From Candida dubliniensis CD36 (taxonomy: Eukaryota; Ascomycota; Pichiomycetes; Serinales; Debaryomycetaceae), in the NCBI RefSeq assembly GCF_000026945.1, contig NC_012866.1, forward strand, positions 434,001-498,000: a stretch of 64,000 nt of DNA. Direction: 5' to 3'. Under the pieces are notes generated by a model. It searched no databases, had not been told where the DNA came from, and saw nothing but the letters and a program-made list of their open reading frames with translations. The position numbers and the translations under genes are program-made. The number at the start of each line of letters is the position of its first letter. Within the stretch, counting starts at the first letter, position 1. Positions 1 to 64,000 of the stretch are shown here, piece by piece.

Positions 1-2
1 TT

Positions 3-209
3 GAAATAGGTGATATGGTTCTCATCTGGGACCGACCACATAAAAATCCAATGGGTGCTAAGATGAAGAAAATGCAACCCAAATGGTCCGGACCTTTCAA
101 GGTGAAGTCAAAAGGTGATCGAATATACAGACTTGAAGATTTAGATGGAACAGAATTATCGAGACCATTTGCAAGAGAGATGATGAAGTTGTATATCAAA
201 AGGAAGTAA
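3..209 (+). CDS. pol C-terminus of LTR retrotransposon (partial)
   Basis: This is an open frame entering from the left edge and ending with TAA at 207-209. The 68 or so residues match the C-terminus of the pol at 10530-13904, with an Ile/Val change near the end. The segment WSGPFKVKSKGDRIYRLEDL fits the GPY/F-type module at the end of Ty3/gypsy integrases. The ATG at 15 is internal, not a start. Whether the rest of this pol is intact cannot be seen here. Confidence 0.85.
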   Translation, partial: EIGDMVLIWDRPHKNPMGAKMKKMQPKWSGPFKVKSKGDRIYRLEDLDGTELSRPFAREMMKLYIKRK

Positions 210-313
210 TTATTCGAGTTGATGATGATTCTCCAATAGATGTTAATTTGATTAATGATGGTAATTTAAAATGAAAATCCAAGGCTTTACATTTCAAAAA
301 TCAGGCGGGAACC

Positions 314-829
314 TGTCGTGTAGTGGATAGTAATCTTTTAAATATGCTATATTTGGTACTATCACACGACAGAGAATCATTTGAAAGAATAATTACGTTT
401 GTTGGTAAATCGCACATAAAGAAGAGAATTGTTATTAGAGAGAAAGTGTTGAATTAGTTAAAAGGATTTAAGTGTGAGTGTGTGAGTGAATAGAATAATT
501 GGTACACACACGCACGAAAATGTCGAATTCTATTTAAGTAAAGAAAATCTAGAAAATTAATTATTTAGTTAGAATGGACCTCATGCAAGCTTAGGCTGAG
601 ATCCAGGAATATACAAATACATACAATCCACATATATTACACTCGTACGGAATAGAGGTATCCCGAAGACTTACACTTAGTCACTGTGTCCATTATTACA
701 CATACATCCAATAGCATTGATTTACTACTTTTAGCCAACCACCAGAAACTGCGTGAGTATTCACATTGCACGTGAATCAGTACCGTAAATATCATTGTCA
801 TTTAAATTAAATAGCGCTACATTGTGACA
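314..829 (+). repeat. 3' LTR of the left retrotransposon copy (516 bp)
   Basis: It starts TGTCGTGTAG and ends TTGTGACA, giving the usual TG...CA ends. It is the reverse complement of the LTRs at 9910-10425 and 15803-16318 with a handful of substitutions and the same length of 516 bp. The sequence just upstream (about 300-313, AGGCGGGAACC) is purine-rich and the likely polypurine tract. The partner LTR and target duplication lie outside the window. Confidence 0.93.
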
Positions 830-3800
830 TTATTACCGTTGGTCACCATCACAGATATTCAAAGCAACTAAAGCAGGATAGAACAAGGTCTTCTGAAAGT
901 TCACACAACTACAAGTCCTGTGAGATTTGCCCATAATTTCCCTCCAGGGACAACAAGTTCTTTCCAACCAAACTTGTTGATTCGAACGCAACTGAACCAG
1001 ATTCTCAAGTCAATAATCCCTAAAATGCGACACACTTATATAGTCAACCGAGAATATCATATTCACCTAGACAGGTTACTAAAAGTTCTAAAAAAGGGTA
1101 TTCTAAAACTAAACGATCGCATCTGAAACTAGATATTTGTCCTTTCAATACGACTCAAACGCAACAAACAGATCATACCAAGTAATGCATTCAAAATCCA
1201 TTTACAGCACTATGGGGGACTATTCCAAAAAATCTGTTCCCAGAAGTATCCACTAGGGAACTTGCATCATAACCCCATTCCCCAGCCTCCCAACAAAGAA
1301 TATCACCATCATTAAATTCAATAGTAGAAGCAGTCAACAGCTAATTTGATTCCGAAAAACTCAGGTTGCTGTACCATTGACCAGAACAATTGCGAACTGT
1401 CTTGCAACCTCTCAAGCAATCAAAACTGACACAACTGAAAGCACAATAAGCATTTTTCAGTCCTAACACAACATCCTTACAGAACGAATTGATTGTAAGT
1501 CTGGTAACACTTTTAATAATATCTAGACAACAACAAATCTAGTTTTACTAACCTTGGCTACAACTCTATGCATAACACACTCCTCAGTAATAAAAATTAC
1601 TCTATATCATCTGTACATGTGAGCCTACATCAAATCGAATATTGGATGATAAAAACACAAACCTTCTTTTCAGAAAAACAGCCACCACCAAACTCTTTGA
1701 AAGCAGATAAAAACGAAATAAACAAAAAATCAAGCTGCTATACAAGTAAGGCGTAGACGGCATTACTTTCATGATCCCTAACAAGCTCCATCCTAAAGCT
1801 ATGATGTGTCAAGATCTCCAAATGTAAGCAAATCACTCTTAGCGTGCATTTAACAAAGCCATTCACAATCCAACTTCCTCTCTAGTCTATATACACCCAA
1901 TTGTACAACAAGTTGTAGTCACAAGCCTAAGCTATATTAACTCATTCATGATATTATTCCTGCCAAGAGTGGACTCCACTATTAACGTATAGGGTGACCC
2001 CATTCAACAGCTTCTAGCAAAACTATGCACTTCAGTCTTTACTTAATTGGACTTCCATCTTGATACATTGCTTCTCTCTTGCCTCTGCGAAACACATGTT
2101 TATCAAAATTGGAACTTGGCTAAACCAACCTCATCATATATTAATAACCTCAAACAATGAAACTGATTCCACCCGAAATATTACATACTGCACAACAGCA
2201 ACCAAATTATCATGCACCACTATCTACAAAAACATTTGTTCACCTCAATAAACCCATTGATTCTGAATGACTAATCATTGCGTATTAATAACAACACCTT
2301 GAATATATTAGCGTCCTATGATTTAAGTAGGCGCTACATATGAACTTCGTGCCAGGCCTATTCTAATGCTATTACCTGTATATATTTCCATACTGCAAAT
2401 ACTGACTTGGAGTATACCTTTCATCATGTACAGTGAACTCTCTCAAACATCCGTATATGATTTAATTAATCCAAGAACCCCGAATGACATTCAGACATTA
2501 TCTCCAACTAAAATATACCGGGATTCCTAAAGAATTTTTTTCCTGAAATACACTAGAATTCCCCGTTAGCTAGTACAATTCTTCAAAAAAAAATTCTATT
2601 CCACATGAACTTTGCCAGATACCATCTAACTCTTAAACATTCCTCCCCATCTCATATGCATGACCACCAACCAGTTCCACTGCTTCCAATAGCGAGGGCG
2701 GGGAGAGGGCAAAGCCCAAGATTACATTAGATTTTTTATGTAGATCTTAATATTCTAGCATGTCTCAGCATTACAAATTCATTGGAACTGCAAATCACCT
2801 GTTCACAAACCGATACGTTAAAGTAATCGATAATATATCCTTATACTACTTTTTTTTCCAGTCTATTTCAAAGCACAGTAGGCATCCAAGTGCTATATCA
2901 CAACCTCTGCTTAATAGACTGTGCACGATATATTGTGGAGCTAGCTGGAGAGGTGAGGCTAGCAGTATGTGACTTTGTTTCTATTTTACTTTCATAGGGA
3001 AATCAATACGTACTAAAATTTACCTTTGCTACCATGTCTAATATCTGGTGAGCAGGAAGTAATCGGCTTCATATATTAAATTGTAAGACGATTATGCATA
3101 CGATGCTCCCATAGTTTTTTATTGCATTGATATTCCTTGTAAATAATGGTGTCACAATTGTCCAAATAAATAAAAAGAGAACAATAGTTTCAGTACATTT
3201 GCTGTCTCTTCAAAACAATGTATAATGTCTCTGCTTTGCTAAATTGAAAAACTGGTAATGGACCAACAGTTATGAGCTGCTATTTAAAATTGCAAATATT
3301 CAATCAAAATGCTTGCGGAATAGAACGGTGACTCTGAAATTTTTGTTATTGGTTTCAACTATCTCTTAGCTAATATCAGGAGAAGTTGAGTTAATTCTTT
3401 AGAATAGCATTGATGAGGTGGCATCCAAGCGATAGGTTATTCTAGGTTCTATTAAGATTGGTTAGTTTTGAAGTATATGATGTCACTGTCTTTAATCTAC
3501 AGTTCTTCCAGTTTGTGCCTTATGTTCACGAAAAGGAAGAGATTCTTAGGTAGAGTGATAAATAATTGGTACTATAGAATATAAACACTACTTTAGGAGA
3601 TTGAGATTTCTTATTGTATGTGAGAAACTTTCTTAGCAGAATCAAAGTATGGTTGTATACGTAATATGATTTCAAATTCAGAGAAAATAATGTGGGTATG
3701 CTCGTGAACATTTATAATTGTAGGCTTGCACAGGAATCATAGGAATTGTGGTTGTATTGATTTAGAACAGTTATGATTACTTTTATGATAGCTGGTGGTT

Positions 3801-5177
3801 TTAGGAGATAAAATACGTAGGGTATTTTTTGGTCTTGTGTGGTGTCGAAGGTATTGAAAACTTGTATGGTAGGAATTTATATATGAGGTGTTGCAATTGG
3901 TGGATGTTGTGTGTGAGGCGTAAAATTAAAGATAAACAGTAGTATGAGATATTGCAAGATTGGTGCTCGATTGTCAGGGTTGATGTGATGGCACTGATTA
4001 CAATTATTTGATAGCCTAATTTCACCTGATGGTACTACAGATCGATATAAGTTTTGGTTAATTTTATGTTGTTTTTGTATGAAACGTTTAGCAAATGGCC
4101 CTTTAAATGGTAGAGCATGGGCTAAGTTCTTTTGTGGTAAAATGTGTTTTTGAAATTGGATGTACATTATTTGTTAGACATGATCATACAGAATCATTTA
4201 CAAGCATTGCTGGTTCAAAGTCAGTTAATAGGTGTTTTAAAATGTGTTTGATGAGAATAGCATTTAATTTTAGTGTTTGAAGGTGCTAGGACTATTATTG
4301 CTGAATTACGTAGTACACAGTCATTGGAGAAAATATTTGAATATGGTGGTAATCTCAGAAGACTGAATAATGGCCTGAGTACTTTGGGGAGTGGGAGTAA
4401 AGTGTGTTAACAGCCTGGTTTGTTTCAGGAAGATCAAGGTAGTTAGCGATTAAGAGGTGACTATTGGTTTTTGTGTCGTATCCGTTTCAGGATTGGTTGA
4501 AGTACTGAGGTAGGTAAGAATTACAGAATCTTTTTGGTTGCAACCTTCTGGTTTTGGTGTTAGAAGAGGTTTGTTTGAGGGTGTTAATTGATGATGGGTT
4601 TGATTTAGATTAACGAGTTATATGTATACTAATTGATGTCATGCCTTTTATCGCTCATGAATGTACCTATTGTTGTTGGAAGATTCTTGATAATCTTTTG
4701 TAGTCTATATTGATTGTCACAGTAAATTTAGGTAGTAAAAGATTTAGATGTTGAAGTGGTTTGCAACATATAGCATCGGGAGATTTGTTCGGGAAATCAT
4801 CAAATTGAGGAGGTATACTAGTATAATAAAGTTTGTTGTAGTGTTGGGGTAGGTGAGTGGTGGTAAGAAAGCAGCGAGGGAAGTTTTAATTTATCTATGC
4901 TTTCAATGGTGTTTTACAATATGTGGAATTAGAATAGGATTCAGCGAGTCTTTATACTTGCTTATGGAGGTAGAATTGATTGTATCAACAATTCCAGCGC
5001 GGAGATTTCTATAGTTGTCTTGATACAACCATTTCTCTTTAAACAATATTGAATAGTAAAACCTAGTTGCATCACTAACTTATACGACCTATTCATTCTA
5101 TACAAGTGCTAGCAAATGTATCTTCTCATGTTCCCAATAGGGCTCATAGCATGTTTTCACGCAACCTGCCTGCTCTT
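830..5177. other. Gene-free block, candidate regional centromere (CEN7-like) with a GC-skew switch
   Basis: No open frame in these 4.3 kb looks like a protein, and no tRNA or other RNA gene was recognised. Base composition is strongly strand-asymmetric. The left half is C-rich on the + strand (1261-1320 has about 22 C and 3 G). The right half is G-rich (4561-4620 has about 19 G and 1 C). The change falls around 2.9-3.3 kb. From memory, CEN7 of C. albicans is a 3-4 kb gene-free region next to the orf19.6522 transporter gene, which the gene at 5178-6899 appears to be. Published work reported GC-skew switches at C. albicans centromeres and tied them to replication origins. Centromere identity is inferred; CENP-A occupancy cannot be read from sequence. 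Confidence 0.62.
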
Positions 5178-6899
5178 CTAATGAGCAAACCGAAAGTCTA
5201 ACCTTCTGGCTCCTTCAACTTTGCTATTCTTGCGATAGTCATCCTTTTCCTCCTCAGACATTGCATTCCATAATTTTTCTCTTCGTTGGTTCTTAAACAT
5301 ATAGTACCCTTTAGTCAACATTATTATTGGTATTGTGGCCATTTCAACAAAGAACAATTGCATATTTCCTCTTTTATATAAGGGCAAATCATCTTTCCGG
5401 TACACATTCTGACCAATGATGCTACTCAACTGGACCGACATATTGTATAAAGCAGAACTAATAGACCTTGTTCTAACTCCATTGGAATTTCTTGAAACCC
5501 ACGCAACTAGAATGGCATGAATATATGGCTGTCCGGAATACAAAGTGTTGAGGACATATGTGGGCCACACTTGTTTGCCCGACCCGGGCCACCATCTAAT
5601 CACAGCCATTATTGTGGCCGAGTAGAGTGGAGCAATAAGACAGACACCGGATCTTTCGTTGATAAATTCTGAAAGCCAGGTAATCAATAGCAAAAAGCCT
5701 ATATGCAACACCTTAGGTGGGATCATTAATAAGTTCGTGTCGAAGGTTGAAAACCCCATTTGACGGTTCAATAGAGCGAAGTAAGACCCAAACGTAGAAG
5801 ATCCAATAAAATTGATTAGTCCTATTGCCATAAGGGGAAAGATGTCGACGTCACGAAAGCTCTTGATAATTTGTCTGACTGTCAAACCTTGTCTGTTATG
5901 CATGGATCCTTTTGTGGGATCATCTCTCAAAATTCTGTTGACAACAATTTTCACTTCACGGTCAGTGAACCAACCTTTAGGATGCATCCAATTTTTAGTT
6001 TGCACTGCTGAGGGGACCATCAAGTAGAAGGAAAATATACCAATTAGTAACGTAAAGGCACCTTCAAGCAAAAATAGCCATCTCCAACCAGCCATACCGG
6101 CCATCCCTCTCATTCTTAAAATTCCAAAGGCAGCTAAGGAGTTAAATATATCCACCAATGACAAAGTTGTCCAAAACCAAGATAATCTAACTGGCAACTC
6201 TTTCCCTGTAAAGAAGTAGCTCAACCATAACACCAAATCTGCAATGAAACCACCTTCTATGGCACCAATCAATAACCTGGTGACAAAAAATGATGTTTTG
6301 CCTGACAAAGCAGCTTGGCACATGGCGACAATACTCCAAGCGCAAATCTGAATTGGAATGAAAATATCTGGTCCTAAAGCCTTTGAAATTAATTGGGAAG
6401 GGATCTCTGCCAACAAGAATGCAACTCTAAAGATGGTGTTGCCTGCGTTGTAATCATTTGTTGTCAACCCCAAATCATCTAAAAAGTTGTCACTTGTTGC
6501 GTTACTCAAGTTGCCTCTATCGACTTGAAGGGCAATAAACATAAAGCAGGCTGTCAAAGCAACACGGTAATTCAATTTACCAATGAGTTTCTTTTCCTCT
6601 TTTGGGTCCCACTCAAAATAGGGATCAAAGGCGGAGTAACTTTCATAGTTTGAAGTTCGATACATTGTATCGTAATATTCGGCAACCTTGGGATCTAAAA
6701 ATGGGTTTTTGGCTAATTGGTCGCTTTCAAGGGACGATAATTCGTTAGCTGAGGAAATGGTGATCTCGATGTTCTCCTTGGAGTTCTTCTCGTCGATTGC
6801 ATGTTGGCAGCTCTGTTTGGTTTTATGATGATCAGCCATTTCAGTATCTAAACCTCTCGTGTTTGACATGGTCTCTGTTGATTTGTTAATATGTCCCAT
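5178..6899 (-). CDS. MFS anion:cation symporter, Dal5/allantoate permease family (copy 1)
   Basis: About 573 residues: a hydrophilic N-terminus of about 110 residues, then about 12 hydrophobic membrane segments typical of major facilitator transporters. The cytoplasmic loop with GWFTDREVKIVVNRILRDDP is characteristic of the fungal Dal5-type (ACS) family, which moves organic anions such as allantoate, nicotinate or other vitamins and amides into the cell. It is a tandem paralogue of the gene at 7431-9107, with long identical stretches such as NWMHPKGWFTDRE and SKALGPDIFIPIQ. The open frame extends to a TTG at 6920. The first ATG is at 6899, and ATGs at 6869 and 6839 are equally plausible starts. 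The N-terminal paralogy (SSLESDxLxKNPFLDPKV) begins only after all of these. The substrate cannot be told from sequence. It is the gene nearest the candidate centromere. Confidence 0.9.
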   Translation of the reverse strand: MGHINKSTETMSNTRGLDTEMADHHKTKQSCQHAIDEKNSKENIEITISSANELSSLESDQLAKNPFLDPKVAEYYDTMYRTSNYESYSAFDPYFEWDPKEEKKLIGKLNYRVALTACFMFIALQVDRGNLSNATSDNFLDDLGLTTNDYNAGNTIFRVAFLLAEIPSQLISKALGPDIFIPIQICAWSIVAMCQAALSGKTSFFVTRLLIGAIEGGFIADLVLWLSYFFTGKELPVRLSWFWTTLSLVDIFNSLAAFGILRMRGMAGMAGWRWLFLLEGAFTLLIGIFSFYLMVPSAVQTKNWMHPKGWFTDREVKIVVNRILRDDPTKGSMHNRQGLTVRQIIKSFRDVDIFPLMAIGLINFIGSSTFGSYFALLNRQMGFSTFDTNLLMIPPKVLHIGFLLLITWLSEFINERSGVCLIAPLYSATIMAVIRWWPGSGKQVWPTYVLNTLYSGQPYIHAILVAWVSRNSNGVRTRSISSALYNMSVQLSSIIGQNVYRKDDLPLYKRGNMQLFFVEMATIPIIMLTKGYYMFKNQRREKLWNAMSEEEKDDYRKNSKVEGARRLDFRFAH

Positions 6900-7430
6900 G
6901 CATGTTATAATTCTCAGCAAACACTGTCCATTTTATACCCCGATATTTCTTATTGATATCAACTGCACTGAATCCACATTTTCAACAAACATTTCTTGGA
7001 AGCATAACTTTTAAGGTCCATTTGGCTTGAAATAGAAAAGGGAACTGCAAAAAAGCATTTTGTTTAGTAATGTTGATGCCACATATTACGATTTCGATAA
7101 GAGTGTACTATATGGCAACATCAAGAGCCAAGCTTTTCGTACTAACTTGTGTTTTCTAATTGCAAGGGTATTATGATAACTTGTTCAGTAGTGATGATTG
7201 AGACAAGAAAAAAAGAACAGCAGGGAAAACGCAAATTCGTTTCAACCACTGTGGCTATCTTCCCCACCAAGAAAAATAATAAAAGAGCCAGTAGGATTGT
7301 TCTCCCAGTAACTACGTCTTGAATGGGTGTAGGGTTTTAATACAAAGAAAATATTACGAATATCTGGTGTTGCAAATATGTAATTAACTTTAACTTCGAA
7401 CTATATAAAAAGTACTGTGGCATACATATC
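6900..7430. promoter_or_regulatory. Intergenic region between tandem transporters (promoter of copy 1, 3' end of copy 2)
   Basis: These 531 bp separate the 3' end of the second transporter from the 5' end of the first; both are on the - strand. The side near 6900-7150 should hold the promoter of copy 1. No coding potential and no clear regulatory motif was recognised. Confidence 0.45.
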
Positions 7431-9107
7431 TTAATGAGAAAATCTGAAATCCAACCTCTTGGCACCTTCATCTTTGGTGGTTTTTCTGTAATCGTCTTTT
7501 TCTTCCTCAGTCATGGCTTTCCATAAATTATTTCTTCGCTTGTTTTGCCAGACATAGTAGCCCTTGGCTAGGAGCAAAACGGGGATTAGAATCAAAGTTA
7601 TCACAAACAATTGCATATTACCACGCTTGTACAAAGGTAAATCGTCCTTTCTGTAAATGTTGGAGGCAATGATGGAGCCCAATTGAACAAACATATTGTA
7701 CACTGCCGATGATATTGATCTAGTTCTGACATGGTTTGAATTTCTTGATACCCACGAAACACAGATTGCATGAATGTAGGGTTGCCCAACGTACAATGTG
7801 TTTAAAACATAAGTTCCCCATATGTTCTTACCGGAACCTGGCCACCATCTTATAATACCGATGAGTGGGAGAGCATACAATGGTGCAATTAAGGCGACAA
7901 ATGCCCTGTCATTGACCTTCTCTGAGAACCAGGTGATAGCTAACAAAAATATAATATGCAAAACAGCTTGTGGAATGGTTAACAAATTAGTGTCAAAAGT
8001 TGAGAATCCCAATTGCTTATTCATCAATGTAAAGTAAGCACCGAAGGTACTGGTACCAATGTAAGCAATAAGGCCAATGGCATAAATGGGCCAAAGATTA
8101 TAATCAGTTAAACTGTTCCAAAGTGCCTTGGGGGTGATTCCTTGTCTATTGTGCATGGATCCCTTGGTAGGGTCATCCCGCAAAATCCTGTTGACGACAA
8201 TCTTCTCCTCGCGGTCAGTAAACCATCCTTTAGGGTGCATCCAGTTTTTAGTTTGCACTGCTGATGGAACCATCAAGTAGAATGCAGCAATACCAATTAA
8301 GAGTGTAATTATACCTTCAAGTAAGAAGAGCCATCTCCACCCTTCTAATCCAGCTACGCCTCTCATTCTTAAAATACCAAATGCTAATAGTGAGGTACCA
8401 ATCTGAACCAAGGATAAGGTGGTCCAAAACCATGATAACTTCACTGGCAACTCTTTACTTGTGAAAAAATAACTCAACCATAATACCAAATCGGCAATAA
8501 ACCCACCTTCAAGAGCACCAATGAGAGCTCTAGTTACGAAGAATGACGCTTTGCCTTTTAAAGCTGCTTGGCTCATGGCAACTATTGACCATGCACACAT
8601 TTGGATTGGAATAAAGATATCTGGACCTAATGCTTTCGAAATTAATTGAGAAGGGAGCTCAGCAACCAAGAAGCAGACGTAGAAGATAGTATTTCCAGTG
8701 TTGTAGTCATTTGTCGTCAACCCCAAATCTTTCAATAAGTTATCACTAACTGCTTGTTGGAGATTTCCTCTATCAACCTGCAACCCGACAAAAAGCATAC
8801 ATGCTGTTAACGCTACCCGAACGTTGATTTTTTTGACGACTTTATTTTCTTCCTCTTTACTCCAGGTGAATTGTGGATCAAATGCACTGTAACTTTCATA
8901 TTTTGAATCTTCGTATAATTCACGGTAATATTCTTCCACTTTGGGATCTAAAAACGGGTTCTTTGAAAGTTCATCTGACTCTAAAGATGAGTTTGATTCA
9001 ACGTATGTAACTACTTTATTGTCTTGTTTTTTGAAGGAGCTAGAACTGTTGTTGGAAGCAATTGAGTTTGCACCCAGGTTGGCACCGTCTTTTTCTGTCA
9101 CAGGCAT
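7431..9107 (-). CDS. MFS anion:cation symporter, Dal5/allantoate permease family (copy 2)
   Basis: 558 residues, starting at ATG 9107. The layout is the same as in the neighbouring paralogue: an acidic/serine-rich N-terminus, about 12 membrane segments, the central loop with WMHPKGWFTDREEKIVVNRI, and a basic C-terminal tail ending RLDFRFSH (RLDFRFAH in copy 1). The strong similarity over the whole length and the head-to-tail arrangement show a tandem duplication followed by divergence, greatest in the first 40 residues. It is predicted to be a plasma-membrane proton-coupled uptake carrier for a small organic anion; the substrate is unknown. From memory the pair corresponds to orf19.6522 and orf19.6520 of C. 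albicans. Confidence 0.92.
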   Translation of the reverse strand: MPVTEKDGANLGANSIASNNSSSSFKKQDNKVVTYVESNSSLESDELSKNPFLDPKVEEYYRELYEDSKYESYSAFDPQFTWSKEEENKVVKKINVRVALTACMLFVGLQVDRGNLQQAVSDNLLKDLGLTTNDYNTGNTIFYVCFLVAELPSQLISKALGPDIFIPIQMCAWSIVAMSQAALKGKASFFVTRALIGALEGGFIADLVLWLSYFFTSKELPVKLSWFWTTLSLVQIGTSLLAFGILRMRGVAGLEGWRWLFLLEGIITLLIGIAAFYLMVPSAVQTKNWMHPKGWFTDREEKIVVNRILRDDPTKGSMHNRQGITPKALWNSLTDYNLWPIYAIGLIAYIGTSTFGAYFTLMNKQLGFSTFDTNLLTIPQAVLHIIFLLAITWFSEKVNDRAFVALIAPLYALPLIGIIRWWPGSGKNIWGTYVLNTLYVGQPYIHAICVSWVSRNSNHVRTRSISSAVYNMFVQLGSIIASNIYRKDDLPLYKRGNMQLFVITLILIPVLLLAKGYYVWQNKRRNNLWKAMTEEEKDDYRKTTKDEGAKRLDFRFSH

Positions 9108-9904
9108 TGTTTTGGGGAAGGGGTTAGGGTTGATGGAGTAAATTTTCTTGGGTATTAAGAGAAATTCTTGGTACAGAACCTTGGCATCCGAGCTCTTTTT
9201 ATAGAAAGGTTGGTCTATTTCGTCAGAAATTGATCTATGGATGAGATAAGATTAGAATGTGATTCTTTTGAAATTACATAATTAATTAACAATATCACCT
9301 ATTGTATAAACTGTGGTGGCTGCCAATGATGTGATTTTGTCTAAATTTCTATTTTTTTATTGTGAAACTTTGTTACACAAAACCAACGCCAACACAATCC
9401 AAGTCTCCCAATCACCGACTTCTTCAAGTGTGGAATTATAATACTGAGACCTACAATTATATGGGACTTCACTACTCTGGCTTCCTTGGCTTTGTTGAAT
9501 CAGTGAGTTTCCAAATGAATGGATTGTTGGTATCAGTTAGCAAAAATGTGTCAAGACAGGTAGCGCATTTCTAGACTAGTGCGACGATTAATTTAGGAAA
9601 ACTTACATCATCATATAAGCCACAGTAGTCCCAAAGAAAATAAAGATCTAAAAAAAATCTTGTATTTACAATAAAACGGTTATCACTTTAATTAACTTCT
9701 GTTTTGGTAATAATAAATAAATAAAAATGGGAGCCAATTACGTGGTTTGAATTCGAAGGAATGAGTTGATTGTTAAATTAAAGTGGCTATTTACGGCATT
9801 CTGGGATTTCATTTTTACTGAGCTGAAACTGTGGTGAAATTATGGGTCCTACTTTAGTAGTATGGAGATTAGTGAAACAAAATATGTAATAATTGTAAAC
9901 CAGG
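9108..9904. promoter_or_regulatory. Upstream region of transporter copy 2, up to the retrotransposon insertion
   Basis: About 800 bp of AT-rich DNA without a credible gene. It should contain the promoter of the - strand transporter at 7431-9107. A retrotransposon sits 0.8 kb upstream of that start codon and may have separated distal control sequences from the gene. No specific factor site was identified. Confidence 0.4.
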
Positions 9905-9909
9905 GATAC
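9905..9909. repeat. Target-site duplication, left copy (GATAC)
   Basis: The five bases just outside the LTR at 9910 are GATAC. The same five bases follow the other LTR at 16319-16323. A 5 bp duplication is the expected footprint of integrase-mediated insertion in Ty3/gypsy and Ty1/copia elements. Confidence 0.93.
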
Positions 9910-10425
9910 TGTCACAATGTAGCGCTATTTAATTTAAATGACAATGATATTTACGGTACTGATTCACGTGCAATGTGAATACTCACGCAGTTTCTGGTGG
10001 TTAGCTAAAAGTAGTAAATCAATGCTATTGGATGTATGTGTAATAATGGACACAGTGACTAAGTGTAAGTCTTCGGGATACCTCTATTCCGTACGAGTGT
10101 AATATATGTGGATTGTATGTATTTGTATATTCCTGGATCTCAGCCTAAGCTTGCATGAGGTCCATTCTAACTAAATAATTAATTTTCTAGATTTTCTTTA
10201 CTTAAATAGAATTCAACCTTTTCGTGCGTGTGTGTACCAATTATTCTATTCACTCACACACTCACACTTAAATCCTTTTAACTAATTCAACACTTTCTCT
10301 CTAATAACAATTCTCTTCTTTATGTACGATTTACCAACAAATGTAATTATTCTTTCAACTGATTCTCTGTCGTGTGATAGTACCAAATATAGCATATTTA
10401 AAAGATAACTATCCACTACACGACA
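9910..10425 (-). repeat. 3' LTR of the complete-length retrotransposon (516 bp)
   Basis: On the - strand it starts TGTCGTGTAG and ends TTGTGACA. It is 516 bp, as are the other two LTRs in the window. It differs from the 5' LTR (15803-16318) at about four sites, including near 10007, 10024, 10108 and 10218. The - strand sequence just upstream (about 10426-10440, AGGCGGGAACC) is the likely polypurine tract. Confidence 0.94.
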
Positions 10426-10529
10426 GGTTCCCGCCTGATTTTTGAAATGTAAAGCCTTGGATTTTCATTTTAAATTATCATCATTAATCAAATTAACATC
10501 TATTGGAGAATCATCATTAATTCGAATAA

Positions 10530-13500
10530 TTACTTCCTTTTGACATACAACTTCATCATCTCTCTTGCAAATGGTCTCGATAATTCTGTTCCATCTAAAT
10601 CCTCAAGTCTGTATATTCGATCACCTTTTGATTTCACCTTGAAAGGTCCGGACCATTTGGGTTGCATTTTCTTCATCTTAGCACCCATTGGATTTTTATG
10701 TGGTCGGTCCCAGATGAGAACCATATCACCTATTTCAACAGGTGTATCAATTTCAAATTTGGCATCGAAATATGCTTTAGTTCTCAATCGTTGGATTTCC
10801 GTTGTTTTATAAGCAGAATTATATTGGACTTCACGATATTGGAGTTGTTTAAACCTGAACTTGAATAGGTCTTCCTTAGTGTAATTTTTATTCTCTGGAG
10901 GATTAGCATATAACAAAGAGAGGTCGGAATGACCACAGTAACCGTACACTAGATAGTGCGGGCTCATACCTGTGGTCAATTTGATTGTATTCCGATCAAC
11001 TCTCAAAGCAGCATCAACGTAGTCTTGCCAATTCAATTGCTTTGGTAATTTCTTTAAAAAGTTTACCAATCCGACATGATTTCTCTCCACTAGACCATTA
11101 CCTTGTGGGTGGTGTTGTATCAGGAATCCCAGTTGAATATTATAGTGGTCTAACAATCTCTTCATGAATTGATTTTTCCATTCAGAACCGTTATCTGATT
11201 TTAGGATTCTGAATTGTCCAAAACGACATATTATGTCCTTGTAAATAAAATCAGCAACTTTGGAGCCATCTAAAGTAGGCATAACGGTTGCCTCCGCCCA
11301 GTTTGAAAACTCGTCCCGGGCGATAACTAACCAACAATCGTCAATAAAAACAGAATCGCAAACAATTTTATCAAAAAGACCACCGGGAAGGTTGATATAT
11401 AACGGATCTCGGCCTATACTATGTCCATCAAATGTCTGACATGTATGGCAACTAGCAATGTAATCTTGTAAGGTTTTGTATAAATTCGGAATAAAGAATA
11501 ATAAATTCAAGTAGTTGAATAAGTTCTGGAGTTTCATATGACCCCTTTCTTCATGTGTCATGCGTAAAATACGCTCTAATTCGGACTTGTCCATGATAAC
11601 TTGGCGGGCAAAATGTCCTTTAGCTCCACGTTTGTACAATTTTCCATCGTCGAGGTAAAATACTTGTGCTTTAGAAAGGAATCCTTTCCGTATTTTGTTG
11701 TTAGTGTTGTAAATTTGGGGAATTTGGACTGTAGTTAAATAATTTTGTATTCCCTGTAGACTGAAGCGTCCATACTTGGGATCGTCATCAGTAATTTGTG
11801 CAAAATTCGTCTTAATTTCCATTTTGGACTTCAAATAATCCATATCTTCTGTTAAATTTAAAGGTAGGATGGGTGTAGATGTGGGGTCTTCGATTCTCGA
11901 TAGACAATCTGCAACTATATTGGATTTACCATCGATATGGGCAATTTCAATGTTATAGTTTCGTAAAAACAGTAGCCATTTGGCCACTCTATTCATCAGG
12001 TGACCGTTAGTGAAACTACCATTTAAGAGGGTTACTACGGCTTTGTTATCGCAGTAGATTTTTATGACTTTGTCATAATTTAATAGATGTATTTCAAGTT
12101 TTTCTAACGAAAAGCATATAGCAGCAAGTTCCTTTTCATATATAGTATAATTCCCTTGGGTAGTATTAAAAAAACCCGAAACACAATCAACCACAACCAC
12201 ATTTCCATCAGTGTTTTTAGATTCGAGGACGCCAGCCCAACTCAAGGAGCTGGCATCTGTGAAAAGCATAACCTCATCTTCTTTATTCAAGGATGTCACG
12301 ACAGGTTCCAGTACCAAGCACTTTTTTAAATATTCGAAATGTTTGAGTTCTTTCTCATTTAATGTAAGAGATTTCTTTTGTTCCTTTCTCGTCACCGTGA
12401 CCAATTTATGAAACGGAGATGCAATCTCGCTGTAAGCTGGGATCAAGTGGCGATAGTAATTTGTCATTCCCAAAAATCTCTCCAACTTTGTTAATGTATT
12501 AGGAATAGGGAATTCTTCAAAAGCAGAAACTCTCTTTCGTAATAATGTAGCTCCCTTCTCGTTTACCCGATAGCCTAAGAAATCAGCTTCTTTCATAGCT
12601 ATTTGAAGTTTTGCAGCATTAATTTTTAATCCATGTTCATGTAGAAGCAGCAAAGTGGCAACAACATCATCTAAATGTCGTATCATATCTGTATCTTCAT
12701 CTGAATCTTGAGAAGCATCAGGACCTAATATTGCAATATCATCTAAGAATGATTCAGTGAATTTTGAGACACTTCTTAAAATTTTAGTAAGCACATTAGT
12801 AAAATAACTAACACTATTCTTAAAACCTTGTGGCATCACCTTAAATCTTAGCACTCCGATTGGTGTTACAAACGCGGTGATGTCACGATCACGTTCGTCA
12901 AGTTCCAATTGAAAATAAGCATTCGAAATATCAAGTGTAGTTAAATATTTTTTGCCACTAATATTCCGAATAATTTCTCTGACATCTTTAGGATGACCTG
13001 CCTCTAATTCAACGAAACTATTGAGGACCCGTAGGTCTATTAAGAATCTGAAACCACCAGATGGTTTACGTAATAAAAACCATGGGTTTCTATATGCTGA
13101 AGTTGGAGCAAATTCAAGTTGATCTTCTGCTATCATCTTCTCTAAGATATCCACAGCAATTGACTTCTTCTCCCCAAGGGGGATAGTTTTTAGTCTCCAC
13201 GGTTCATGATCATTAGCATGTATACGGACCGGTGGGAAATGCTTCAATCTTCCTGGCTCACCTGTAGGCGTTTGGAATACATCTTTAATGTCTTGCAATT
13301 TCTCAATAAAGTAATCTTTCTGCTTATCAGTGAGCATCGATTGAGATAACGGTTCTTTTAATAAGTCTCTTATAGTTTCTTTTATCTCATATTCATTGTC
13401 CTGAACTACTACCTCGTCATTAAACATCTTGAAATTATGAAGTCTACCTTCACTTTTGAATACCATTTTTTGATTTTGGGAGATATCAAAGTAACCTATA

Positions 13501-13904
13501 GAAAAACAATGGGACATCTGGAAGACACGCCCTATAAGTATTATATTTTTCTCCATTGATTCATGTACTAAGATTGTTATCACAAGTTGGTGACAGTTTA
13601 TCTCTAGGGTCGTGCTTATCAAACCTTTTATCGACAGCTCACCCGGATTTATGCCTACCACCGTAGCTTTATATGGTTCTATCTTCAATCCTAATTCTAT
13701 AGCAGTATCCCTATTAATGAGGGAACTGGTAGACCCTGGGTCATATCTTGCCTTTATAATCTTATTATTAAGCGTAACATCAAATTCGATGAGGGGTTGG
13801 GAGATAGTAGGATCATTTTGTTTTATTAATGCATTGAACGATTGTACCATTGGGTTTGTCTCGTTTTGTTCATCACCATCGTCATCACTACTATCTTCTG
13901 ACAT
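10530..13904 (-). CDS. Retrotransposon Pol polyprotein (PR-RT-RNaseH-IN)
   Basis: About 1124 residues from the first ATG. The open frame runs five codons further up to an in-frame TAG at 13922-13920, so in an intact element Pol would be made by reading through that stop after Gag. In order: a protease-like segment (YDPGSTSSLIN, near residue 55), reverse transcriptase (catalytic FLDDIAIL, plus VMPQGFKNS), RNase H (LFTDASSLSWAGVL), an integrase zinc-binding module (H-x4-H then CHTC), the integrase core (aspartates in VCDSVFIDD and LKSDNGSEW, glutamate in GNGLVERN), and a GPY/F-like tail (WSGPFKV). No frameshift or internal stop is present. Oddities: the protease triad reads D-P-G rather than the usual D-S/T-G, and RT has FLDD rather than YVDD or YIDD. 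With gag rearranged next door, normal expression is doubtful. Confidence 0.93.
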   Translation of the reverse strand: MSEDSSDDDGDEQNETNPMVQSFNALIKQNDPTISQPLIEFDVTLNNKIIKARYDPGSTSSLINRDTAIELGLKIEPYKATVVGINPGELSIKGLISTTLEINCHQLVITILVHESMEKNIILIGRVFQMSHCFSIGYFDISQNQKMVFKSEGRLHNFKMFNDEVVVQDNEYEIKETIRDLLKEPLSQSMLTDKQKDYFIEKLQDIKDVFQTPTGEPGRLKHFPPVRIHANDHEPWRLKTIPLGEKKSIAVDILEKMIAEDQLEFAPTSAYRNPWFLLRKPSGGFRFLIDLRVLNSFVELEAGHPKDVREIIRNISGKKYLTTLDISNAYFQLELDERDRDITAFVTPIGVLRFKVMPQGFKNSVSYFTNVLTKILRSVSKFTESFLDDIAILGPDASQDSDEDTDMIRHLDDVVATLLLLHEHGLKINAAKLQIAMKEADFLGYRVNEKGATLLRKRVSAFEEFPIPNTLTKLERFLGMTNYYRHLIPAYSEIASPFHKLVTVTRKEQKKSLTLNEKELKHFEYLKKCLVLEPVVTSLNKEDEVMLFTDASSLSWAGVLESKNTDGNVVVVDCVSGFFNTTQGNYTIYEKELAAICFSLEKLEIHLLNYDKVIKIYCDNKAVVTLLNGSFTNGHLMNRVAKWLLFLRNYNIEIAHIDGKSNIVADCLSRIEDPTSTPILPLNLTEDMDYLKSKMEIKTNFAQITDDDPKYGRFSLQGIQNYLTTVQIPQIYNTNNKIRKGFLSKAQVFYLDDGKLYKRGAKGHFARQVIMDKSELERILRMTHEERGHMKLQNLFNYLNLLFFIPNLYKTLQDYIASCHTCQTFDGHSIGRDPLYINLPGGLFDKIVCDSVFIDDCWLVIARDEFSNWAEATVMPTLDGSKVADFIYKDIICRFGQFRILKSDNGSEWKNQFMKRLLDHYNIQLGFLIQHHPQGNGLVERNHVGLVNFLKKLPKQLNWQDYVDAALRVDRNTIKLTTGMSPHYLVYGYCGHSDLSLLYANPPENKNYTKEDLFKFRFKQLQYREVQYNSAYKTTEIQRLRTKAYFDAKFEIDTPVEIGDMVLIWDRPHKNPMGAKMKKMQPKWSGPFKVKSKGDRIYRLEDLDGTELSRPFAREMMKLYVKRK

Positions 13905-13917
13905 ACCAACTTCTTCC

Positions 13918-13931
13918 AACTAAACTAAATT
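13918..13931. repeat. 14 bp inverted repeat at the left inversion breakpoint
   Basis: AACTAAACTAAATT here is the exact reverse complement of 14978-14991. The pair brackets the part of gag that points the wrong way. On the - strand this copy contains the TAG stop just before pol. Confidence 0.88.
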
Positions 13932-14989
13932 TAAGCTCTCATCTAAGGAAGAACTCACAAGAAGAAAAATAGGTAATCGCAACAACACTATTACGGACTT
14001 AGAAGATCATACTCAATATAATTACAATGAGTTGTGGAAGGGGTTCAAAAATACTCTTTACGAATTAGCCCCACTCACGAGTTTCCAAGCTATCGCTAAA
14101 AAGAAGAATGATGCTAAATCAAAACCTTCAAAAGGTGAAAAATCAAATCTGAACGATAAGAAGTGGCTGTGTATTATCTGTGGTGATGCTCAGCACTCTT
14201 ATAGAAGATGTCCATTAAAAGACCAGTTATATTCAAAATTCCAAATAGCCTACAGGGATGGAAAATATAGAGATACCCAAGGCAAAGAATACAATTTAGA
14301 AAAAGGGGAAAATCTCGCTTCCAAGTATCTGTTGAATTTCGATCTGAATGCGAGGCCTCACGAACAAAGAAATAAAGGTGAACTAAACTCAGGTTCAAAC
14401 TAAACAAGCTATCAACAATAATGAAGAAGAAGGAATTAGCCTTCAAGCTAATGCTGCTATAACTAGGAAGACTCCTCAACAAGGAAAAGGGCTAACCACT
14501 AAGCGAGACCAAAAACAAATAATTAAGAAGGAATTCCTAAAGCAAGACAAGAATAAGAAGAAGGAGATAACTCCAAAAATACAAACACCTCAAGAATTTG
14601 AGAGAAGTGAATTACCGGTTGAAACCGAAGAACAAGATGAAGATTATATCATGGAAGATGAACCAGATATACAATATAATCCGAAAACAAGTGCAGTAGA
14701 TAAGGAATTAGAACACTTGATGGAACCGGATAAAATTTATGAAGATGCTGAATTAAACAAATATGTCACTGAAGGTGAACGGACGGAAAACTTTATGCAA
14801 CCAATACCAATGGTGACTAAGACAAATAATGAAAGACAGGAAGAGAGGGAAACAAGGGAAAGAGTTAAAGACACTCATCACCCGATCCCTGTCCAAGGAA
14901 AAGTAAGGAGACATAGACAGAGTGCTTTCCACTTGAATGATAAAACCCCTTTATTTAAAAAGTTGGATACGAGAATGAATTTAGTTTAG
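13924..14989 (+). pseudogene. Inverted, frameshifted gag fragment with CCHC zinc knuckle
   Basis: This Gag-like coding region lies inside the element but on the strand opposite to pol. The first open stretch (13924-14403) carries CIICGDAQHSYRRC, a C-x2-C-x4-H-x4-C zinc knuckle as in nucleocapsid proteins, at about residue 80. That frame stops at 14401-14403. A second frame, open from about 14384 to TAG 14987-14989, is Lys/Glu-rich and ends ...DTRMNLV. One frameshift near 14380-14400 separates them. The last codons plus TAG (14978-14989) equal the sequence preceding pol on the other strand, which shows this is the C-terminal half of gag turned around. Upstream of the knuckle only about 80 residues remain, far less than a Ty3/gypsy capsid, so a deletion is likely too. 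Confidence 0.85.
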
Positions 14990-15041
14990 TTTTCACGCTT
15001 CGCAATTTTTCAAATTTGGAAGAATTTTCATCAAATTCCAT
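14955..15041 (-). pseudogene. Possible N-terminal remnant of gag
   Basis: On the - strand an ATG at 15041 opens a frame beginning MEFDENSSKFEKLRS that runs across the inversion breakpoint (14990/14991) and stops at 14957-14955. Only about the first 16 codons lie outside the inverted segment. Its position between the leader and the breakpoint, in the same sense as pol, is where gag should start. It is too short to assign by similarity. Turning the inverted block back does not restore a continuous reading frame with it, consistent with an additional deletion. Confidence 0.45.
14978..14991. repeat. 14 bp inverted repeat at the right inversion breakpoint
   Basis: AATTTAGTTTAGTT is the exact reverse complement of 13918-13931. 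It contains the natural end of gag (TAG at 14987-14989) in + orientation. Directly to its right begins - strand sequence with a possible gag start. Confidence 0.88.
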
Positions 15042-15172
15042 TAATTCAGTACTAGTTCTTCTTTATACAGGTCGTTTCAGCTTGTTGACCAATTAAAACC
15101 AGTCTAATTCCTTTTTATTGCTCATCTCTTTGTATGATGTGAGTGAAAATTTTTTCAATTTCACCTTTTTGT

Positions 15173-15375
15173 GTACGTCCTCTTCCGGATCTACTGTATG
15201 TAGTCAGATCGCGGCATCTTAGGTCCGATTTCTTATGAAGTACGTCCTCGTCCCGCCAGTACTGTCTATTAGCATGGTCGTAGAGTCTTAGGCCCGATTT
15301 ATTTGTAGCACGTCCTCGTCCCGCCAGTACTGTCTATTAGCATGGTCGTAGAGTCTTAGGTCCGATTTATTAATA
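15173..15375. repeat. Three tandem ~67-68 bp repeats in the retrotransposon leader
   Basis: Units start at 15173, 15240 and 15308. Units 2 and 3 are nearly identical, sharing TCGTCCCGCCAGTACTGTCT and CATGGTCGTAGAGTCTTAGG. Unit 1 is diverged but keeps TACGTCCTC at its start and CTTAGGTCCGATTT near its end. The period is 67-68 bp. Confidence 0.85.
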
Positions 15376-15770
15376 TATTGGGATAGTCCTTCTCCACGTT
15401 ACGCGTCAGTCTCAATTACCTATTAATACGTGAGGATCTCGGATGTTTAGGGCGCAACTCTGCTCAGGCTCCATTCTCAATTATTCTGTAGACATTTACC
15501 CATACCCGGGTGATGTAGTATAACTATCGATAACAGTGTTTGGCCAGTACTGTCTCATCACCACCAACGTCAACCCTGAGTCCTTTGAACTTATCTCCTT
15601 TGTTTTCGAAGGCGTCATCCGACTGCCTACGGATGCTTGAATAGCTAGCTAACCATTTCACAATCAGTAATCAATCTCATTCCTCGAGGTGAAGTTCCCT
15701 ATTACCTTTTTTTTTGACCAAATATCGAATTAACTTCCAGTTTAGGCATGGTGCTCCTAAGATCTGTTTG

Positions 15771-15788
15771 TCCTGCTAGGGACCACCA
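15771..15788 (-). other. Candidate tRNA primer-binding site
   Basis: On the - strand, 14 bases after the 5' LTR, comes TGGTGGTCCCTAGCAGGA. It begins with TGG, the complement of a tRNA CCA end, as primer-binding sites do. The 14-base offset from the LTR is larger than usual, and the matching tRNA was not identified. Confidence 0.45.
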
Positions 15789-15802
15789 AAATGTATATAT
15801 CC

Positions 15803-16318
15803 TGTCACAATGTAGCGCTATTTAATTTAAATGACAATGATATTTACGGTACTGATTCACGTGCAATGTGAATACTCACGCAGTTTCTGGTGGTTGGCTA
15901 AAAGTAGTAAATCAATGTTATTGGATGTATGTGTAATAATGGACACAGTGACTAAGTGTAAGTCTTCGGGATACCTCTATTCCGTACGAGTGTAATATGT
16001 GTGGATTGTATGTATTTGTATATTCCTGGATCTCAGCCTAAGCTTGCATGAGGTCCATTCTAACTAAATAATTAATTTTCTAGATTTTCTTTACTTAAAT
16101 AGAATTCAACATTTTCGTGCGTGTGTGTACCAATTATTCTATTCACTCACACACTCACACTTAAATCCTTTTAACTAATTCAACACTTTCTCTCTAATAA
16201 CAATTCTCTTCTTTATGTACGATTTACCAACAAATGTAATTATTCTTTCAACTGATTCTCTGTCGTGTGATAGTACCAAATATAGCATATTTAAAAGATA
16301 ACTATCCACTACACGACA
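15803..16318 (-). repeat. 5' LTR of the complete-length retrotransposon (516 bp)
   Basis: It is 516 bp with TG...CA ends on the - strand and about four differences from the 3' LTR at 9910-10425. It should carry the element's promoter and polyadenylation signals. It is followed outward by GATAC, the right copy of the target duplication. Confidence 0.94.
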
Positions 16319-16323
16319 GATAC
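16319..16323. repeat. Target-site duplication, right copy (GATAC)
   Basis: GATAC immediately after the LTR end at 16318, matching 9905-9909. Confidence 0.93.
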
Positions 16324-16888
16324 ATTTCACATATTCGCATAGCAAAAGATATTCTTCGCGGAATTGAGGAGATTTATGGTTCTTACATTTTTTTTCGTAC
16401 AATCTTTATGCAAATATTATGCAAAAATAAGTTGTTGATTTCTTCATTTACATTACACTGCTGCTATCGTACAAGTACTAAGTGGATAAACAAGCAACCT
16501 TTATTGTATTTTAGTAGGTAAAGAAAACCACAAAATCTGCAAATACATGTAGAAATTATCGAGGGAATATCCCCAAAGCTTTATGCAATAGCAAATTTGA
16601 TTATTACAAAAAAAGACTTTCCGAATGCTACCAGAAAAGAATATAGTACCGGTTTTTCGCTTTGCTTTTTGCGACGTTTCAAGAACTGTGGTTTTTACAG
16701 AATAGATTGAATTGGAAAAGAAAGCTTATATAAAAATGTGGCCATTTCTGACAGTATTCCTCGCTTGAAGTTGGCATAGCCATTCCACAAATAAGAGAAA
16801 TCTCCACTGACCACTTATGGGAGAGAGTCCATTCACGCTTTACTAATAGTTTGGAAAAAATAACTACACACACTATACTCTACGTAAC
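16324..16888. other. Intergenic region between the retrotransposon and the aldehyde dehydrogenase gene
   Basis: About 565 bp of AT-rich DNA downstream of the - strand dehydrogenase gene. It should contain that gene's 3' untranslated region and polyadenylation site. Nothing else was recognised. Confidence 0.4.
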
Positions 16889-18874
16889 TTACAAAGAAGC
16901 TCCAATAAAGTCACGTACTAGTTCAGCCACCCCGAGAGTATTGTTCCAAGCAGAAAACAAAAGGGAGGGACCGCCAATTCTCACATCCCCTTCTCTGTTA
17001 AACCAAACTCTACCACCATACTTTTGTTGGGAGCTGGCAATCAAGTGGTCCTTCTTATTGGCATATGGGGGATATCTTGATTTAAGAACCCAATCATTCC
17101 ACAAATGCTGTTCGAGAACAGTCCTTTCATGAGTAAAAGCTCTGTATGAAAATTCCCCGTGATAAGCACCGTATCCAGAAGTTCCCACTCCACCAAACGG
17201 AGCGTTGTGCAAAGAAATATGCATTAAAACGTCATTTATAACCAATCCTCCAGATCTAACCAAAGTGGTAATAGTATTGATTTGAGAATTGTAATGTCTA
17301 GAGGTAGGTCCACTTGTAAAAATGTATTGGGCCAATGGAGTATCGTGATTAGCAATGATTTCACGACAGGCTTTTTCAAGATCAGTGTAAGTTAAAATTG
17401 GCAAAATAGGACCAAAAATTTCGTCTTTCATAGAAGAGTCTGCCCAGGTTACGTTGTCAATCACAGTGGGGCCAACATATCTGGAGCCACGGTCGAGTTT
17501 ACCTCCAATTATCACATTGCCAGAAGTTGAGTTGAGTATATTTTCCATTTTCTCAAATGCACGGTCATGGATCAAATGTGTGAAGTTTCTCGTATTGTCA
17601 ACATCTTGAAAGAACTCCTTCTCAATTACCTCTTGCAATGCCAGAACAAATTTATCGTGTTTTGACTTTGCCACGTATACATAATCGACACCAATGCATG
17701 TTTGTCCAGCATTTACAAACCTACCCCAAGCAATTCTTCGAGCAACAGTTGCCAAGTCCTTGTCAGAAACGTCATCCAAAACAAAAGCGGGAGACTTTCC
17801 TCCCAACTCCAAAATAACTGGTGTCAAGGTTTCTGCAGCTTTTTTCGCAATTATCGTACCTACCAAACCGCTACCGGTATAAATAATTTTATCAAACTTT
17901 TGTTCCAACAAGCGTGTTGTTTCAGGGATTGCCCCATTTACAACAAAAAATATCTCTGGATCCAATGCTTTTGACAACAACTCAGTAAATAACTTTGTAA
18001 AATGTGGAGTTAACTCAGAAGGTTTAAGCGCAACAGTGTTACCACCTGCTATAGCACCCACTATTGGTGAGATCGAGACAAAAAATGGATAATTAAAAGC
18101 AGCAATAACTAAAATTGTGCCCAAAGGAATTCTCTCAATGTAAACTGGATTCAAAGACAAATTTAATGGCAACTCGTCAACAGGCTGGGGTTTGCTCCAT
18201 TTGTGAAGCTGCGACATGATAAATAATAACTCATTCAATCCTGTGGCAAATTCGTAATTTCTTGTTTCAGAAGGAAGACGGTGAAAGTCCTTCTGCAAAG
18301 CATCACACAATGCTTCCTGGTTGTCTTTCATTGTAAAGTATAAATTTCGCAATTGTTTCAATCTGAATTGTAAAGAGTGTGTTTTGCCACTGTGGAAAGC
18401 CTTAGTAATTCTTTCAACGCCAATAGGAATTTCCGACAACTCAGTGTATTGCAAGACCGAGCTATTGTTACTTTCAGTAGTCGAAGATGTGGACTTTGTC
18501 TCCAACAGAACATCGGACTTTTCCTTTGTCTTTGTTGAACCGTTTTGTTTCTGGCTCAGTGGAGATTCGGTTTTTGGGATCTTCTGATTAGGAACCTTAG
18601 TTGGTTCGGGATCGACGTTTGACTTGGACTTTGCTTCAACAGCTCCTGGGGTAACGGTGTTTTGTGCAGTGGCCTTATTTTCCAAAGCCTTAGCAGATTC
18701 AGTGGTAATGCTGTTTCTTTTCACTGAAACTTTGGTTGTTGGTACTTCATTTTCTAAGCGTGTTTCTACTTGTTGCAATGTGGGTGTTGCAATTTTTGAA
18801 GTCTTTGAATTTGAATTAGCCGAGGTATTAATAGCAGAAGCCTTGGACTTTTTGGTGGCTGATGATTTACTCAT
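16889..18874 (-). CDS. Fatty aldehyde dehydrogenase (Hfd1/ALDH3-like)
   Basis: About 661 residues from ATG 18874; the open frame extends further only to a TTG. The first 150-170 residues are low-complexity Ser/Thr/Lys/Asn-rich sequence with no recognised domain. The rest is a full aldehyde dehydrogenase: Rossmann segment (TGSGLVGTIIAKKAAE), general-base Glu in ILELGGKSPAF (about residue 356), catalytic Cys in NAGQTCIGVDY (about residue 393), and the conserved ILTYTDLEKACREI. The lack of the class 1/2 features and the C-terminal layout favour the ALDH3 type, like S. cerevisiae Hfd1, which oxidises long-chain aldehydes to fatty acids with NAD(P)+. Hfd1 is about 530 residues, so the N-terminal extension accounts for the extra length. 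The gene is divergent from RAD14. The family assignment is firm; the exact substrate is inferred. Confidence 0.9.
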   Translation of the reverse strand: MSKSSATKKSKASAINTSANSNSKTSKIATPTLQQVETRLENEVPTTKVSVKRNSITTESAKALENKATAQNTVTPGAVEAKSKSNVDPEPTKVPNQKIPKTESPLSQKQNGSTKTKEKSDVLLETKSTSSTTESNNSSVLQYTELSEIPIGVERITKAFHSGKTHSLQFRLKQLRNLYFTMKDNQEALCDALQKDFHRLPSETRNYEFATGLNELLFIMSQLHKWSKPQPVDELPLNLSLNPVYIERIPLGTILVIAAFNYPFFVSISPIVGAIAGGNTVALKPSELTPHFTKLFTELLSKALDPEIFFVVNGAIPETTRLLEQKFDKIIYTGSGLVGTIIAKKAAETLTPVILELGGKSPAFVLDDVSDKDLATVARRIAWGRFVNAGQTCIGVDYVYVAKSKHDKFVLALQEVIEKEFFQDVDNTRNFTHLIHDRAFEKMENILNSTSGNVIIGGKLDRGSRYVGPTVIDNVTWADSSMKDEIFGPILPILTYTDLEKACREIIANHDTPLAQYIFTSGPTSRHYNSQINTITTLVRSGGLVINDVLMHISLHNAPFGGVGTSGYGAYHGEFSYRAFTHERTVLEQHLWNDWVLKSRYPPYANKKDHLIASSQQKYGGRVWFNREGDVRIGGPSLLFSAWNNTLGVAELVRDFIGASL

Positions 18875-19607
18875 GGTTGTAGTTAACAAAGATGTAGACG
18901 TTCAATTGACTGGCAAATGAGAAAAGAAAAAACCTAAAAGAAAAAGAAAAATCAAAAAGGTCATTTTTTTTGAGTATTTATTTGCAAACATTGTTATTTG
19001 TTGAAAACTATAAATTGAAATGAATGTGAAATATGAACTGGATTTGGGTTCAGTAGCTTCTTTTGTTTTTTTTTTTTTTTTTTTTCCGTGTGGGGGAGTG
19101 GCGGTGGGGAATGGTTGTCGCGGATTTAATGTGCAAATCGTTATATTTTTTTTGCATCCTGTGAAAGTACACATGAATGAAGTGTAGTTTCGGATCCATG
19201 AACTCAAAAAAGCTGACAAAGGGGATAACCCGTATAATCAATTTGTTGGTATGTCTTTATGTGGTTACTGTCTCAGAAGTTTCAAACCATGAATGTGATT
19301 TTGGGTAGAATTTTGGGGAGTACAACATCACTTTAGGTGACCTACAATAAACGAAACGAGTGACATAACCGGTTAGTACAAAAGATTCAAAACTTATGAT
19401 GATCTTGAAATTTCACAACCAAAACTCCAGCAACAACTTGGGCAGGTTAGAGTGGATCATATGAATAGCTTTAGATGTAGAAGCCTTTCTTTTTTCAGTG
19501 TGCAACAACCTGGGAAACGCGATACTAAGTTTGCTAGGAACAAGATAAAAAAAAAAAAAGATATCGAAAAACTCCAACCAAGTTAATACTAAGCAAGCTT
19601 GCACACA
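18875..19607. promoter_or_regulatory. Divergent promoter region, aldehyde dehydrogenase / RAD14
   Basis: These 733 bp are shared by two genes read away from each other. A long T run at 19064-19085 and an A run near 19549-19558 are typical nucleosome-depleting tracts of yeast promoters. No specific factor site was assigned. Confidence 0.5.
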
Positions 19608-20789
19608 ATGACATCTCATATCAGAGGGAACTTGACAGAAGAACAACTAAAAAGAATAGAAGCAAACCGAAAAAGAGCCTTGGAGCGCTTGCAGCAAAAG
19701 AAGAAGAAAGATGCAGGTGAACCTATATCTTCATCAACTCCGAAAAACACCACCACCAAAGAGACGGGTTCCTATGGTCCAACCAAAACATTGAGCCAAA
19801 TTGTCAATTCAGATTCAGTACAGGTTCTGTCTAAATTTGTGGAAATTGAAACAGATGGCAGTGTGAAGAAACGACGCGTGTTAACGGAAGAACAGAAACA
19901 GAAGATCGAACAGAATAGACTAAGGGCAATAGAAATACAAAAGAATCTCAAGCAAAGAGAAAACTCCAAAGATGACAGTACCACAAGCTCCAAGCCAATA
20001 GATAATATCCGGTTGAACCAGAACCGTCCTGATTCAGAGTTTAGCTTTACAAAAAAGTTCCAGCCTCCTCCCATTCGCAAACAAGATTATATTGAATTCG
20101 ATTTTGCCACCATGAAGGACACAAAGGGTGGATTTCTTGAAGACGAGAAAACAAATCCCCGAGGAGAAGACGAACAGACATTGCAAGATTGGAAAAACAA
20201 ACAGAAAGAACTACAGAGAATTAAAGAGTTGCCACCCCCATTAGATTTGCAGAATATTCCCCGGTGCCGTGAATGTCAATCCATGGAAGTGGATGCAAAT
20301 TTGATGACAAATTTCAACGTGCGGGCTTGCAGAAAGTGCATTAAGGCTTTTCCTGAGAAATACTCGTTGCTTACCAAGACCGAATGTAAAGAGGACTACT
20401 TGTTAACGGAACCAGAACTTCAAGATACAGCGTTACTTCCTCGAATTGAGAAGCCCAACCCTCATGGGTATAGCAGGATGCAGTTATTTGTTAGATTCCA
20501 GGTTGAAGAATTTGCATGGAAAAAATGGGGAGGTCCCGACGAACTTGACAAGGAATGGGAGAGACGTGAAGAGAACAAGATCAAACGTAAAGAAAAGAAA
20601 TACCACGACCAGCTTCGTGAAATGAGAAAACGAACTAGGGCAGAGGAATACACACGAAAGTTGAGAGATGGCAAATCCCTAGGGGAAAGGCACGTGCACG
20701 ATTGGTCGTCGCCGATAAATATTGACAAACATACTATCAAGCGAAGATGCATCGACTGTGGAATTGAGACAGAAGAAGTGGTGATATGA
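19608..20789 (+). CDS. RAD14: DNA damage recognition protein Rad14 (XPA homologue)
   Basis: 393 residues from ATG 19608; an upstream in-frame TTG was ignored. The zinc finger is C220-x2-C223-x17-C241-x2-C244, the pattern of the XPA/Rad14 DNA-binding domain. It is followed by the conserved block with TKTECKEDYLLTEPEL and the RMQLFVRFQVEEFAWKKWGG helix region. Rad14 binds damaged DNA and places the excision repair factors (TFIIH, Rad1-Rad10) at the lesion in the nucleus. The N-terminus carries two copies of a basic helix motif, LTEEQLKRIEANRKRALE near residue 9 and LTEEQKQKIEQNRLRAIE near residue 91. The single-copy version of this motif begins the S. cerevisiae protein as I remember it. The gene lies directly upstream of HSP90 on the same strand. 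Confidence 0.94.
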   Translation: MTSHIRGNLTEEQLKRIEANRKRALERLQQKKKKDAGEPISSSTPKNTTTKETGSYGPTKTLSQIVNSDSVQVLSKFVEIETDGSVKKRRVLTEEQKQKIEQNRLRAIEIQKNLKQRENSKDDSTTSSKPIDNIRLNQNRPDSEFSFTKKFQPPPIRKQDYIEFDFATMKDTKGGFLEDEKTNPRGEDEQTLQDWKNKQKELQRIKELPPPLDLQNIPRCRECQSMEVDANLMTNFNVRACRKCIKAFPEKYSLLTKTECKEDYLLTEPELQDTALLPRIEKPNPHGYSRMQLFVRFQVEEFAWKKWGGPDELDKEWERREENKIKRKEKKYHDQLREMRKRTRAEEYTRKLRDGKSLGERHVHDWSSPINIDKHTIKRRCIDCGIETEEVVI

Positions 20790-20877
20790 GATACTACCCC
20801 CATCATATAACTTTACAGTAGCCCAGATAGTAGTGCAGATTGCTCAAGAATTGTGTAGAAAAAAAAAAAAAGAAGAT

Positions 20878-20907
20878 AGAAAGTTCTTTTTCGTTCTATA
20901 GAATTCC
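20878..20907 (+). promoter_or_regulatory. Heat-shock element-like cluster (Hsf1 site)
   Basis: The stretch reads AGAAAGTTCT then TTTTCGTTCTATAGAATTCC. In 5 bp register it gives nGAAn, nTTCn, a gap, nTTCn, a gap, nTTCn, i.e. a gapped array of the inverted GAA/TTC units bound by trimeric Hsf1. It lies about 170-200 bp upstream of the HSP90 start and upstream of a TATA box. From memory, C. albicans HSP90 is controlled by Hsf1 through an element in this region. Confidence 0.6.
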
Positions 20908-20949
20908 ATCACAAAATAAAATTTTCCAGTGGTCTCCGTTGGTTGCCAA

Positions 20950-20957
20950 TATATAAA
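20950..20957 (+). promoter_or_regulatory. TATA box of HSP90
   Basis: TATATAAA, about 120 bp upstream of the HSP90 ATG and 42 bp downstream of the heat-shock-element-like cluster. This is a suitable position for a stress-inducible yeast promoter. Confidence 0.6.
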
Positions 20958-21077
20958 TTTACGTGAAAAATTCTTCACCAACTTTATCAACTATTTTTCT
21001 TTTACTCCCCTCCTGCCTTTTTTTTTTTTATTCTTTTTCTTAACCCAGATCCTAATCATTCAAACCAATAGTTCATT

Positions 21078-23213
21078 ATGGCTGACGCAAAAGTTGAAAC
21101 TCACGAATTCACTGCTGAGATCTCTCAGTTGATGTCTTTGATCATTAACACAGTCTATTCAAACAAGGAAATTTTCTTGAGAGAATTGATCTCCAATGCT
21201 TCTGATGCCTTGGACAAAATCAGATACCAAGCTTTGTCTGATCCATCCCAATTGGAATCTGAACCAGAATTGTTTATCAGAATCATCCCCCAAAAGGACC
21301 AAAAAGTTTTGGAAATTAGAGATTCTGGTATTGGTATGACCAAAGCCGATTTGGTCAACAATTTGGGTACCATTGCTAAATCTGGTACCAAATCCTTTAT
21401 GGAAGCTTTAAGTGCTGGTGCTGACGTTTCTATGATTGGTCAATTTGGTGTCGGTTTCTACTCCTTGTTCTTGGTTGCTGATCACGTCCAAGTTATCTCC
21501 AAACACAATGATGACGAACAGTACGTCTGGGAATCTAATGCCGGTGGTAAATTCACTGTTACTTTGGATGAAACCAACGAAAGATTGGGACGTGGTACTA
21601 TGTTGAGATTGTTCTTGAAGGAAGATCAATTGGAATATTTGGAAGAAAAAAGAATCAAAGAAGTTGTCAAGAAACACTCTGAATTCGTTGCTTATCCAAT
21701 CCAATTAGTTGTTACCAAGGAAGTTGAAAAGGAAATTCCAGAAGATGAAACTTTAGCTGAAGATGAAGATAAAGCCACTGAAGAAGACGACAAGAAACCA
21801 AAATTGGAGGAAGTCAAAGATGAAGAAGACGAAAAGAAGGAAAAGAAGACCAAAACCATTAAAGAGGAGGTTACCGAAACTGAAGAATTGAACAAGACCA
21901 AGCCTTTATGGACCAGAAACCCATCTGATATCACTCAAGATGAATACAATGCATTCTACAAGTCTATTTCCAACGACTGGGAAGACCCATTGGCTGTCAA
22001 ACACTTTTCTGTTGAAGGTCAATTGGAATTCAGAGCTATCTTGTTTGTTCCAAAGAGAGCTCCTTTCGATGCCTTTGAATCCAAGAAGAAGAAGAACAAC
22101 ATCAAGTTGTACGTCCGTAGAGTTTTCATTACCGATGATGCCGAAGAGTTGATTCCAGAATGGTTAAGTTTCATCAAGGGGGTTGTCGATTCCGAAGATT
22201 TGCCATTGAACTTGTCCAGAGAAATGTTGCAACAAAACAAGATTTTGAAAGTCATCAGAAAGAACATTGTTAAGAAGATGATTGAAACCTTCAACGAAAT
22301 TTCCGAAGACCAAGAACAATTCAACCAATTCTACACTGCCTTCTCCAAGAACATCAAATTGGGTATTCACGAAGATGCTCAAAACAGACAGTCTTTGGCT
22401 AAATTGTTGAGATTCTACTCTACCAAATCTTCCGAAGAAATGACTTCCTTGTCTGACTACGTTACCAGAATGCCAGAACACCAAAAGAACATCTACTACA
22501 TCACTGGTGAATCTATCAAGGCCGTTGAAAAATCACCATTCTTGGATGCTTTGAAAGCCAAAAACTTTGAAGTCTTGTTCATGGTGGATCCAATTGATGA
22601 ATATGCCATGACTCAATTGAAGGAATTTGAAGACAAGAAATTAGTTGATATTACTAAAGACTTTGACTTGGAAGAAAGTGATGAAGAAAAAGCTGCTAGA
22701 GAAAAGGAAATCAAGGAATATGAGCCATTGACCAAAGCCTTGAAAGATATTCTTGGTGATCAAGTTGAAAAAGTTGTTGTCTCTTACAAACTTGTTGATG
22801 CTCCAGCTGCCATTAGAACCGGTCAATTTGGTTGGTCTGCCAATATGGAAAGAATTATGAAGGCTCAAGCTTTGAGAGACACCACCATGTCTTCTTACAT
22901 GTCTTCTAAAAAGACCTTTGAAATTTCTCCATCTTCCCCAATTATCAAGGAATTGAAGAAGAAAGTTGAAACCGATGGAGCTGAGGACAAGACCGTTAAG
23001 GACTTGACCACCTTGTTGTTTGATACTGCATTGTTGACTTCTGGTTTCACCTTGGATGAACCATCCAACTTTGCACACAGAATTAACAGATTGATTGCCT
23101 TGGGATTGAATATTGACGATGATTCAGAAGAAACTGCTGTTGAACCTGAAGCTACCACCACTGCTTCAACTGATGAACCAGCTGGTGAATCTGCCATGGA
23201 AGAAGTTGATTAA
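21078..23213 (+). CDS. HSP90: Heat shock protein Hsp90, cytosolic ATP-dependent chaperone
   Basis: 711 residues, start ATG 21078. The N-terminal ATPase domain has [19 protein letters not shown], the nucleotide-binding DSGIGM, and [12 protein letters not shown] charged Asp/Glu/Lys linker (about 220-270) follows. The middle domain has [11 protein letters not shown] and [16 protein letters not shown], and the protein ends with MEEVD, the docking site for TPR co-chaperones. Hsp90 matures kinases, calcineurin and other clients and buffers antifungal stress responses in Candida. It is almost identical to the C. albicans protein, which I recall as 707 residues; the visible differences cluster in the acidic linker, which points to a sister species. 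The biased codon usage (TTG for Leu, AGA for Arg) is typical of high expression. The upstream HSE-like cluster fits heat induction. Confidence 0.98.
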
Positions 23214-23474
23214 ATGCCAAGGGCTATAATTTTCTAGTTAAGTAAGTTTTGTAATATCGTGTATCTAGAGAGTAATAACATAATATAGGTATTAAGAAAA
23301 ACAGTTTTGTAAAGATTGCTAAGTGAATCGGAAAATGATAAAACCAAGACAGACCAAAAACCGAATTATACGAAAACAATATCACTCAACGTGAATGCAA
23401 CCACGTCAAAAGGAAATAGAAAAAGAAAATAAGGTGACATAGCTTGTGTAAGGTGTATTAATTAGTTAAATTCT

Positions 23475-23507
<33 letters not shown>

Positions 23508-26500
23508 CTAGAAAGAGATAAGGTACATTAACTCGACATTTATTATTGAAAAAGAAAAATGTGTGGGGTGGTTAGTTGAGAGATGCAGAATATTGCTGTA
23601 ACTTTGATTGACACATTAATAGTAACGCCATTTACCTCAGCAATCTAGCATTAGCAATGTAGATTGATGTAGTGGTTGGTGGTAGTAAGGTATTGATCTG
23701 GTTGATTAATGTTTCAACTCAACGAAGATAATAAAAGAAAAAGAATATTCTTCTTATTATATTTCGCCATTTCGATAATAATAGAAACCAAATTAGTTTC
23801 AGGGCGGGTCGAAGATATTATGATGATCATCATCATAAGTTAGAGTTAGAAAAATTATAATCACCATGAAGTTTTAAAAAAATAAAACAACCCACCAACT
23901 CAATAAATAAGTCATGTCATAGCTAATCACTACAGTACATATTACTACATGCTTATATATATGTTTTGCAGTACCAATCTACCGACCAGCTAGCCACACT
24001 ACCAAAAATTGTGTGTAGTTTGTCTCTATATTGTTGTTATCCTCGACCGTATATGGATAGGTATACGATGAGAGGAACTCATTAGTACTGATATCCAACA
24101 AACACATTTGAACTGAAACTAAAATGATCATCGTGATGTTGTTTTAGTATAGTTATAGATTAACTAAATTAAAGTATTAGATGATTCATCATAACTAAGC
24201 AAACAACGTACTCATAGATACAGACATGTATTTTTAGTGATTGTCGATTAGCTAAGTTGACTGTGAATAGGGATAAGGTTAAAGTTTATTTTTATCATTC
24301 CTGATATGTGTTGATAACTGACTAAACTCAATCTGAACTTTTTTGAGGAGTAACCCACAACAACAACAACAACCAGCCAAATAACAATCTTTTTCTTTAA
24401 AAAGGTTATCATATACGATTCAATAGAACTTTATGGTGGTTTTTATAATATTAACCACTTAAAACCTGACAGAAAGAAGCATTGACGACAATTTAATAAT
24501 GATGATGTATTTTCCTGTCAGTTTGAGTTTATGTGTAATATTAATTATCCAAAACAAGCCGTTCATCAATACAAGTAATGAATAGTAATCAAGATATGAC
24601 TAGGTTTTAACTTTAAAAGGAAACACCATCAATAATAATTTAACAAAGTTTTGAAACCAAAGCATCACTTTGTTTCTTTGTTTCCATGTAGGCGCAGTTG
24701 TCAATATTCACAATGAAGTTTAATCTTGAATATTATTCGTAGCGTTGCTGTTGTTAATGACACCTAACGGAACTCATTTAATTTAGCAACTCAGTTATGC
24801 GGTGATCATTCATGGCCATACCACCTATCTATAATGCACATGATATTTCTTCAGTATTGAAGACAGCCAAGACGAAATAGTTTAAACTTCGATGCATATA
24901 CGCTAAGGACAAGGAGAAAAGAATAGAGCGTGAAGCAAAGAAGAAGAAATGGAAGACGGGTTTCAAATTCCAAGCAAGTATATCTTAGCAAAGTATAAAT
25001 CTAAGCCGAGTGAATAAATCATTATACATTATCATTATTGTAGTACCAATACAATAAAAAGCTTCTTTCTCCAAATTACCCCACCCCTGCCCCTCTAGAA
25101 TCCATACCTATCTATGGTTATCAAACCACTATATAGATAAGATTTACACTCAGACACATGTTTCCTAACCATTCTTGTTAAGAAAATTTACTTTATTAGC
25201 CTATGAACAAAGACAGGTTATGATAGGAAACAGAATTTCTCTTTTTATCCTTGGTACGGTTAACCTTTTAGGTGTAGTAAGTAGGTTTTACTTTAACTTT
25301 AGTGGCATTTACGATTGACTGCAAATAAATAAACAGGACTTTTATAACCAGACACTTAAAATGAACATCACGTCCCCCCCCCCCCTATGAATGAGCAAAT
25401 TTGTAAATGCCTAATTTGGTTGGTCTAAACAAATCTGTTGTGGCTTAGATTAGGTTGATAACCAGCTAAGTTGGGCTGATCAAAAACTTTCTTCACTACC
25501 ATTGCACGTTTGTTGAATAGATGTAAATGGATGGGTAGTTTGAGGCAAAACCAATTTGTTATTCTAGAGTTTTGATTGGAGGGAATATTTGCCATTATTA
25601 TCTTTTACTGTGTTGAATGAATAATACGAACCAAATCAAAAAAGTATAAGTATATAATTATCATAACCTGCAGATGAAATACTCAAGAATTATAATTATC
25701 ACAATTTGCAGCAACAAGAGTAAATAATAAAACCAGTAGAAACTATACAAATTTCAAATTATAATATAGCGAAACTAACTACCAGCACAACTATCACATT
25801 TTATTATCAAATCGTCAGAGCTCTTCTAGTTAAAGATACAGTGCTTTCAAATACATTTATAATAAAAAGAGCCCAAGTAGGAAGATTATATAAGTAGATG
25901 GGTATGTGTTTGGGACGAGTGGGTTCGTTGTTGACGTATCTGTCATATCAAGTAACTGTGATATAATATCTGTCTAAGTTTGTGCTTACTCTGATGGTTA
26001 TCTATCCATCTATAGACAATTTCTGGGCGTTAATTACACATTATCATTCATATTATTATAACTTTTTCTGATTATTCAGAAGCCCAGCGGCTTACAACTG
26101 ACCTAACGTACCCAGCCTTCCTACCCACCCATCCAATCCAATTGACTTTTACATATACTTACTGTCTTCTTGATGTGTATATTTCATTTGGGGAAGGAAT
26201 ATAATTAATCATACTATGTTTTTCATTTCCTTGCGTTCGTCTGACACCAGAAATATGACATCCATGGTACACATCTAATTTGAAGCAGTTTTATTTTCCA
26301 ATTGTAATTACAATTATCATGTAATCGTATAGAAAGTTAACAGATTGCCAAGTAAGGATGTAAAAAATAATACATACCATATTTCTAGCAGCCATCAAAC
26401 CAAGAAATTCGAATAGTAAACAAAAGGGGATTTTTTTTTTTCTCTCATTAAATCAAAGTATCTTGTTTTGACTGATTGAATTGTGACTAATGAACGGTTA

Positions 26501-29500
26501 CTAGTAAATAATAATATACATGTAAATAAAATAATACTTTAACCATACAGCTTGATGTGGTTTTTATTATCTCATAGTTCTTTTTGTTGGGAATAAAAAT
26601 AATGCTAGATCATTTGAATGAATGTGCAGACGGTATGTATGTATGTGAAGATAATGATTGTTGATTGGTCTAATATTATCAATTGCTTGTATTTAATGTA
26701 TTGGATGTCTGTAATAGAATTTCACAACCAATAAAAAAAAGAGAATTCTTCACAGTTGGTTTGATTCTTGTTGCTGAGAGAACAAAATGAAACGAATTTC
26801 TCACTTCATATTTTTCTTTTTTTGGGGGGCTTTGACAACTTTATGTCTGAGAAATAATTGTCAATATTATAAATCTCTCTTGTTTTTGTGATCAGACATT
26901 AAAATATTTTTCTAGTGTTCTATTTTTTTTTTGAATTGTTATGTATGTTGGGTGTTTTAGCCAGGGCGTGTTGTTACTATTTATGGTTTTCATTTCCGCT
27001 TTTTGTCTTTTTGGTAGAAATATTCCGCATCAAAATATAAATCCTTAACCCATTTGTCGTCCATCTCATCTCTTCTTTCATACACATAACATCACTATAA
27101 TTGGGATGGTGGCCAAATACAGAATTATAGATAAGACCTCATTAGTACAGAAGCAATTATTCTGTAAAACTTTTACATGCACTGCTTAAAATTCTTGTTA
27201 GTGTAGAGTATTTGACAGGCAGACACAAAGAATGAACTAAAATAACTTGACTAAAAACAAATGGGATTGTTCAATACGATCTTATTGAATTACGAACAAC
27301 AAATAAATTCACTAAAAAGATGAATCGAATAAAATACAACTGTGCTTCCTCCTTACCTGTTCCCTGTTTTGTTCAAAAGAATGACCATTACCAAACCAAA
27401 CAGAAGGTATTGTCGTTTAGCAGTTGTGAATATTTAGCTTTGTTATTGTGAAATCCTTGGCTGTAATGAACCTTGACATTTCACATTGTGCTAGTTAATC
27501 TCACCTAATATGTATCCAAATTAAGCAATTCAATCCTTGCTGGTGCTAGACTAGACTAAACTCAAGCCGCAAGATCCAAAAACCATAAAAAATACATCTA
27601 GACTTTTAAACATTCCAAACCGACGGGGTTTTTTTTTTTTTTTTGGTTTTCTAAACTTTTAGTTTTCACCTTTATCGAAAAATTTGCACTATAGATATGT
27701 ACCTAGAGTTATAACTGTCCTTTTGTTTGGATAGAGAGACTGGTTATGAAGAGATGATGGATGTCTAGTACTTACTATTATATGCACAATATATGGTGTA
27801 ACCCAATCGTACACATGCATATGACACGATATGAGTATGCAGACAGCAGAATTACGCTAGACGCTTTAATAAATCTGGCAATCTATTTTGAAGTCATTGA
27901 ATTACCTATGCATTCATTCGTTGATTGTTATTGTTTATGTACAATTGCTATTGTTGCAATTGCTAGTAAACGCAACAAGTTAACAAAATGGCGATACTAC
28001 TGGATGGGAACAATAAACAAGAACTGCAACTGAATAATCGATGAGTGTGGAGTATGAAGTAAATGTGGAGTACATTCTCATATATCTAGCATTGACTGAT
28101 ATCTCAAAACAATAGTTATTATTACCTCAAAGGAGTTTTTCAAATAGGTTCTTTTACACGAAGTTGATTGATGGGGAGCATCACCTCCATGTTAGTCCTT
28201 TGCATTGGGTGATTAGTCTATTGCAGCTAAGCATTTCTCTTCCACTAAAGATTATATGTTCAGTTAACATTTACGGTGATCCTTCTTGAGCAAAACTGAA
28301 CCAGAATAAGAACAATTGAATGGGTTATTCTTTCCTTTTGTTTCGTTAGACTTGGATTTCAGCTCAGAATTAAGAGGTGAGGTGATCTAAATGTAAACAG
28401 TTGCTAAAATTAAAAATCTACCACCAACAAAAAAGATGAAGAAGACAATACTGTTTCATATCTTTACGAGAAAACAAAGGCTCAAGCATTAGCCAAGAAA
28501 TGAGAATCAATTAATCCAACTAAGCATTGTTTCCATAATAAAAAAAAGCAACAGAGTATAAGAATCACTACTCGGTTGTATTGTTATATTTCCATGTCTA
28601 TGGTTAATTGATTGATTGCCATAAACGTTGTTTGTCTGTTTGAAAAAAACAAAAAAACAAGAAAAAAAAAAAAATACTTAGAAACCAAGAAAAAAAAAAA
28701 GATAGCTTAAATAAGATATCGCTCTTAACCATTGCAATGAGAAGTACACTCTATAGTATTGTTTGTTTCAACCAATTTGCGTCAATCCAACAGCCTTTAT
28801 CATTGCCTACTGGAAGTGTGTGTGTGTGTGGGGGGGGGGGGGTAAATAAGGAGGTTTGCTTTGTTTGAGTTTATTTTAAGCTTTAAGATTAAGGTCCTTG
28901 GGTTGATTGATTGAGTACAGTTGCGACAATGAACAATCAACCCAGATTCTAATCCAGGCTCAACTGGTTAGTTTGCTAATTAAGTGAAAAAAACAAACTA
29001 TAGATGGTTTGTGCATTCTGTGGGCAGTTCAAAATCGGAACGGATATATCGAATAGTAACGGATATAGATGGAACAAAGACAGAATAATTGTTTCACCAA
29101 CAATTGAATGAAATACGAACTTTAAGAGCAAAAAGCCGAAAATAGCGATACACTGATAGTACAAAAGAAAGAAAAAAACTGAATGAGAGATTTGACATAT
29201 TTTGATTTAATTTCTATTGTTGAAATAAAAAAAAACAGATGTAGCTATTGAAAAAATCCCAACAATAAAAACAAACAATAGTAATAAGAGATATCTCCGT
29301 ATGTAATAGCAACTCAAAAAAAATAAGTAGGTAGTTGTTTTTTAGTCATCAAACAACAACAACAAAAACAACAACAACAACAATTAAATGTATCACCACC
29401 TAAACAATCTATTCTAACAACAATCCGTAATAGACACTTTTTTAGGAATCATAATAATGATTACCAAGTGCTGGAATGGGCTCATAACCACGTCATGAAA

Positions 29501-31223
29501 CAATTCTTGATTGCTCGTAATTGATGATGTTTCATATATCATGTCATGCTAACATCGCAGTGCAGCGGTGCATCGTATCATCTATGTAGGACCTAATTAG
29601 TGACTACCATTACTATTACTTTTAAATTCCCACAATTGTCTTGTTGTTTTACGATGCTTGGACCACACCAACAACATTGATTAGTATCACATATATGCCC
29701 GAGGTTTCATGAAGAAACGGGAGAAAGAACAGGGTGGTATCCTGTTACAGTTTTCTCCAACAAGTGAAATATGTAATCAGCATCAGGTCTAATTCTTTTT
29801 TTCTTTTTTCCCCCCCCCCCCCCTTTCTTTCTTTCCTCCAAAACTTTTTAGTGCATTAATTTCTTTGTTCAACTAAAATGCAACGACTAAAAATTGAAAT
29901 TTAAAAACTCAATTTTCAATCATAGTCTAAACAGCAAACGTAAGAAAATCATGGAATTATAAAAAAAAAAGGAAAGAAAGAAAAAAAAAAACAACCTATT
30001 CTGCGCCGGCGACTATCCGCCTATCATTTCCTATTTCAGGAAGTCAAGTGAAGTCAAGAGTCACAGAAACGACTGACACTTTGATAGATAGACTGAGTGA
30101 GTTGACACATGTCTAATTTAGTATAGATTTACGAGATTTCTTTCTTTCTTTGTTTGTTTGTTTTTTTTTTTTTTTTCTATTGACGTCCCCCAACTAACAA
30201 AACTGAACTGACTAATTGCTCCTTCCCACCCCCCAATAGATATAGACCACAATATGGTTTTAAGTAAATCTGAAGATTTCAAATCGATATGACACAGAAA
30301 TATACACATTCTTACATAATCATAGCTTACAATCCAAATTTGATAAAAAAAAAATTGCTTTCAAATTTTTAGGCTTTGTAAGTTGAACGTTCTTTTCAAC
30401 CACCTTTCTGAAAAGGGTTAGTTCTATCAGAACAGGCGGATATATGTCAATATCACTTGATCAATTTTTCTTGCTTAAAATTTACCTCTTGTACACCTTG
30501 CTGTTTTTTTTTTTTTTTTCCACATTCAAAGAATAAAATGACAATGACAGTCCTCAAGTTCAAAATATGTAATGGGGGGTAGGGCCAGTTTCTTGATGTT
30601 TAGTTGTGAGCAAAGATTAAATTAAAAATCTCTTGCGTTTAATAGTCGATCTTTTTAGTATTTGTTGGGCATTATCGTAGTGGGGACTTTGGTTGGCGTG
30701 ATGTCATGTGTCAAAAAAAAAAAAAAAATTTGACAACTAGGGCTTTGTTCATCCTAGTGAATGGAGGTTCTCGTCTTAATGAATAGAGGATCATCATCAT
30801 CATCCAACTTTTCCCGCCTCCAACACAATTCAGGTGGAATTAAGGAAGGAATTATCGGGAAGGGTTTCCGCCAAGACAACGGAGCTAACTCACACAAATC
30901 GAGACAGATAAGTCCGAAACATAGACAGTGGAACTAGTACTCAATTTTTTATTCTCATATGCCAACACTTGGTTAATACTTTTCTCTACAGTAATGTAAC
31001 TTTCCTGAAAACATATTCAATAATTCATGTATTACTAATTATGAATGACAAAAAAAAAAAATAAGAACCAACCTATACAAGACATAAACTTATAATTAAA
31101 TAATTAAATAAAAAACAACCAAAAGAAAATGAATTAAAGTAAATATAAACCGAATTAAATTAAAAAAAAAAAAAAAAAACTATACCCATCATCATCATCA
31201 TCTTTAATAACCAACTTTTCTCC
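23214..31223. other. 8.0 kb gene-free region between convergent HSP90 and CUP9
   Basis: No credible protein gene is present; the longest open frames (for example 90 codons at 27761-28033) have no recognisable features. The DNA is AT-rich with many homopolymers: a T run of 32 at 23476-23507, a C run at 25374-25385, a G run at 28831-28842, another C run at 29811-29823. Because both neighbours end here, this is not an ordinary promoter. Long 3' untranslated regions, non-coding transcripts or distal regulatory DNA are possible, but none can be shown. No tRNA or snRNA was recognised. Confidence 0.6.
23476..23507. repeat. Poly(T) tract, 32 nt
   Basis: An uninterrupted run of T about 260 bp past the HSP90 stop codon, the longest homopolymer noticed in the window. 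Read on the - strand it is poly(A). It is prone to length variation and sequencing error. Confidence 0.8.
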
Positions 31224-32297
31224 TCAAAAGTTCAAACGTTGTTGTTGTTTCAATAACTTGATCTTTCTTCGACGAGCATTAATAAACCAATTACTCAATT
31301 GTTGTTGATTCAACCCAGTACTAATCATCAATTGATTTTTTTCAAATGAACTAGGATATGGATGATTCAAATGGTCATTCAACCATCGTAATAAAATATA
31401 TGTGATTTCTTTAGGTAAATTGTTTCTTGTCTTTCGATTATTATTAACTCCACCGTTTGTAGTATTAGTAGAACCATTTCGTACACCAGAAGAATGTTTC
31501 ATAAAATCATTTGATGGTGTACCAGTAGCAGTAGAATCATTAGTACGATTTTGCGAATCATAAGGCGACGATAATGGTGATGATATAGATGATGAAGATG
31601 ATGTCGAGTTGAAACCAGAATTGTTAGTATTGTGGTTATGGTTTATCACTGGTGGTTGTGGAGTACGATTTCTGAAATACGAATCTCCTCCCACACCTAC
31701 GTATTGTTGTTGTTGTTGGTGGTGATACTGTGGTTGCCCTGGCTGTTGTTGTTGTTGTTGTTGTTGCTGAACTGGAGGATACGAGTTATTCCGGTACATC
31801 ATTGGTTGTTGGTGTGGTTGGTGTGGAGGGAATGTGCTGTCAGAATGCGGTATACGTGGTGATGGTAAAGTGCTACTACTTGTGTAGGAATGTTGTTGAT
31901 GTTCACTATTTGACGATTGGTAATAATCGTAATATTTGTAATTAGAAGTGGTGTTGATTGAGTTGCTAGTGGCTAGTGGTAAAGGAGGTAATTGAGTTTG
32001 ATTTTGTCTGTATGAAGACACCGATTGTGACTGTTGTTGCTGTTGTTGTGGAGGTGGTGGTAGGTAATGTTGGGCCTGTTGTAAAATATCTGATATTGGT
32101 GGTAAATTGACTCGTTGAGTCAGAACATTACTTGTAGCAGCTGTTTTAGGATAATAATTGAAGTTAGTGTGGTGAGGAGGAAGTAAAGAAGCATTACCAG
32201 AGTTAGTGCTACCAGTGGAAGTGAGGCCAACAGACAGTAATCGTGTCACTGATGGTGGTGCTGGTGGTGCTTGATTAATTAATTGATCTAATTTCAT
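31224..32297 (-). CDS. CUP9: TALE-type homeodomain transcription factor Cup9
   Basis: 357 residues from ATG 32297; the open frame reaches a TTG at 32390, but the upstream part lacks similarity. Most of the protein is Gln/Pro/Ser/Asn-rich low-complexity sequence with several poly-Gln runs. The last 70 residues are a TALE homeodomain: NNLPKEITYILLRWLNDHL, the HPYPS three-residue loop extension, and recognition helix QLSNWFINARRRKIK. In S. cerevisiae Cup9 represses the peptide transporter gene PTR2 and is degraded through Ubr1. In C. albicans it represses SOK1 in the farnesol control of hyphal initiation and is also a Ubr1 substrate (recalled). It stands alone inside 13.7 kb of otherwise gene-free DNA, as is common for Candida morphology regulators. 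Confidence 0.93.
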   Translation of the reverse strand: MKLDQLINQAPPAPPSVTRLLSVGLTSTGSTNSGNASLLPPHHTNFNYYPKTAATSNVLTQRVNLPPISDILQQAQHYLPPPPQQQQQQSQSVSSYRQNQTQLPPLPLATSNSINTTSNYKYYDYYQSSNSEHQQHSYTSSSTLPSPRIPHSDSTFPPHQPHQQPMMYRNNSYPPVQQQQQQQQQPGQPQYHHQQQQQYVGVGGDSYFRNRTPQPPVINHNHNTNNSGFNSTSSSSSISSPLSSPYDSQNRTNDSTATGTPSNDFMKHSSGVRNGSTNTTNGGVNNNRKTRNNLPKEITYILLRWLNDHLNHPYPSSFEKNQLMISTGLNQQQLSNWFINARRRKIKLLKQQQRLNF

Positions 32298-35200
32298 GAT
32301 TGATATAAATATATGTGTGGTACAGAGGAGGTAGAATAATTGGAGATTGGAATTATAGGAAAGAAAAATAAAGGATTTTATTTTTTGCAAAAAAAATGAA
32401 ATAATACCTGGATCCGAAATGAAGAAGTTAAGGGAAATTGTATTGATTATTTATAGTAAAAATGGATTTATATGTGTGTGTCAGAGAGATATGGGTATGA
32501 GAATATACGAATGGAGTTTCTTATAGAAAGGGTATACCTACTATTATTATGTGTGTGTCTATATATTAATTGAATTAATTGGATGTTAAAAATATTTTTA
32601 ACCACTAAAAGTCAAAAAAGAAAAAAAAGAAAGATAAATATAACACAAAACTGGGAACTATTATTATTATTATTATTATTGTTACTATTCAATCAAGAAA
32701 AATAATATTATTATAATTTTATAATGACTATTGGGTTCTTTTTTTGTGCATGCATATTGTCTTATATTGGTATTGTCTAGGAAAAGAAAGTAAAAAAAAA
32801 AAAAAGAAACTTCTTATTGAATTATTATTTTAACTCTTTTTTCTTGGGACTCATTTTCCTTCTTCTTCCTCTTAATCAACTTTGTGTAGTTTATATAACA
32901 TCACTGTTGGTGTCTGATTTGATGTATACTGTGTTATGTAAAAATCTGTGTCTGTTAGAGGGAGCATTCTGTATGGGACTTATTATTTTTTGTTCTCTTA
33001 CTTGTCACCTGACATTGTTTCAGTTTCTTGTGCTTCGGGGGGGAGGGGCCTGCTCATCTTTTGCTTTTTTTTTTTTTTCCTCTACACACACAATTCTTTC
33101 CTAATAATCAAATACTTCTTACACTTTTATGGTTTTTAAACAACAAGTACTTTTGATTAAATCTTGTCAAGTTTAAATCTGAACTACACACCACCACCAC
33201 CAAACTTTATAAATTCTAACAATGAAAGGCGTCTATCGTAAACATTAAAAGATTAAAATTTCCCCAAATCTCATCAAATCTCGAATTAGAATCCCATTGA
33301 TTTACAATGTTTGAAAGATTAACTTTAAATACAAAGCAAGTGCTTATTATTTTTACTAACTACGGTTTTTTCTAAAGATACTATTAACCTCTACACAGTG
33401 TGATGATTTAATTAACAACAACAACAACAATCCCATTCACCTACCACCACCGGTCTTGTTTTCCTCTTTCTCTTGGCTTTTTGTCTCGTGTCTGAATTCA
33501 AATCAAATCAAACTTGTCATTGTTGCTCCAGTTTGTAACTTTGTCACTCTTACATTAAAATCTCTCTCGCTATTGTTTCATGATCTATCTCATCCAATAA
33601 CTATGGTTCCCGTTAGGTGGCCCATACACACAAACACAAACACACGAAGTCTAGTTCTAGCTTTCGATATTGCTATTGTTGGTGTATGTGTGTGCGTTTT
33701 GTCTCAACGTCCATTCATCAACACATGCATGATTTGTCATCTATCGCTTTTATTACTAATGGCTGACTGAACCAGCATTCAGCTTATCTGAGCATTGTCA
33801 TATTCACACAGTACTATCCACACACACACACACACACACGGCTAGGTTTTTTAAATTCAAACAATTCCTATCTTCTTGGTGTTGTTCTTTCTCTTTGGTT
33901 AAGCAAATAATTGATATAAATCAAGTGGCACTAATTTAGAGGGTTTTTATTATTGTAGGTGGTTATATAATAGACGATTTCTTTTTTTTGGTGCGACATA
34001 CGACCCTGGTCAGTCCCAGTTCCAGGAAGCCCAGACTTACCATTCTTTTCTTTTCTTTTTTGCTTACCTCGTAGTAGCCGTTGGTGGTTTTCTATTATCT
34101 ATCATTACTACGACTGATACGTTTATTTTAATTTTTGTAGTTTTCCTTTTTTTTTTTCTTGTCTCACGTAAGTTAACGTAATGATGAACAACAGCAACCA
34201 CTGTTATCATCAAACCTAATAATTTTCTTGGACAAAAAGGGGAAGGAAGGAAAGTGGTGGGGTGGAACAGAGATTCACATACTCAGTGTTTGATTAAATT
34301 TCTTGTAAATTAACATCCGAGTTTTTTTTTTTTTTTTTGGTTCTTTTTAACTTTCTTTTTCTAAAAAATAATAAAAGTAAGGGATAGGAATTCTAATCGA
34401 TCATATCATAAGTTTCATCAACAACAACTACAATAACCTGTGTGTCAATGCTAAATGACACATTTACTATTATTATCACCGTTGTTGTTGTAGTAGAGTA
34501 AGAAATTTCCTACTTGGTAGAAATTCACAAAATATGTACAGGTGTCTCAAAAAAAAAAAGTTCGTAAATTCAACATCGACTCAACCTACCTACCCACCCA
34601 CCCAATCACCACCACCACCACCACCACCGCTACCGCTCAACAGAGAAAAAAAAAAAAACAGTTGCATTAAGTCAGTAGAATGTATGTATGCATGAAACAT
34701 TCTTCTATTGCTATGTAAGAATGCTTATCTTTGTGATCAGTGACTAAACTAAACACACCAGTCACTCTTGTTTTTGGCATTGTTCTTGATGGCGGTGTTC
34801 AATATCCGTTTTTTTTTTTTAGTTGACAAATAGTTCTATTGGTATAGACAAAGAAACGAGAGAGATGTCACGGGAATGATTTCTATATTTTTTCGTATTA
34901 GAGATTAAGAGTATTTCGTTATTGTAGAAGATATGGTGATAGGTGTCATACACAAAATTTCTTGGGTAACGATTATTGTTATCATGCAGACATCAATATG
35001 TAGATGCATTTACACATCTGTACATACATACACAAAAAAATACAAAAAAAATACAAAGAACTTAAATTCCAATAAAAGGGTTAGTCAGTCAGTCAGTCAG
35101 GCAGGCAGGCAGTCAGGCAGGCAGTTGGTTGGTTAGTGGGCGGATGGAGTTGAAACAAAAAAAAAAAAACAATTGGAATTGGAAATTCGTTTCTAGTTTT

Positions 35201-36864
35201 GCCTTTCGTATTATCCACACAAAAATTATATGGTGAAACAAGTTCCTTCTTATTTTTGATGACCTGACACAAAAATCAATGTGACATGACACAAGGAAAT
35301 AACATTAATCAAACAGATAAACTGAATTGACATAACAAAAACGGCGGATATAATTTTTTTTTTTTTTTTTTTTTTTCCTTAACGAACGGAGCAACGAGCA
35401 AGGGGCACAGCCCAGCCCAGCCCAGCCCGCCTCCACTCGTCATCTCGATAATTCCTTCCCTTTTTCATTAAACCCTCAAGGAGACAAGAATTTTTTTTTT
35501 TTTTTTTCCAATGGCTCATATCTGGGTTATATATTATTCTATAACTCAATTATAATGTGTATTAAACTAATACTCTACCATCATATTCAAATAGCCTTTT
35601 ATTCTTTTCAAAAAAGAAAAAATGAACTACAAGGAAACAATAAGATTGATTGAAAAGAATAATACCGTCTTTTCGTTTCTTTAACAATGCACCAACACAT
35701 TTGTCCTGGTCGTGTATGTGTGTCTCAGACAAAATAATAATAACTACATGCGAGAGTAAAAAAACAAATTTGCACCCAACCCACCCACCTACTCACACCC
35801 ATGCAAACTCACTTGATGATTGATAAATTATTATTTTCTTTCAGTTCTCTTCTATGGTTATTGGTCAATTTTGAAAGATAAAGAGTTTCTTTGTTGCGCT
35901 TGCTTGCTTTTTATTTTTTTCTCTTGCTGGTGTGGCAGGTTGCATATTCTAATAACACATAAACTATAAATAGTACCTGAAAATTATCGGCTACAATTTA
36001 CTTAATCATAAATTCTCGGTTATCATTTGGGCATGATATGTACGTGTTTCTTTGGTGCCTGTTTGAAGAGTCTATTTTATTATGCCTCGTTTATAAAATT
36101 CCAGTCTTCATTATTATATATCACACGTCTTGTCCAGGGCAGTTCACTTGCATATATAACTTCAACATCACCCCCTGTAGCATACGTTTGACTATGTGTC
36201 AGTGAGTGGCGTGTGTGTCAGGGTGTGTCAGTTATTACTTGTTTTGTGTACTGTGTGGTATTATCAATGTATATGGGGACAGGACGTAAGTGTATTGGTT
36301 GTATGTGGTTGACTGGACAAACCCAAAGTGTGTGTATGTCAAAGTGTTCATAAGTTAATCACAAAAGTTGTTAGCCTAACTTTTACAACACCATTACGAG
36401 CTACTTGGTATGTTTCCAAGAAAAACTGTAGTTATCACTGATATGTGGCAGTTAGTTATTTATTTCTGAAATTCCTTGATTTCTAGTTTTCAATATTATT
36501 TTGTACGAAAGAAAAAATCAGACTTGTGCATGGTATCGTATGGAATTATCATGTATGGATCAATACGTCATCCATAAGACACTCGTTTCAACAAAACAAA
36601 AAGACAACTACCTCACGCAAGAGTGAATGAATGCCTAGGTCTGTGTGTCAAAACATTATGTGTATTTGCGACTTGTCGCCAAGAGTTGACCCTAAACCCT
36701 TGAAGCTTGAATAAGACGTGGCATTTCTGTTGATGACGATAATGTGTGAATTCTACAAAAGAACTACACAAATTGAACTTTATTTCCTATCAAAACTCTA
36801 GTTATTCATAATACATACGAAAAAAAAAAAAAAAAAAAACCTCCTGCCTATCTCTCTTGGGTGT
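32298..36864. promoter_or_regulatory. 4.6 kb upstream region of CUP9
   Basis: This is the 5' side of CUP9, reaching to the 3' end of EXO70. No credible gene was found. It contains many A/T homopolymers, CA/GT and CAC/CAA short repeats, a GTCA/GGCA tetranucleotide tract (35082-35124) and a CAGCC pentamer tract near 35405-35428. Its length far exceeds a normal yeast promoter, suggesting a long 5' untranslated leader and multiple factor sites; this is inference. Confidence 0.55.
35082..35124. repeat. Tetranucleotide microsatellite (GTCA/GGCA)n
   Basis: A run of GTCA units passes into GGCA units, with one further GTCA inside. It is a simple repeat in the CUP9 upstream region, with no coding meaning. 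Confidence 0.8.
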
Positions 36865-38880
36865 CTATAACCTCTCGTTCAATAACTTTTCGAAATTCAA
36901 TTTATCATACTTGACATACTTTGATTTATTTTTCGTGAAATCAGAATTACCATACTTGTCATATAACTTAAAATAAGTATTCAAAATCAATTTCTTGATT
37001 TCGTTACTCAAATATTTCTTCAATATTGCATCACCAAAATTGTACTTTTGATAGTTAAATAATGCTTCCTCAAATGATTCATTAAAGTTCTTAAATAAAT
37101 CCTTCACTTGATCTTTTTCTTTATTTGATAAATTGGTGACAGTCCCACCACCAGTTCCTATGGTGTTACTCTGTTGCAGTTGTGACTGTTGGTGCTGAGC
37201 CAGTTGAGTAGCAATTGTTGTCATGTCTCGAATAATAATATAGGAAGCATGACTCCAATCATCAAGGAATAATTTCAAAAATCGATTCTTCAATCGTAAT
37301 ATTCTTTCCTCTCCTAAACTTCCCAAGCTTTGATACAAGTATTGTGATCGATTAACTATTGATTCTAACATAAACAAATTCTTGATCAAGATAAACCCTT
37401 GGGTTGACTTCTTGTTTAAACTTAACGACGATGTTCCTGATGTTGCATTTGTTGAGGTTGAGGTTGACGAAGACAGGGGCAATGAATCACCGCCACTAGT
37501 ATTCTTCTTTAATCCAATCTCAATATTTATCATTATGGCATCAATGACATCTGAATAGAATGACGATAATAAGTATTCTTGCATTACTTCATCGTCTTCT
37601 CCATCGCCAGTACCATTACCTTGTGGTTGAGAGTTTGGAATCACCGAGGAGAAAACATTAACAAATCTCATTGGTGGTTGTGACACTAGCCATTGTCCAA
37701 TAGAGTAATTCTTAATCAATTGTAATAATGCCAACTTGAATTCACTCAATCGACGTAATTTACTCATTAATTCGACAATCACTTCTTGAGTATTAATTTC
37801 ATTGAATTTGCCCAAGTTATGGAATCTATTATCGATTGATTGAATAAATTCTTTAAAAATTATAGAATTTGTCTCCAAATATTGTTCAAATGTGGTTAAG
37901 AAATTGGATTGTTCTAATGTTTTATTCAACCCAATTTGTTTCAATTTAACTTTGAAATCAATCAAATTATTCAATACTTCCAATATCAATATTACATTGT
38001 CAACAATATCTTGAGGGGTCCTAAAGTAGGCTTGATTGTATTTGTTGATAATATCATTATATCTCAGGATTGATTCGTCAGCAATAGGTCCAATCAAATG
38101 AGTGGATAATTGACATTCGTTCAAGATTATCAATTCTTGTTCAATTTCTCCACTCAAGACATCGGTATATTTAGTGATTCCGTTGCTTCCTTTTTCGTAA
38201 GGGATATTGGCATTGGCTTTCACAGCTGGCTTTGTCGATGCTTCCATTGGTTTCAATTTATCAGTCAATCGTTTCGATCTTGCCCGCACATACAACTTAG
38301 TGACATACTCCTCATTGCCACCACCACCACCCTTGCTAGTGGATTTGGTCCGAGGGTTGGAAAAGTATTGGAAAATCAATTTAATCTCATCACGTTTATC
38401 GATAATGGCACGAGGATCTTTTTCATTAATTAGGTCTTGATAATATTTTTGCACTTTAGTTTCTGAACGATCAATCAAGTTTTCAAAATTATATAAAATT
38501 CCTTTAAATTGTTTGAATTTGGATTGGGTCTTAATTTGTGACAATAAATTTTTCAGTTGATTTAAGTTTATTAAATACAGTTTTATCCCTCCTGCAGTGG
38601 TTTCAATTGAATTATTTAATAAATTCTCTAAATCATTGATCTTGCTGGCATTTTCACTGACTTCTTGTAATAATTTCAATCCATTCTCAACTTCATGTTT
38701 ATTAGTTGTCAACCGATTCACTTGTTTCAACACAGGATTAATTGTTGAGGATGCCGTTTGGGACTTGGTTGAAATCTTATGCAATGATTTACCAATTGAT
38801 TCAAATAATTCTTTTGATCGAATCAAGTTTTGATTCAAAACAGCAACATCAGCTTCATCAACATCCAAATTATACGACAT
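36865..38880 (-). CDS. EXO70: Exocyst complex subunit Exo70
   Basis: 671 residues, ATG 38880. The N-terminus (DVDEADVAVLNQNLIRSKEL) closely resembles that of S. cerevisiae Exo70, and the whole protein is helical with the Exo70 rod layout. The C-terminal part has many Lys residues (KNKSKYVKYDKLNFEKLL), fitting the phosphoinositide-binding end. Exo70 with Sec3 tethers secretory vesicles to the plasma membrane at growth sites and is an effector of Rho GTPases. Two Ser/Thr/Gly- and Gln-rich insertions (about residues 465-490 and 560-590) look like species-specific loops. It ends 2.0 kb short of the tRNA ligase gene on the other side and is divergent from it. Confidence 0.9.
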   Translation of the reverse strand: MSYNLDVDEADVAVLNQNLIRSKELFESIGKSLHKISTKSQTASSTINPVLKQVNRLTTNKHEVENGLKLLQEVSENASKINDLENLLNNSIETTAGGIKLYLINLNQLKNLLSQIKTQSKFKQFKGILYNFENLIDRSETKVQKYYQDLINEKDPRAIIDKRDEIKLIFQYFSNPRTKSTSKGGGGGNEEYVTKLYVRARSKRLTDKLKPMEASTKPAVKANANIPYEKGSNGITKYTDVLSGEIEQELIILNECQLSTHLIGPIADESILRYNDIINKYNQAYFRTPQDIVDNVILILEVLNNLIDFKVKLKQIGLNKTLEQSNFLTTFEQYLETNSIIFKEFIQSIDNRFHNLGKFNEINTQEVIVELMSKLRRLSEFKLALLQLIKNYSIGQWLVSQPPMRFVNVFSSVIPNSQPQGNGTGDGEDDEVMQEYLLSSFYSDVIDAIMINIEIGLKKNTSGGDSLPLSSSTSTSTNATSGTSSLSLNKKSTQGFILIKNLFMLESIVNRSQYLYQSLGSLGEERILRLKNRFLKLFLDDWSHASYIIIRDMTTIATQLAQHQQSQLQQSNTIGTGGGTVTNLSNKEKDQVKDLFKNFNESFEEALFNYQKYNFGDAILKKYLSNEIKKLILNTYFKLYDKYGNSDFTKNKSKYVKYDKLNFEKLLNERL

Positions 38881-39689
38881 GACTGGTGGGATACACTTTC
38901 ACTATTGAGATAATTTGATAAATTCAAAATAAACAATACACAAATCAAATTCAGCAAATTTATCTATAAATATATATATATATATATATATACTTGTGTT
39001 GTGTTGATCGTTAGTGGTTATGTTGTCGTTTGTTAATTTGTTACAAATGATTGTGCGTGTATTTTTTTTTTTTTTTTTGTATTGTGATTTTTCTCCCCGT
39101 GTATGGTTTAATAATGTTTTTGCACTTACATACATACTTCTTCATACCGTGTGGCACATATAAACAAACACTTTTGCGTTGTTTATTTTTCATTTTCAAT
39201 TTGACGATAACTGTGACTGTCTCTCTCACTATTAACATTGAGGATTCATAAACAACCAATCACGTTATCCCTGCTCGCATAATCCACAAACAATAAAATT
39301 AGTAAGGCACCACCATGACGATTCATTGTTCTTATCTAAAAATTGTAAAAAAAATTAAACGTTTTATTATTCCAATACTTTCTCTCGTCATGATATTATG
39401 CAAGTCACACTTTCTTCTTTAAACCCTGTCCTTGTTCTTTGGATCACAACTGTGTGAAATCGAATCAAACAGTATATGTTAACATTCTGATCTATATGGT
39501 AGCATCAATAGTACAGTTTTTAGTCGAGAACTTTTGGTCTGGTTCAAACAAAGTGCACGACCATTCTCTGTGGATCCGTGAAAAAAAAAAAGAAACATCT
39601 ACTTGACTCATCGATTTCGGTTAAAAGACTAAAACATTATCAGTTATACTTCCGTCTTTCACACCACCAATTTGGAATTTCTTTACAGG
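38881..39689. promoter_or_regulatory. Divergent promoter region, EXO70 / TRL1
   Basis: These 809 bp lie between two genes read away from each other. The region contains a (TA)11 tract at 38971-38992, a T run at about 39062-39078 and an A run near 39581-39590. No specific factor sites were assigned. Confidence 0.5.
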
Positions 39690-42185
39690 ATGAAAGATTC
39701 ACAATCGGATATAAATGAGCTTTGTAAGAAGTTGAATGAAGCAACAAAACTAAAACGGAATGGGAAGTCAATCAAACTCACCAATTTTGTTAGCGACACC
39801 CAAATCAAATTAGATTCTTGGAAATTTTTAGAATGGGATTATGGCAAACATTCAGTTCAACTTCCAATTCAAGCTCGTGGATTATTTACATTAAATAATG
39901 ACACCATTGCTGTTAGAGGATACGATAAATTTTTCAATATAGAAGAAAAACCATTCACAAAAGAAACTGATTTGAAATCCTTTACTAAAGGACCTTACGA
40001 AGTCACTTTAAAAGAGAATGGATGCATTATATTTATAAGTGGTTTGAGTACAGGAGATATTGTTGTTTGTTCCAAGCATTCTACGGGAGACAGAATTGAT
40101 GATAATGATAGTGACAAGCAAACAACGGCGACGGGGACGGCGACAGTGACAGCGCCCACCAGAAATCATGCCAAGCAAGGGGAATTTGAATTATTGCAGC
40201 AATTTGGTGGCGATCAACAAAAAGTTAAACAATTGGCACATTATTTATATGAAAACAATCTAACAGTTGTTGCTGAGTTATGTGATGATGAATTTGAGGA
40301 ACATGTATTGCCTTACCCTAAAGATAAGTCAGGATTGTACGTCCATGGATTGAACTATAATACCATAGCATTCAAGACTTTGCCAATGGAACAGGTTTTG
40401 CAATTTGCCAAAGAATGGGGGTTCAAATATGTTTCATATTTGACATATGATGATGTTGACGAATTGTTTAAGTTCTTACACAAGTGTAGTGAGACTGGGA
40501 CGTATAATGGTCGAGAAATTGAAGGTTTTGTGATAAGATGTCACCGTCAATTGAAAAATAACAATGACGATGATGGAGGTTGTTTTTTCTTCAAGTACAA
40601 ATTTGAACAACCATATTTGTTATATCGTCAATTTAGAGAAGTGACTAGACAATATATAGATGGTACACCCATCAACTCAATCAAAATCAAAAAAAATAAA
40701 CCCATCACCAAAAAATATTTACAATTTGTTGAAAAATTGTTTGATGAACAACCAGAAATTGCCGAAAACTTTGAAAATGGATTTGATATCATTAAAGTAC
40801 GTCAATTATTTTTACAGTCGTTGAACGAAACTAATGGTATGAATTTGTTGAGTATTGATAATGAATTAAATGACAAGTTGAAGAATCTAGCATTATCAAA
40901 TGGTAAGGGGTGTTTGAGTGCCACTACAAAATATATATTTGTTCCCATTGCTACTATTGGTTGTGGGAAAACTACTGTCTTCAACACACTAAACAACCTT
41001 TTCCCAGAGTGGACTCATATTCAAAATGATAACATATCAAAAAAGGCAAAATTGAAAATCTGTGATTTGACTTTAATGGCATTGGAAGATGATGATCAAA
41101 ATGTGGTTTTGTTTGATAGAAACAATTCGGCCTCTCGTGAACGTAACCAGATCTTCACCACTATTCATCAAAAGAGAGACGAGCATTTGGATGACGCGGT
41201 AGATTTGAAATATATTGCTATCAATTTCATTCCTGATGATTTGTCTGAAGAAGAGCTTTGGGATATTACTTATAATAGGGTTGTACAAAGAGGAGATAAT
41301 CACCAATCGATTAAATCACAACTGGATGAGAAATTGGTGGAAAGTGTAATGAAAGGGTTCATTCAAAGATATCAGCCAATTAATACTTCAAGATCCCCTG
41401 ACGATCAGTTTGATCATGTCATCCATTTAAAATTATCCAAAGATGGGAAGTCGTCTTTGGAGAATGTTAGAATTATAATTGATGACTTGGTGCAAAACTT
41501 CCCCGATTTAATCAAAGAAAAACCAACTGATGAATTAATCAATGAGTGCTTTCAAAAAGCTCTAGATTATAAACCAACGTTTATTAAAAACATGACTACT
41601 AATATTATGAAAAAAGACCCGACATATTATGGTATTGCTATGCATTATTCTTCAATTCTAGAGAATTTGGAAATCATTTCCCACAATGAACATTTTCAGA
41701 ATATAAAACCACACATTCAAACAGAGTTTCATATAACATTGGGTCATATAGCAAGCACTAAGCAGGAGAAAATTAATCGAGTCAAGTGGAAGAAACTTGT
41801 CAAGATTTTAGGCAAAGGTGACCCCAATAAACCCAAGTCTGCCTTGAAGTTTTTCGCTGACGTTAAATTACTTCAAGTAGTAATTAACACTGATAAATTG
41901 GCATGTATTAAAGTTGAAATCTTGAAAATTTACGATACTAATGACGTACTACAAACTGAAATTGAACCAATTAATAAACAACTTCATATCACTATTGGTT
42001 GTATTCCCCCAGTTACTGCTGTTGAGTCCAATAAGACATTGGAAGAATTATATGATAATCCAGATGAACAACAACTCAAACCTGATGGAACTTATCAATG
42101 TGGTGATGACACTTTACAAGTAATTAATTTTGACAACCAAGATTTGAAGTTATTCAGCCAACAATTGTTTGTTGCCTATCAGTGA
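39690..42185 (+). CDS. TRL1: tRNA ligase (Trl1/Lig1), trifunctional
   Basis: About 831 residues from ATG 39690; an upstream in-frame TTG at 39672 is not used. Three enzymatic parts are visible. The N-terminal adenylyltransferase/ligase has nucleotidyl Lys in LKENGCIIF (about K108) and the EGFVIRCH motif. The central polynucleotide kinase has P-loop IGCGKTT (about 421-428). The C-terminal cyclic phosphodiesterase has two H-x-T motifs, FHITLGH (about 680) and LHITIGC (about 766). The enzyme joins tRNA halves after intron removal and the HAC1 mRNA halves in the unfolded protein response. Fungal and plant enzymes of this type differ from the human RtcB ligase. Called LIG1 in some Candida annotations. 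Confidence 0.95.
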   Translation: MKDSQSDINELCKKLNEATKLKRNGKSIKLTNFVSDTQIKLDSWKFLEWDYGKHSVQLPIQARGLFTLNNDTIAVRGYDKFFNIEEKPFTKETDLKSFTKGPYEVTLKENGCIIFISGLSTGDIVVCSKHSTGDRIDDNDSDKQTTATGTATVTAPTRNHAKQGEFELLQQFGGDQQKVKQLAHYLYENNLTVVAELCDDEFEEHVLPYPKDKSGLYVHGLNYNTIAFKTLPMEQVLQFAKEWGFKYVSYLTYDDVDELFKFLHKCSETGTYNGREIEGFVIRCHRQLKNNNDDDGGCFFFKYKFEQPYLLYRQFREVTRQYIDGTPINSIKIKKNKPITKKYLQFVEKLFDEQPEIAENFENGFDIIKVRQLFLQSLNETNGMNLLSIDNELNDKLKNLALSNGKGCLSATTKYIFVPIATIGCGKTTVFNTLNNLFPEWTHIQNDNISKKAKLKICDLTLMALEDDDQNVVLFDRNNSASRERNQIFTTIHQKRDEHLDDAVDLKYIAINFIPDDLSEEELWDITYNRVVQRGDNHQSIKSQLDEKLVESVMKGFIQRYQPINTSRSPDDQFDHVIHLKLSKDGKSSLENVRIIIDDLVQNFPDLIKEKPTDELINECFQKALDYKPTFIKNMTTNIMKKDPTYYGIAMHYSSILENLEIISHNEHFQNIKPHIQTEFHITLGHIASTKQEKINRVKWKKLVKILGKGDPNKPKSALKFFADVKLLQVVINTDKLACIKVEILKIYDTNDVLQTEIEPINKQLHITIGCIPPVTAVESNKTLEELYDNPDEQQLKPDGTYQCGDDTLQVINFDNQDLKLFSQQLFVAYQ

Positions 42186-42459
42186 TTGTTGTCTAGTATA
42201 GCTTAATAGAGAGATAAATAAACGAATTAAAGTTATAGAACTGACCGCATGTCTACTATTGTCGATTTATGATTACAGTAGCTCCACAACAACAACAACA
42301 ACAACAACAGTAACTCACTATCCTTGGAATAGACTCGAGCCACAGTTGATATAACTTTAAATCTTACGCTTTTTTTTTGTCTTTTGTATATAAATATACT
42401 ATCAAGTAATAAACAGAAGTTGGAGTTCTTTTTTTTTAAAACCACCACTAACAGACAAA

Positions 42460-42822
42460 ATGCTGCTGATTCTTGCTTGGGGGTTCAATTTGTGGTATCA
42501 ACCACCACCACCTACTGCACAAACTGAAAAAGAAATTGAACATACTATTAATTCTCACAAAATTGTCATTTATTCTAAAACTTATTGTCCATTTTGTGAC
42601 GAAACCAAACGTTTATTGAATGAACAGTATCCTCAAGAATCGTACGAAGTCATTAATTTGAATATTCTCGATGACGGATTGACTATTCAAAATCAATTGT
42701 ATGCCACTACTGGCCAATATATGGTGCCCATAATTTTTATAAACGGACAACATGTTGGTGGAAATTCAGAAGTTCAGAAATTGCACACCGATGGGAAATT
42801 GCAAGAGTTATTAAATCCTTAA
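42460..42822 (+). CDS. Dithiol glutaredoxin (copy 1)
   Basis: 120 residues, ATG 42460. It has the thioredoxin fold of glutaredoxins with active site YCPFC (C43/C46), the TGQYMVPIIFINGQHVGG cis-Pro and glutathione-binding segment, and a C-terminal helix. It reduces disulfides and glutathionylated proteins using glutathione. A short hydrophobic N-terminus with Trp residues precedes the domain. The second and third codons are CTG, read as Ser in this clade, giving MSSILAW, which aligns with MSSLIGW of the next gene. It is a tandem paralogue of the gene at 43260-43610 and lies 274 bp after TRL1. Confidence 0.92.
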   Translation: MLLILAWGFNLWYQPPPPTAQTEKEIEHTINSHKIVIYSKTYCPFCDETKRLLNEQYPQESYEVINLNILDDGLTIQNQLYATTGQYMVPIIFINGQHVGGNSEVQKLHTDGKLQELLNP

Positions 42823-43259
42823 AAATAAAGAGATGTAATTTAATTAAGAGAGAGGTGTATCGTGTGTATTGGTGAATATGTAGGTTTTTTAATTGTTTAT
42901 GTTGAAATATAGTATACCCTTACTGATCTCGTCTGCTTATGGCTTCGTTCTAAACATTATTGGTGAAATGTACTGTTTTATAACAAAATTGTTGCCAAAA
43001 AGTTCCAAAATTATAGAAAACAGCTAAAAACTTGAATGACTTGAGTATCACTAAAAAGATATTGCTCAATGTTAAAGTAGAAAATGCAATACTTACAAGC
43101 TCAAGTATACCCAATACAGTACCCCCCTCAACTTTAAAAAGAAAGCCACATTTGGATAATTACCACAACAGGACAAAACAAAAAAAAAAAAAAAAAACAA
43201 AATTAGTGAGAAGCCCAATCATTTGTACTCTTTTTTTATCTTATCAACCAAATATTATC
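42823..43259. promoter_or_regulatory. Intergenic region between the two glutaredoxin genes
   Basis: 437 bp with an A run near 43181-43197. The downstream gene's frame stays open to a TTG at 43032, but this extension has no similarity to glutaredoxins and is probably the 5' leader of copy 2. Confidence 0.45.
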
Positions 43260-43610
43260 ATGAGCCTGCTTATTGGATGGTTATCGTCGTGGTTCCAAAG
43301 TGAACCAGCCACCCCAGAATTGAAGAAAGAAATAGAATCTAACATTAATTCACACAAGATACTTGTTTATTCCAAATCCTATTGTCCTTATTGCACTTCA
43401 ACAAAATCTCTATTACAAAGTTTAAACCAAGATTACAAAGTCATTGAATTAGATCAAATTCCGAAAGGTTCAGCAATTCAAAATGGATTACAAGAGTTAA
43501 CTGGTCAACGTACCGTTCCTAATATTTTTATTAATGGGAAACACATTGGTGGCAATTCCCATATTCAAGCTTTACATTCCCAAGGCAAATTAAAACCACT
43601 TTTTGGATAG
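43260..43610 (+). CDS. Dithiol glutaredoxin (copy 2)
   Basis: 116 residues from ATG 43260. The open frame extends 76 codons upstream to a TTG, but glutaredoxin similarity and the paralogue start agree on 43260. Active site YCPYC (C42/C45), TGQRTVPNIFINGKHIGG, C-terminal helix ending LKPLFG. CPYC is the classical Grx1/Grx2 active site; copy 1 has CPFC. The function is glutathione-dependent thiol-disulfide exchange, probably in the cytosol. The shared Trp-rich N-terminal segment could be a membrane or targeting element (inference). Confidence 0.93.
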   Translation: MSLLIGWLSSWFQSEPATPELKKEIESNINSHKILVYSKSYCPYCTSTKSLLQSLNQDYKVIELDQIPKGSAIQNGLQELTGQRTVPNIFINGKHIGGNSHIQALHSQGKLKPLFG

Positions 43611-43717
43611 ACTATAGTAGATTAGTTTAGATTACAAAATGTATGAATGCCAAACTTTTGTTAAGATTTACTAGGTGCATTAAGCGGACTGGGAGCATAC
43701 ATTTTATTAATACACAT

Positions 43718-44527
43718 TTACCCAAGTATATCTTTTAACATTTCTGTAACACACAAATGTATTCTCACAAATATCTCATTATCATTAGTTAATTCAGTTA
43801 ATGATTTTGGTTTGATCAATGATCTTCGTAAATATCTCTCGTTATCAAACATCTTGTTGGAACTCAAATCGCCATCACCAAAACAATTGCTATTGTTATT
43901 ACTTTCGCTTTGCTTGACTTGATTTGCCTTGTCAACTTTTTTCTGAATCAATTCAATAACCACATTGAAATAAATACCAATAATTTCCCAATGCATCAAA
44001 AGTTCTGATTCATTGTCGCTGATTACCATTAGCGAATATTTCCTCTCGCCTCCCCTTGCATTCAAATCTTCGACTTTGAATATTTGATTAATGCAATAAC
44101 CATTAATTGCATCTCCATAAAACATTGGCTTCGACAAGTCCGACATTGTTTCGACCGATAGTGATTTCATAACCAACTTTGTTAATGCCGAGTACCGTTT
44201 TTGAGATGACGGATAGTGAGTCGATATGCTGACTTTTCCGATTATTGCATCAGTAGAAGTTGATGTTGATGTTGATGTAGGTGTTGGTGGTGAAGTTGAT
44301 TGTAGGGGGTTTGTTGGTTTTTTTGCATTGTCCTCAGCTAGTTTTGTAACTAAATTGGCAGTGGAGTCAGGTAGAATAAATTGACATGACAAACAACTTG
44401 TCAGTCGGGAATATGACAGAAGTAGATTCTCCTTCACCGATTGTTCGTCTATGATTTGTGTACAAGCTATAACACTAGGTCCATGCAATTCACAAAAATG
44501 TGCCAAACAAACCATATAGTTTGTCAT
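43718..44527 (-). CDS. LST7: Lst7, folliculin-family subunit of the Lst4-Lst7 complex
   Basis: 269 residues, ATG 44527. The N-terminus has the folliculin signature AHFCELHGPSVI (about residues 9-20), followed by the longin-like region with SYSRLTSCLSCQF and FYGDAINGYCINQIF. As in S. cerevisiae Lst7, the protein stops after the longin part and lacks the DENN half of animal folliculin. A Thr/Ser-Pro-rich loop (about 72-92) is a low-complexity insertion. Lst4-Lst7 is a GTPase-activating complex for the Rag GTPase Gtr2 at the vacuole that signals amino-acid supply to TORC1. It is convergent with the second glutaredoxin gene, with about 107 bp between them. Confidence 0.88.
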   Translation of the reverse strand: MTNYMVCLAHFCELHGPSVIACTQIIDEQSVKENLLLSYSRLTSCLSCQFILPDSTANLVTKLAEDNAKKPTNPLQSTSPPTPTSTSTSTSTDAIIGKVSISTHYPSSQKRYSALTKLVMKSLSVETMSDLSKPMFYGDAINGYCINQIFKVEDLNARGGERKYSLMVISDNESELLMHWEIIGIYFNVVIELIQKKVDKANQVKQSESNNNSNCFGDGDLSSNKMFDNERYLRRSLIKPKSLTELTNDNEIFVRIHLCVTEMLKDILG

Positions 44528-44819
44528 TGGTGATTACTGGAGATTATTAATTATGATTGTGATTAGTAAACTATGTACTTTTTTTTTTTTCAGTTATTTC
44601 GGTGTTGTTTTTCTTTATTTACATGGGCAAGTGCTAAAATCTTGGGATCCGGGGCAAAAACCAAAAAAAAAAAAAAAGATCGCGAAGCACGATTCACAAC
44701 ACGTCAACAACAACAGCAATAACTATTAAAAAGAAGCTAAATTTCAAAAATTATAAGTAATGGTCTTCTTATCATGTTTTAATTCGCTGTCGTGTTGGAT
44801 AATCAAAACATATATTTCC

Positions 44820-44855
<36 letters not shown>

Positions 44856-45038
44856 AAATAGAACAATTTCATATTCTCCTTGTCTCACACATCCCACCAT
44901 CAAAGAGAAGAGGCAAGGAGGCAGCAGCCAATGGAAAAAAAAATTTCAACAACTTTTAACAAAATTCATTTTGATTGAAGTTCAACTCCTTTTTTTTTTT
45001 TTTTTTTTTTAATATTTCAATTATTTTAAAAAGAAATT
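44528..45038. promoter_or_regulatory. Divergent promoter region, LST7 / EBP1-like gene
   Basis: 511 bp with several T/A runs, a (GT)15 microsatellite (44823-44852) and a long T run (about 44991-45010) just before the start codon of the EBP1-like gene. No specific factor sites were assigned. Confidence 0.5.
44823..44852. repeat. (GT)15 dinucleotide microsatellite
   Basis: Thirty bases of perfect GT repeat about 190 bp upstream of the EBP1-like start codon. It is likely to vary in length between isolates. Confidence 0.85.
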
Positions 45039-46269
45039 ATGTCTTCCACTGATAAAAGTATGTTTTAGATTTGCAATAGCTATCATTGAGTATAATTATT
45101 CTAACAATTGTCGTTTAGAAACTCCAGCTCCAGATTATTCTATTAAGAACTCCGATGTTGTATCTAAGTATAAAACAGCTGGGGAAATCTCAAACAAAGT
45201 AATTGCCCAAGTCAAGGCATTGGCCGTGGATGGAGCAACCACCTACGATCTTTGTATCAAAGGTGACGAATTGATGAATGAGGAGTTATCCAAGATTTAC
45301 AATTCCAAAAAAACTAAAAACACCCCGAAGGGGATTGCTTTTCCAACTTGTGTAAACCCAAACCATATTCCGGCTCATTTGGCTCCAGTTAATGCTGAAG
45401 ATGAGGCAAATATTACTTTACACAATGGCGATGTTGTAAATATCATGTTGGGAGTTCAAATTGACGGATTTCCATCAATTGTTGCTGAAACTTTAGTGAT
45501 TGGTGCCACCAAGGAATCTCCAGTCACCGATAAAAGGGCCGATTTGTTGAATGCTGCCTGGACAGCATCTGAGACCGCCTTGAGGACTTTTAAACCTAGT
45601 AACAGAAACTGGGACGTCACAAATGTTGTTTCCAAAGTCGCTAAGGAATTTGAAACCGTCCCATTGGAAAACATGTTGACCCATAATCAAGAAAGATTGG
45701 TTTTATATGGACCAAAAGAGATTATTCTCAATCCTTCTAAGCAAAACAAGAATTCAATGGAAACTCACAGATTCGAAGAAAACGAAGTTTACGGATTGGA
45801 TATTTTGATTTCAACTTCCGCTGATGGTAAAACAAAACCTTCCACTTTTAGAACTTCCATGTACAAATTGACTGGTGAAACTTATGCTTTGAAGATGAAG
45901 ATGTCTCATAAAATCTTGACTGAATTCAAAGCTAAATGTAACAACCAACCTTTCCCATACAATATCCGTAATTTGGAGGATCCAAAGAAGTCCAGAGGTG
46001 GTTTAGCTGAACCAGTTAATCATAAGATTTTATTGCCTTACGATATTGTTGTTGAAAAGGAAGGAGAATATGTTGCTCAATTTTTCACCACTTTTGGAAT
46101 AACCAAACACGGAATTGTCAAATACACGAGCCCTGAATTTGATGCCGATCTTTACAAATCAAACAAGCTGATTAAAGATGAAGAGATTTTGAAAACCTTA
46201 GAAGAACCTTTGAATACCAAACCAATTAAAAAGAAGGCTGGTGCTGCTGCTGCCACTGAACAAAAATAA
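45039..46269 (+). CDS. EBP1/PA2G4-type protein (Cdb4-like methionine aminopeptidase fold), one intron
   Basis: Exon 1 is 45039-45057 (ATG TCT TCC ACT GAT AAA A) and exon 2 is 45119-46269, giving about 389 residues. The intron (45058-45118) has GTATGT, a CTAAC branch site and TTTAG. Splicing adds the conserved N-terminus (DYSIKNSDVVSKYKTAGEIS) that a start at 45220 would miss. The protein has the pita-bread fold of type 2 methionine aminopeptidases but, like EBP1 and S. pombe Cdb4, probably no peptidase activity (FPTCVNPNHIPAHLAP where a catalytic His/Asp set is expected). Lys/Ala-rich C-terminus. Family members bind ribosomes near the exit tunnel and affect growth. S. cerevisiae has only the distant Arx1. 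Confidence 0.88.
45058..45118 (+). other. Spliceosomal intron of the EBP1-like gene (61 nt)
   Basis: 5' splice site GTATGT, branch sequence CTAAC at 45101-45105, 3' splice site TTTAG. The joined exons stay in frame through an AAA codon. The 19-nt first exon makes this invisible to simple open-frame finding. Confidence 0.9.
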
Positions 46270-46565
46270 GCACCTGAGCTCTTTTTTTGTTTTGTTTTAT
46301 GTAAATACATAGATTATAAATCTTACACACATTACAGTCAATATCAAGACCAAATTACCTCCTTATATATATAAAAATACATATCGCGTCAACTACATCG
46401 ATTTTAAATTAATTTTTTTTTTTTTTTTTTAAAATTCTAAATTGTTTTTTTTTTTCTTTCTTGTTTTTTTCTTTTCTTATATTTTTTTTTATTCCACAGA
46501 TATATTTATCTATATACCCGTGGAAAAGAAAACTATTGACGGGCTTCCATTGCTGAACATTCTAT
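46270..46565. promoter_or_regulatory. Intergenic region before RCO1
   Basis: 296 bp with several long T runs (around 46412-46430 and 46446-46455). It holds the terminator of the EBP1-like gene and the promoter of RCO1. No specific sites were recognised. Confidence 0.4.
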
Positions 46566-48623
46566 ATGGGTTCAAAAGTTGGTAATCGGGGTAGTATCAG
46601 GCTATCACTGAATGCAGCCAATACGTCCAATGGTGGTGCTGAAATTAATGGTGGTCGGTCTGGTGCTAATCAAAACAAACAATCAACTGGTGATGAATCC
46701 AAAAGCAAGAGAAAATCGGCACGCATAGCACAACTAGAAGCTGAGTTGATACCAAAGCTATCGGCTAGTCCAGAGATTAAAGGGGGACCTAAAGCCAGTA
46801 AACCTGGATCTGTTTCTGGCAACGGGAATACAGTATTTGTTGAACCAGAACTAGCAGCACCCACACCAAGCTATACCGGATTACCATTGGAAGAGTTTCC
46901 TAGTAACAAAATTAAAAAGGAATCTTTATGGCCTGCAAAATACAGGCGAACAAGAAGTAGCGACAGCTCAAGAGAAAGCACTGCTACACCAGGAGATGAA
47001 ATAGAAAACAATAAAGTTGAAGCATATTATCAAAATAATCTAAAAACAAGCTTAAGTGAGGATCTAGCTCAAGAGAGTGAATTGAGGCAATCGCTTGTAA
47101 ATGCATCTTCTTCAAAACCAAGAAAAACAACACGATTGAAACTAACTTTACGAACACCCACACAAACATCGAGACAACAACAAAAAAGATCATTGGATGG
47201 CATTGCCAATGCGAAGCACCGTCCATTGAAAAAAATAAAAGTCACGTCACCCACGAAATCACCTAGAACCAAATTATTCGATGCCAAAACCAGTAATAGC
47301 AGTATTGTAAAACAAGAAAAAGACAAACACCAAGAAGCAGAAGAGGAAGAAATAAAAGAGAATGACGATTTCTGTTTTGCTTGTGGTATGCCTGGGATAT
47401 TCATTTGCTGTGAAAAATGCCCTAAATCATTTCACTTTACTTGTTGTGACCCACCGATAGAGGAGGTGCCGGAAGACGAATGGTATTGTCGTGAATGCTA
47501 TACCAAAGCCTACCCGGAATCGATCCCGGATTGGCGTGATATAGGGGTCTTTGGACAATTATTGAACCAATTGGAAACTAGGAATCCCAAAGTATTTAAA
47601 CTACCTCTTGAATTGCGTGAAAAGACATTTGTCGGGGTCACTACCGAAGACAATGGTGATTATGTCGATGATAGTGTGAAAGATGACATCCCACCAGCAA
47701 AATTGAATGGATCACAAATACCAGGTTGTAATCGTGATGTGACTTTAGAAATTGATGATTTGTATAAAGAAAATGGAGAACCTTTTTTGTGTCACAAGTG
47801 TGGTGGATCTGGACAAAATCGAAGGACTTTAATTCATTGTGACTATTGCCCCTTGGTATACCATATTGACTGTTTAGACCCACCGTTATTTGGACCTAAA
47901 ACTATTGGCGATAAATGGAGATGTCCTAACCATATTGAAGATTTGCTTCCAAAAGGACTTCCTAAACTACGTCAATTCAAAGAGACGCAAGTGGTTGAAA
48001 ACTCCTTGCATAGTAATTTTATGAAAATGGCCAGCATCAGCAATATATTTATTAAGTATGACGATGAAAAATACCTCAACGATAATGAAAAACCAATAAC
48101 ATTTGATAATTACAAGCAGTACAAGAATACTTCATTGGAGAAAAAAGTATTAGAGAATTGGGGTGAAGACATGGAAGCTATACATCCAGAGTATAAAGTA
48201 CCGGGGTTCTTCCAAGCAGTAGCAACGGATCGTGGAGTCTCTGCACAAAGCACGAAAATAGTAGCACTACCGTCTGCATTATCAAACAAATCCGTAATCT
48301 ACAGAGTCCCCGAAAAACTGATAGTGATGGATTTTGTTGGCAAAATTGCAAAGGATAAACTATTGAATGAAATTTCACAATACGACATACAACAACGACT
48401 TGAAGAAGATCCTGATACACTAGAGGCCGTTAAAAGCTTAAATGAGATCAAAGAACGACAAAAGATTTTAAATTTAGATGCGTTGCTACAAGTTATAGGC
48501 GAAGAATCTAAAACAACCAAAAATGAAACTCTCAACGACAACGAAATACAAGAGTTACTCAAGATTAAACAATTGATGAAAGCAAAAGGCCAACAGGCAC
48601 TATTGGAATTTCTTCAGTCATGA
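46566..48623 (+). CDS. RCO1: PHD-finger protein Rco1, Rpd3S histone deacetylase subunit
   Basis: 685 residues, ATG 46566, close to the S. cerevisiae Rco1 length. The N-terminal 260 residues are basic and low-complexity. The first PHD finger (about 268-316) has FCFACGMPGIFICCEKCPKS and ends WYCREC. The second (about 408-460) has CHKCGGSGQ, IHCDYCPLVYHIDCLDPP and WRCPNH. The paired fingers with a long spacer are typical of Rco1 and S. pombe Cph1. Rpd3S removes histone acetylation behind elongating RNA polymerase II, recognising H3K36 methylation through Eaf3 and Rco1, and so blocks cryptic transcription. It is convergent with MRP49. Confidence 0.9.
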   Translation: MGSKVGNRGSIRLSLNAANTSNGGAEINGGRSGANQNKQSTGDESKSKRKSARIAQLEAELIPKLSASPEIKGGPKASKPGSVSGNGNTVFVEPELAAPTPSYTGLPLEEFPSNKIKKESLWPAKYRRTRSSDSSRESTATPGDEIENNKVEAYYQNNLKTSLSEDLAQESELRQSLVNASSSKPRKTTRLKLTLRTPTQTSRQQQKRSLDGIANAKHRPLKKIKVTSPTKSPRTKLFDAKTSNSSIVKQEKDKHQEAEEEEIKENDDFCFACGMPGIFICCEKCPKSFHFTCCDPPIEEVPEDEWYCRECYTKAYPESIPDWRDIGVFGQLLNQLETRNPKVFKLPLELREKTFVGVTTEDNGDYVDDSVKDDIPPAKLNGSQIPGCNRDVTLEIDDLYKENGEPFLCHKCGGSGQNRRTLIHCDYCPLVYHIDCLDPPLFGPKTIGDKWRCPNHIEDLLPKGLPKLRQFKETQVVENSLHSNFMKMASISNIFIKYDDEKYLNDNEKPITFDNYKQYKNTSLEKKVLENWGEDMEAIHPEYKVPGFFQAVATDRGVSAQSTKIVALPSALSNKSVIYRVPEKLIVMDFVGKIAKDKLLNEISQYDIQQRLEEDPDTLEAVKSLNEIKERQKILNLDALLQVIGEESKTTKNETLNDNEIQELLKIKQLMKAKGQQALLEFLQS

Positions 48624-48747
48624 CCATGCAAGAAGAAGAAGAAGAAAAAAAAAAAGTCTTACATTTTACTTCCTTCTATAGATATGAATATATTTTTGAA
48701 AGAAAAAATCAAAAATCAATATGTACAAGTATAATTAAACTAATGCA

Positions 48748-48773
48748 TTATTATTATTATTATTATTATTATT
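48748..48773. repeat. (TTA)n trinucleotide microsatellite
   Basis: About 26 bases of TTA repeat in the short convergent gap between RCO1 and MRP49. Confidence 0.75.
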
Positions 48774-48805
48774 TTTTAAAATAATTTGGTTCCTCTCGTC
48801 TGTAT

Positions 48806-49267
48806 TTATTTGACTGGTCTAAGAGGAAGTTTGGGAAGTTCCTCCTCAGTCAACTTTCTAGCCTTTGTAATTTCCACCAACTCACTGAGTATTTTTGAGG
48901 GAGGTTTATCGGAGCAATTGATTTCAAAGTTACTACTTTGATCTGTTCCATGAACTTTTAATTTAAGTGGTAACTTTGATAACTCGGACTCATTTTCAAC
49001 AGTAATATTGGTCACAGTGAACTGAATATCAGGATTATGGTATCTCAAAGTAGGTAAATTATCTTTCCAGAATAGTTTAATTCCCCATGCTGGCTTGTAA
49101 GTAATTGGTCGTTGGCCATAGACGAATAATTCAATTTCCTTAAACCTTTCAGCATCAAATTTGAATGAGTTCTCTGGATTTCCCGTAAGTCTATTTATTT
49201 TCTTGATAGCATTCTCAATTTTCTTATTGTACTTATTCTTTGAGGTTATAAACATTCTAGTCAGCAT
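48806..49267 (-). CDS. MRP49: Mitochondrial large-subunit ribosomal protein Mrp49 (mL61)
   Basis: About 153 residues from ATG 49267 (the open frame reaches a GTG at 49276; a second Met lies four codons in). It has the L51/S25/CI-B8 thioredoxin-like fold, seen in ELFVYGQRPITYKPAWGIKLFWKDNLPTLRYHNPDIQF-type sequence at about residues 47-85. The basic N-terminus rich in Lys/Arg/Thr suits mitochondrial import. It is a component of the yeast mitochondrial 54S subunit. The assignment rests on overall resemblance and size (S. cerevisiae Mrp49 is about 137 residues). It shares a 386 bp divergent promoter with the SDR gene. Confidence 0.75.
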   Translation of the reverse strand: MLTRMFITSKNKYNKKIENAIKKINRLTGNPENSFKFDAERFKEIELFVYGQRPITYKPAWGIKLFWKDNLPTLRYHNPDIQFTVTNITVENESELSKLPLKLKVHGTDQSSNFEINCSDKPPSKILSELVEITKARKLTEEELPKLPLRPVK

Positions 49268-49653
49268 GGTGGGCACTAGTTATTATGTTGGAAGAGAGCG
49301 TTTTGTATGAGACATGAGCTGGAAAATTTTTTTTTTTTTTTTGATTGACAAAAAATAAGACTGTTGATATTAGCATGTATCACACGACCCACCAACTTTA
49401 AGTAACTTAAGACCAATTTGACCACATCCAGTTTTCATGTTTGCCAATAGACAGAGAATATTATAGATCGTTATTGCTAGGCAGGGATATTTTTAAACCA
49501 AACAATACATATAACTATTATTACTGTGAATTAAAAATTGAAAATTGACAGTGTGGTGAAAGAGAAGTTACTAGATACACACTTTTTTCTAGTTATACCG
49601 CCCCCATTTTTTTTTCCTTTCGCTTGTTGTCATTATTACATCATTCACCATCA
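49268..49653. promoter_or_regulatory. Divergent promoter region, MRP49 / SDR gene
   Basis: 386 bp with a T run at about 49327-49342. The SDR frame is open upstream to a TTG at 49624, which is not used as the start here. No specific sites were recognised. Confidence 0.4.
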
Positions 49654-50682
49654 ATGTTTGTTATTCTCTCCCTATTTATCGACCTAATTTATTGGTTAAA
49701 TAAACAATTTAGATATATTTCTGATCTAATCATTGGTAATGTTTTTGATCCAAGGTTTGATATTGTTTTAATTACTGGTGGTGCAACCGGTTTAGGACGA
49801 GAACTTGTGCTGCAAATTATTTCGAAAGCTGCACAGGTTGTCGTATTGGACATATTAGACCCTTTAGAAGAAGATTTGAACACAGCTGGATTGAAATATT
49901 ACAAATGTGATGTTAGCGACCCCCACGATGTTTTAAAAATACAAAAACTAGTGAGAAAAGAAATTGGGGTAGTAACTGTACTAATAAATAACGCTGGAAT
50001 TGCAACGGGGAAACCAGTATTGGATTTGTCCTTTGAAGAGATTGAAAAAACAATACAAATTAACTTACTATCAAGTTTTTACACTATAAAAGCTTTTCTT
50101 CCCGATATGATGCTCAGAGGCCGTGGCTATATAGTAACCATAGCTTCGGTGTTGGGGTACATGTCTCCCGCACGACTTAGCGCATACGGTGCATCTAAAT
50201 CAGGGCTAATTGCATTACATGAATCTTTAACTTATGAGTTGGGCTCACCGTCTTTGAACCCGCAGGGAATCAAAACTCTATTAGTATGTCCTGGCCAGTT
50301 GAAGACAGGAATGTTCCAAGGTGTGGCCACACCTTCAACCATCTTTGCACCCGAATTAGATCCTGGGTTCGTCGCATCAAGTGTTGTTAATGCCATTGAA
50401 CTGGGAAGAAGAGGAGAAATTAAATTACCGTTATATGGTAATATAATACCAATGTTTCGAGCTTTGCCGTGGCCAGTTGTTGAAGTCACAAGAAAAATAT
50501 CTGGTATTGATCAAAGCATGATTGATTTCAAGTCAAAAATATCGAAAGTCGCCAGTAGTGTTTCATCTTTAAGAAATATATCATTGCTGGGGTCAAAAAA
50601 TGTGTCAACCGAGGCTACTCCGACATTTGTTGCTGCCGAGTCATTGCCAGACGGAAACAAGGCGGCATTGTCTCAGACATAG
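49654..50682 (+). CDS. Membrane-anchored short-chain dehydrogenase/reductase
   Basis: 342 residues from ATG 49654 (a TTG 10 codons upstream was rejected). A hydrophobic N-terminal segment (MFVILSLFIDLIYWLNK) should anchor it in the ER or lipid-droplet membrane. The NAD(P) site TGGATGLG starts near residue 41, followed by NNAG and the catalytic Y178-x3-K182 in AYGASKSG. An Asp after the second strand (VVLDILD) favours NAD(H) over NADPH. Its closest resemblance is to the RDH10/17-beta-HSD11 (DHRS) type, which acts on lipid alcohols or ketones. No clear S. cerevisiae orthologue is recalled. The substrate is unknown. Confidence 0.82.
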   Translation: MFVILSLFIDLIYWLNKQFRYISDLIIGNVFDPRFDIVLITGGATGLGRELVLQIISKAAQVVVLDILDPLEEDLNTAGLKYYKCDVSDPHDVLKIQKLVRKEIGVVTVLINNAGIATGKPVLDLSFEEIEKTIQINLLSSFYTIKAFLPDMMLRGRGYIVTIASVLGYMSPARLSAYGASKSGLIALHESLTYELGSPSLNPQGIKTLLVCPGQLKTGMFQGVATPSTIFAPELDPGFVASSVVNAIELGRRGEIKLPLYGNIIPMFRALPWPVVEVTRKISGIDQSMIDFKSKISKVASSVSSLRNISLLGSKNVSTEATPTFVAAESLPDGNKAALSQT

Positions 50683-51063
50683 GTTTCCTAATGCGTAATT
50701 ATGCTCCACACGTTTCTCGGAAGAAATATCCGGTCGGTGTGCGTTAGTGTGTCAAAAGTTCAATTTGCTGGTACAATGGCTCGGGGAGTTTCGCAACAAA
50801 TATTATTTAATCTAATAGTTTTACTTATTGTACGAGTTTAGTGGAAATTTTTTTTTTTTTTTTTTTTCTTTCTTTAAACCATCTCCAATGCTTAGGCATC
50901 ATCTTCGGATTCCATTAAATTCAAAATTTTCCATTTTAATTCCGTGTTTTAACCTGTAGTGTCGATTTCTTCTATTTTATTTATTTAGTTGGTTATTATT
51001 TCTATTTTCTATTTTGTTTTATTTTTTATGTTTACCAAGAACTACCAAATTCTAGCTTTATAA
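50683..51063. promoter_or_regulatory. Intergenic region before the monoglyceride lipase gene
   Basis: 381 bp, AT-rich, with a T run at about 50851-50867. It holds the terminator of the SDR gene and the promoter of the lipase. Nothing more specific was recognised. Confidence 0.4.
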
Positions 51064-51936
51064 ATGGAAAAGCAACCTCGATCAGGGTCAATTCAAGAAT
51101 GTCTACTCCGCGGAAATAACTGTGTTTTCAACACTTATATGGTTAATGCAGACTCCGAAGTTAATTGCAAGGGAGTATTTATATTTGTCCACGGTTGGTC
51201 CGAACATATTTTAATGTACCTAGACTTAGCGTATTTTATAGCCTCCCTTGGATATGACTTTTTTGCTTTTGACTTGAGAGAAAGTGGCAAAACTAGAGGA
51301 GCATATACAGATATTGATTGTCCTATAAGAGATCTTGATTTTATAATAGAGAAGAATATAACCAAACATAAATCTTGCAATCTTATAGGCCATTCGATGG
51401 GTGGAACTATCATTCTTGATTATTTGCGAAAAGGCAAATATAAAGATATAATATCTTCAGCGATATTGAGTGGACCGTGTATTAAGCTCCATGAATCCAT
51501 ACAACCTGGTCCACTAAAAAGGGTGTTTCTTAGCATAACCTTGTACTGGTTTCCCCGTATTCGTTATTGGGAATCAAAATCGATTTCTGCATATGTACCG
51601 GTGACAACAGATGAAAGGAAACAGTTGGAAATGTTCAATGATAAGCTATGTTGCCCTAATTCTCCATTAAAAATGATTTCAGACATGTATTACAGAGGTA
51701 AAAAACTAGCGGAAACAGTTTCAGATATCTCAAGTAAGACTAGAATACTAATACTTCAATCAGAAAATGACTTAATCGTGGATCCATTTGCTGTAAAGAC
51801 CTTTTTCAATGATTTATCATCTACGACTAAGAAAATTGTTTGCATAGAAAACTCCGGTCATGCCTTGTTTCTCGAGAAGGAATCGACATTGAAACTCGTG
51901 TATAAAGAAATAGATCGTTTTTTAAAAACACAATAA
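51064..51936 (+). CDS. YJU3: Monoglyceride lipase, Yju3 family (alpha/beta hydrolase)
   Basis: 290 residues, ATG 51064. The oxyanion segment is FVHGWSEH. The nucleophile elbow is GHSMGG with Ser111; the acid is in LIVDPFAV (about D240) and the histidine in NSGHALF (about H266), completing the triad. The cap region between residues about 135 and 200 matches the monoacylglycerol lipase type. Yju3 hydrolyses monoglycerides on lipid droplets and the ER. With the neighbouring membrane SDR it makes a two-gene lipid-metabolism block, though each has its own promoter. HGWSEH replaces the commoner HGxGEH by one residue. It may be one of several Yju3-like paralogues in Candida. Confidence 0.82.
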   Translation: MEKQPRSGSIQECLLRGNNCVFNTYMVNADSEVNCKGVFIFVHGWSEHILMYLDLAYFIASLGYDFFAFDLRESGKTRGAYTDIDCPIRDLDFIIEKNITKHKSCNLIGHSMGGTIILDYLRKGKYKDIISSAILSGPCIKLHESIQPGPLKRVFLSITLYWFPRIRYWESKSISAYVPVTTDERKQLEMFNDKLCCPNSPLKMISDMYYRGKKLAETVSDISSKTRILILQSENDLIVDPFAVKTFFNDLSSTTKKIVCIENSGHALFLEKESTLKLVYKEIDRFLKTQ

Positions 51937-51976
51937 AGGCAACAATAAGAAAAATGCACATTTATAAAAGTTTACT

Positions 51977-53296
51977 CTAAGATCTGTAGTCACCATTTAT
52001 AGTAACGTACTCGTGAGACAAATCACATGTCCAAAAGTCAGCATTTTGACCTCCATTCGTTCCTAAATTGACCTCAACAATCAAATCTTCATTTTGCAAA
52101 ATTTCCGATGCTCTTTCTTCATCGACTTGTTCTGGCTCCCCATTAACCAACAAATTCAAATGATCACTTCCATCAACAGGAACAAACTTGACACTAGTTT
52201 TTTCTGGAATCACCGAATTGGCAGAAGTAACATTTGCGTAGCCAATGGCACATAATATACGTCCCCAGTTTGCGTCTTTACCATACATGGCAGTTTTAAA
52301 AAGCGAGGAGTTTGCAATACTAGATGCAATGGATTTAGCGTCTTTATACGACAATGCATCTTTGACTCTGATAGTGATAAACTTGGTGGCACCTTCACCA
52401 TCTCTGACAACCAATTGAGCCAACTGTTGAGCAAAACCAACAATTTCAGTTTGCAAACGAGAATATCTTTCTGCACAAGAAGATGTGTTGTCAATAACTT
52501 CACCACCAGCAGCACCATTAGCCATTGCCACTATTGTATCATTAGTAGACATGTCACCATCTACGCTTATACTGTTGAATGATCTATCCACAGCATACTT
52601 TAATATCTGCTGCAAAGCTGATGGAGTTACCGGTGCATCAGTAACAAAGAATCCCAACAATGTGGCCATATTTGGACAGATCATACCGGCACCTTTACAC
52701 AAACCAGCTAATGTATAAGTGTCATCACCAATAGAAAAACGCTTAGTAACTAATTTTGGAAAAGTATCGGTTGTACAAATTGCAGTTGCACAGTCAATCC
52801 AATGTTGATGGGTGTTGCCTAAATGCTGGGATGCCAATTTCGGAATGCCACCCAAGATTTTATCAATTGGTAAATTGTTTCCAATAACACCCGTGGACAT
52901 GACCAAACTAGAATTTGTAGGATTATCCAAAACAGAATCAGTCACAAGAACCATGTCTTCGGCATCTCTCATACCTTGAGTACCAGTAACTGCATTGGCA
53001 TTCCCACTATTGATAACAAATGAGTTGATACCCAAACCCAGTTTTTCTTTTAATATTTTCTTTGAAACTTGCACGGGAGCGGCCTTAAATTTATTGACTG
53101 TAAATACTCCAGCAGCAGATGCATTCTTCCCAAACGTGTTTTGTAAAATAGCCAAGTCTAAAGATTTACCATCCTTTTTAACCCCACAATGAATACCACC
53201 CACAGCATAACCCTTTGGATAGACACCAGCTTTTGGGACAAATCGGCTGGCTTTATCTGACAAATGACGAATTGCAAATTTTGTTACCTTGTGCAT
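51977..53296 (-). CDS. ECM42: Ornithine acetyltransferase / N-acetylglutamate synthase (ArgJ family)
   Basis: 439 residues from ATG 53296 (the frame reaches a TTG two codons earlier). The basic N-terminus ([20 protein letters not shown]) is a mitochondrial presequence. The self-cleavage site is in [10 protein letters not shown], with nucleophile Thr212 that splits the precursor into alpha and beta chains. Other conserved blocks are [33 protein letters not shown] and GKDANWGRI. The enzyme moves the acetyl group from N-acetylornithine to glutamate, closing the acetyl cycle of arginine synthesis in the mitochondrial matrix. It is ARG7 (ECM42) in S. cerevisiae and ECM42 in C. albicans. It is divergent from RPO41 and convergent with YJU3, 40 bp apart. 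Confidence 0.95.
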
Positions 53297-53772
53297 TTGC
53301 AAATGAATGTTGGCGATGTGTAATAAAGAGTTTTTTCTTATCAGGAGAATTTATTGTTACATTTGAAAGAAAAAAATGCCAAACTATTTTTTCAAAAATT
53401 TTTTTTTTTTTTTTTTTCGTTGAGTCAGACCAGTTTAAGCGCGATTTACCTAGTTTAGCAATGCATTTAGGGGGAGTTTACCCACTTTCTGGGTCGGAGT
53501 TGACAGTTGAATTAGATTTAATATAACCCATGGGGGTAAACTTATCCTTCATGTCATATATTTCTTTAACTCATCTTGGTTGGCCACTGGTAGTAACTAT
53601 CTACAAAAACTAAACGACCAGCTATTGAATGAATCTGCTTCTACTCGAGGTTCAGCTGAAGAATTGACAAAAAAGAAAAAAAAAAAAAAAGCAGAAAAAA
53701 TAAAACCAAACTCATGGACACTACATAATCCCCAATCATTGAACCTATTATCTGGCAACAAATGATGTTATC
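53297..53772. promoter_or_regulatory. Divergent promoter region, ECM42 / RPO41
   Basis: 476 bp shared by two genes for mitochondrial proteins. It contains a T run (about 53399-53417) and, near RPO41, an open stretch without an ATG (53511-53765) with protein-like composition (see Part 2). No Gcn4 site (TGACTC) was noted, although GAGTCA-like GTTGAGTCAG occurs at about 53420-53429; this is a perfect TGACTC in reverse and would suit arginine-gene control. Confidence 0.5.
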
Positions 53773-56700
53773 ATGCAAATACTTAGACTACTGGGGAGAC
53801 ATTTTTATAATATAACACTACAATGCTTGAAAAGGCGAATAACTACGCTACCTGCAACAGATCGATCTGTTAGTGATATCACCTCATCGATATTTGAAGT
53901 TACGAAAGAAATCAATCATGGGCCAAGAAGTGCAACAAAATCCATGAAATTTGTATCTCGTTTCTATCAAAGCGTTAAAGTCATGAATATTGAACTAATT
54001 TCCCGAATATTGACTGATATAGCGAATGATACATTAAATAGAGACAGTAATGAAATTCACAATTATGAGTTTTACTTTAATTGTTTAAAGATTGGATTGA
54101 ATTGTTTTTCTGAATCAAAATCAACCGATGCATTGTATCTACTACGAAATAATATTGAAGACTATAGACAAGTGACACTGAAAATCAAGGTGCTTGGAAT
54201 AGAACCATATTCAGAAATGAAAAATATCCAAAACATGTTTTTAAAAACAATATTGCACCTTTACTCAATGTCAAAACAGTCTGGCAAATCAAGACTTTTT
54301 ACTAACCCGATTATGGAGTACTTTTTACATATTTTGAAGAGCTTTAGCATTGACGTCCAAGAGTTTGCTGATGAGTTAACTGAGGAGAGTTTGCGACAGG
54401 CATTGACTGAAATCTGCTTCGCAAAACAGATTAGTGTACCGGTTGCAAAGAAAGCGGTAGAAAGAGAAACAGATTATCAGGTGTCCATTGATCAATACTT
54501 GGATGAGTATGGAGGGATAGACTATGACAACATTTGTAAGTATATATCGGATTATAAATTCACGTGGGGTGGTCAATATATCGAAGAAAAATTATTCAAT
54601 TATTATGATAGGCTCTCAACTGAAGAAAAATCTCAATTCATGGCGGAATACTTGAATTTCAACCAATCGAAAGAACTAATAATGGAGAAATATACCAATA
54701 GAATTGTACATATTTCACTGGAAGCATCTAGACAATTTGAAAAATCTTTCAAGTTTGGCATGAGCGAACAAAATTTGATTCAAGAATGGATAGCAGATAC
54801 AACCGAACAGATGGAAAATATTTTGGCATCAAAAACTCCATCGTCGAATGAAGAAGCTATCATTCATCAATTTAAGCCGTTTTTGGAAAAAGTAACAATT
54901 CAGTCGATTATTAACTATATTATTTTTTCAATTTTAGGCTCACCTGATGGGAAATTAACAACGATTATAGAAAAAATGAAGTATTCGTTTCCTAGTGTAT
55001 TATCACAACATGCATCTTCCAACTTGAAAGGTGAAATATTCCAATTTATACACGATGATGCATATATCAAATTGACTCATCAATTGGTTAAATTGATTAT
55101 GGAGAATTGCAAAATTGCAATGACAAATAAACAGATAGAACAGCTTCAGAATTCTTTAAAGTTAGAAAACAAAGATATTGCTCAACAATTCTTAATTTCC
55201 ACTGGTGATGGTAAATACCCTGCCTTTTGTAAGGAGACGAAACGAATAACTAGCAAGAACAAAACGTATATTACGGTGGAAGTGCATCCATATATAGAAT
55301 CAAAACTACAGTCTTTGAAGTTGGGGACTCATTTACATTATTTGCCAATGTTACATCCACCAAAACCTTGGGTGAGTCCTGAAAGTGGCGGTTATCTTAC
55401 AATAAAAACAAATTTTGTATCAACAAATGATTCTATTCAAGTAGAATTATTGAATAGAGCAGGTGTTAGAGGTCAGTTGGATAATGCTTATTCTTGTCTT
55501 GACCAAATGGGTAATACTGCTTGGGCAATAAATCCGTTTATGTTGGATATTTTCAATAAATTAATGGAAGAAGAACCCAATGGGTTTTTAAGTATTCCTC
55601 CGCTTGTTCCAGATGCAACCTTACCACAAAAAACCAAAACAGAATTGAAAAGCCTTCGAATAACTTTTGAAATAATGAATAAACTTGCCAATGCTTTTGG
55701 TAAAAATGGAGATTTGTTATACCATTGTTATAGTTTGGATTTCAGAGGTAGAGTATACCCATTTTCTCCCTTGACTCATTATGGAGGCGATTTAGCAAGG
55801 TCCTTATTTATGTTCTGGCATAGTGAGCCACTAGGACCAAATGGATTTTATTGGATAAAATACCAATTAGCCTCGTTATTTGGACAAAATAATTGTTTAG
55901 AGTTTTATGAGGAAAATCATGATAATATTGTTGACTCTGCTCGAAATCCAATGGGAGGAAGAAAATGGTGGATGAAAGCTGACAAGCCATTTTCAGCTTT
56001 GGCTGTTTGTTTTGAAATCATCAAAATATTGGACCATTGTAGGTCCGGTGGTAGGATTGAAGATTATAAATGTCGTTTTCCAATTCATCAAGATGGTTCT
56101 TGTAATGGGTTACAGCATTATGCAGGGTTAGCTGCTGATGAAACCGGTGGGGCTGCAGTTAACTTGATTAGACTGGAAACAAAACAAGATGTATATACCA
56201 AAGTTTTAGAGATTGTGAAAAAGAAAATTGAACAAGATGTGGTAGAACAAAATCTTGAAATAGATAAATTGGAAACTGCTGAGTTTTTTTTGCCAATTTT
56301 AAATCGGAAATTAGTGAAGCGTCCAGTGATGACAACCGTGTATGGGGTCACACTAGCTGGTGCTAGTTCACAAATATTGCAAACTATTAAAGAGATTGTT
56401 GAAGATCATCGTACCAATCCTTCAAAGACCACTTTTAGCAACGAGACATTGCATAAATTAAAATCTGTTCAATTATCACAAACATCGTACCTTGCACGAA
56501 AGATTTTGGATTCTATTGATGAATTATTTGTCCATGCCAAACAAATTGAAAAGTGGTTGTTACAAAACACAAAACGAATTCTTACTTCATATAATATAAA
56601 AACCATAGACCATTTGTTAGCGAATAATCTGAGCTTGTTTGAATCTATTTTCACCACCCCGGTGAGTTTTTTCCCAATGAGCTGGATATCACCTTGTGGG

Positions 56701-57408
56701 TTCCCTGTGATCCAAGCATATAGAAAGATTCCAACGATTAGATTTCATGGTGCCATAGGAAAGACAACTTGGAATAATTCCAGCAAACTATCACCAATGG
56801 ATAGACGCAAACATGAATTGGGTATTGCCCCGAATTTTATACATTCCTTAGATGCAGCCCATTTGTTTATGACGTGCGATAGTGCAAATAAAGCTGGTCT
56901 CACTTTTAGCGCAATTCATGATTCTTATTGGACACATCCTAATAATGTTGAAAACTTGTCGAGAATATTAAGAGAGCAATTTGTTGAGTTATATTCAATG
57001 GACTATTTGCAATATGTAAGACAAGATTTTATGAATCAAGTTAAAGGTTCTTATCAATTAGTTTATTTTAAAAAGAAGGATTATCCTGGACTAGCTAAGA
57101 AAATTATTGATATACGGAAACGTTATCGAGAAAAGAAAAAACCTCATAAACTTGCTTTTGAATTAAGGGAGATGACAGAGCAAGGAGAAGAACATATCAT
57201 GAGAAAATTATATCAAGAGTACCAACCAAGAATATTTCATATTGTTTCAGACAAGTGTTACGAGTACAAAAATGATATTGTTGTTCAACCAGAACCAAAA
57301 TGTACTGGAATGATGGAAATGTTCGTACCTGTTCTGATTATCAATGTGCCACCAAAGGGGAATTTAGACATATCAAAAGTACTAGATAGTCCATACTTTT
57401 TTTCATAA
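53773..57408 (+). CDS. RPO41: Mitochondrial RNA polymerase Rpo41
   Basis: 1211 residues, ATG 53773, starting with a basic presequence (LLGRHFYNITLQCLKRRI). The C-terminal half is a T7-like single-subunit polymerase. It has YSLDFRGRVYPFSPLTHYGGD; motif A with the first catalytic Asp in HQDGSCNGLQHYAGL (about D774); the O-helix-like motif B KRPVMTTVYGVT (about 853); and motif C AIHDSYWTHP with the second catalytic Asp (about D1050), preceded by NFIHSLDAAHL. The N-terminal half carries the poorly conserved extension for promoter and factor contacts. It transcribes the mitochondrial genome with Mtf1. It is slightly shorter than the S. cerevisiae enzyme (about 1351) owing to the N-terminal part. 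It is convergent with IWR1, only 72 bp apart. Confidence 0.96.
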   Translation: MQILRLLGRHFYNITLQCLKRRITTLPATDRSVSDITSSIFEVTKEINHGPRSATKSMKFVSRFYQSVKVMNIELISRILTDIANDTLNRDSNEIHNYEFYFNCLKIGLNCFSESKSTDALYLLRNNIEDYRQVTLKIKVLGIEPYSEMKNIQNMFLKTILHLYSMSKQSGKSRLFTNPIMEYFLHILKSFSIDVQEFADELTEESLRQALTEICFAKQISVPVAKKAVERETDYQVSIDQYLDEYGGIDYDNICKYISDYKFTWGGQYIEEKLFNYYDRLSTEEKSQFMAEYLNFNQSKELIMEKYTNRIVHISLEASRQFEKSFKFGMSEQNLIQEWIADTTEQMENILASKTPSSNEEAIIHQFKPFLEKVTIQSIINYIIFSILGSPDGKLTTIIEKMKYSFPSVLSQHASSNLKGEIFQFIHDDAYIKLTHQLVKLIMENCKIAMTNKQIEQLQNSLKLENKDIAQQFLISTGDGKYPAFCKETKRITSKNKTYITVEVHPYIESKLQSLKLGTHLHYLPMLHPPKPWVSPESGGYLTIKTNFVSTNDSIQVELLNRAGVRGQLDNAYSCLDQMGNTAWAINPFMLDIFNKLMEEEPNGFLSIPPLVPDATLPQKTKTELKSLRITFEIMNKLANAFGKNGDLLYHCYSLDFRGRVYPFSPLTHYGGDLARSLFMFWHSEPLGPNGFYWIKYQLASLFGQNNCLEFYEENHDNIVDSARNPMGGRKWWMKADKPFSALAVCFEIIKILDHCRSGGRIEDYKCRFPIHQDGSCNGLQHYAGLAADETGGAAVNLIRLETKQDVYTKVLEIVKKKIEQDVVEQNLEIDKLETAEFFLPILNRKLVKRPVMTTVYGVTLAGASSQILQTIKEIVEDHRTNPSKTTFSNETLHKLKSVQLSQTSYLARKILDSIDELFVHAKQIEKWLLQNTKRILTSYNIKTIDHLLANNLSLFESIFTTPVSFFPMSWISPCGFPVIQAYRKIPTIRFHGAIGKTTWNNSSKLSPMDRRKHELGIAPNFIHSLDAAHLFMTCDSANKAGLTFSAIHDSYWTHPNNVENLSRILREQFVELYSMDYLQYVRQDFMNQVKGSYQLVYFKKKDYPGLAKKIIDIRKRYREKKKPHKLAFELREMTEQGEEHIMRKLYQEYQPRIFHIVSDKCYEYKNDIVVQPEPKCTGMMEMFVPVLIINVPPKGNLDISKVLDSPYFFS

Positions 57409-57480
57409 CGTTGTTAGTAGTTACTTGATTTCATTGCAAAAAAAAAAAAAAAGGAGAAATTCAAATACGTTTATTATTAT

Positions 57481-58497
57481 TTATTTGTTATTTATCATAT
57501 TCTCTAGTTTATTGAACACTTTATCTCTATGAATTGCCATGGGATCATCAACATCAGACTTGAAAAACTGATTCCGTTTGAACCCATTAGATTCGTCTAT
57601 TTCTGCTTCATCTTCATAATAATTATCCTCAGCATTGAGATTTTCCAATTCTTCATAATCAAAATATTCATCATCTCCTTTGAATCCTACTCCGTCATGA
57701 GGTACATAACCTTCATCTTCTTCTAGTGAATCTTGTTCACTAAAAGCTCCTGCATCTTCGTCACTAGGATAATCGTTTTGATAAAATGATTCGGCATTGG
57801 AATCTTCGTCGTCGGTCAATACATTGGGTTTGGTTTCATCTTCCTCGTCATTCATCAATAAGTTGGTTTCATTTTCATCTTCAAAAAATCGAATATACCC
57901 TATTTGTGTCAGAGGATGGTTTGCTGAAGTCATTGGTTCACTATCTGTCAAATGATAAACATCATAAACATATTGGGCTTCTTCTTCTTCTTCTTCTTCG
58001 GCATCCTCTGCATTGACCAACTGTGCGGGACGTGAAGATTCTTCACTGGTGTTTCTCCGTCCTCTTTTTCTCCGTTTACTGTAGTCATTTTTCTCAAGTG
58101 ATAAAAATGAATCAAGCATATCAGAAAGTTCATTGGGGATTTCAATGTCTTCCTCTGTTTGGTGTTTGGGAATGACAAAATTTCTTTTGGCCGGCTCCGA
58201 TAAACTATTGTCATCAAGACTAGTTTGTGATTCAGACAATATCGTTTGAATAATCGATTCATCCTGAGCATTGACCTTGTTGGATTCATCTGTTCGGGCT
58301 AGTTTAAAAACATAATTGTGGTTTTCTGGTGGTCTTGTGGTGACTGGTGTTGTTGTGGGAGATAATCGAGGTGATGTCACAGGTGAAGAAGGTTTAGACC
58401 GCTTTACTGATCTTCTATCCTCGAGAATCAATGCTTGTAATGGGTCTTGGTGTCTTTTTCTCTTTATACGTAAGATTTTCGGTGGTTGATTAAACAT
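57481..58497 (-). CDS. IWR1: Iwr1, RNA polymerase II nuclear import factor
   Basis: 338 residues, ATG 58497. The N-terminus PPKILRIKRKRHQDPLQALI is the hallmark of Iwr1, with a bipartite basic stretch (RIKRKR ... KRSKPS). YVFKLARTDE and AQYVYDVYHLTDSEP follow. The C-terminal third is extremely acidic, with the family block around DEGYVPHDGVGFKGDDEYFD. Iwr1 binds assembled RNA polymerase II in the active-site cleft and carries it into the nucleus through karyopherin. A pure Glu run (about 169-175) is encoded by a CTT repeat on the + strand (57977-58000). It shares a short promoter region with no neighbour; TRS33 lies upstream on the same strand. Confidence 0.87.
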   Translation of the reverse strand: MFNQPPKILRIKRKRHQDPLQALILEDRRSVKRSKPSSPVTSPRLSPTTTPVTTRPPENHNYVFKLARTDESNKVNAQDESIIQTILSESQTSLDDNSLSEPAKRNFVIPKHQTEEDIEIPNELSDMLDSFLSLEKNDYSKRRKRGRRNTSEESSRPAQLVNAEDAEEEEEEEAQYVYDVYHLTDSEPMTSANHPLTQIGYIRFFEDENETNLLMNDEEDETKPNVLTDDEDSNAESFYQNDYPSDEDAGAFSEQDSLEEDEGYVPHDGVGFKGDDEYFDYEELENLNAEDNYYEDEAEIDESNGFKRNQFFKSDVDDPMAIHRDKVFNKLENMINNK

Positions 58498-58703
58498 GTT
58501 TTGGGTGTATGTGTTTGAAATGGTAGAGGATAAGCAATAAATACTGGGGCAAACAAAAGAAAAGAGATGTTGAAAAACAAAGAGAGCTATTTATCAGTGG
58601 GCGGCCGGGCGGGCTAACTATCAGAGCTACTGGCAGCAGCAACACAATCAAAGCGGAAAGGAAAAAAAAAAAAAAAAAAAAAAGAATACAATGGCCTATT
58701 AAT

Positions 58704-59342
58704 CTAATTATTTATGCTAGTGTGAATATTAAATACCACAGCAGGAAATTGAGTTATTTCTGCTGAAACATTAGCTTCAATGCCAAAACTCATCAATATC
58801 CCTCGTATTACACCACAAGGGAACCATAAGTATACTTTTGCCTTGGCCAAGGTCTCTTGCATACCTTTAGAGCTATTGAGCGGAGAAATCAATTTGTAGT
58901 TGTTATCAACCAAAACAAACGTTCCTCGGTGGTTAGTTCTTAAATTATCCATTTGTTTGTTATACAAGCATTTCCAAACGTCTCGACAGACAAATTTCAT
59001 AATGTCCAAAATATCCACCACCTTGTTGCCAGAGCTTTTATATAGTAACACTTCAGCTATTTTCAATCCCAAACTGTATCCATATGCCTCCACTCTGATT
59101 GTGACTTCGTCATTGTCTAATAACGGTGAATCCAAAACGTTAACGGTTCCAGGAAAATCGTTTTTAATTGTGGAAAGTTGTTGATCTATTCTGGTTTGTT
59201 CAGACTCTTCTGCAAATGTCGAGACAGTTGGGTCTAAAAGTTTATGCGAAACTCGGATAGATGTAGGCACCAACTCTTGAAGCAAAAATTGTAGACTTGT
59301 ACTGCTAACATATGTTTGTTTGTCTAATATATCCTCTGTCAT
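58704..59342 (-). CDS. TRS33: TRAPP complex subunit Trs33
   Basis: About 212 residues from ATG 59342 (the frame reaches a GTG at 59357). It has the Bet3-like alpha/beta fold: SSTSLQFLLQELVPTSIRV near the start, GYSLGLKIAEVLLYKSSGNKVVDILDIMKFVCRDVWKCL in the middle, and a C-terminal sheet (PCGVIRGILMSFGIEANVSAEI). Trs33 (TRAPPC6) is a core subunit of the TRAPP complexes that activate Rab GTPases Ypt1 and Ypt31 in Golgi traffic. Together with EXO70 it is one of two vesicle-tethering genes in this window, not adjacent to each other. Confidence 0.86.
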   Translation of the reverse strand: MTEDILDKQTYVSSTSLQFLLQELVPTSIRVSHKLLDPTVSTFAEESEQTRIDQQLSTIKNDFPGTVNVLDSPLLDNDEVTIRVEAYGYSLGLKIAEVLLYKSSGNKVVDILDIMKFVCRDVWKCLYNKQMDNLRTNHRGTFVLVDNNYKLISPLNSSKGMQETLAKAKVYLWFPCGVIRGILMSFGIEANVSAEITQFPAVVFNIHTSINN

Positions 59343-61730
59343 TGTCCACAAATTCACAGTTGATAGATGTTGGGACTAGATGTGGAGAGTGACTTGTCCA
59401 AGTGTCGTTTTGGTGCAATTTTTTTCCTCTCGTCTCTGATTTTTCACACACACACACACACACCAGAAGTCAAATATGATCGATACAATGGAGATTTAGA
59501 TAGGGCGATAGAGGATAAGAAAAGATCTTGAATGTAAATATCACAACCTTACTTAATGAACAACAAAATGACAAACATCAAAGAAGCCACTAGTAAAACA
59601 CCAGAAGTAAGTGGCAAAACGACCCAACAGAAAGAAAAATCTACCAGAGCCCGTCAAATATTGTATGGAAAGGCATCCCTTTGCTGGTCCATTTCCTCTT
59701 AATTAAAAGTAGATTTGTATACCATATACAGAAGCCCTTATTTACCTATCGTCAACTTGAAGTCTTCATCTATCCGTCGTGATACTATCAGGAAACTAGA
59801 GTGGGTTTGAAACAAGATACACGACAAATAGATATGTGTGATTTGAATGGTCGTGTAAATTGTACCAGACTTTCAGTGTGTGTGTGAACCAGAACAAGCA
59901 GAAGAAGAAAAATAAACTTTTGTGTGACTCTCTGTCGAAGTTTATAAACGGACACATGTGCGTGTAAGTTAGATAAAATTGAGTTGAGCAAAAGAACACG
60001 CCTGTGAAAGATTAATTAGTCGTGTCATAATGGAGAAAAAAACTGGGTCAAAAGCAATTCCCACCCACAATTATTTTTTTTTTTTTTTGGGTGGTGGTTG
60101 ATTGGTTTAGTTGGGAAGTATAAATCTTGTTAATTTTTGTTTCTAATTTTCATTTAATTTTCTTTATTTTTTTTTTTAACACCCACATTCACATCCACCT
60201 GTAGTTAATCTTGACACACACACTATAATTAACTATTGGTATTGAAAGGGTTGTGATAATTGGTGTTTCTTCTCTTTTGTGTAGTAGTTTTTAGATGACA
60301 TATCAAAGTCAATATTAAGTTACTGTTAAACTGTACTGGTAGCACTTCAAGGTAATAGTTATGAATCTAAACAACAGAGAAACACCCAACTACCACTATA
60401 ACTGGAGTTGCTTCAAAACCATAAAACATTTTACTATTTAGTATAACAGAAAACAAACCAAAGTTTCCTCTCAATTTAAGAGCATAACAAGAGTTTAGAT
60501 ATAAGAAACACCGATAAAGGATTATCTGTTATGATGACAGCTGCACTGCATTGAAGTTCCAAAATGAAAACACGTATTGTCTTTGTTTATCCTGTATTCG
60601 CGAAAGGAAATCATTGTGATTATTGTTGTTGTTGTCGTTCTTGTTGAGAAAGTTGTTGTTGTTGTTGTTAGCACAATACAATTGACACAAAATATCCTTA
60701 ACAATAATAATATTCATATTCTATTAACCTTTCTCAAGCTAACTAAAATAATTTCTTAATTTCTTCAAAAAATTCTTTTTTGTTTTTGTTTCTAATTCTT
60801 ATTATTGTTGAGTTTGAATTGTAAACCCGAACAATATATAAAAGAGAATACAAGTCATTCTTATAATTCAGTATCGTTTTTTTTTTTTTTTTTCATTACC
60901 ACCATTAACATTGGCCATTTTCCGTTGTCTAATATCATTTATTCTTTCGTTTGTTCCCACTTACTTCTATATTCTATCTATTAGTAATTTCACCACCGTC
61001 ACATTTATATTTTCAAAACAAAGTCATTTTTTTTTGGGGTTTGGTTTACCCGTGGTTCATTCATCAATTTCTCATTTTTATATTCACAACTTTTTCAAAA
61101 GAAAGAAGAGAAAAAAAAAAAAACTTACTAAAAAAAACGAAACAAAACAAAACAAACCCAGAAAAAAAAAAAAACGAGATTAAACCATACAACCCATTTA
61201 TCAATACAATTCATCACAACTAATCACATCTCAACAACAATAATACTATCATAATCATTATCGTTAACTTTATAAACAAGGTCTACACATATATTGTGCA
61301 CATTAGATTTCTGTTTTTTATTTTTTTTTTTCGGTAAAGAAGCCTTTACCACCTGAGAAACACTTTTTTTTTTGTTTTTATTATTTTGAGTTTGCCACTG
61401 TCAAGAAACAAGAATACTATACCAAGTAAATAACTAGTGAGATTCAAAAAGAACCCCGTTCCAGCTTATCAAGCATTATAGCTATTCATTAATATATTTC
61501 AAGTTAGGAATATTCCTATATCAACCACCACGTTAAGAGATTTGATTATTGAGTATTGTTTTCATTTTATTTATCCTTCCTCCTTTTTCCTTTGCATTGA
61601 AAAGCTACAATATTTAACAATCACTGATACTTATAATTCATTATACATTTTTTTCTTTTCATTTTAAAGAAAAGATCATCTTTCTAGCATCGACATAGAT
61701 ATTTCATATTATCATACATTTTTTTTTTGC
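59343..61730. promoter_or_regulatory. 2.4 kb divergent region, TRS33 / WHI3
   Basis: No credible gene. It has A/T homopolymers, a (CA)n run at 59447-59462, a GTT-rich stretch at 60620-60668, and tracts of T, A and pyrimidines between 60880 and 61730. Most of it probably serves WHI3, including a long 5' leader; the open frames here (up to 90 codons) are Lys/Phe-rich by-products of A/T runs. Confidence 0.5.
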
Positions 61731-63800
61731 ATGGCTCAATTTCATAGTAGTGTGCAATCAAACGGACCACCTTCAACGCTTTCGGGATCTCGTATATCAG
61801 CACAACAACATCATATCCAACAACAACAACAACAACAACAACAGCAACTACCCAGCATGATTAATACATCTTTTAACGGCAATCAACAAGTTGATTCCAA
61901 TATGACTACCGGTTTATTAAAAATTAGTAATTTACCGCCCGACTTAACTAGGAGAGAAGCATCATTAATATTTGCCTTGGTGATTGAAGAAATGTTGAGC
62001 ATTGAAATAAAGGATTATCTGATATATGCCGTGTTTAAGAATATCAATACTTGCATTACCACCGGAAAACTACTTGACGGTAAGTACATATTTGGTACTG
62101 ATTATCCTCCGATTAAAGTTGAATACGAGAATAGCACTTTGTTGGGATCGCCAACAAATATTTCTAGCACACAATCTGCATTTAATTCATTAAGGTTGTC
62201 GGGACCACCAAATACCAACATATCCCCACCTAACCTTCCTCATTCACAATTACAACACCAATCTTCAAGCAATTCAATTGACAATGGAAACTCAAGTCTG
62301 ACTGGTTCTTTTGATGTGCTTTCTAAACGGCAATCTATTGGAAACCAAAGATCTAGATTTGTCTTTAGTGATCCATTTGCACAAGATCAACAGCAGCATC
62401 AACATCAACATCAACATCAGCAGCAGCAACAGCAGCATCAACAACAACAACAGCATCATCAACAACAACAAGATCCGCATGCAAAGCAAGAATTTGTTGG
62501 CATCCAACCAGCTGGGTCTGGTCCCCCGTCTGTTGGTCCTGTTCCTATTGGGCTTTCAGATATGAGTGGGAAGTCAATTTTATTGATGGAATCTCAAAAT
62601 GATGCCAGGGAGTATGAAAATCTTGTTCGTGATTCATGGGGTCCAAACCCAGGTAATCCTGCTGTTTCTACAGTATCAGCAACTTCTCTGACATCAGGTG
62701 TGGATTGGAATGGTAATAGTGGTGCAAGTAATGGATCAAACATAATACATCAACAACAACAACAACAACAACCACAACAACAACCTGATCGTCGAAGAAC
62801 TTCATCATCAGCATTTTTTAGTGTTGCCCCTGCATTGCATACTATGACTTCAAATCAAAATCTACCAAACACACATTTGGGCCCAACAGCTGCTGGATTA
62901 AGAGCGATTTTACAACAACCGGAACATCAATCCCAACTGCACCAATCTCAGCATGATTCTCAACTGCAACTACAATCTCAACTACAGGGGAAACCCCAAC
63001 CTCAACCTCAAGTTCAATCACAAGTCCATATTCAACAATCACAAACATCACAACAACAACAACAACAACAGAACTCACAATCACAATCTCAACCTGCACC
63101 ACATACTTTAAATACTAGTTCAAATACGAATAATTTGAATGAGTTTCATGCTCCACTTAATAATACTACTTCAACTTCCACTTCCACTTCAACTCCAACT
63201 CAACAAGCCACCACGAGTCCACTTGATAAAGGGTCTACTTCATCAAAAGATGTACCTGATTTATCATTGTTAGCAAGAGTACCACCTCCAGCAAATCCTG
63301 CTGATCAGAATCCACCATGTAACACATTATATGTTGGTAATTTACCACCCGATGCTACTGAATCAGAACTTCGTAGTTTATTTTCTCCACAAAAGGGATT
63401 TAGACGACTTTCATTTAGAACTAAGAATCAACCTTCTTCTAGTAATGGGAGTGGTGGCGGTAGTGGTAGTGGTAGTGGTGGAGGAGGAGGAGGAGGTGGA
63501 GGTGGCCATAGTCATGGGCCAATGTGTTTTGTTGAATTTGAAGATGTTGCTCATGCAACAAGAGCGTTAGCAGAGTTGTATGGTAGAGCATTACCAAGAC
63601 CTAATGGAGGTAATGGTAAAGGTGGTATTCGTTTATCATTTTCCAAAAATCCTTTAGGAGTTAGAGGTCCAGGTAATCCAAGAAGAACATCTACTAACCC
63701 TGCACCTAATGGGTTGTCACAATCCCAACAGCAACAACAGCAACAACAACAAGGAGGTAGTGGTGGGAATTATGGATACTCGAGTTATCATCAAAAATGA
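61731..63800 (+). CDS. WHI3: RNA-binding protein Whi3-like, cell-size and morphogenesis regulator
   Basis: 689 residues, ATG 61731. After a Gln run there is a degenerate RNA-recognition-like domain ([20 protein letters not shown], about 58-140). A long Gln/His/Ser-rich disordered middle follows. The C-terminal RRM (about 531-640) has [57 protein letters not shown] and [17 protein letters not shown], nearly the same as S. cerevisiae Whi3. Whi3 binds mRNAs such as CLN3 and forms condensates through poly-Gln. A Gly/Ser tract of about 22 residues sits inside the RRM, before the strand with MCFVEF. A Gln run lies near the end. CTG codons are few. Confidence 0.93.
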
Positions 63801-64000
63801 TAGTAGTTTCTGATTTGTTGTTTTGTCCTATTTTTCACATTGAATTTTCATTTCTACTTGGCTGTGTTTTTTTTTTTGTTTTTTTATTATTATTATTATT
63901 ATTACTGTTTATCATATGATTATCATTAGTTATTGATTGCTATGGACTGGACTGGACGTTTGATTTTGATTTTGATTTTGATTTTTAATTTAATTTAATT
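63801..64000. other. 3' flank of WHI3 with simple repeats
   Basis: 200 bp after the WHI3 stop codon. It contains a T run, an (ATT)n run at about 63886-63904, and a (GATTTT)4 repeat at 63962-63985 passing into TTTAA units at the window end. No gene was seen. Confidence 0.6.

Follow-up and report, generated by a model that had tools for sequence, protein, structure and literature searches.

A gene-free block with a base-composition reversal in Candida dubliniensis is most likely CEN7, with its left arm probably split by a retrotransposon and related LTRs clustered near further likely centromeres

Is the 4.3 kb of gene-free DNA at positions 830-5177 of the window (the whole stretch of 64,000 nucleotides analysed, C8:434001-498000 of Candida dubliniensis CD36) a centromere, and what is the meaning of the retrotransposon beside it? 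The contig C8 is 1,022,435 bases long, is presumably chromosome 7 of CD36, and is one of the eight contigs (14,618,422 bases) that were searched. The original prediction, a candidate CEN7-type regional centromere, is supported by the uniqueness of the block, its neighbouring genes, a reversal of skew, and the published presence of a Ty3/gypsy element at CdCEN7. An ORF search (genetic code 12) found no reading frame of at least 100 aa overlapping the block and four of at least 60 aa, the longest being 96 aa, in keeping with the 4.3 kb without genes that had been described. The sequence had also been called unique, with a genome search suggested as a check; the block matches the 14.6 Mb genome once, at itself, and no repeats of 20 bases or more were found within it. 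Gene-free DNA continues for about 2.4 kb on the far side of the retrotransposon on the left (element A), at C8:426000-428432, so that the gap between TOM40 and the permease-type gene, minus element A, is about 6.8 kb. Both lengths (4.3 kb, or 6.8 kb including the part beyond A) lie in the gene-free range of 4–18 kb given for small regional centromeres of the C. albicans and C. dubliniensis type (PMC7263194).

Pfam searches of 19 ORFs of the window gave, from left to right and as a partial list, two MFS genes, a Ty3/gypsy-type pol, aldehyde dehydrogenase, XPA, HSP90, a KN homeobox protein, Exo70, a tRNA ligase and ArgJ. The gene adjoining the block (5178-6899) is of the MFS type, confirming the transporter that had been proposed, and the order HSP90, CUP9 and ECM42 is matched by the Pfam families HSP90, homeobox KN and ArgJ, in that sequence. 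To the left of the window, a reading frame of 392 codons (C8:424821-425999) represents TOM40, and matched solved TOM40 chains with E values down to 8.7e-154. The C. albicans CEN7 is presumably flanked by TOM40/orf19.6524 and orf19.6522, and the same arrangement is found here, with TOM40 to the left of element A and a permease-type gene on the right.

The base composition of the block changes sign at window position 2907, the minimum of the cumulative GC skew, which reaches −235 compared with a lowest value of −78 among 2000 mononucleotide shuffles. GC skew switches from negative to positive, and AT skew runs the opposite way: C8:434835-436900 (2066 bases) shows a GC skew of −0.304 and an AT skew of +0.119, and C8:436901-439177 (2277 bases) values of +0.309 and −0.101. 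When switches were scored as the smaller of the left deficit and the right excess, using halves of 1.5 kb, the block scored 0.315 at C8:436901 (window 2901). None of 5544 control positions reached 0.19, the best being 0.136 (355 kb scanned in 50-base steps, at positions more than 5 kb from all six switch points described here). The available text of Koren 2010 (PMC2924309) reports this skew for every centromere of C. albicans and C. dubliniensis, and states that in C. albicans ORC is bound near the switch and centromeres are the earliest regions to replicate. It also notes that C. dubliniensis has one skewed site outside its centromeres, less strong than those within them, so the skew is not perfectly specific.

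Table 1. Features of the CEN7 region, further likely centromeres and family 2 elements (positions without a contig name are window positions)
Feature	Position	Strand	Basis or remark
Retrotransposon A, 6397 bp	C8:428433-434829	+	LTRs and target duplication
5′ LTR of A	C8:428433-428948	+	identical to 3′ LTR
Internal 3′ end of A (pol end to about 209, then stretch after pol)	1-313	+	
3′ LTR of A, 516 bp	314-829	+	516/516 identical to 5′ LTR
Target-site duplication of A, TTATT, 5 bp	830-834		second copy left of the window, at C8:428428-428432
Gene-free, genome-unique centromere block (CEN7 core and flanks, right of inserted retrotransposon)	835-5177	.	ORF search, genome match, skew
Left arm, C-rich on + strand	835-2906	.	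GC skew −0.30, AT skew +0.12
Skew switch point; likely centromeric replication origin and predicted centre of Cse4 domain	2907	.	cumulative GC-skew minimum
Right arm, G-rich on + strand	2907-5177	.	GC skew +0.31, AT skew −0.10
MFS transporter, allantoate-permease type; right border gene	5178-6899	-	Pfam; named relatives include allantoate permeases
Second, tandem MFS gene, same type	7431-9107	-	Pfam
Retrotransposon B, 6409 bp, family of A, inverted	9910-16318	-	
LTRs of B	9910-10425 and 15803-16318		512/516 identical
Target duplication of B, GATAC	9905-9909 and 16319-16323		
pol of B: RT, RNase H, integrase; no chromodomain match	10530-13904	-	Pfam
HSP90	21078-23213		Pfam
Homeobox KN (CUP9)	31224-32297		Pfam
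ArgJ (ECM42)	51977-53296		Pfam
Switch, likely CEN1	C2:1598251		score 0.312
Switch, likely CEN6	C7:1005051		score 0.311
Switch, likely CEN3	C4:874051		score 0.291
Switch, likely CEN2	C3:1944851		score 0.236
Switch, likely CEN4	C5:1030651		score 0.199
Family 2 element	C4:863086-869685		flanked by CTGTC
Second family 2 element	C7:1008042-1015021		right end placed by two pieces of LTR
Family 2 solo LTR	C4:875627-876088		flanked by ATGTA

A retrotransposon end had been described as directly abutting the block, and an LTR does end at 829, followed by the target duplication. Position 830 is, however, the point of insertion and not the natural left edge, because gene-free DNA with the sign of the left arm lies on the far side of A. 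There, GC skew is −0.235 in C8:427800-428432 (633 bp, with no recognised LTR) and −0.263 in C8:427200-427800; farther left, toward TOM40, it is +0.065 in C8:426500-427040 and −0.155 in C8:426000-426500. Only the first of these segments gives clean support, since C8:427200-427800 overlaps an old LTR relic of a second retrotransposon family (family 2, below), a young relative of which has a skew of −0.23. Element A itself has a skew of +0.076, which is not the local sign. Judged from its sequence, A was likely inserted into the left arm recently and is likely younger than the skew, given its identical LTRs, clean 5-bp target duplication, lack of local-sign skew, and the negative skew beyond it. 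Strand bias was examined by comparing old LTR relics with young copies, using four relics in left arms and one control relic without a switch nearby. The left-arm relics gave 55 T>C against 34 A>G changes, and 35 G>A against 29 C>T; the control leaned the same way for T>C (16, against 6 A>G), and the comparison was given no weight.

The second element, B, is inserted 4.7 kb past the block in the opposite orientation to A. The two are mutually inverted, 98.7% identical over their best-matching 3579 bp, and separated by about 9.1 kb, within which lie the block and the two permease-type genes. They were the only full-size copies of their family (family 1) among the genome matches found. Both are rearranged: in A, gag reads into pol in one frame and lacks the zinc-knuckle part present in B (recognised by eye), while in B this part of gag is reversed relative to pol. 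Element B, TOM40 and the skew reversal, which is the strongest sign at this locus, had all been missed by the original prediction.

Five like switches were located on other contigs, and their relative positions on C2, C7, C4, C3 and C5 presumably fit C. albicans CEN1, 6, 3, 2 and 4, respectively. These sites were not sought blindly: on C3, C4, C5 and C7 the stretches were picked around LTR matches, and on C2 according to where CEN1 was expected from its relative position. No mutual similarity was detected among the six cores at E 1e-3 and, with its one genome match, the CEN7 sequence is unique and not common to the chromosomes. For CEN5, no switch was present in C6:433001-442000 or 410001-420000 (19 kb; C6 is likely Chr5). 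A poly(A) polymerase gene occurs at C6:394325, which we take to be a landmark of the mating-type locus, and C. albicans spacing would then place CEN5 near 437 kb. For CENR, no switch was found in C1:1750001-1770000 (20 kb; C1 is likely ChrR). One switch per chromosome is therefore not established, as none was found in the C6 and C1 stretches examined.

The skew switch, the uniqueness of the block, the neighbours on both sides, the five like sites elsewhere and the published Ty3/gypsy element at CdCEN7 together make it highly probable that window 830-5177 is CEN7, a small regional centromere of unique DNA with a composition reversal at 2907 and a left arm likely split by a retrotransposon. In the portions available, Chatterjee 2016 (PMC4741521) describes the Ty3/gypsy retrotransposon Cd36_71790 at CdCEN7, and Ola 2020 (PMC7263194) a Ty3/gypsy element there; the block is most likely CdCEN7 itself. 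If it were instead an ordinary long intergenic region with no centromere function, such as a large promoter, a gene for an untranslated RNA or eroded remains, it would be expected to look gene-free and to adjoin genes, as it does, and a longer ORF-free gap (23214-31223, 8.0 kb) occurs in the same window. That gap has no comparable switch, so the gene-free state alone is insufficient to produce one. Rfam gave no family above threshold in the window and eight further loci, equivalent sites exist on five other chromosomes, and the published CdCEN7, in the available part of PMC4741521, adjoins a Ty3/gypsy element as the block does; this explanation is exceedingly improbable. We also think it very unlikely that the skew marks nothing but a constitutive origin or divergent transcripts, with the Cse4 domain lying nearby, e.g., left of A beside TOM40. 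Skew reports strand-biased mutation and not CENP-A, gene-free DNA is also present at C8:426000-428432, and the accessible text of Koren 2010 (PMC2924309) describes neocentromere sites without skew, so that skew and CENP-A are separable. Against this, the same source places the C. albicans switch within the published centromeres and draws C. dubliniensis skew with the reported Cse4 borders, and the remainder to the left of A is merely 2.4 kb long.

With the block taken as CEN7, its neighbours, skew and published naming as CdCEN7 predict that Cse4 occupies its centre, with Cse4 (CENP-A) nucleosomes over about 3 kb around the switch point. Cse4 was reportedly mapped at C. dubliniensis centromeres, CdCEN7 among them, by Padmanabhan in 2008. 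Inheritance of the domain would be epigenetic, with no sequence motif to specify it. A central origin, firing early in nearly every cycle, would send forks outward, and long-term strand-biased mutation would then leave a C-rich left arm and a G-rich right arm; we infer both the origin activity at the switch and this cause of the skew. Element A would be a likely recent insertion into the left arm, and B a separate insertion past the block, inverted relative to A. A slow build-up of skew fits the position of A beside a likely origin without the local skew.

The LTRs of A and B led to a wider pattern. A genome-wide search with family 1 LTRs gave 17 matches, which reduce to 12 loci (a lower bound) when A and B each count once, two pieces on C2 are joined and two nested matches are omitted. 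These two (C4:863635 and C7:1008591) were rejected as independent insertions and left uncounted because both have the duplication GACTC and lie at an identical place within two copies of another element. Family 2, a second Ty3/gypsy family, was found through them, and its LTRs gave 25 matches at 20 loci, again a lower bound. The six chromosomes for which a switch was located carry nine family 1 and 17 family 2 loci. Within 5 kb of the switch are 3/9 and 5/17 of these (expected, 0.05 and 0.09), and within 16 kb, a bound set after the data were seen, 6/9 and 7/17 (expected, 0.16 and 0.29), where counts from genome searches are lower bounds, the binomial assumes independent loci, the centromeres are inferred from skew, and four of the six switches were sought near LTR matches. 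Even with all C1 and C6 loci counted as misses, 13 of the 32 loci of both families are within 16 kb, against 0.56 expected. Other retroelements, found by pol, show none of 16 loci within 16 kb on the six chromosomes (nearest, 169 kb; five loci on C1 and C6 left out of the count). The difference between 13/26 and 0/16 gives Fisher p 0.0005, where LTRs were the basis of the count for the two families and pol for the controls; by pol alone, all four family loci with pol (A, B, and those on C4 and C7) are within 16 kb of a switch. On six of the eight chromosomes, copies are thus more concentrated at likely centromeres than expected by chance and than those of other retroelements, the bound being post hoc. 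Not all copies follow the pattern: two family 1 LTRs on C6 (413 kb and 438 kb) have no switch in the stretches examined around them, and on C7 several family 2 LTRs lie on a short arm at 22–60 kb from the switch.

The LTR nearest to each switch is at 2.1 kb (C2), 2.0 kb (C3), 1.6 kb (C4), 2.5 kb (C5), 2.7 kb (C7) and 2.1 kb (C8), and the presence of LTRs less than 3 kb from the centre at all six likely centromeres would suggest a preference for centromere edges. It is a reasonable possibility, short of probable, that the two Ty3/gypsy families aim at the edge of centromeric chromatin, 1.6–3 kb from the centre, and that the CEN7 inverted repeat came from two insertions. An explanation without aiming, in which copies elsewhere are purged while gene-free, recombination-poor flanks retain them, has close to an even chance. 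It accommodates the old relics (67–83% identical) that are also near centromeres, and the 10 of 17 family 2 loci that lie more than 16 kb away on the six chromosomes; it sits less well with young, clean insertions at centromeres (the identical LTRs of A, and target duplications at A, B, the C4 element, the C4 solo LTR and C5:1015406) and with the absence of other retroelements there. Targeting and retention are both possible, and the clean young insertions favour targeting. No Chromo match was found by Pfam in the family 1 pol, and the single family 2 ORF scanned (870 aa) matched RT only, with no integrase match. Insertion guided by tRNA genes was rejected, as ARAGORN, run with the bacterial code and so liable to miss intron-bearing fungal tRNAs, found no tRNA gene in the window or 15 loci; nor did Rfam match any in the window and 8 loci.

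Compared with other small regional centromeres of C. albicans and C. dubliniensis, the block is alike in its gene-free unique core, published size range, skew reversal and neighbours. It differs from C. albicans CEN7, which has no obvious repeats nearby in the available text of PMC4871872, in being bracketed by two inverted retrotransposons of 6.4 kb; a similar retrotransposon occurs within 50 kb of C. albicans CEN7, and a related one at C. tropicalis CtCEN7 (PMC4741521, in the part available). The centromeres of C. tropicalis have an inverted repeat around the core, as at the CdCEN7 block, but their repeats are homogenised over all chromosomes, whereas at CdCEN7 the arms consist of the mobile elements A and B, which are separated by about 9 kb and enclose two genes. 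LTR elements are associated with the centromeres of Cryptococcus (Tcn1-6), S. japonicus (Tj1), and D. hansenii and S. stipitis (Ty5-like), according to the accessible sections of PMC7175516 and PMC7263194. The C. dubliniensis elements share this association, but they lie beside a small unique core and do not build the centromere. In S. japonicus, Tj1 insertions are often upstream of tRNA genes (PMC7175516, available text), but ARAGORN (bacterial code) and Rfam found no tRNA gene in the C. dubliniensis stretches scanned.

CdCEN7, its Cse4 mapping, the skew and the Ty3/gypsy element there are already published, as far as the accessible parts of the sources go, and the core finding is known. No account of the inverted pair around CdCEN7, the split left arm or the clustering of two families at six centromeres was found in those parts; retrotransposon clustering at C. 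dubliniensis centromeres generally is likewise absent from the titles and abstract openings found, which is no proof of absence. The agreement with print at CEN7 shows that skew and gene neighbours point to this centromere from sequence alone, and the retrotransposon pattern matters more than the identification itself. Element A also provides a natural experiment, since its insertion into the left arm placed foreign DNA beside a likely centromeric origin. If targeting is true, the elements would offer a tool for mapping centromeres and a test of which chromatin feature they read, as well as a route by which repeat-free yeast centromeres gain inverted repeats. CEN7 would then be a living intermediate between unique and inverted-repeat centromeres, and its inverted pair a substrate for flipping of the centromere or formation of an isochromosome 7.

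HSP90 and a CUP9-type homeobox gene are separated by 8.0 kb (window 23214-31223) devoid of ORFs of at least 100 aa; this gap is longer than the likely CEN7 centromere block and shows no skew switch like that of the block. The next ORF-free gap spans 4.6 kb (window 32298-36864). On C6, the strikingly A+T-rich stretch 410001-414000 (23-28% G+C per kb) has no skew switch, and carries a solo LTR of the CEN7 family flanked by the duplication GTAGA.

Both retrotransposons bracketing CEN7 are internally rearranged: A (C8:428433-434829) lacks the part of gag bearing the zinc knuckle, and in B (window 9910-16318) this part is inverted relative to pol.

Copies of a second Ty3/gypsy family (family 2) occur near other likely centromeres.

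Family 2 Ty3/gypsy elements and the likely centromeres they lie near
Element	Location	Likely centromere
Copy 1	C4:863086-869685	CEN3
Copy 2	C7:1008042-1015021	CEN6

Three family 2 LTRs (within C7:1027339-1032447 and 1064862-1065319) are found on the short arm of C7, which lies between likely CEN6 and the chromosome end, so part of the centromere proximity on C7 could reflect accumulation along the whole arm. The C4 and C7 copies are 98.5% identical (5.96 kb compared). Both contain the same solo LTR from the CEN7 family, nested within the element and accompanied in each case by the target duplication GACTC. Their left flanks are not alike, so the composite of element and nested LTR was likely transferred by copying from chromosome to chromosome.
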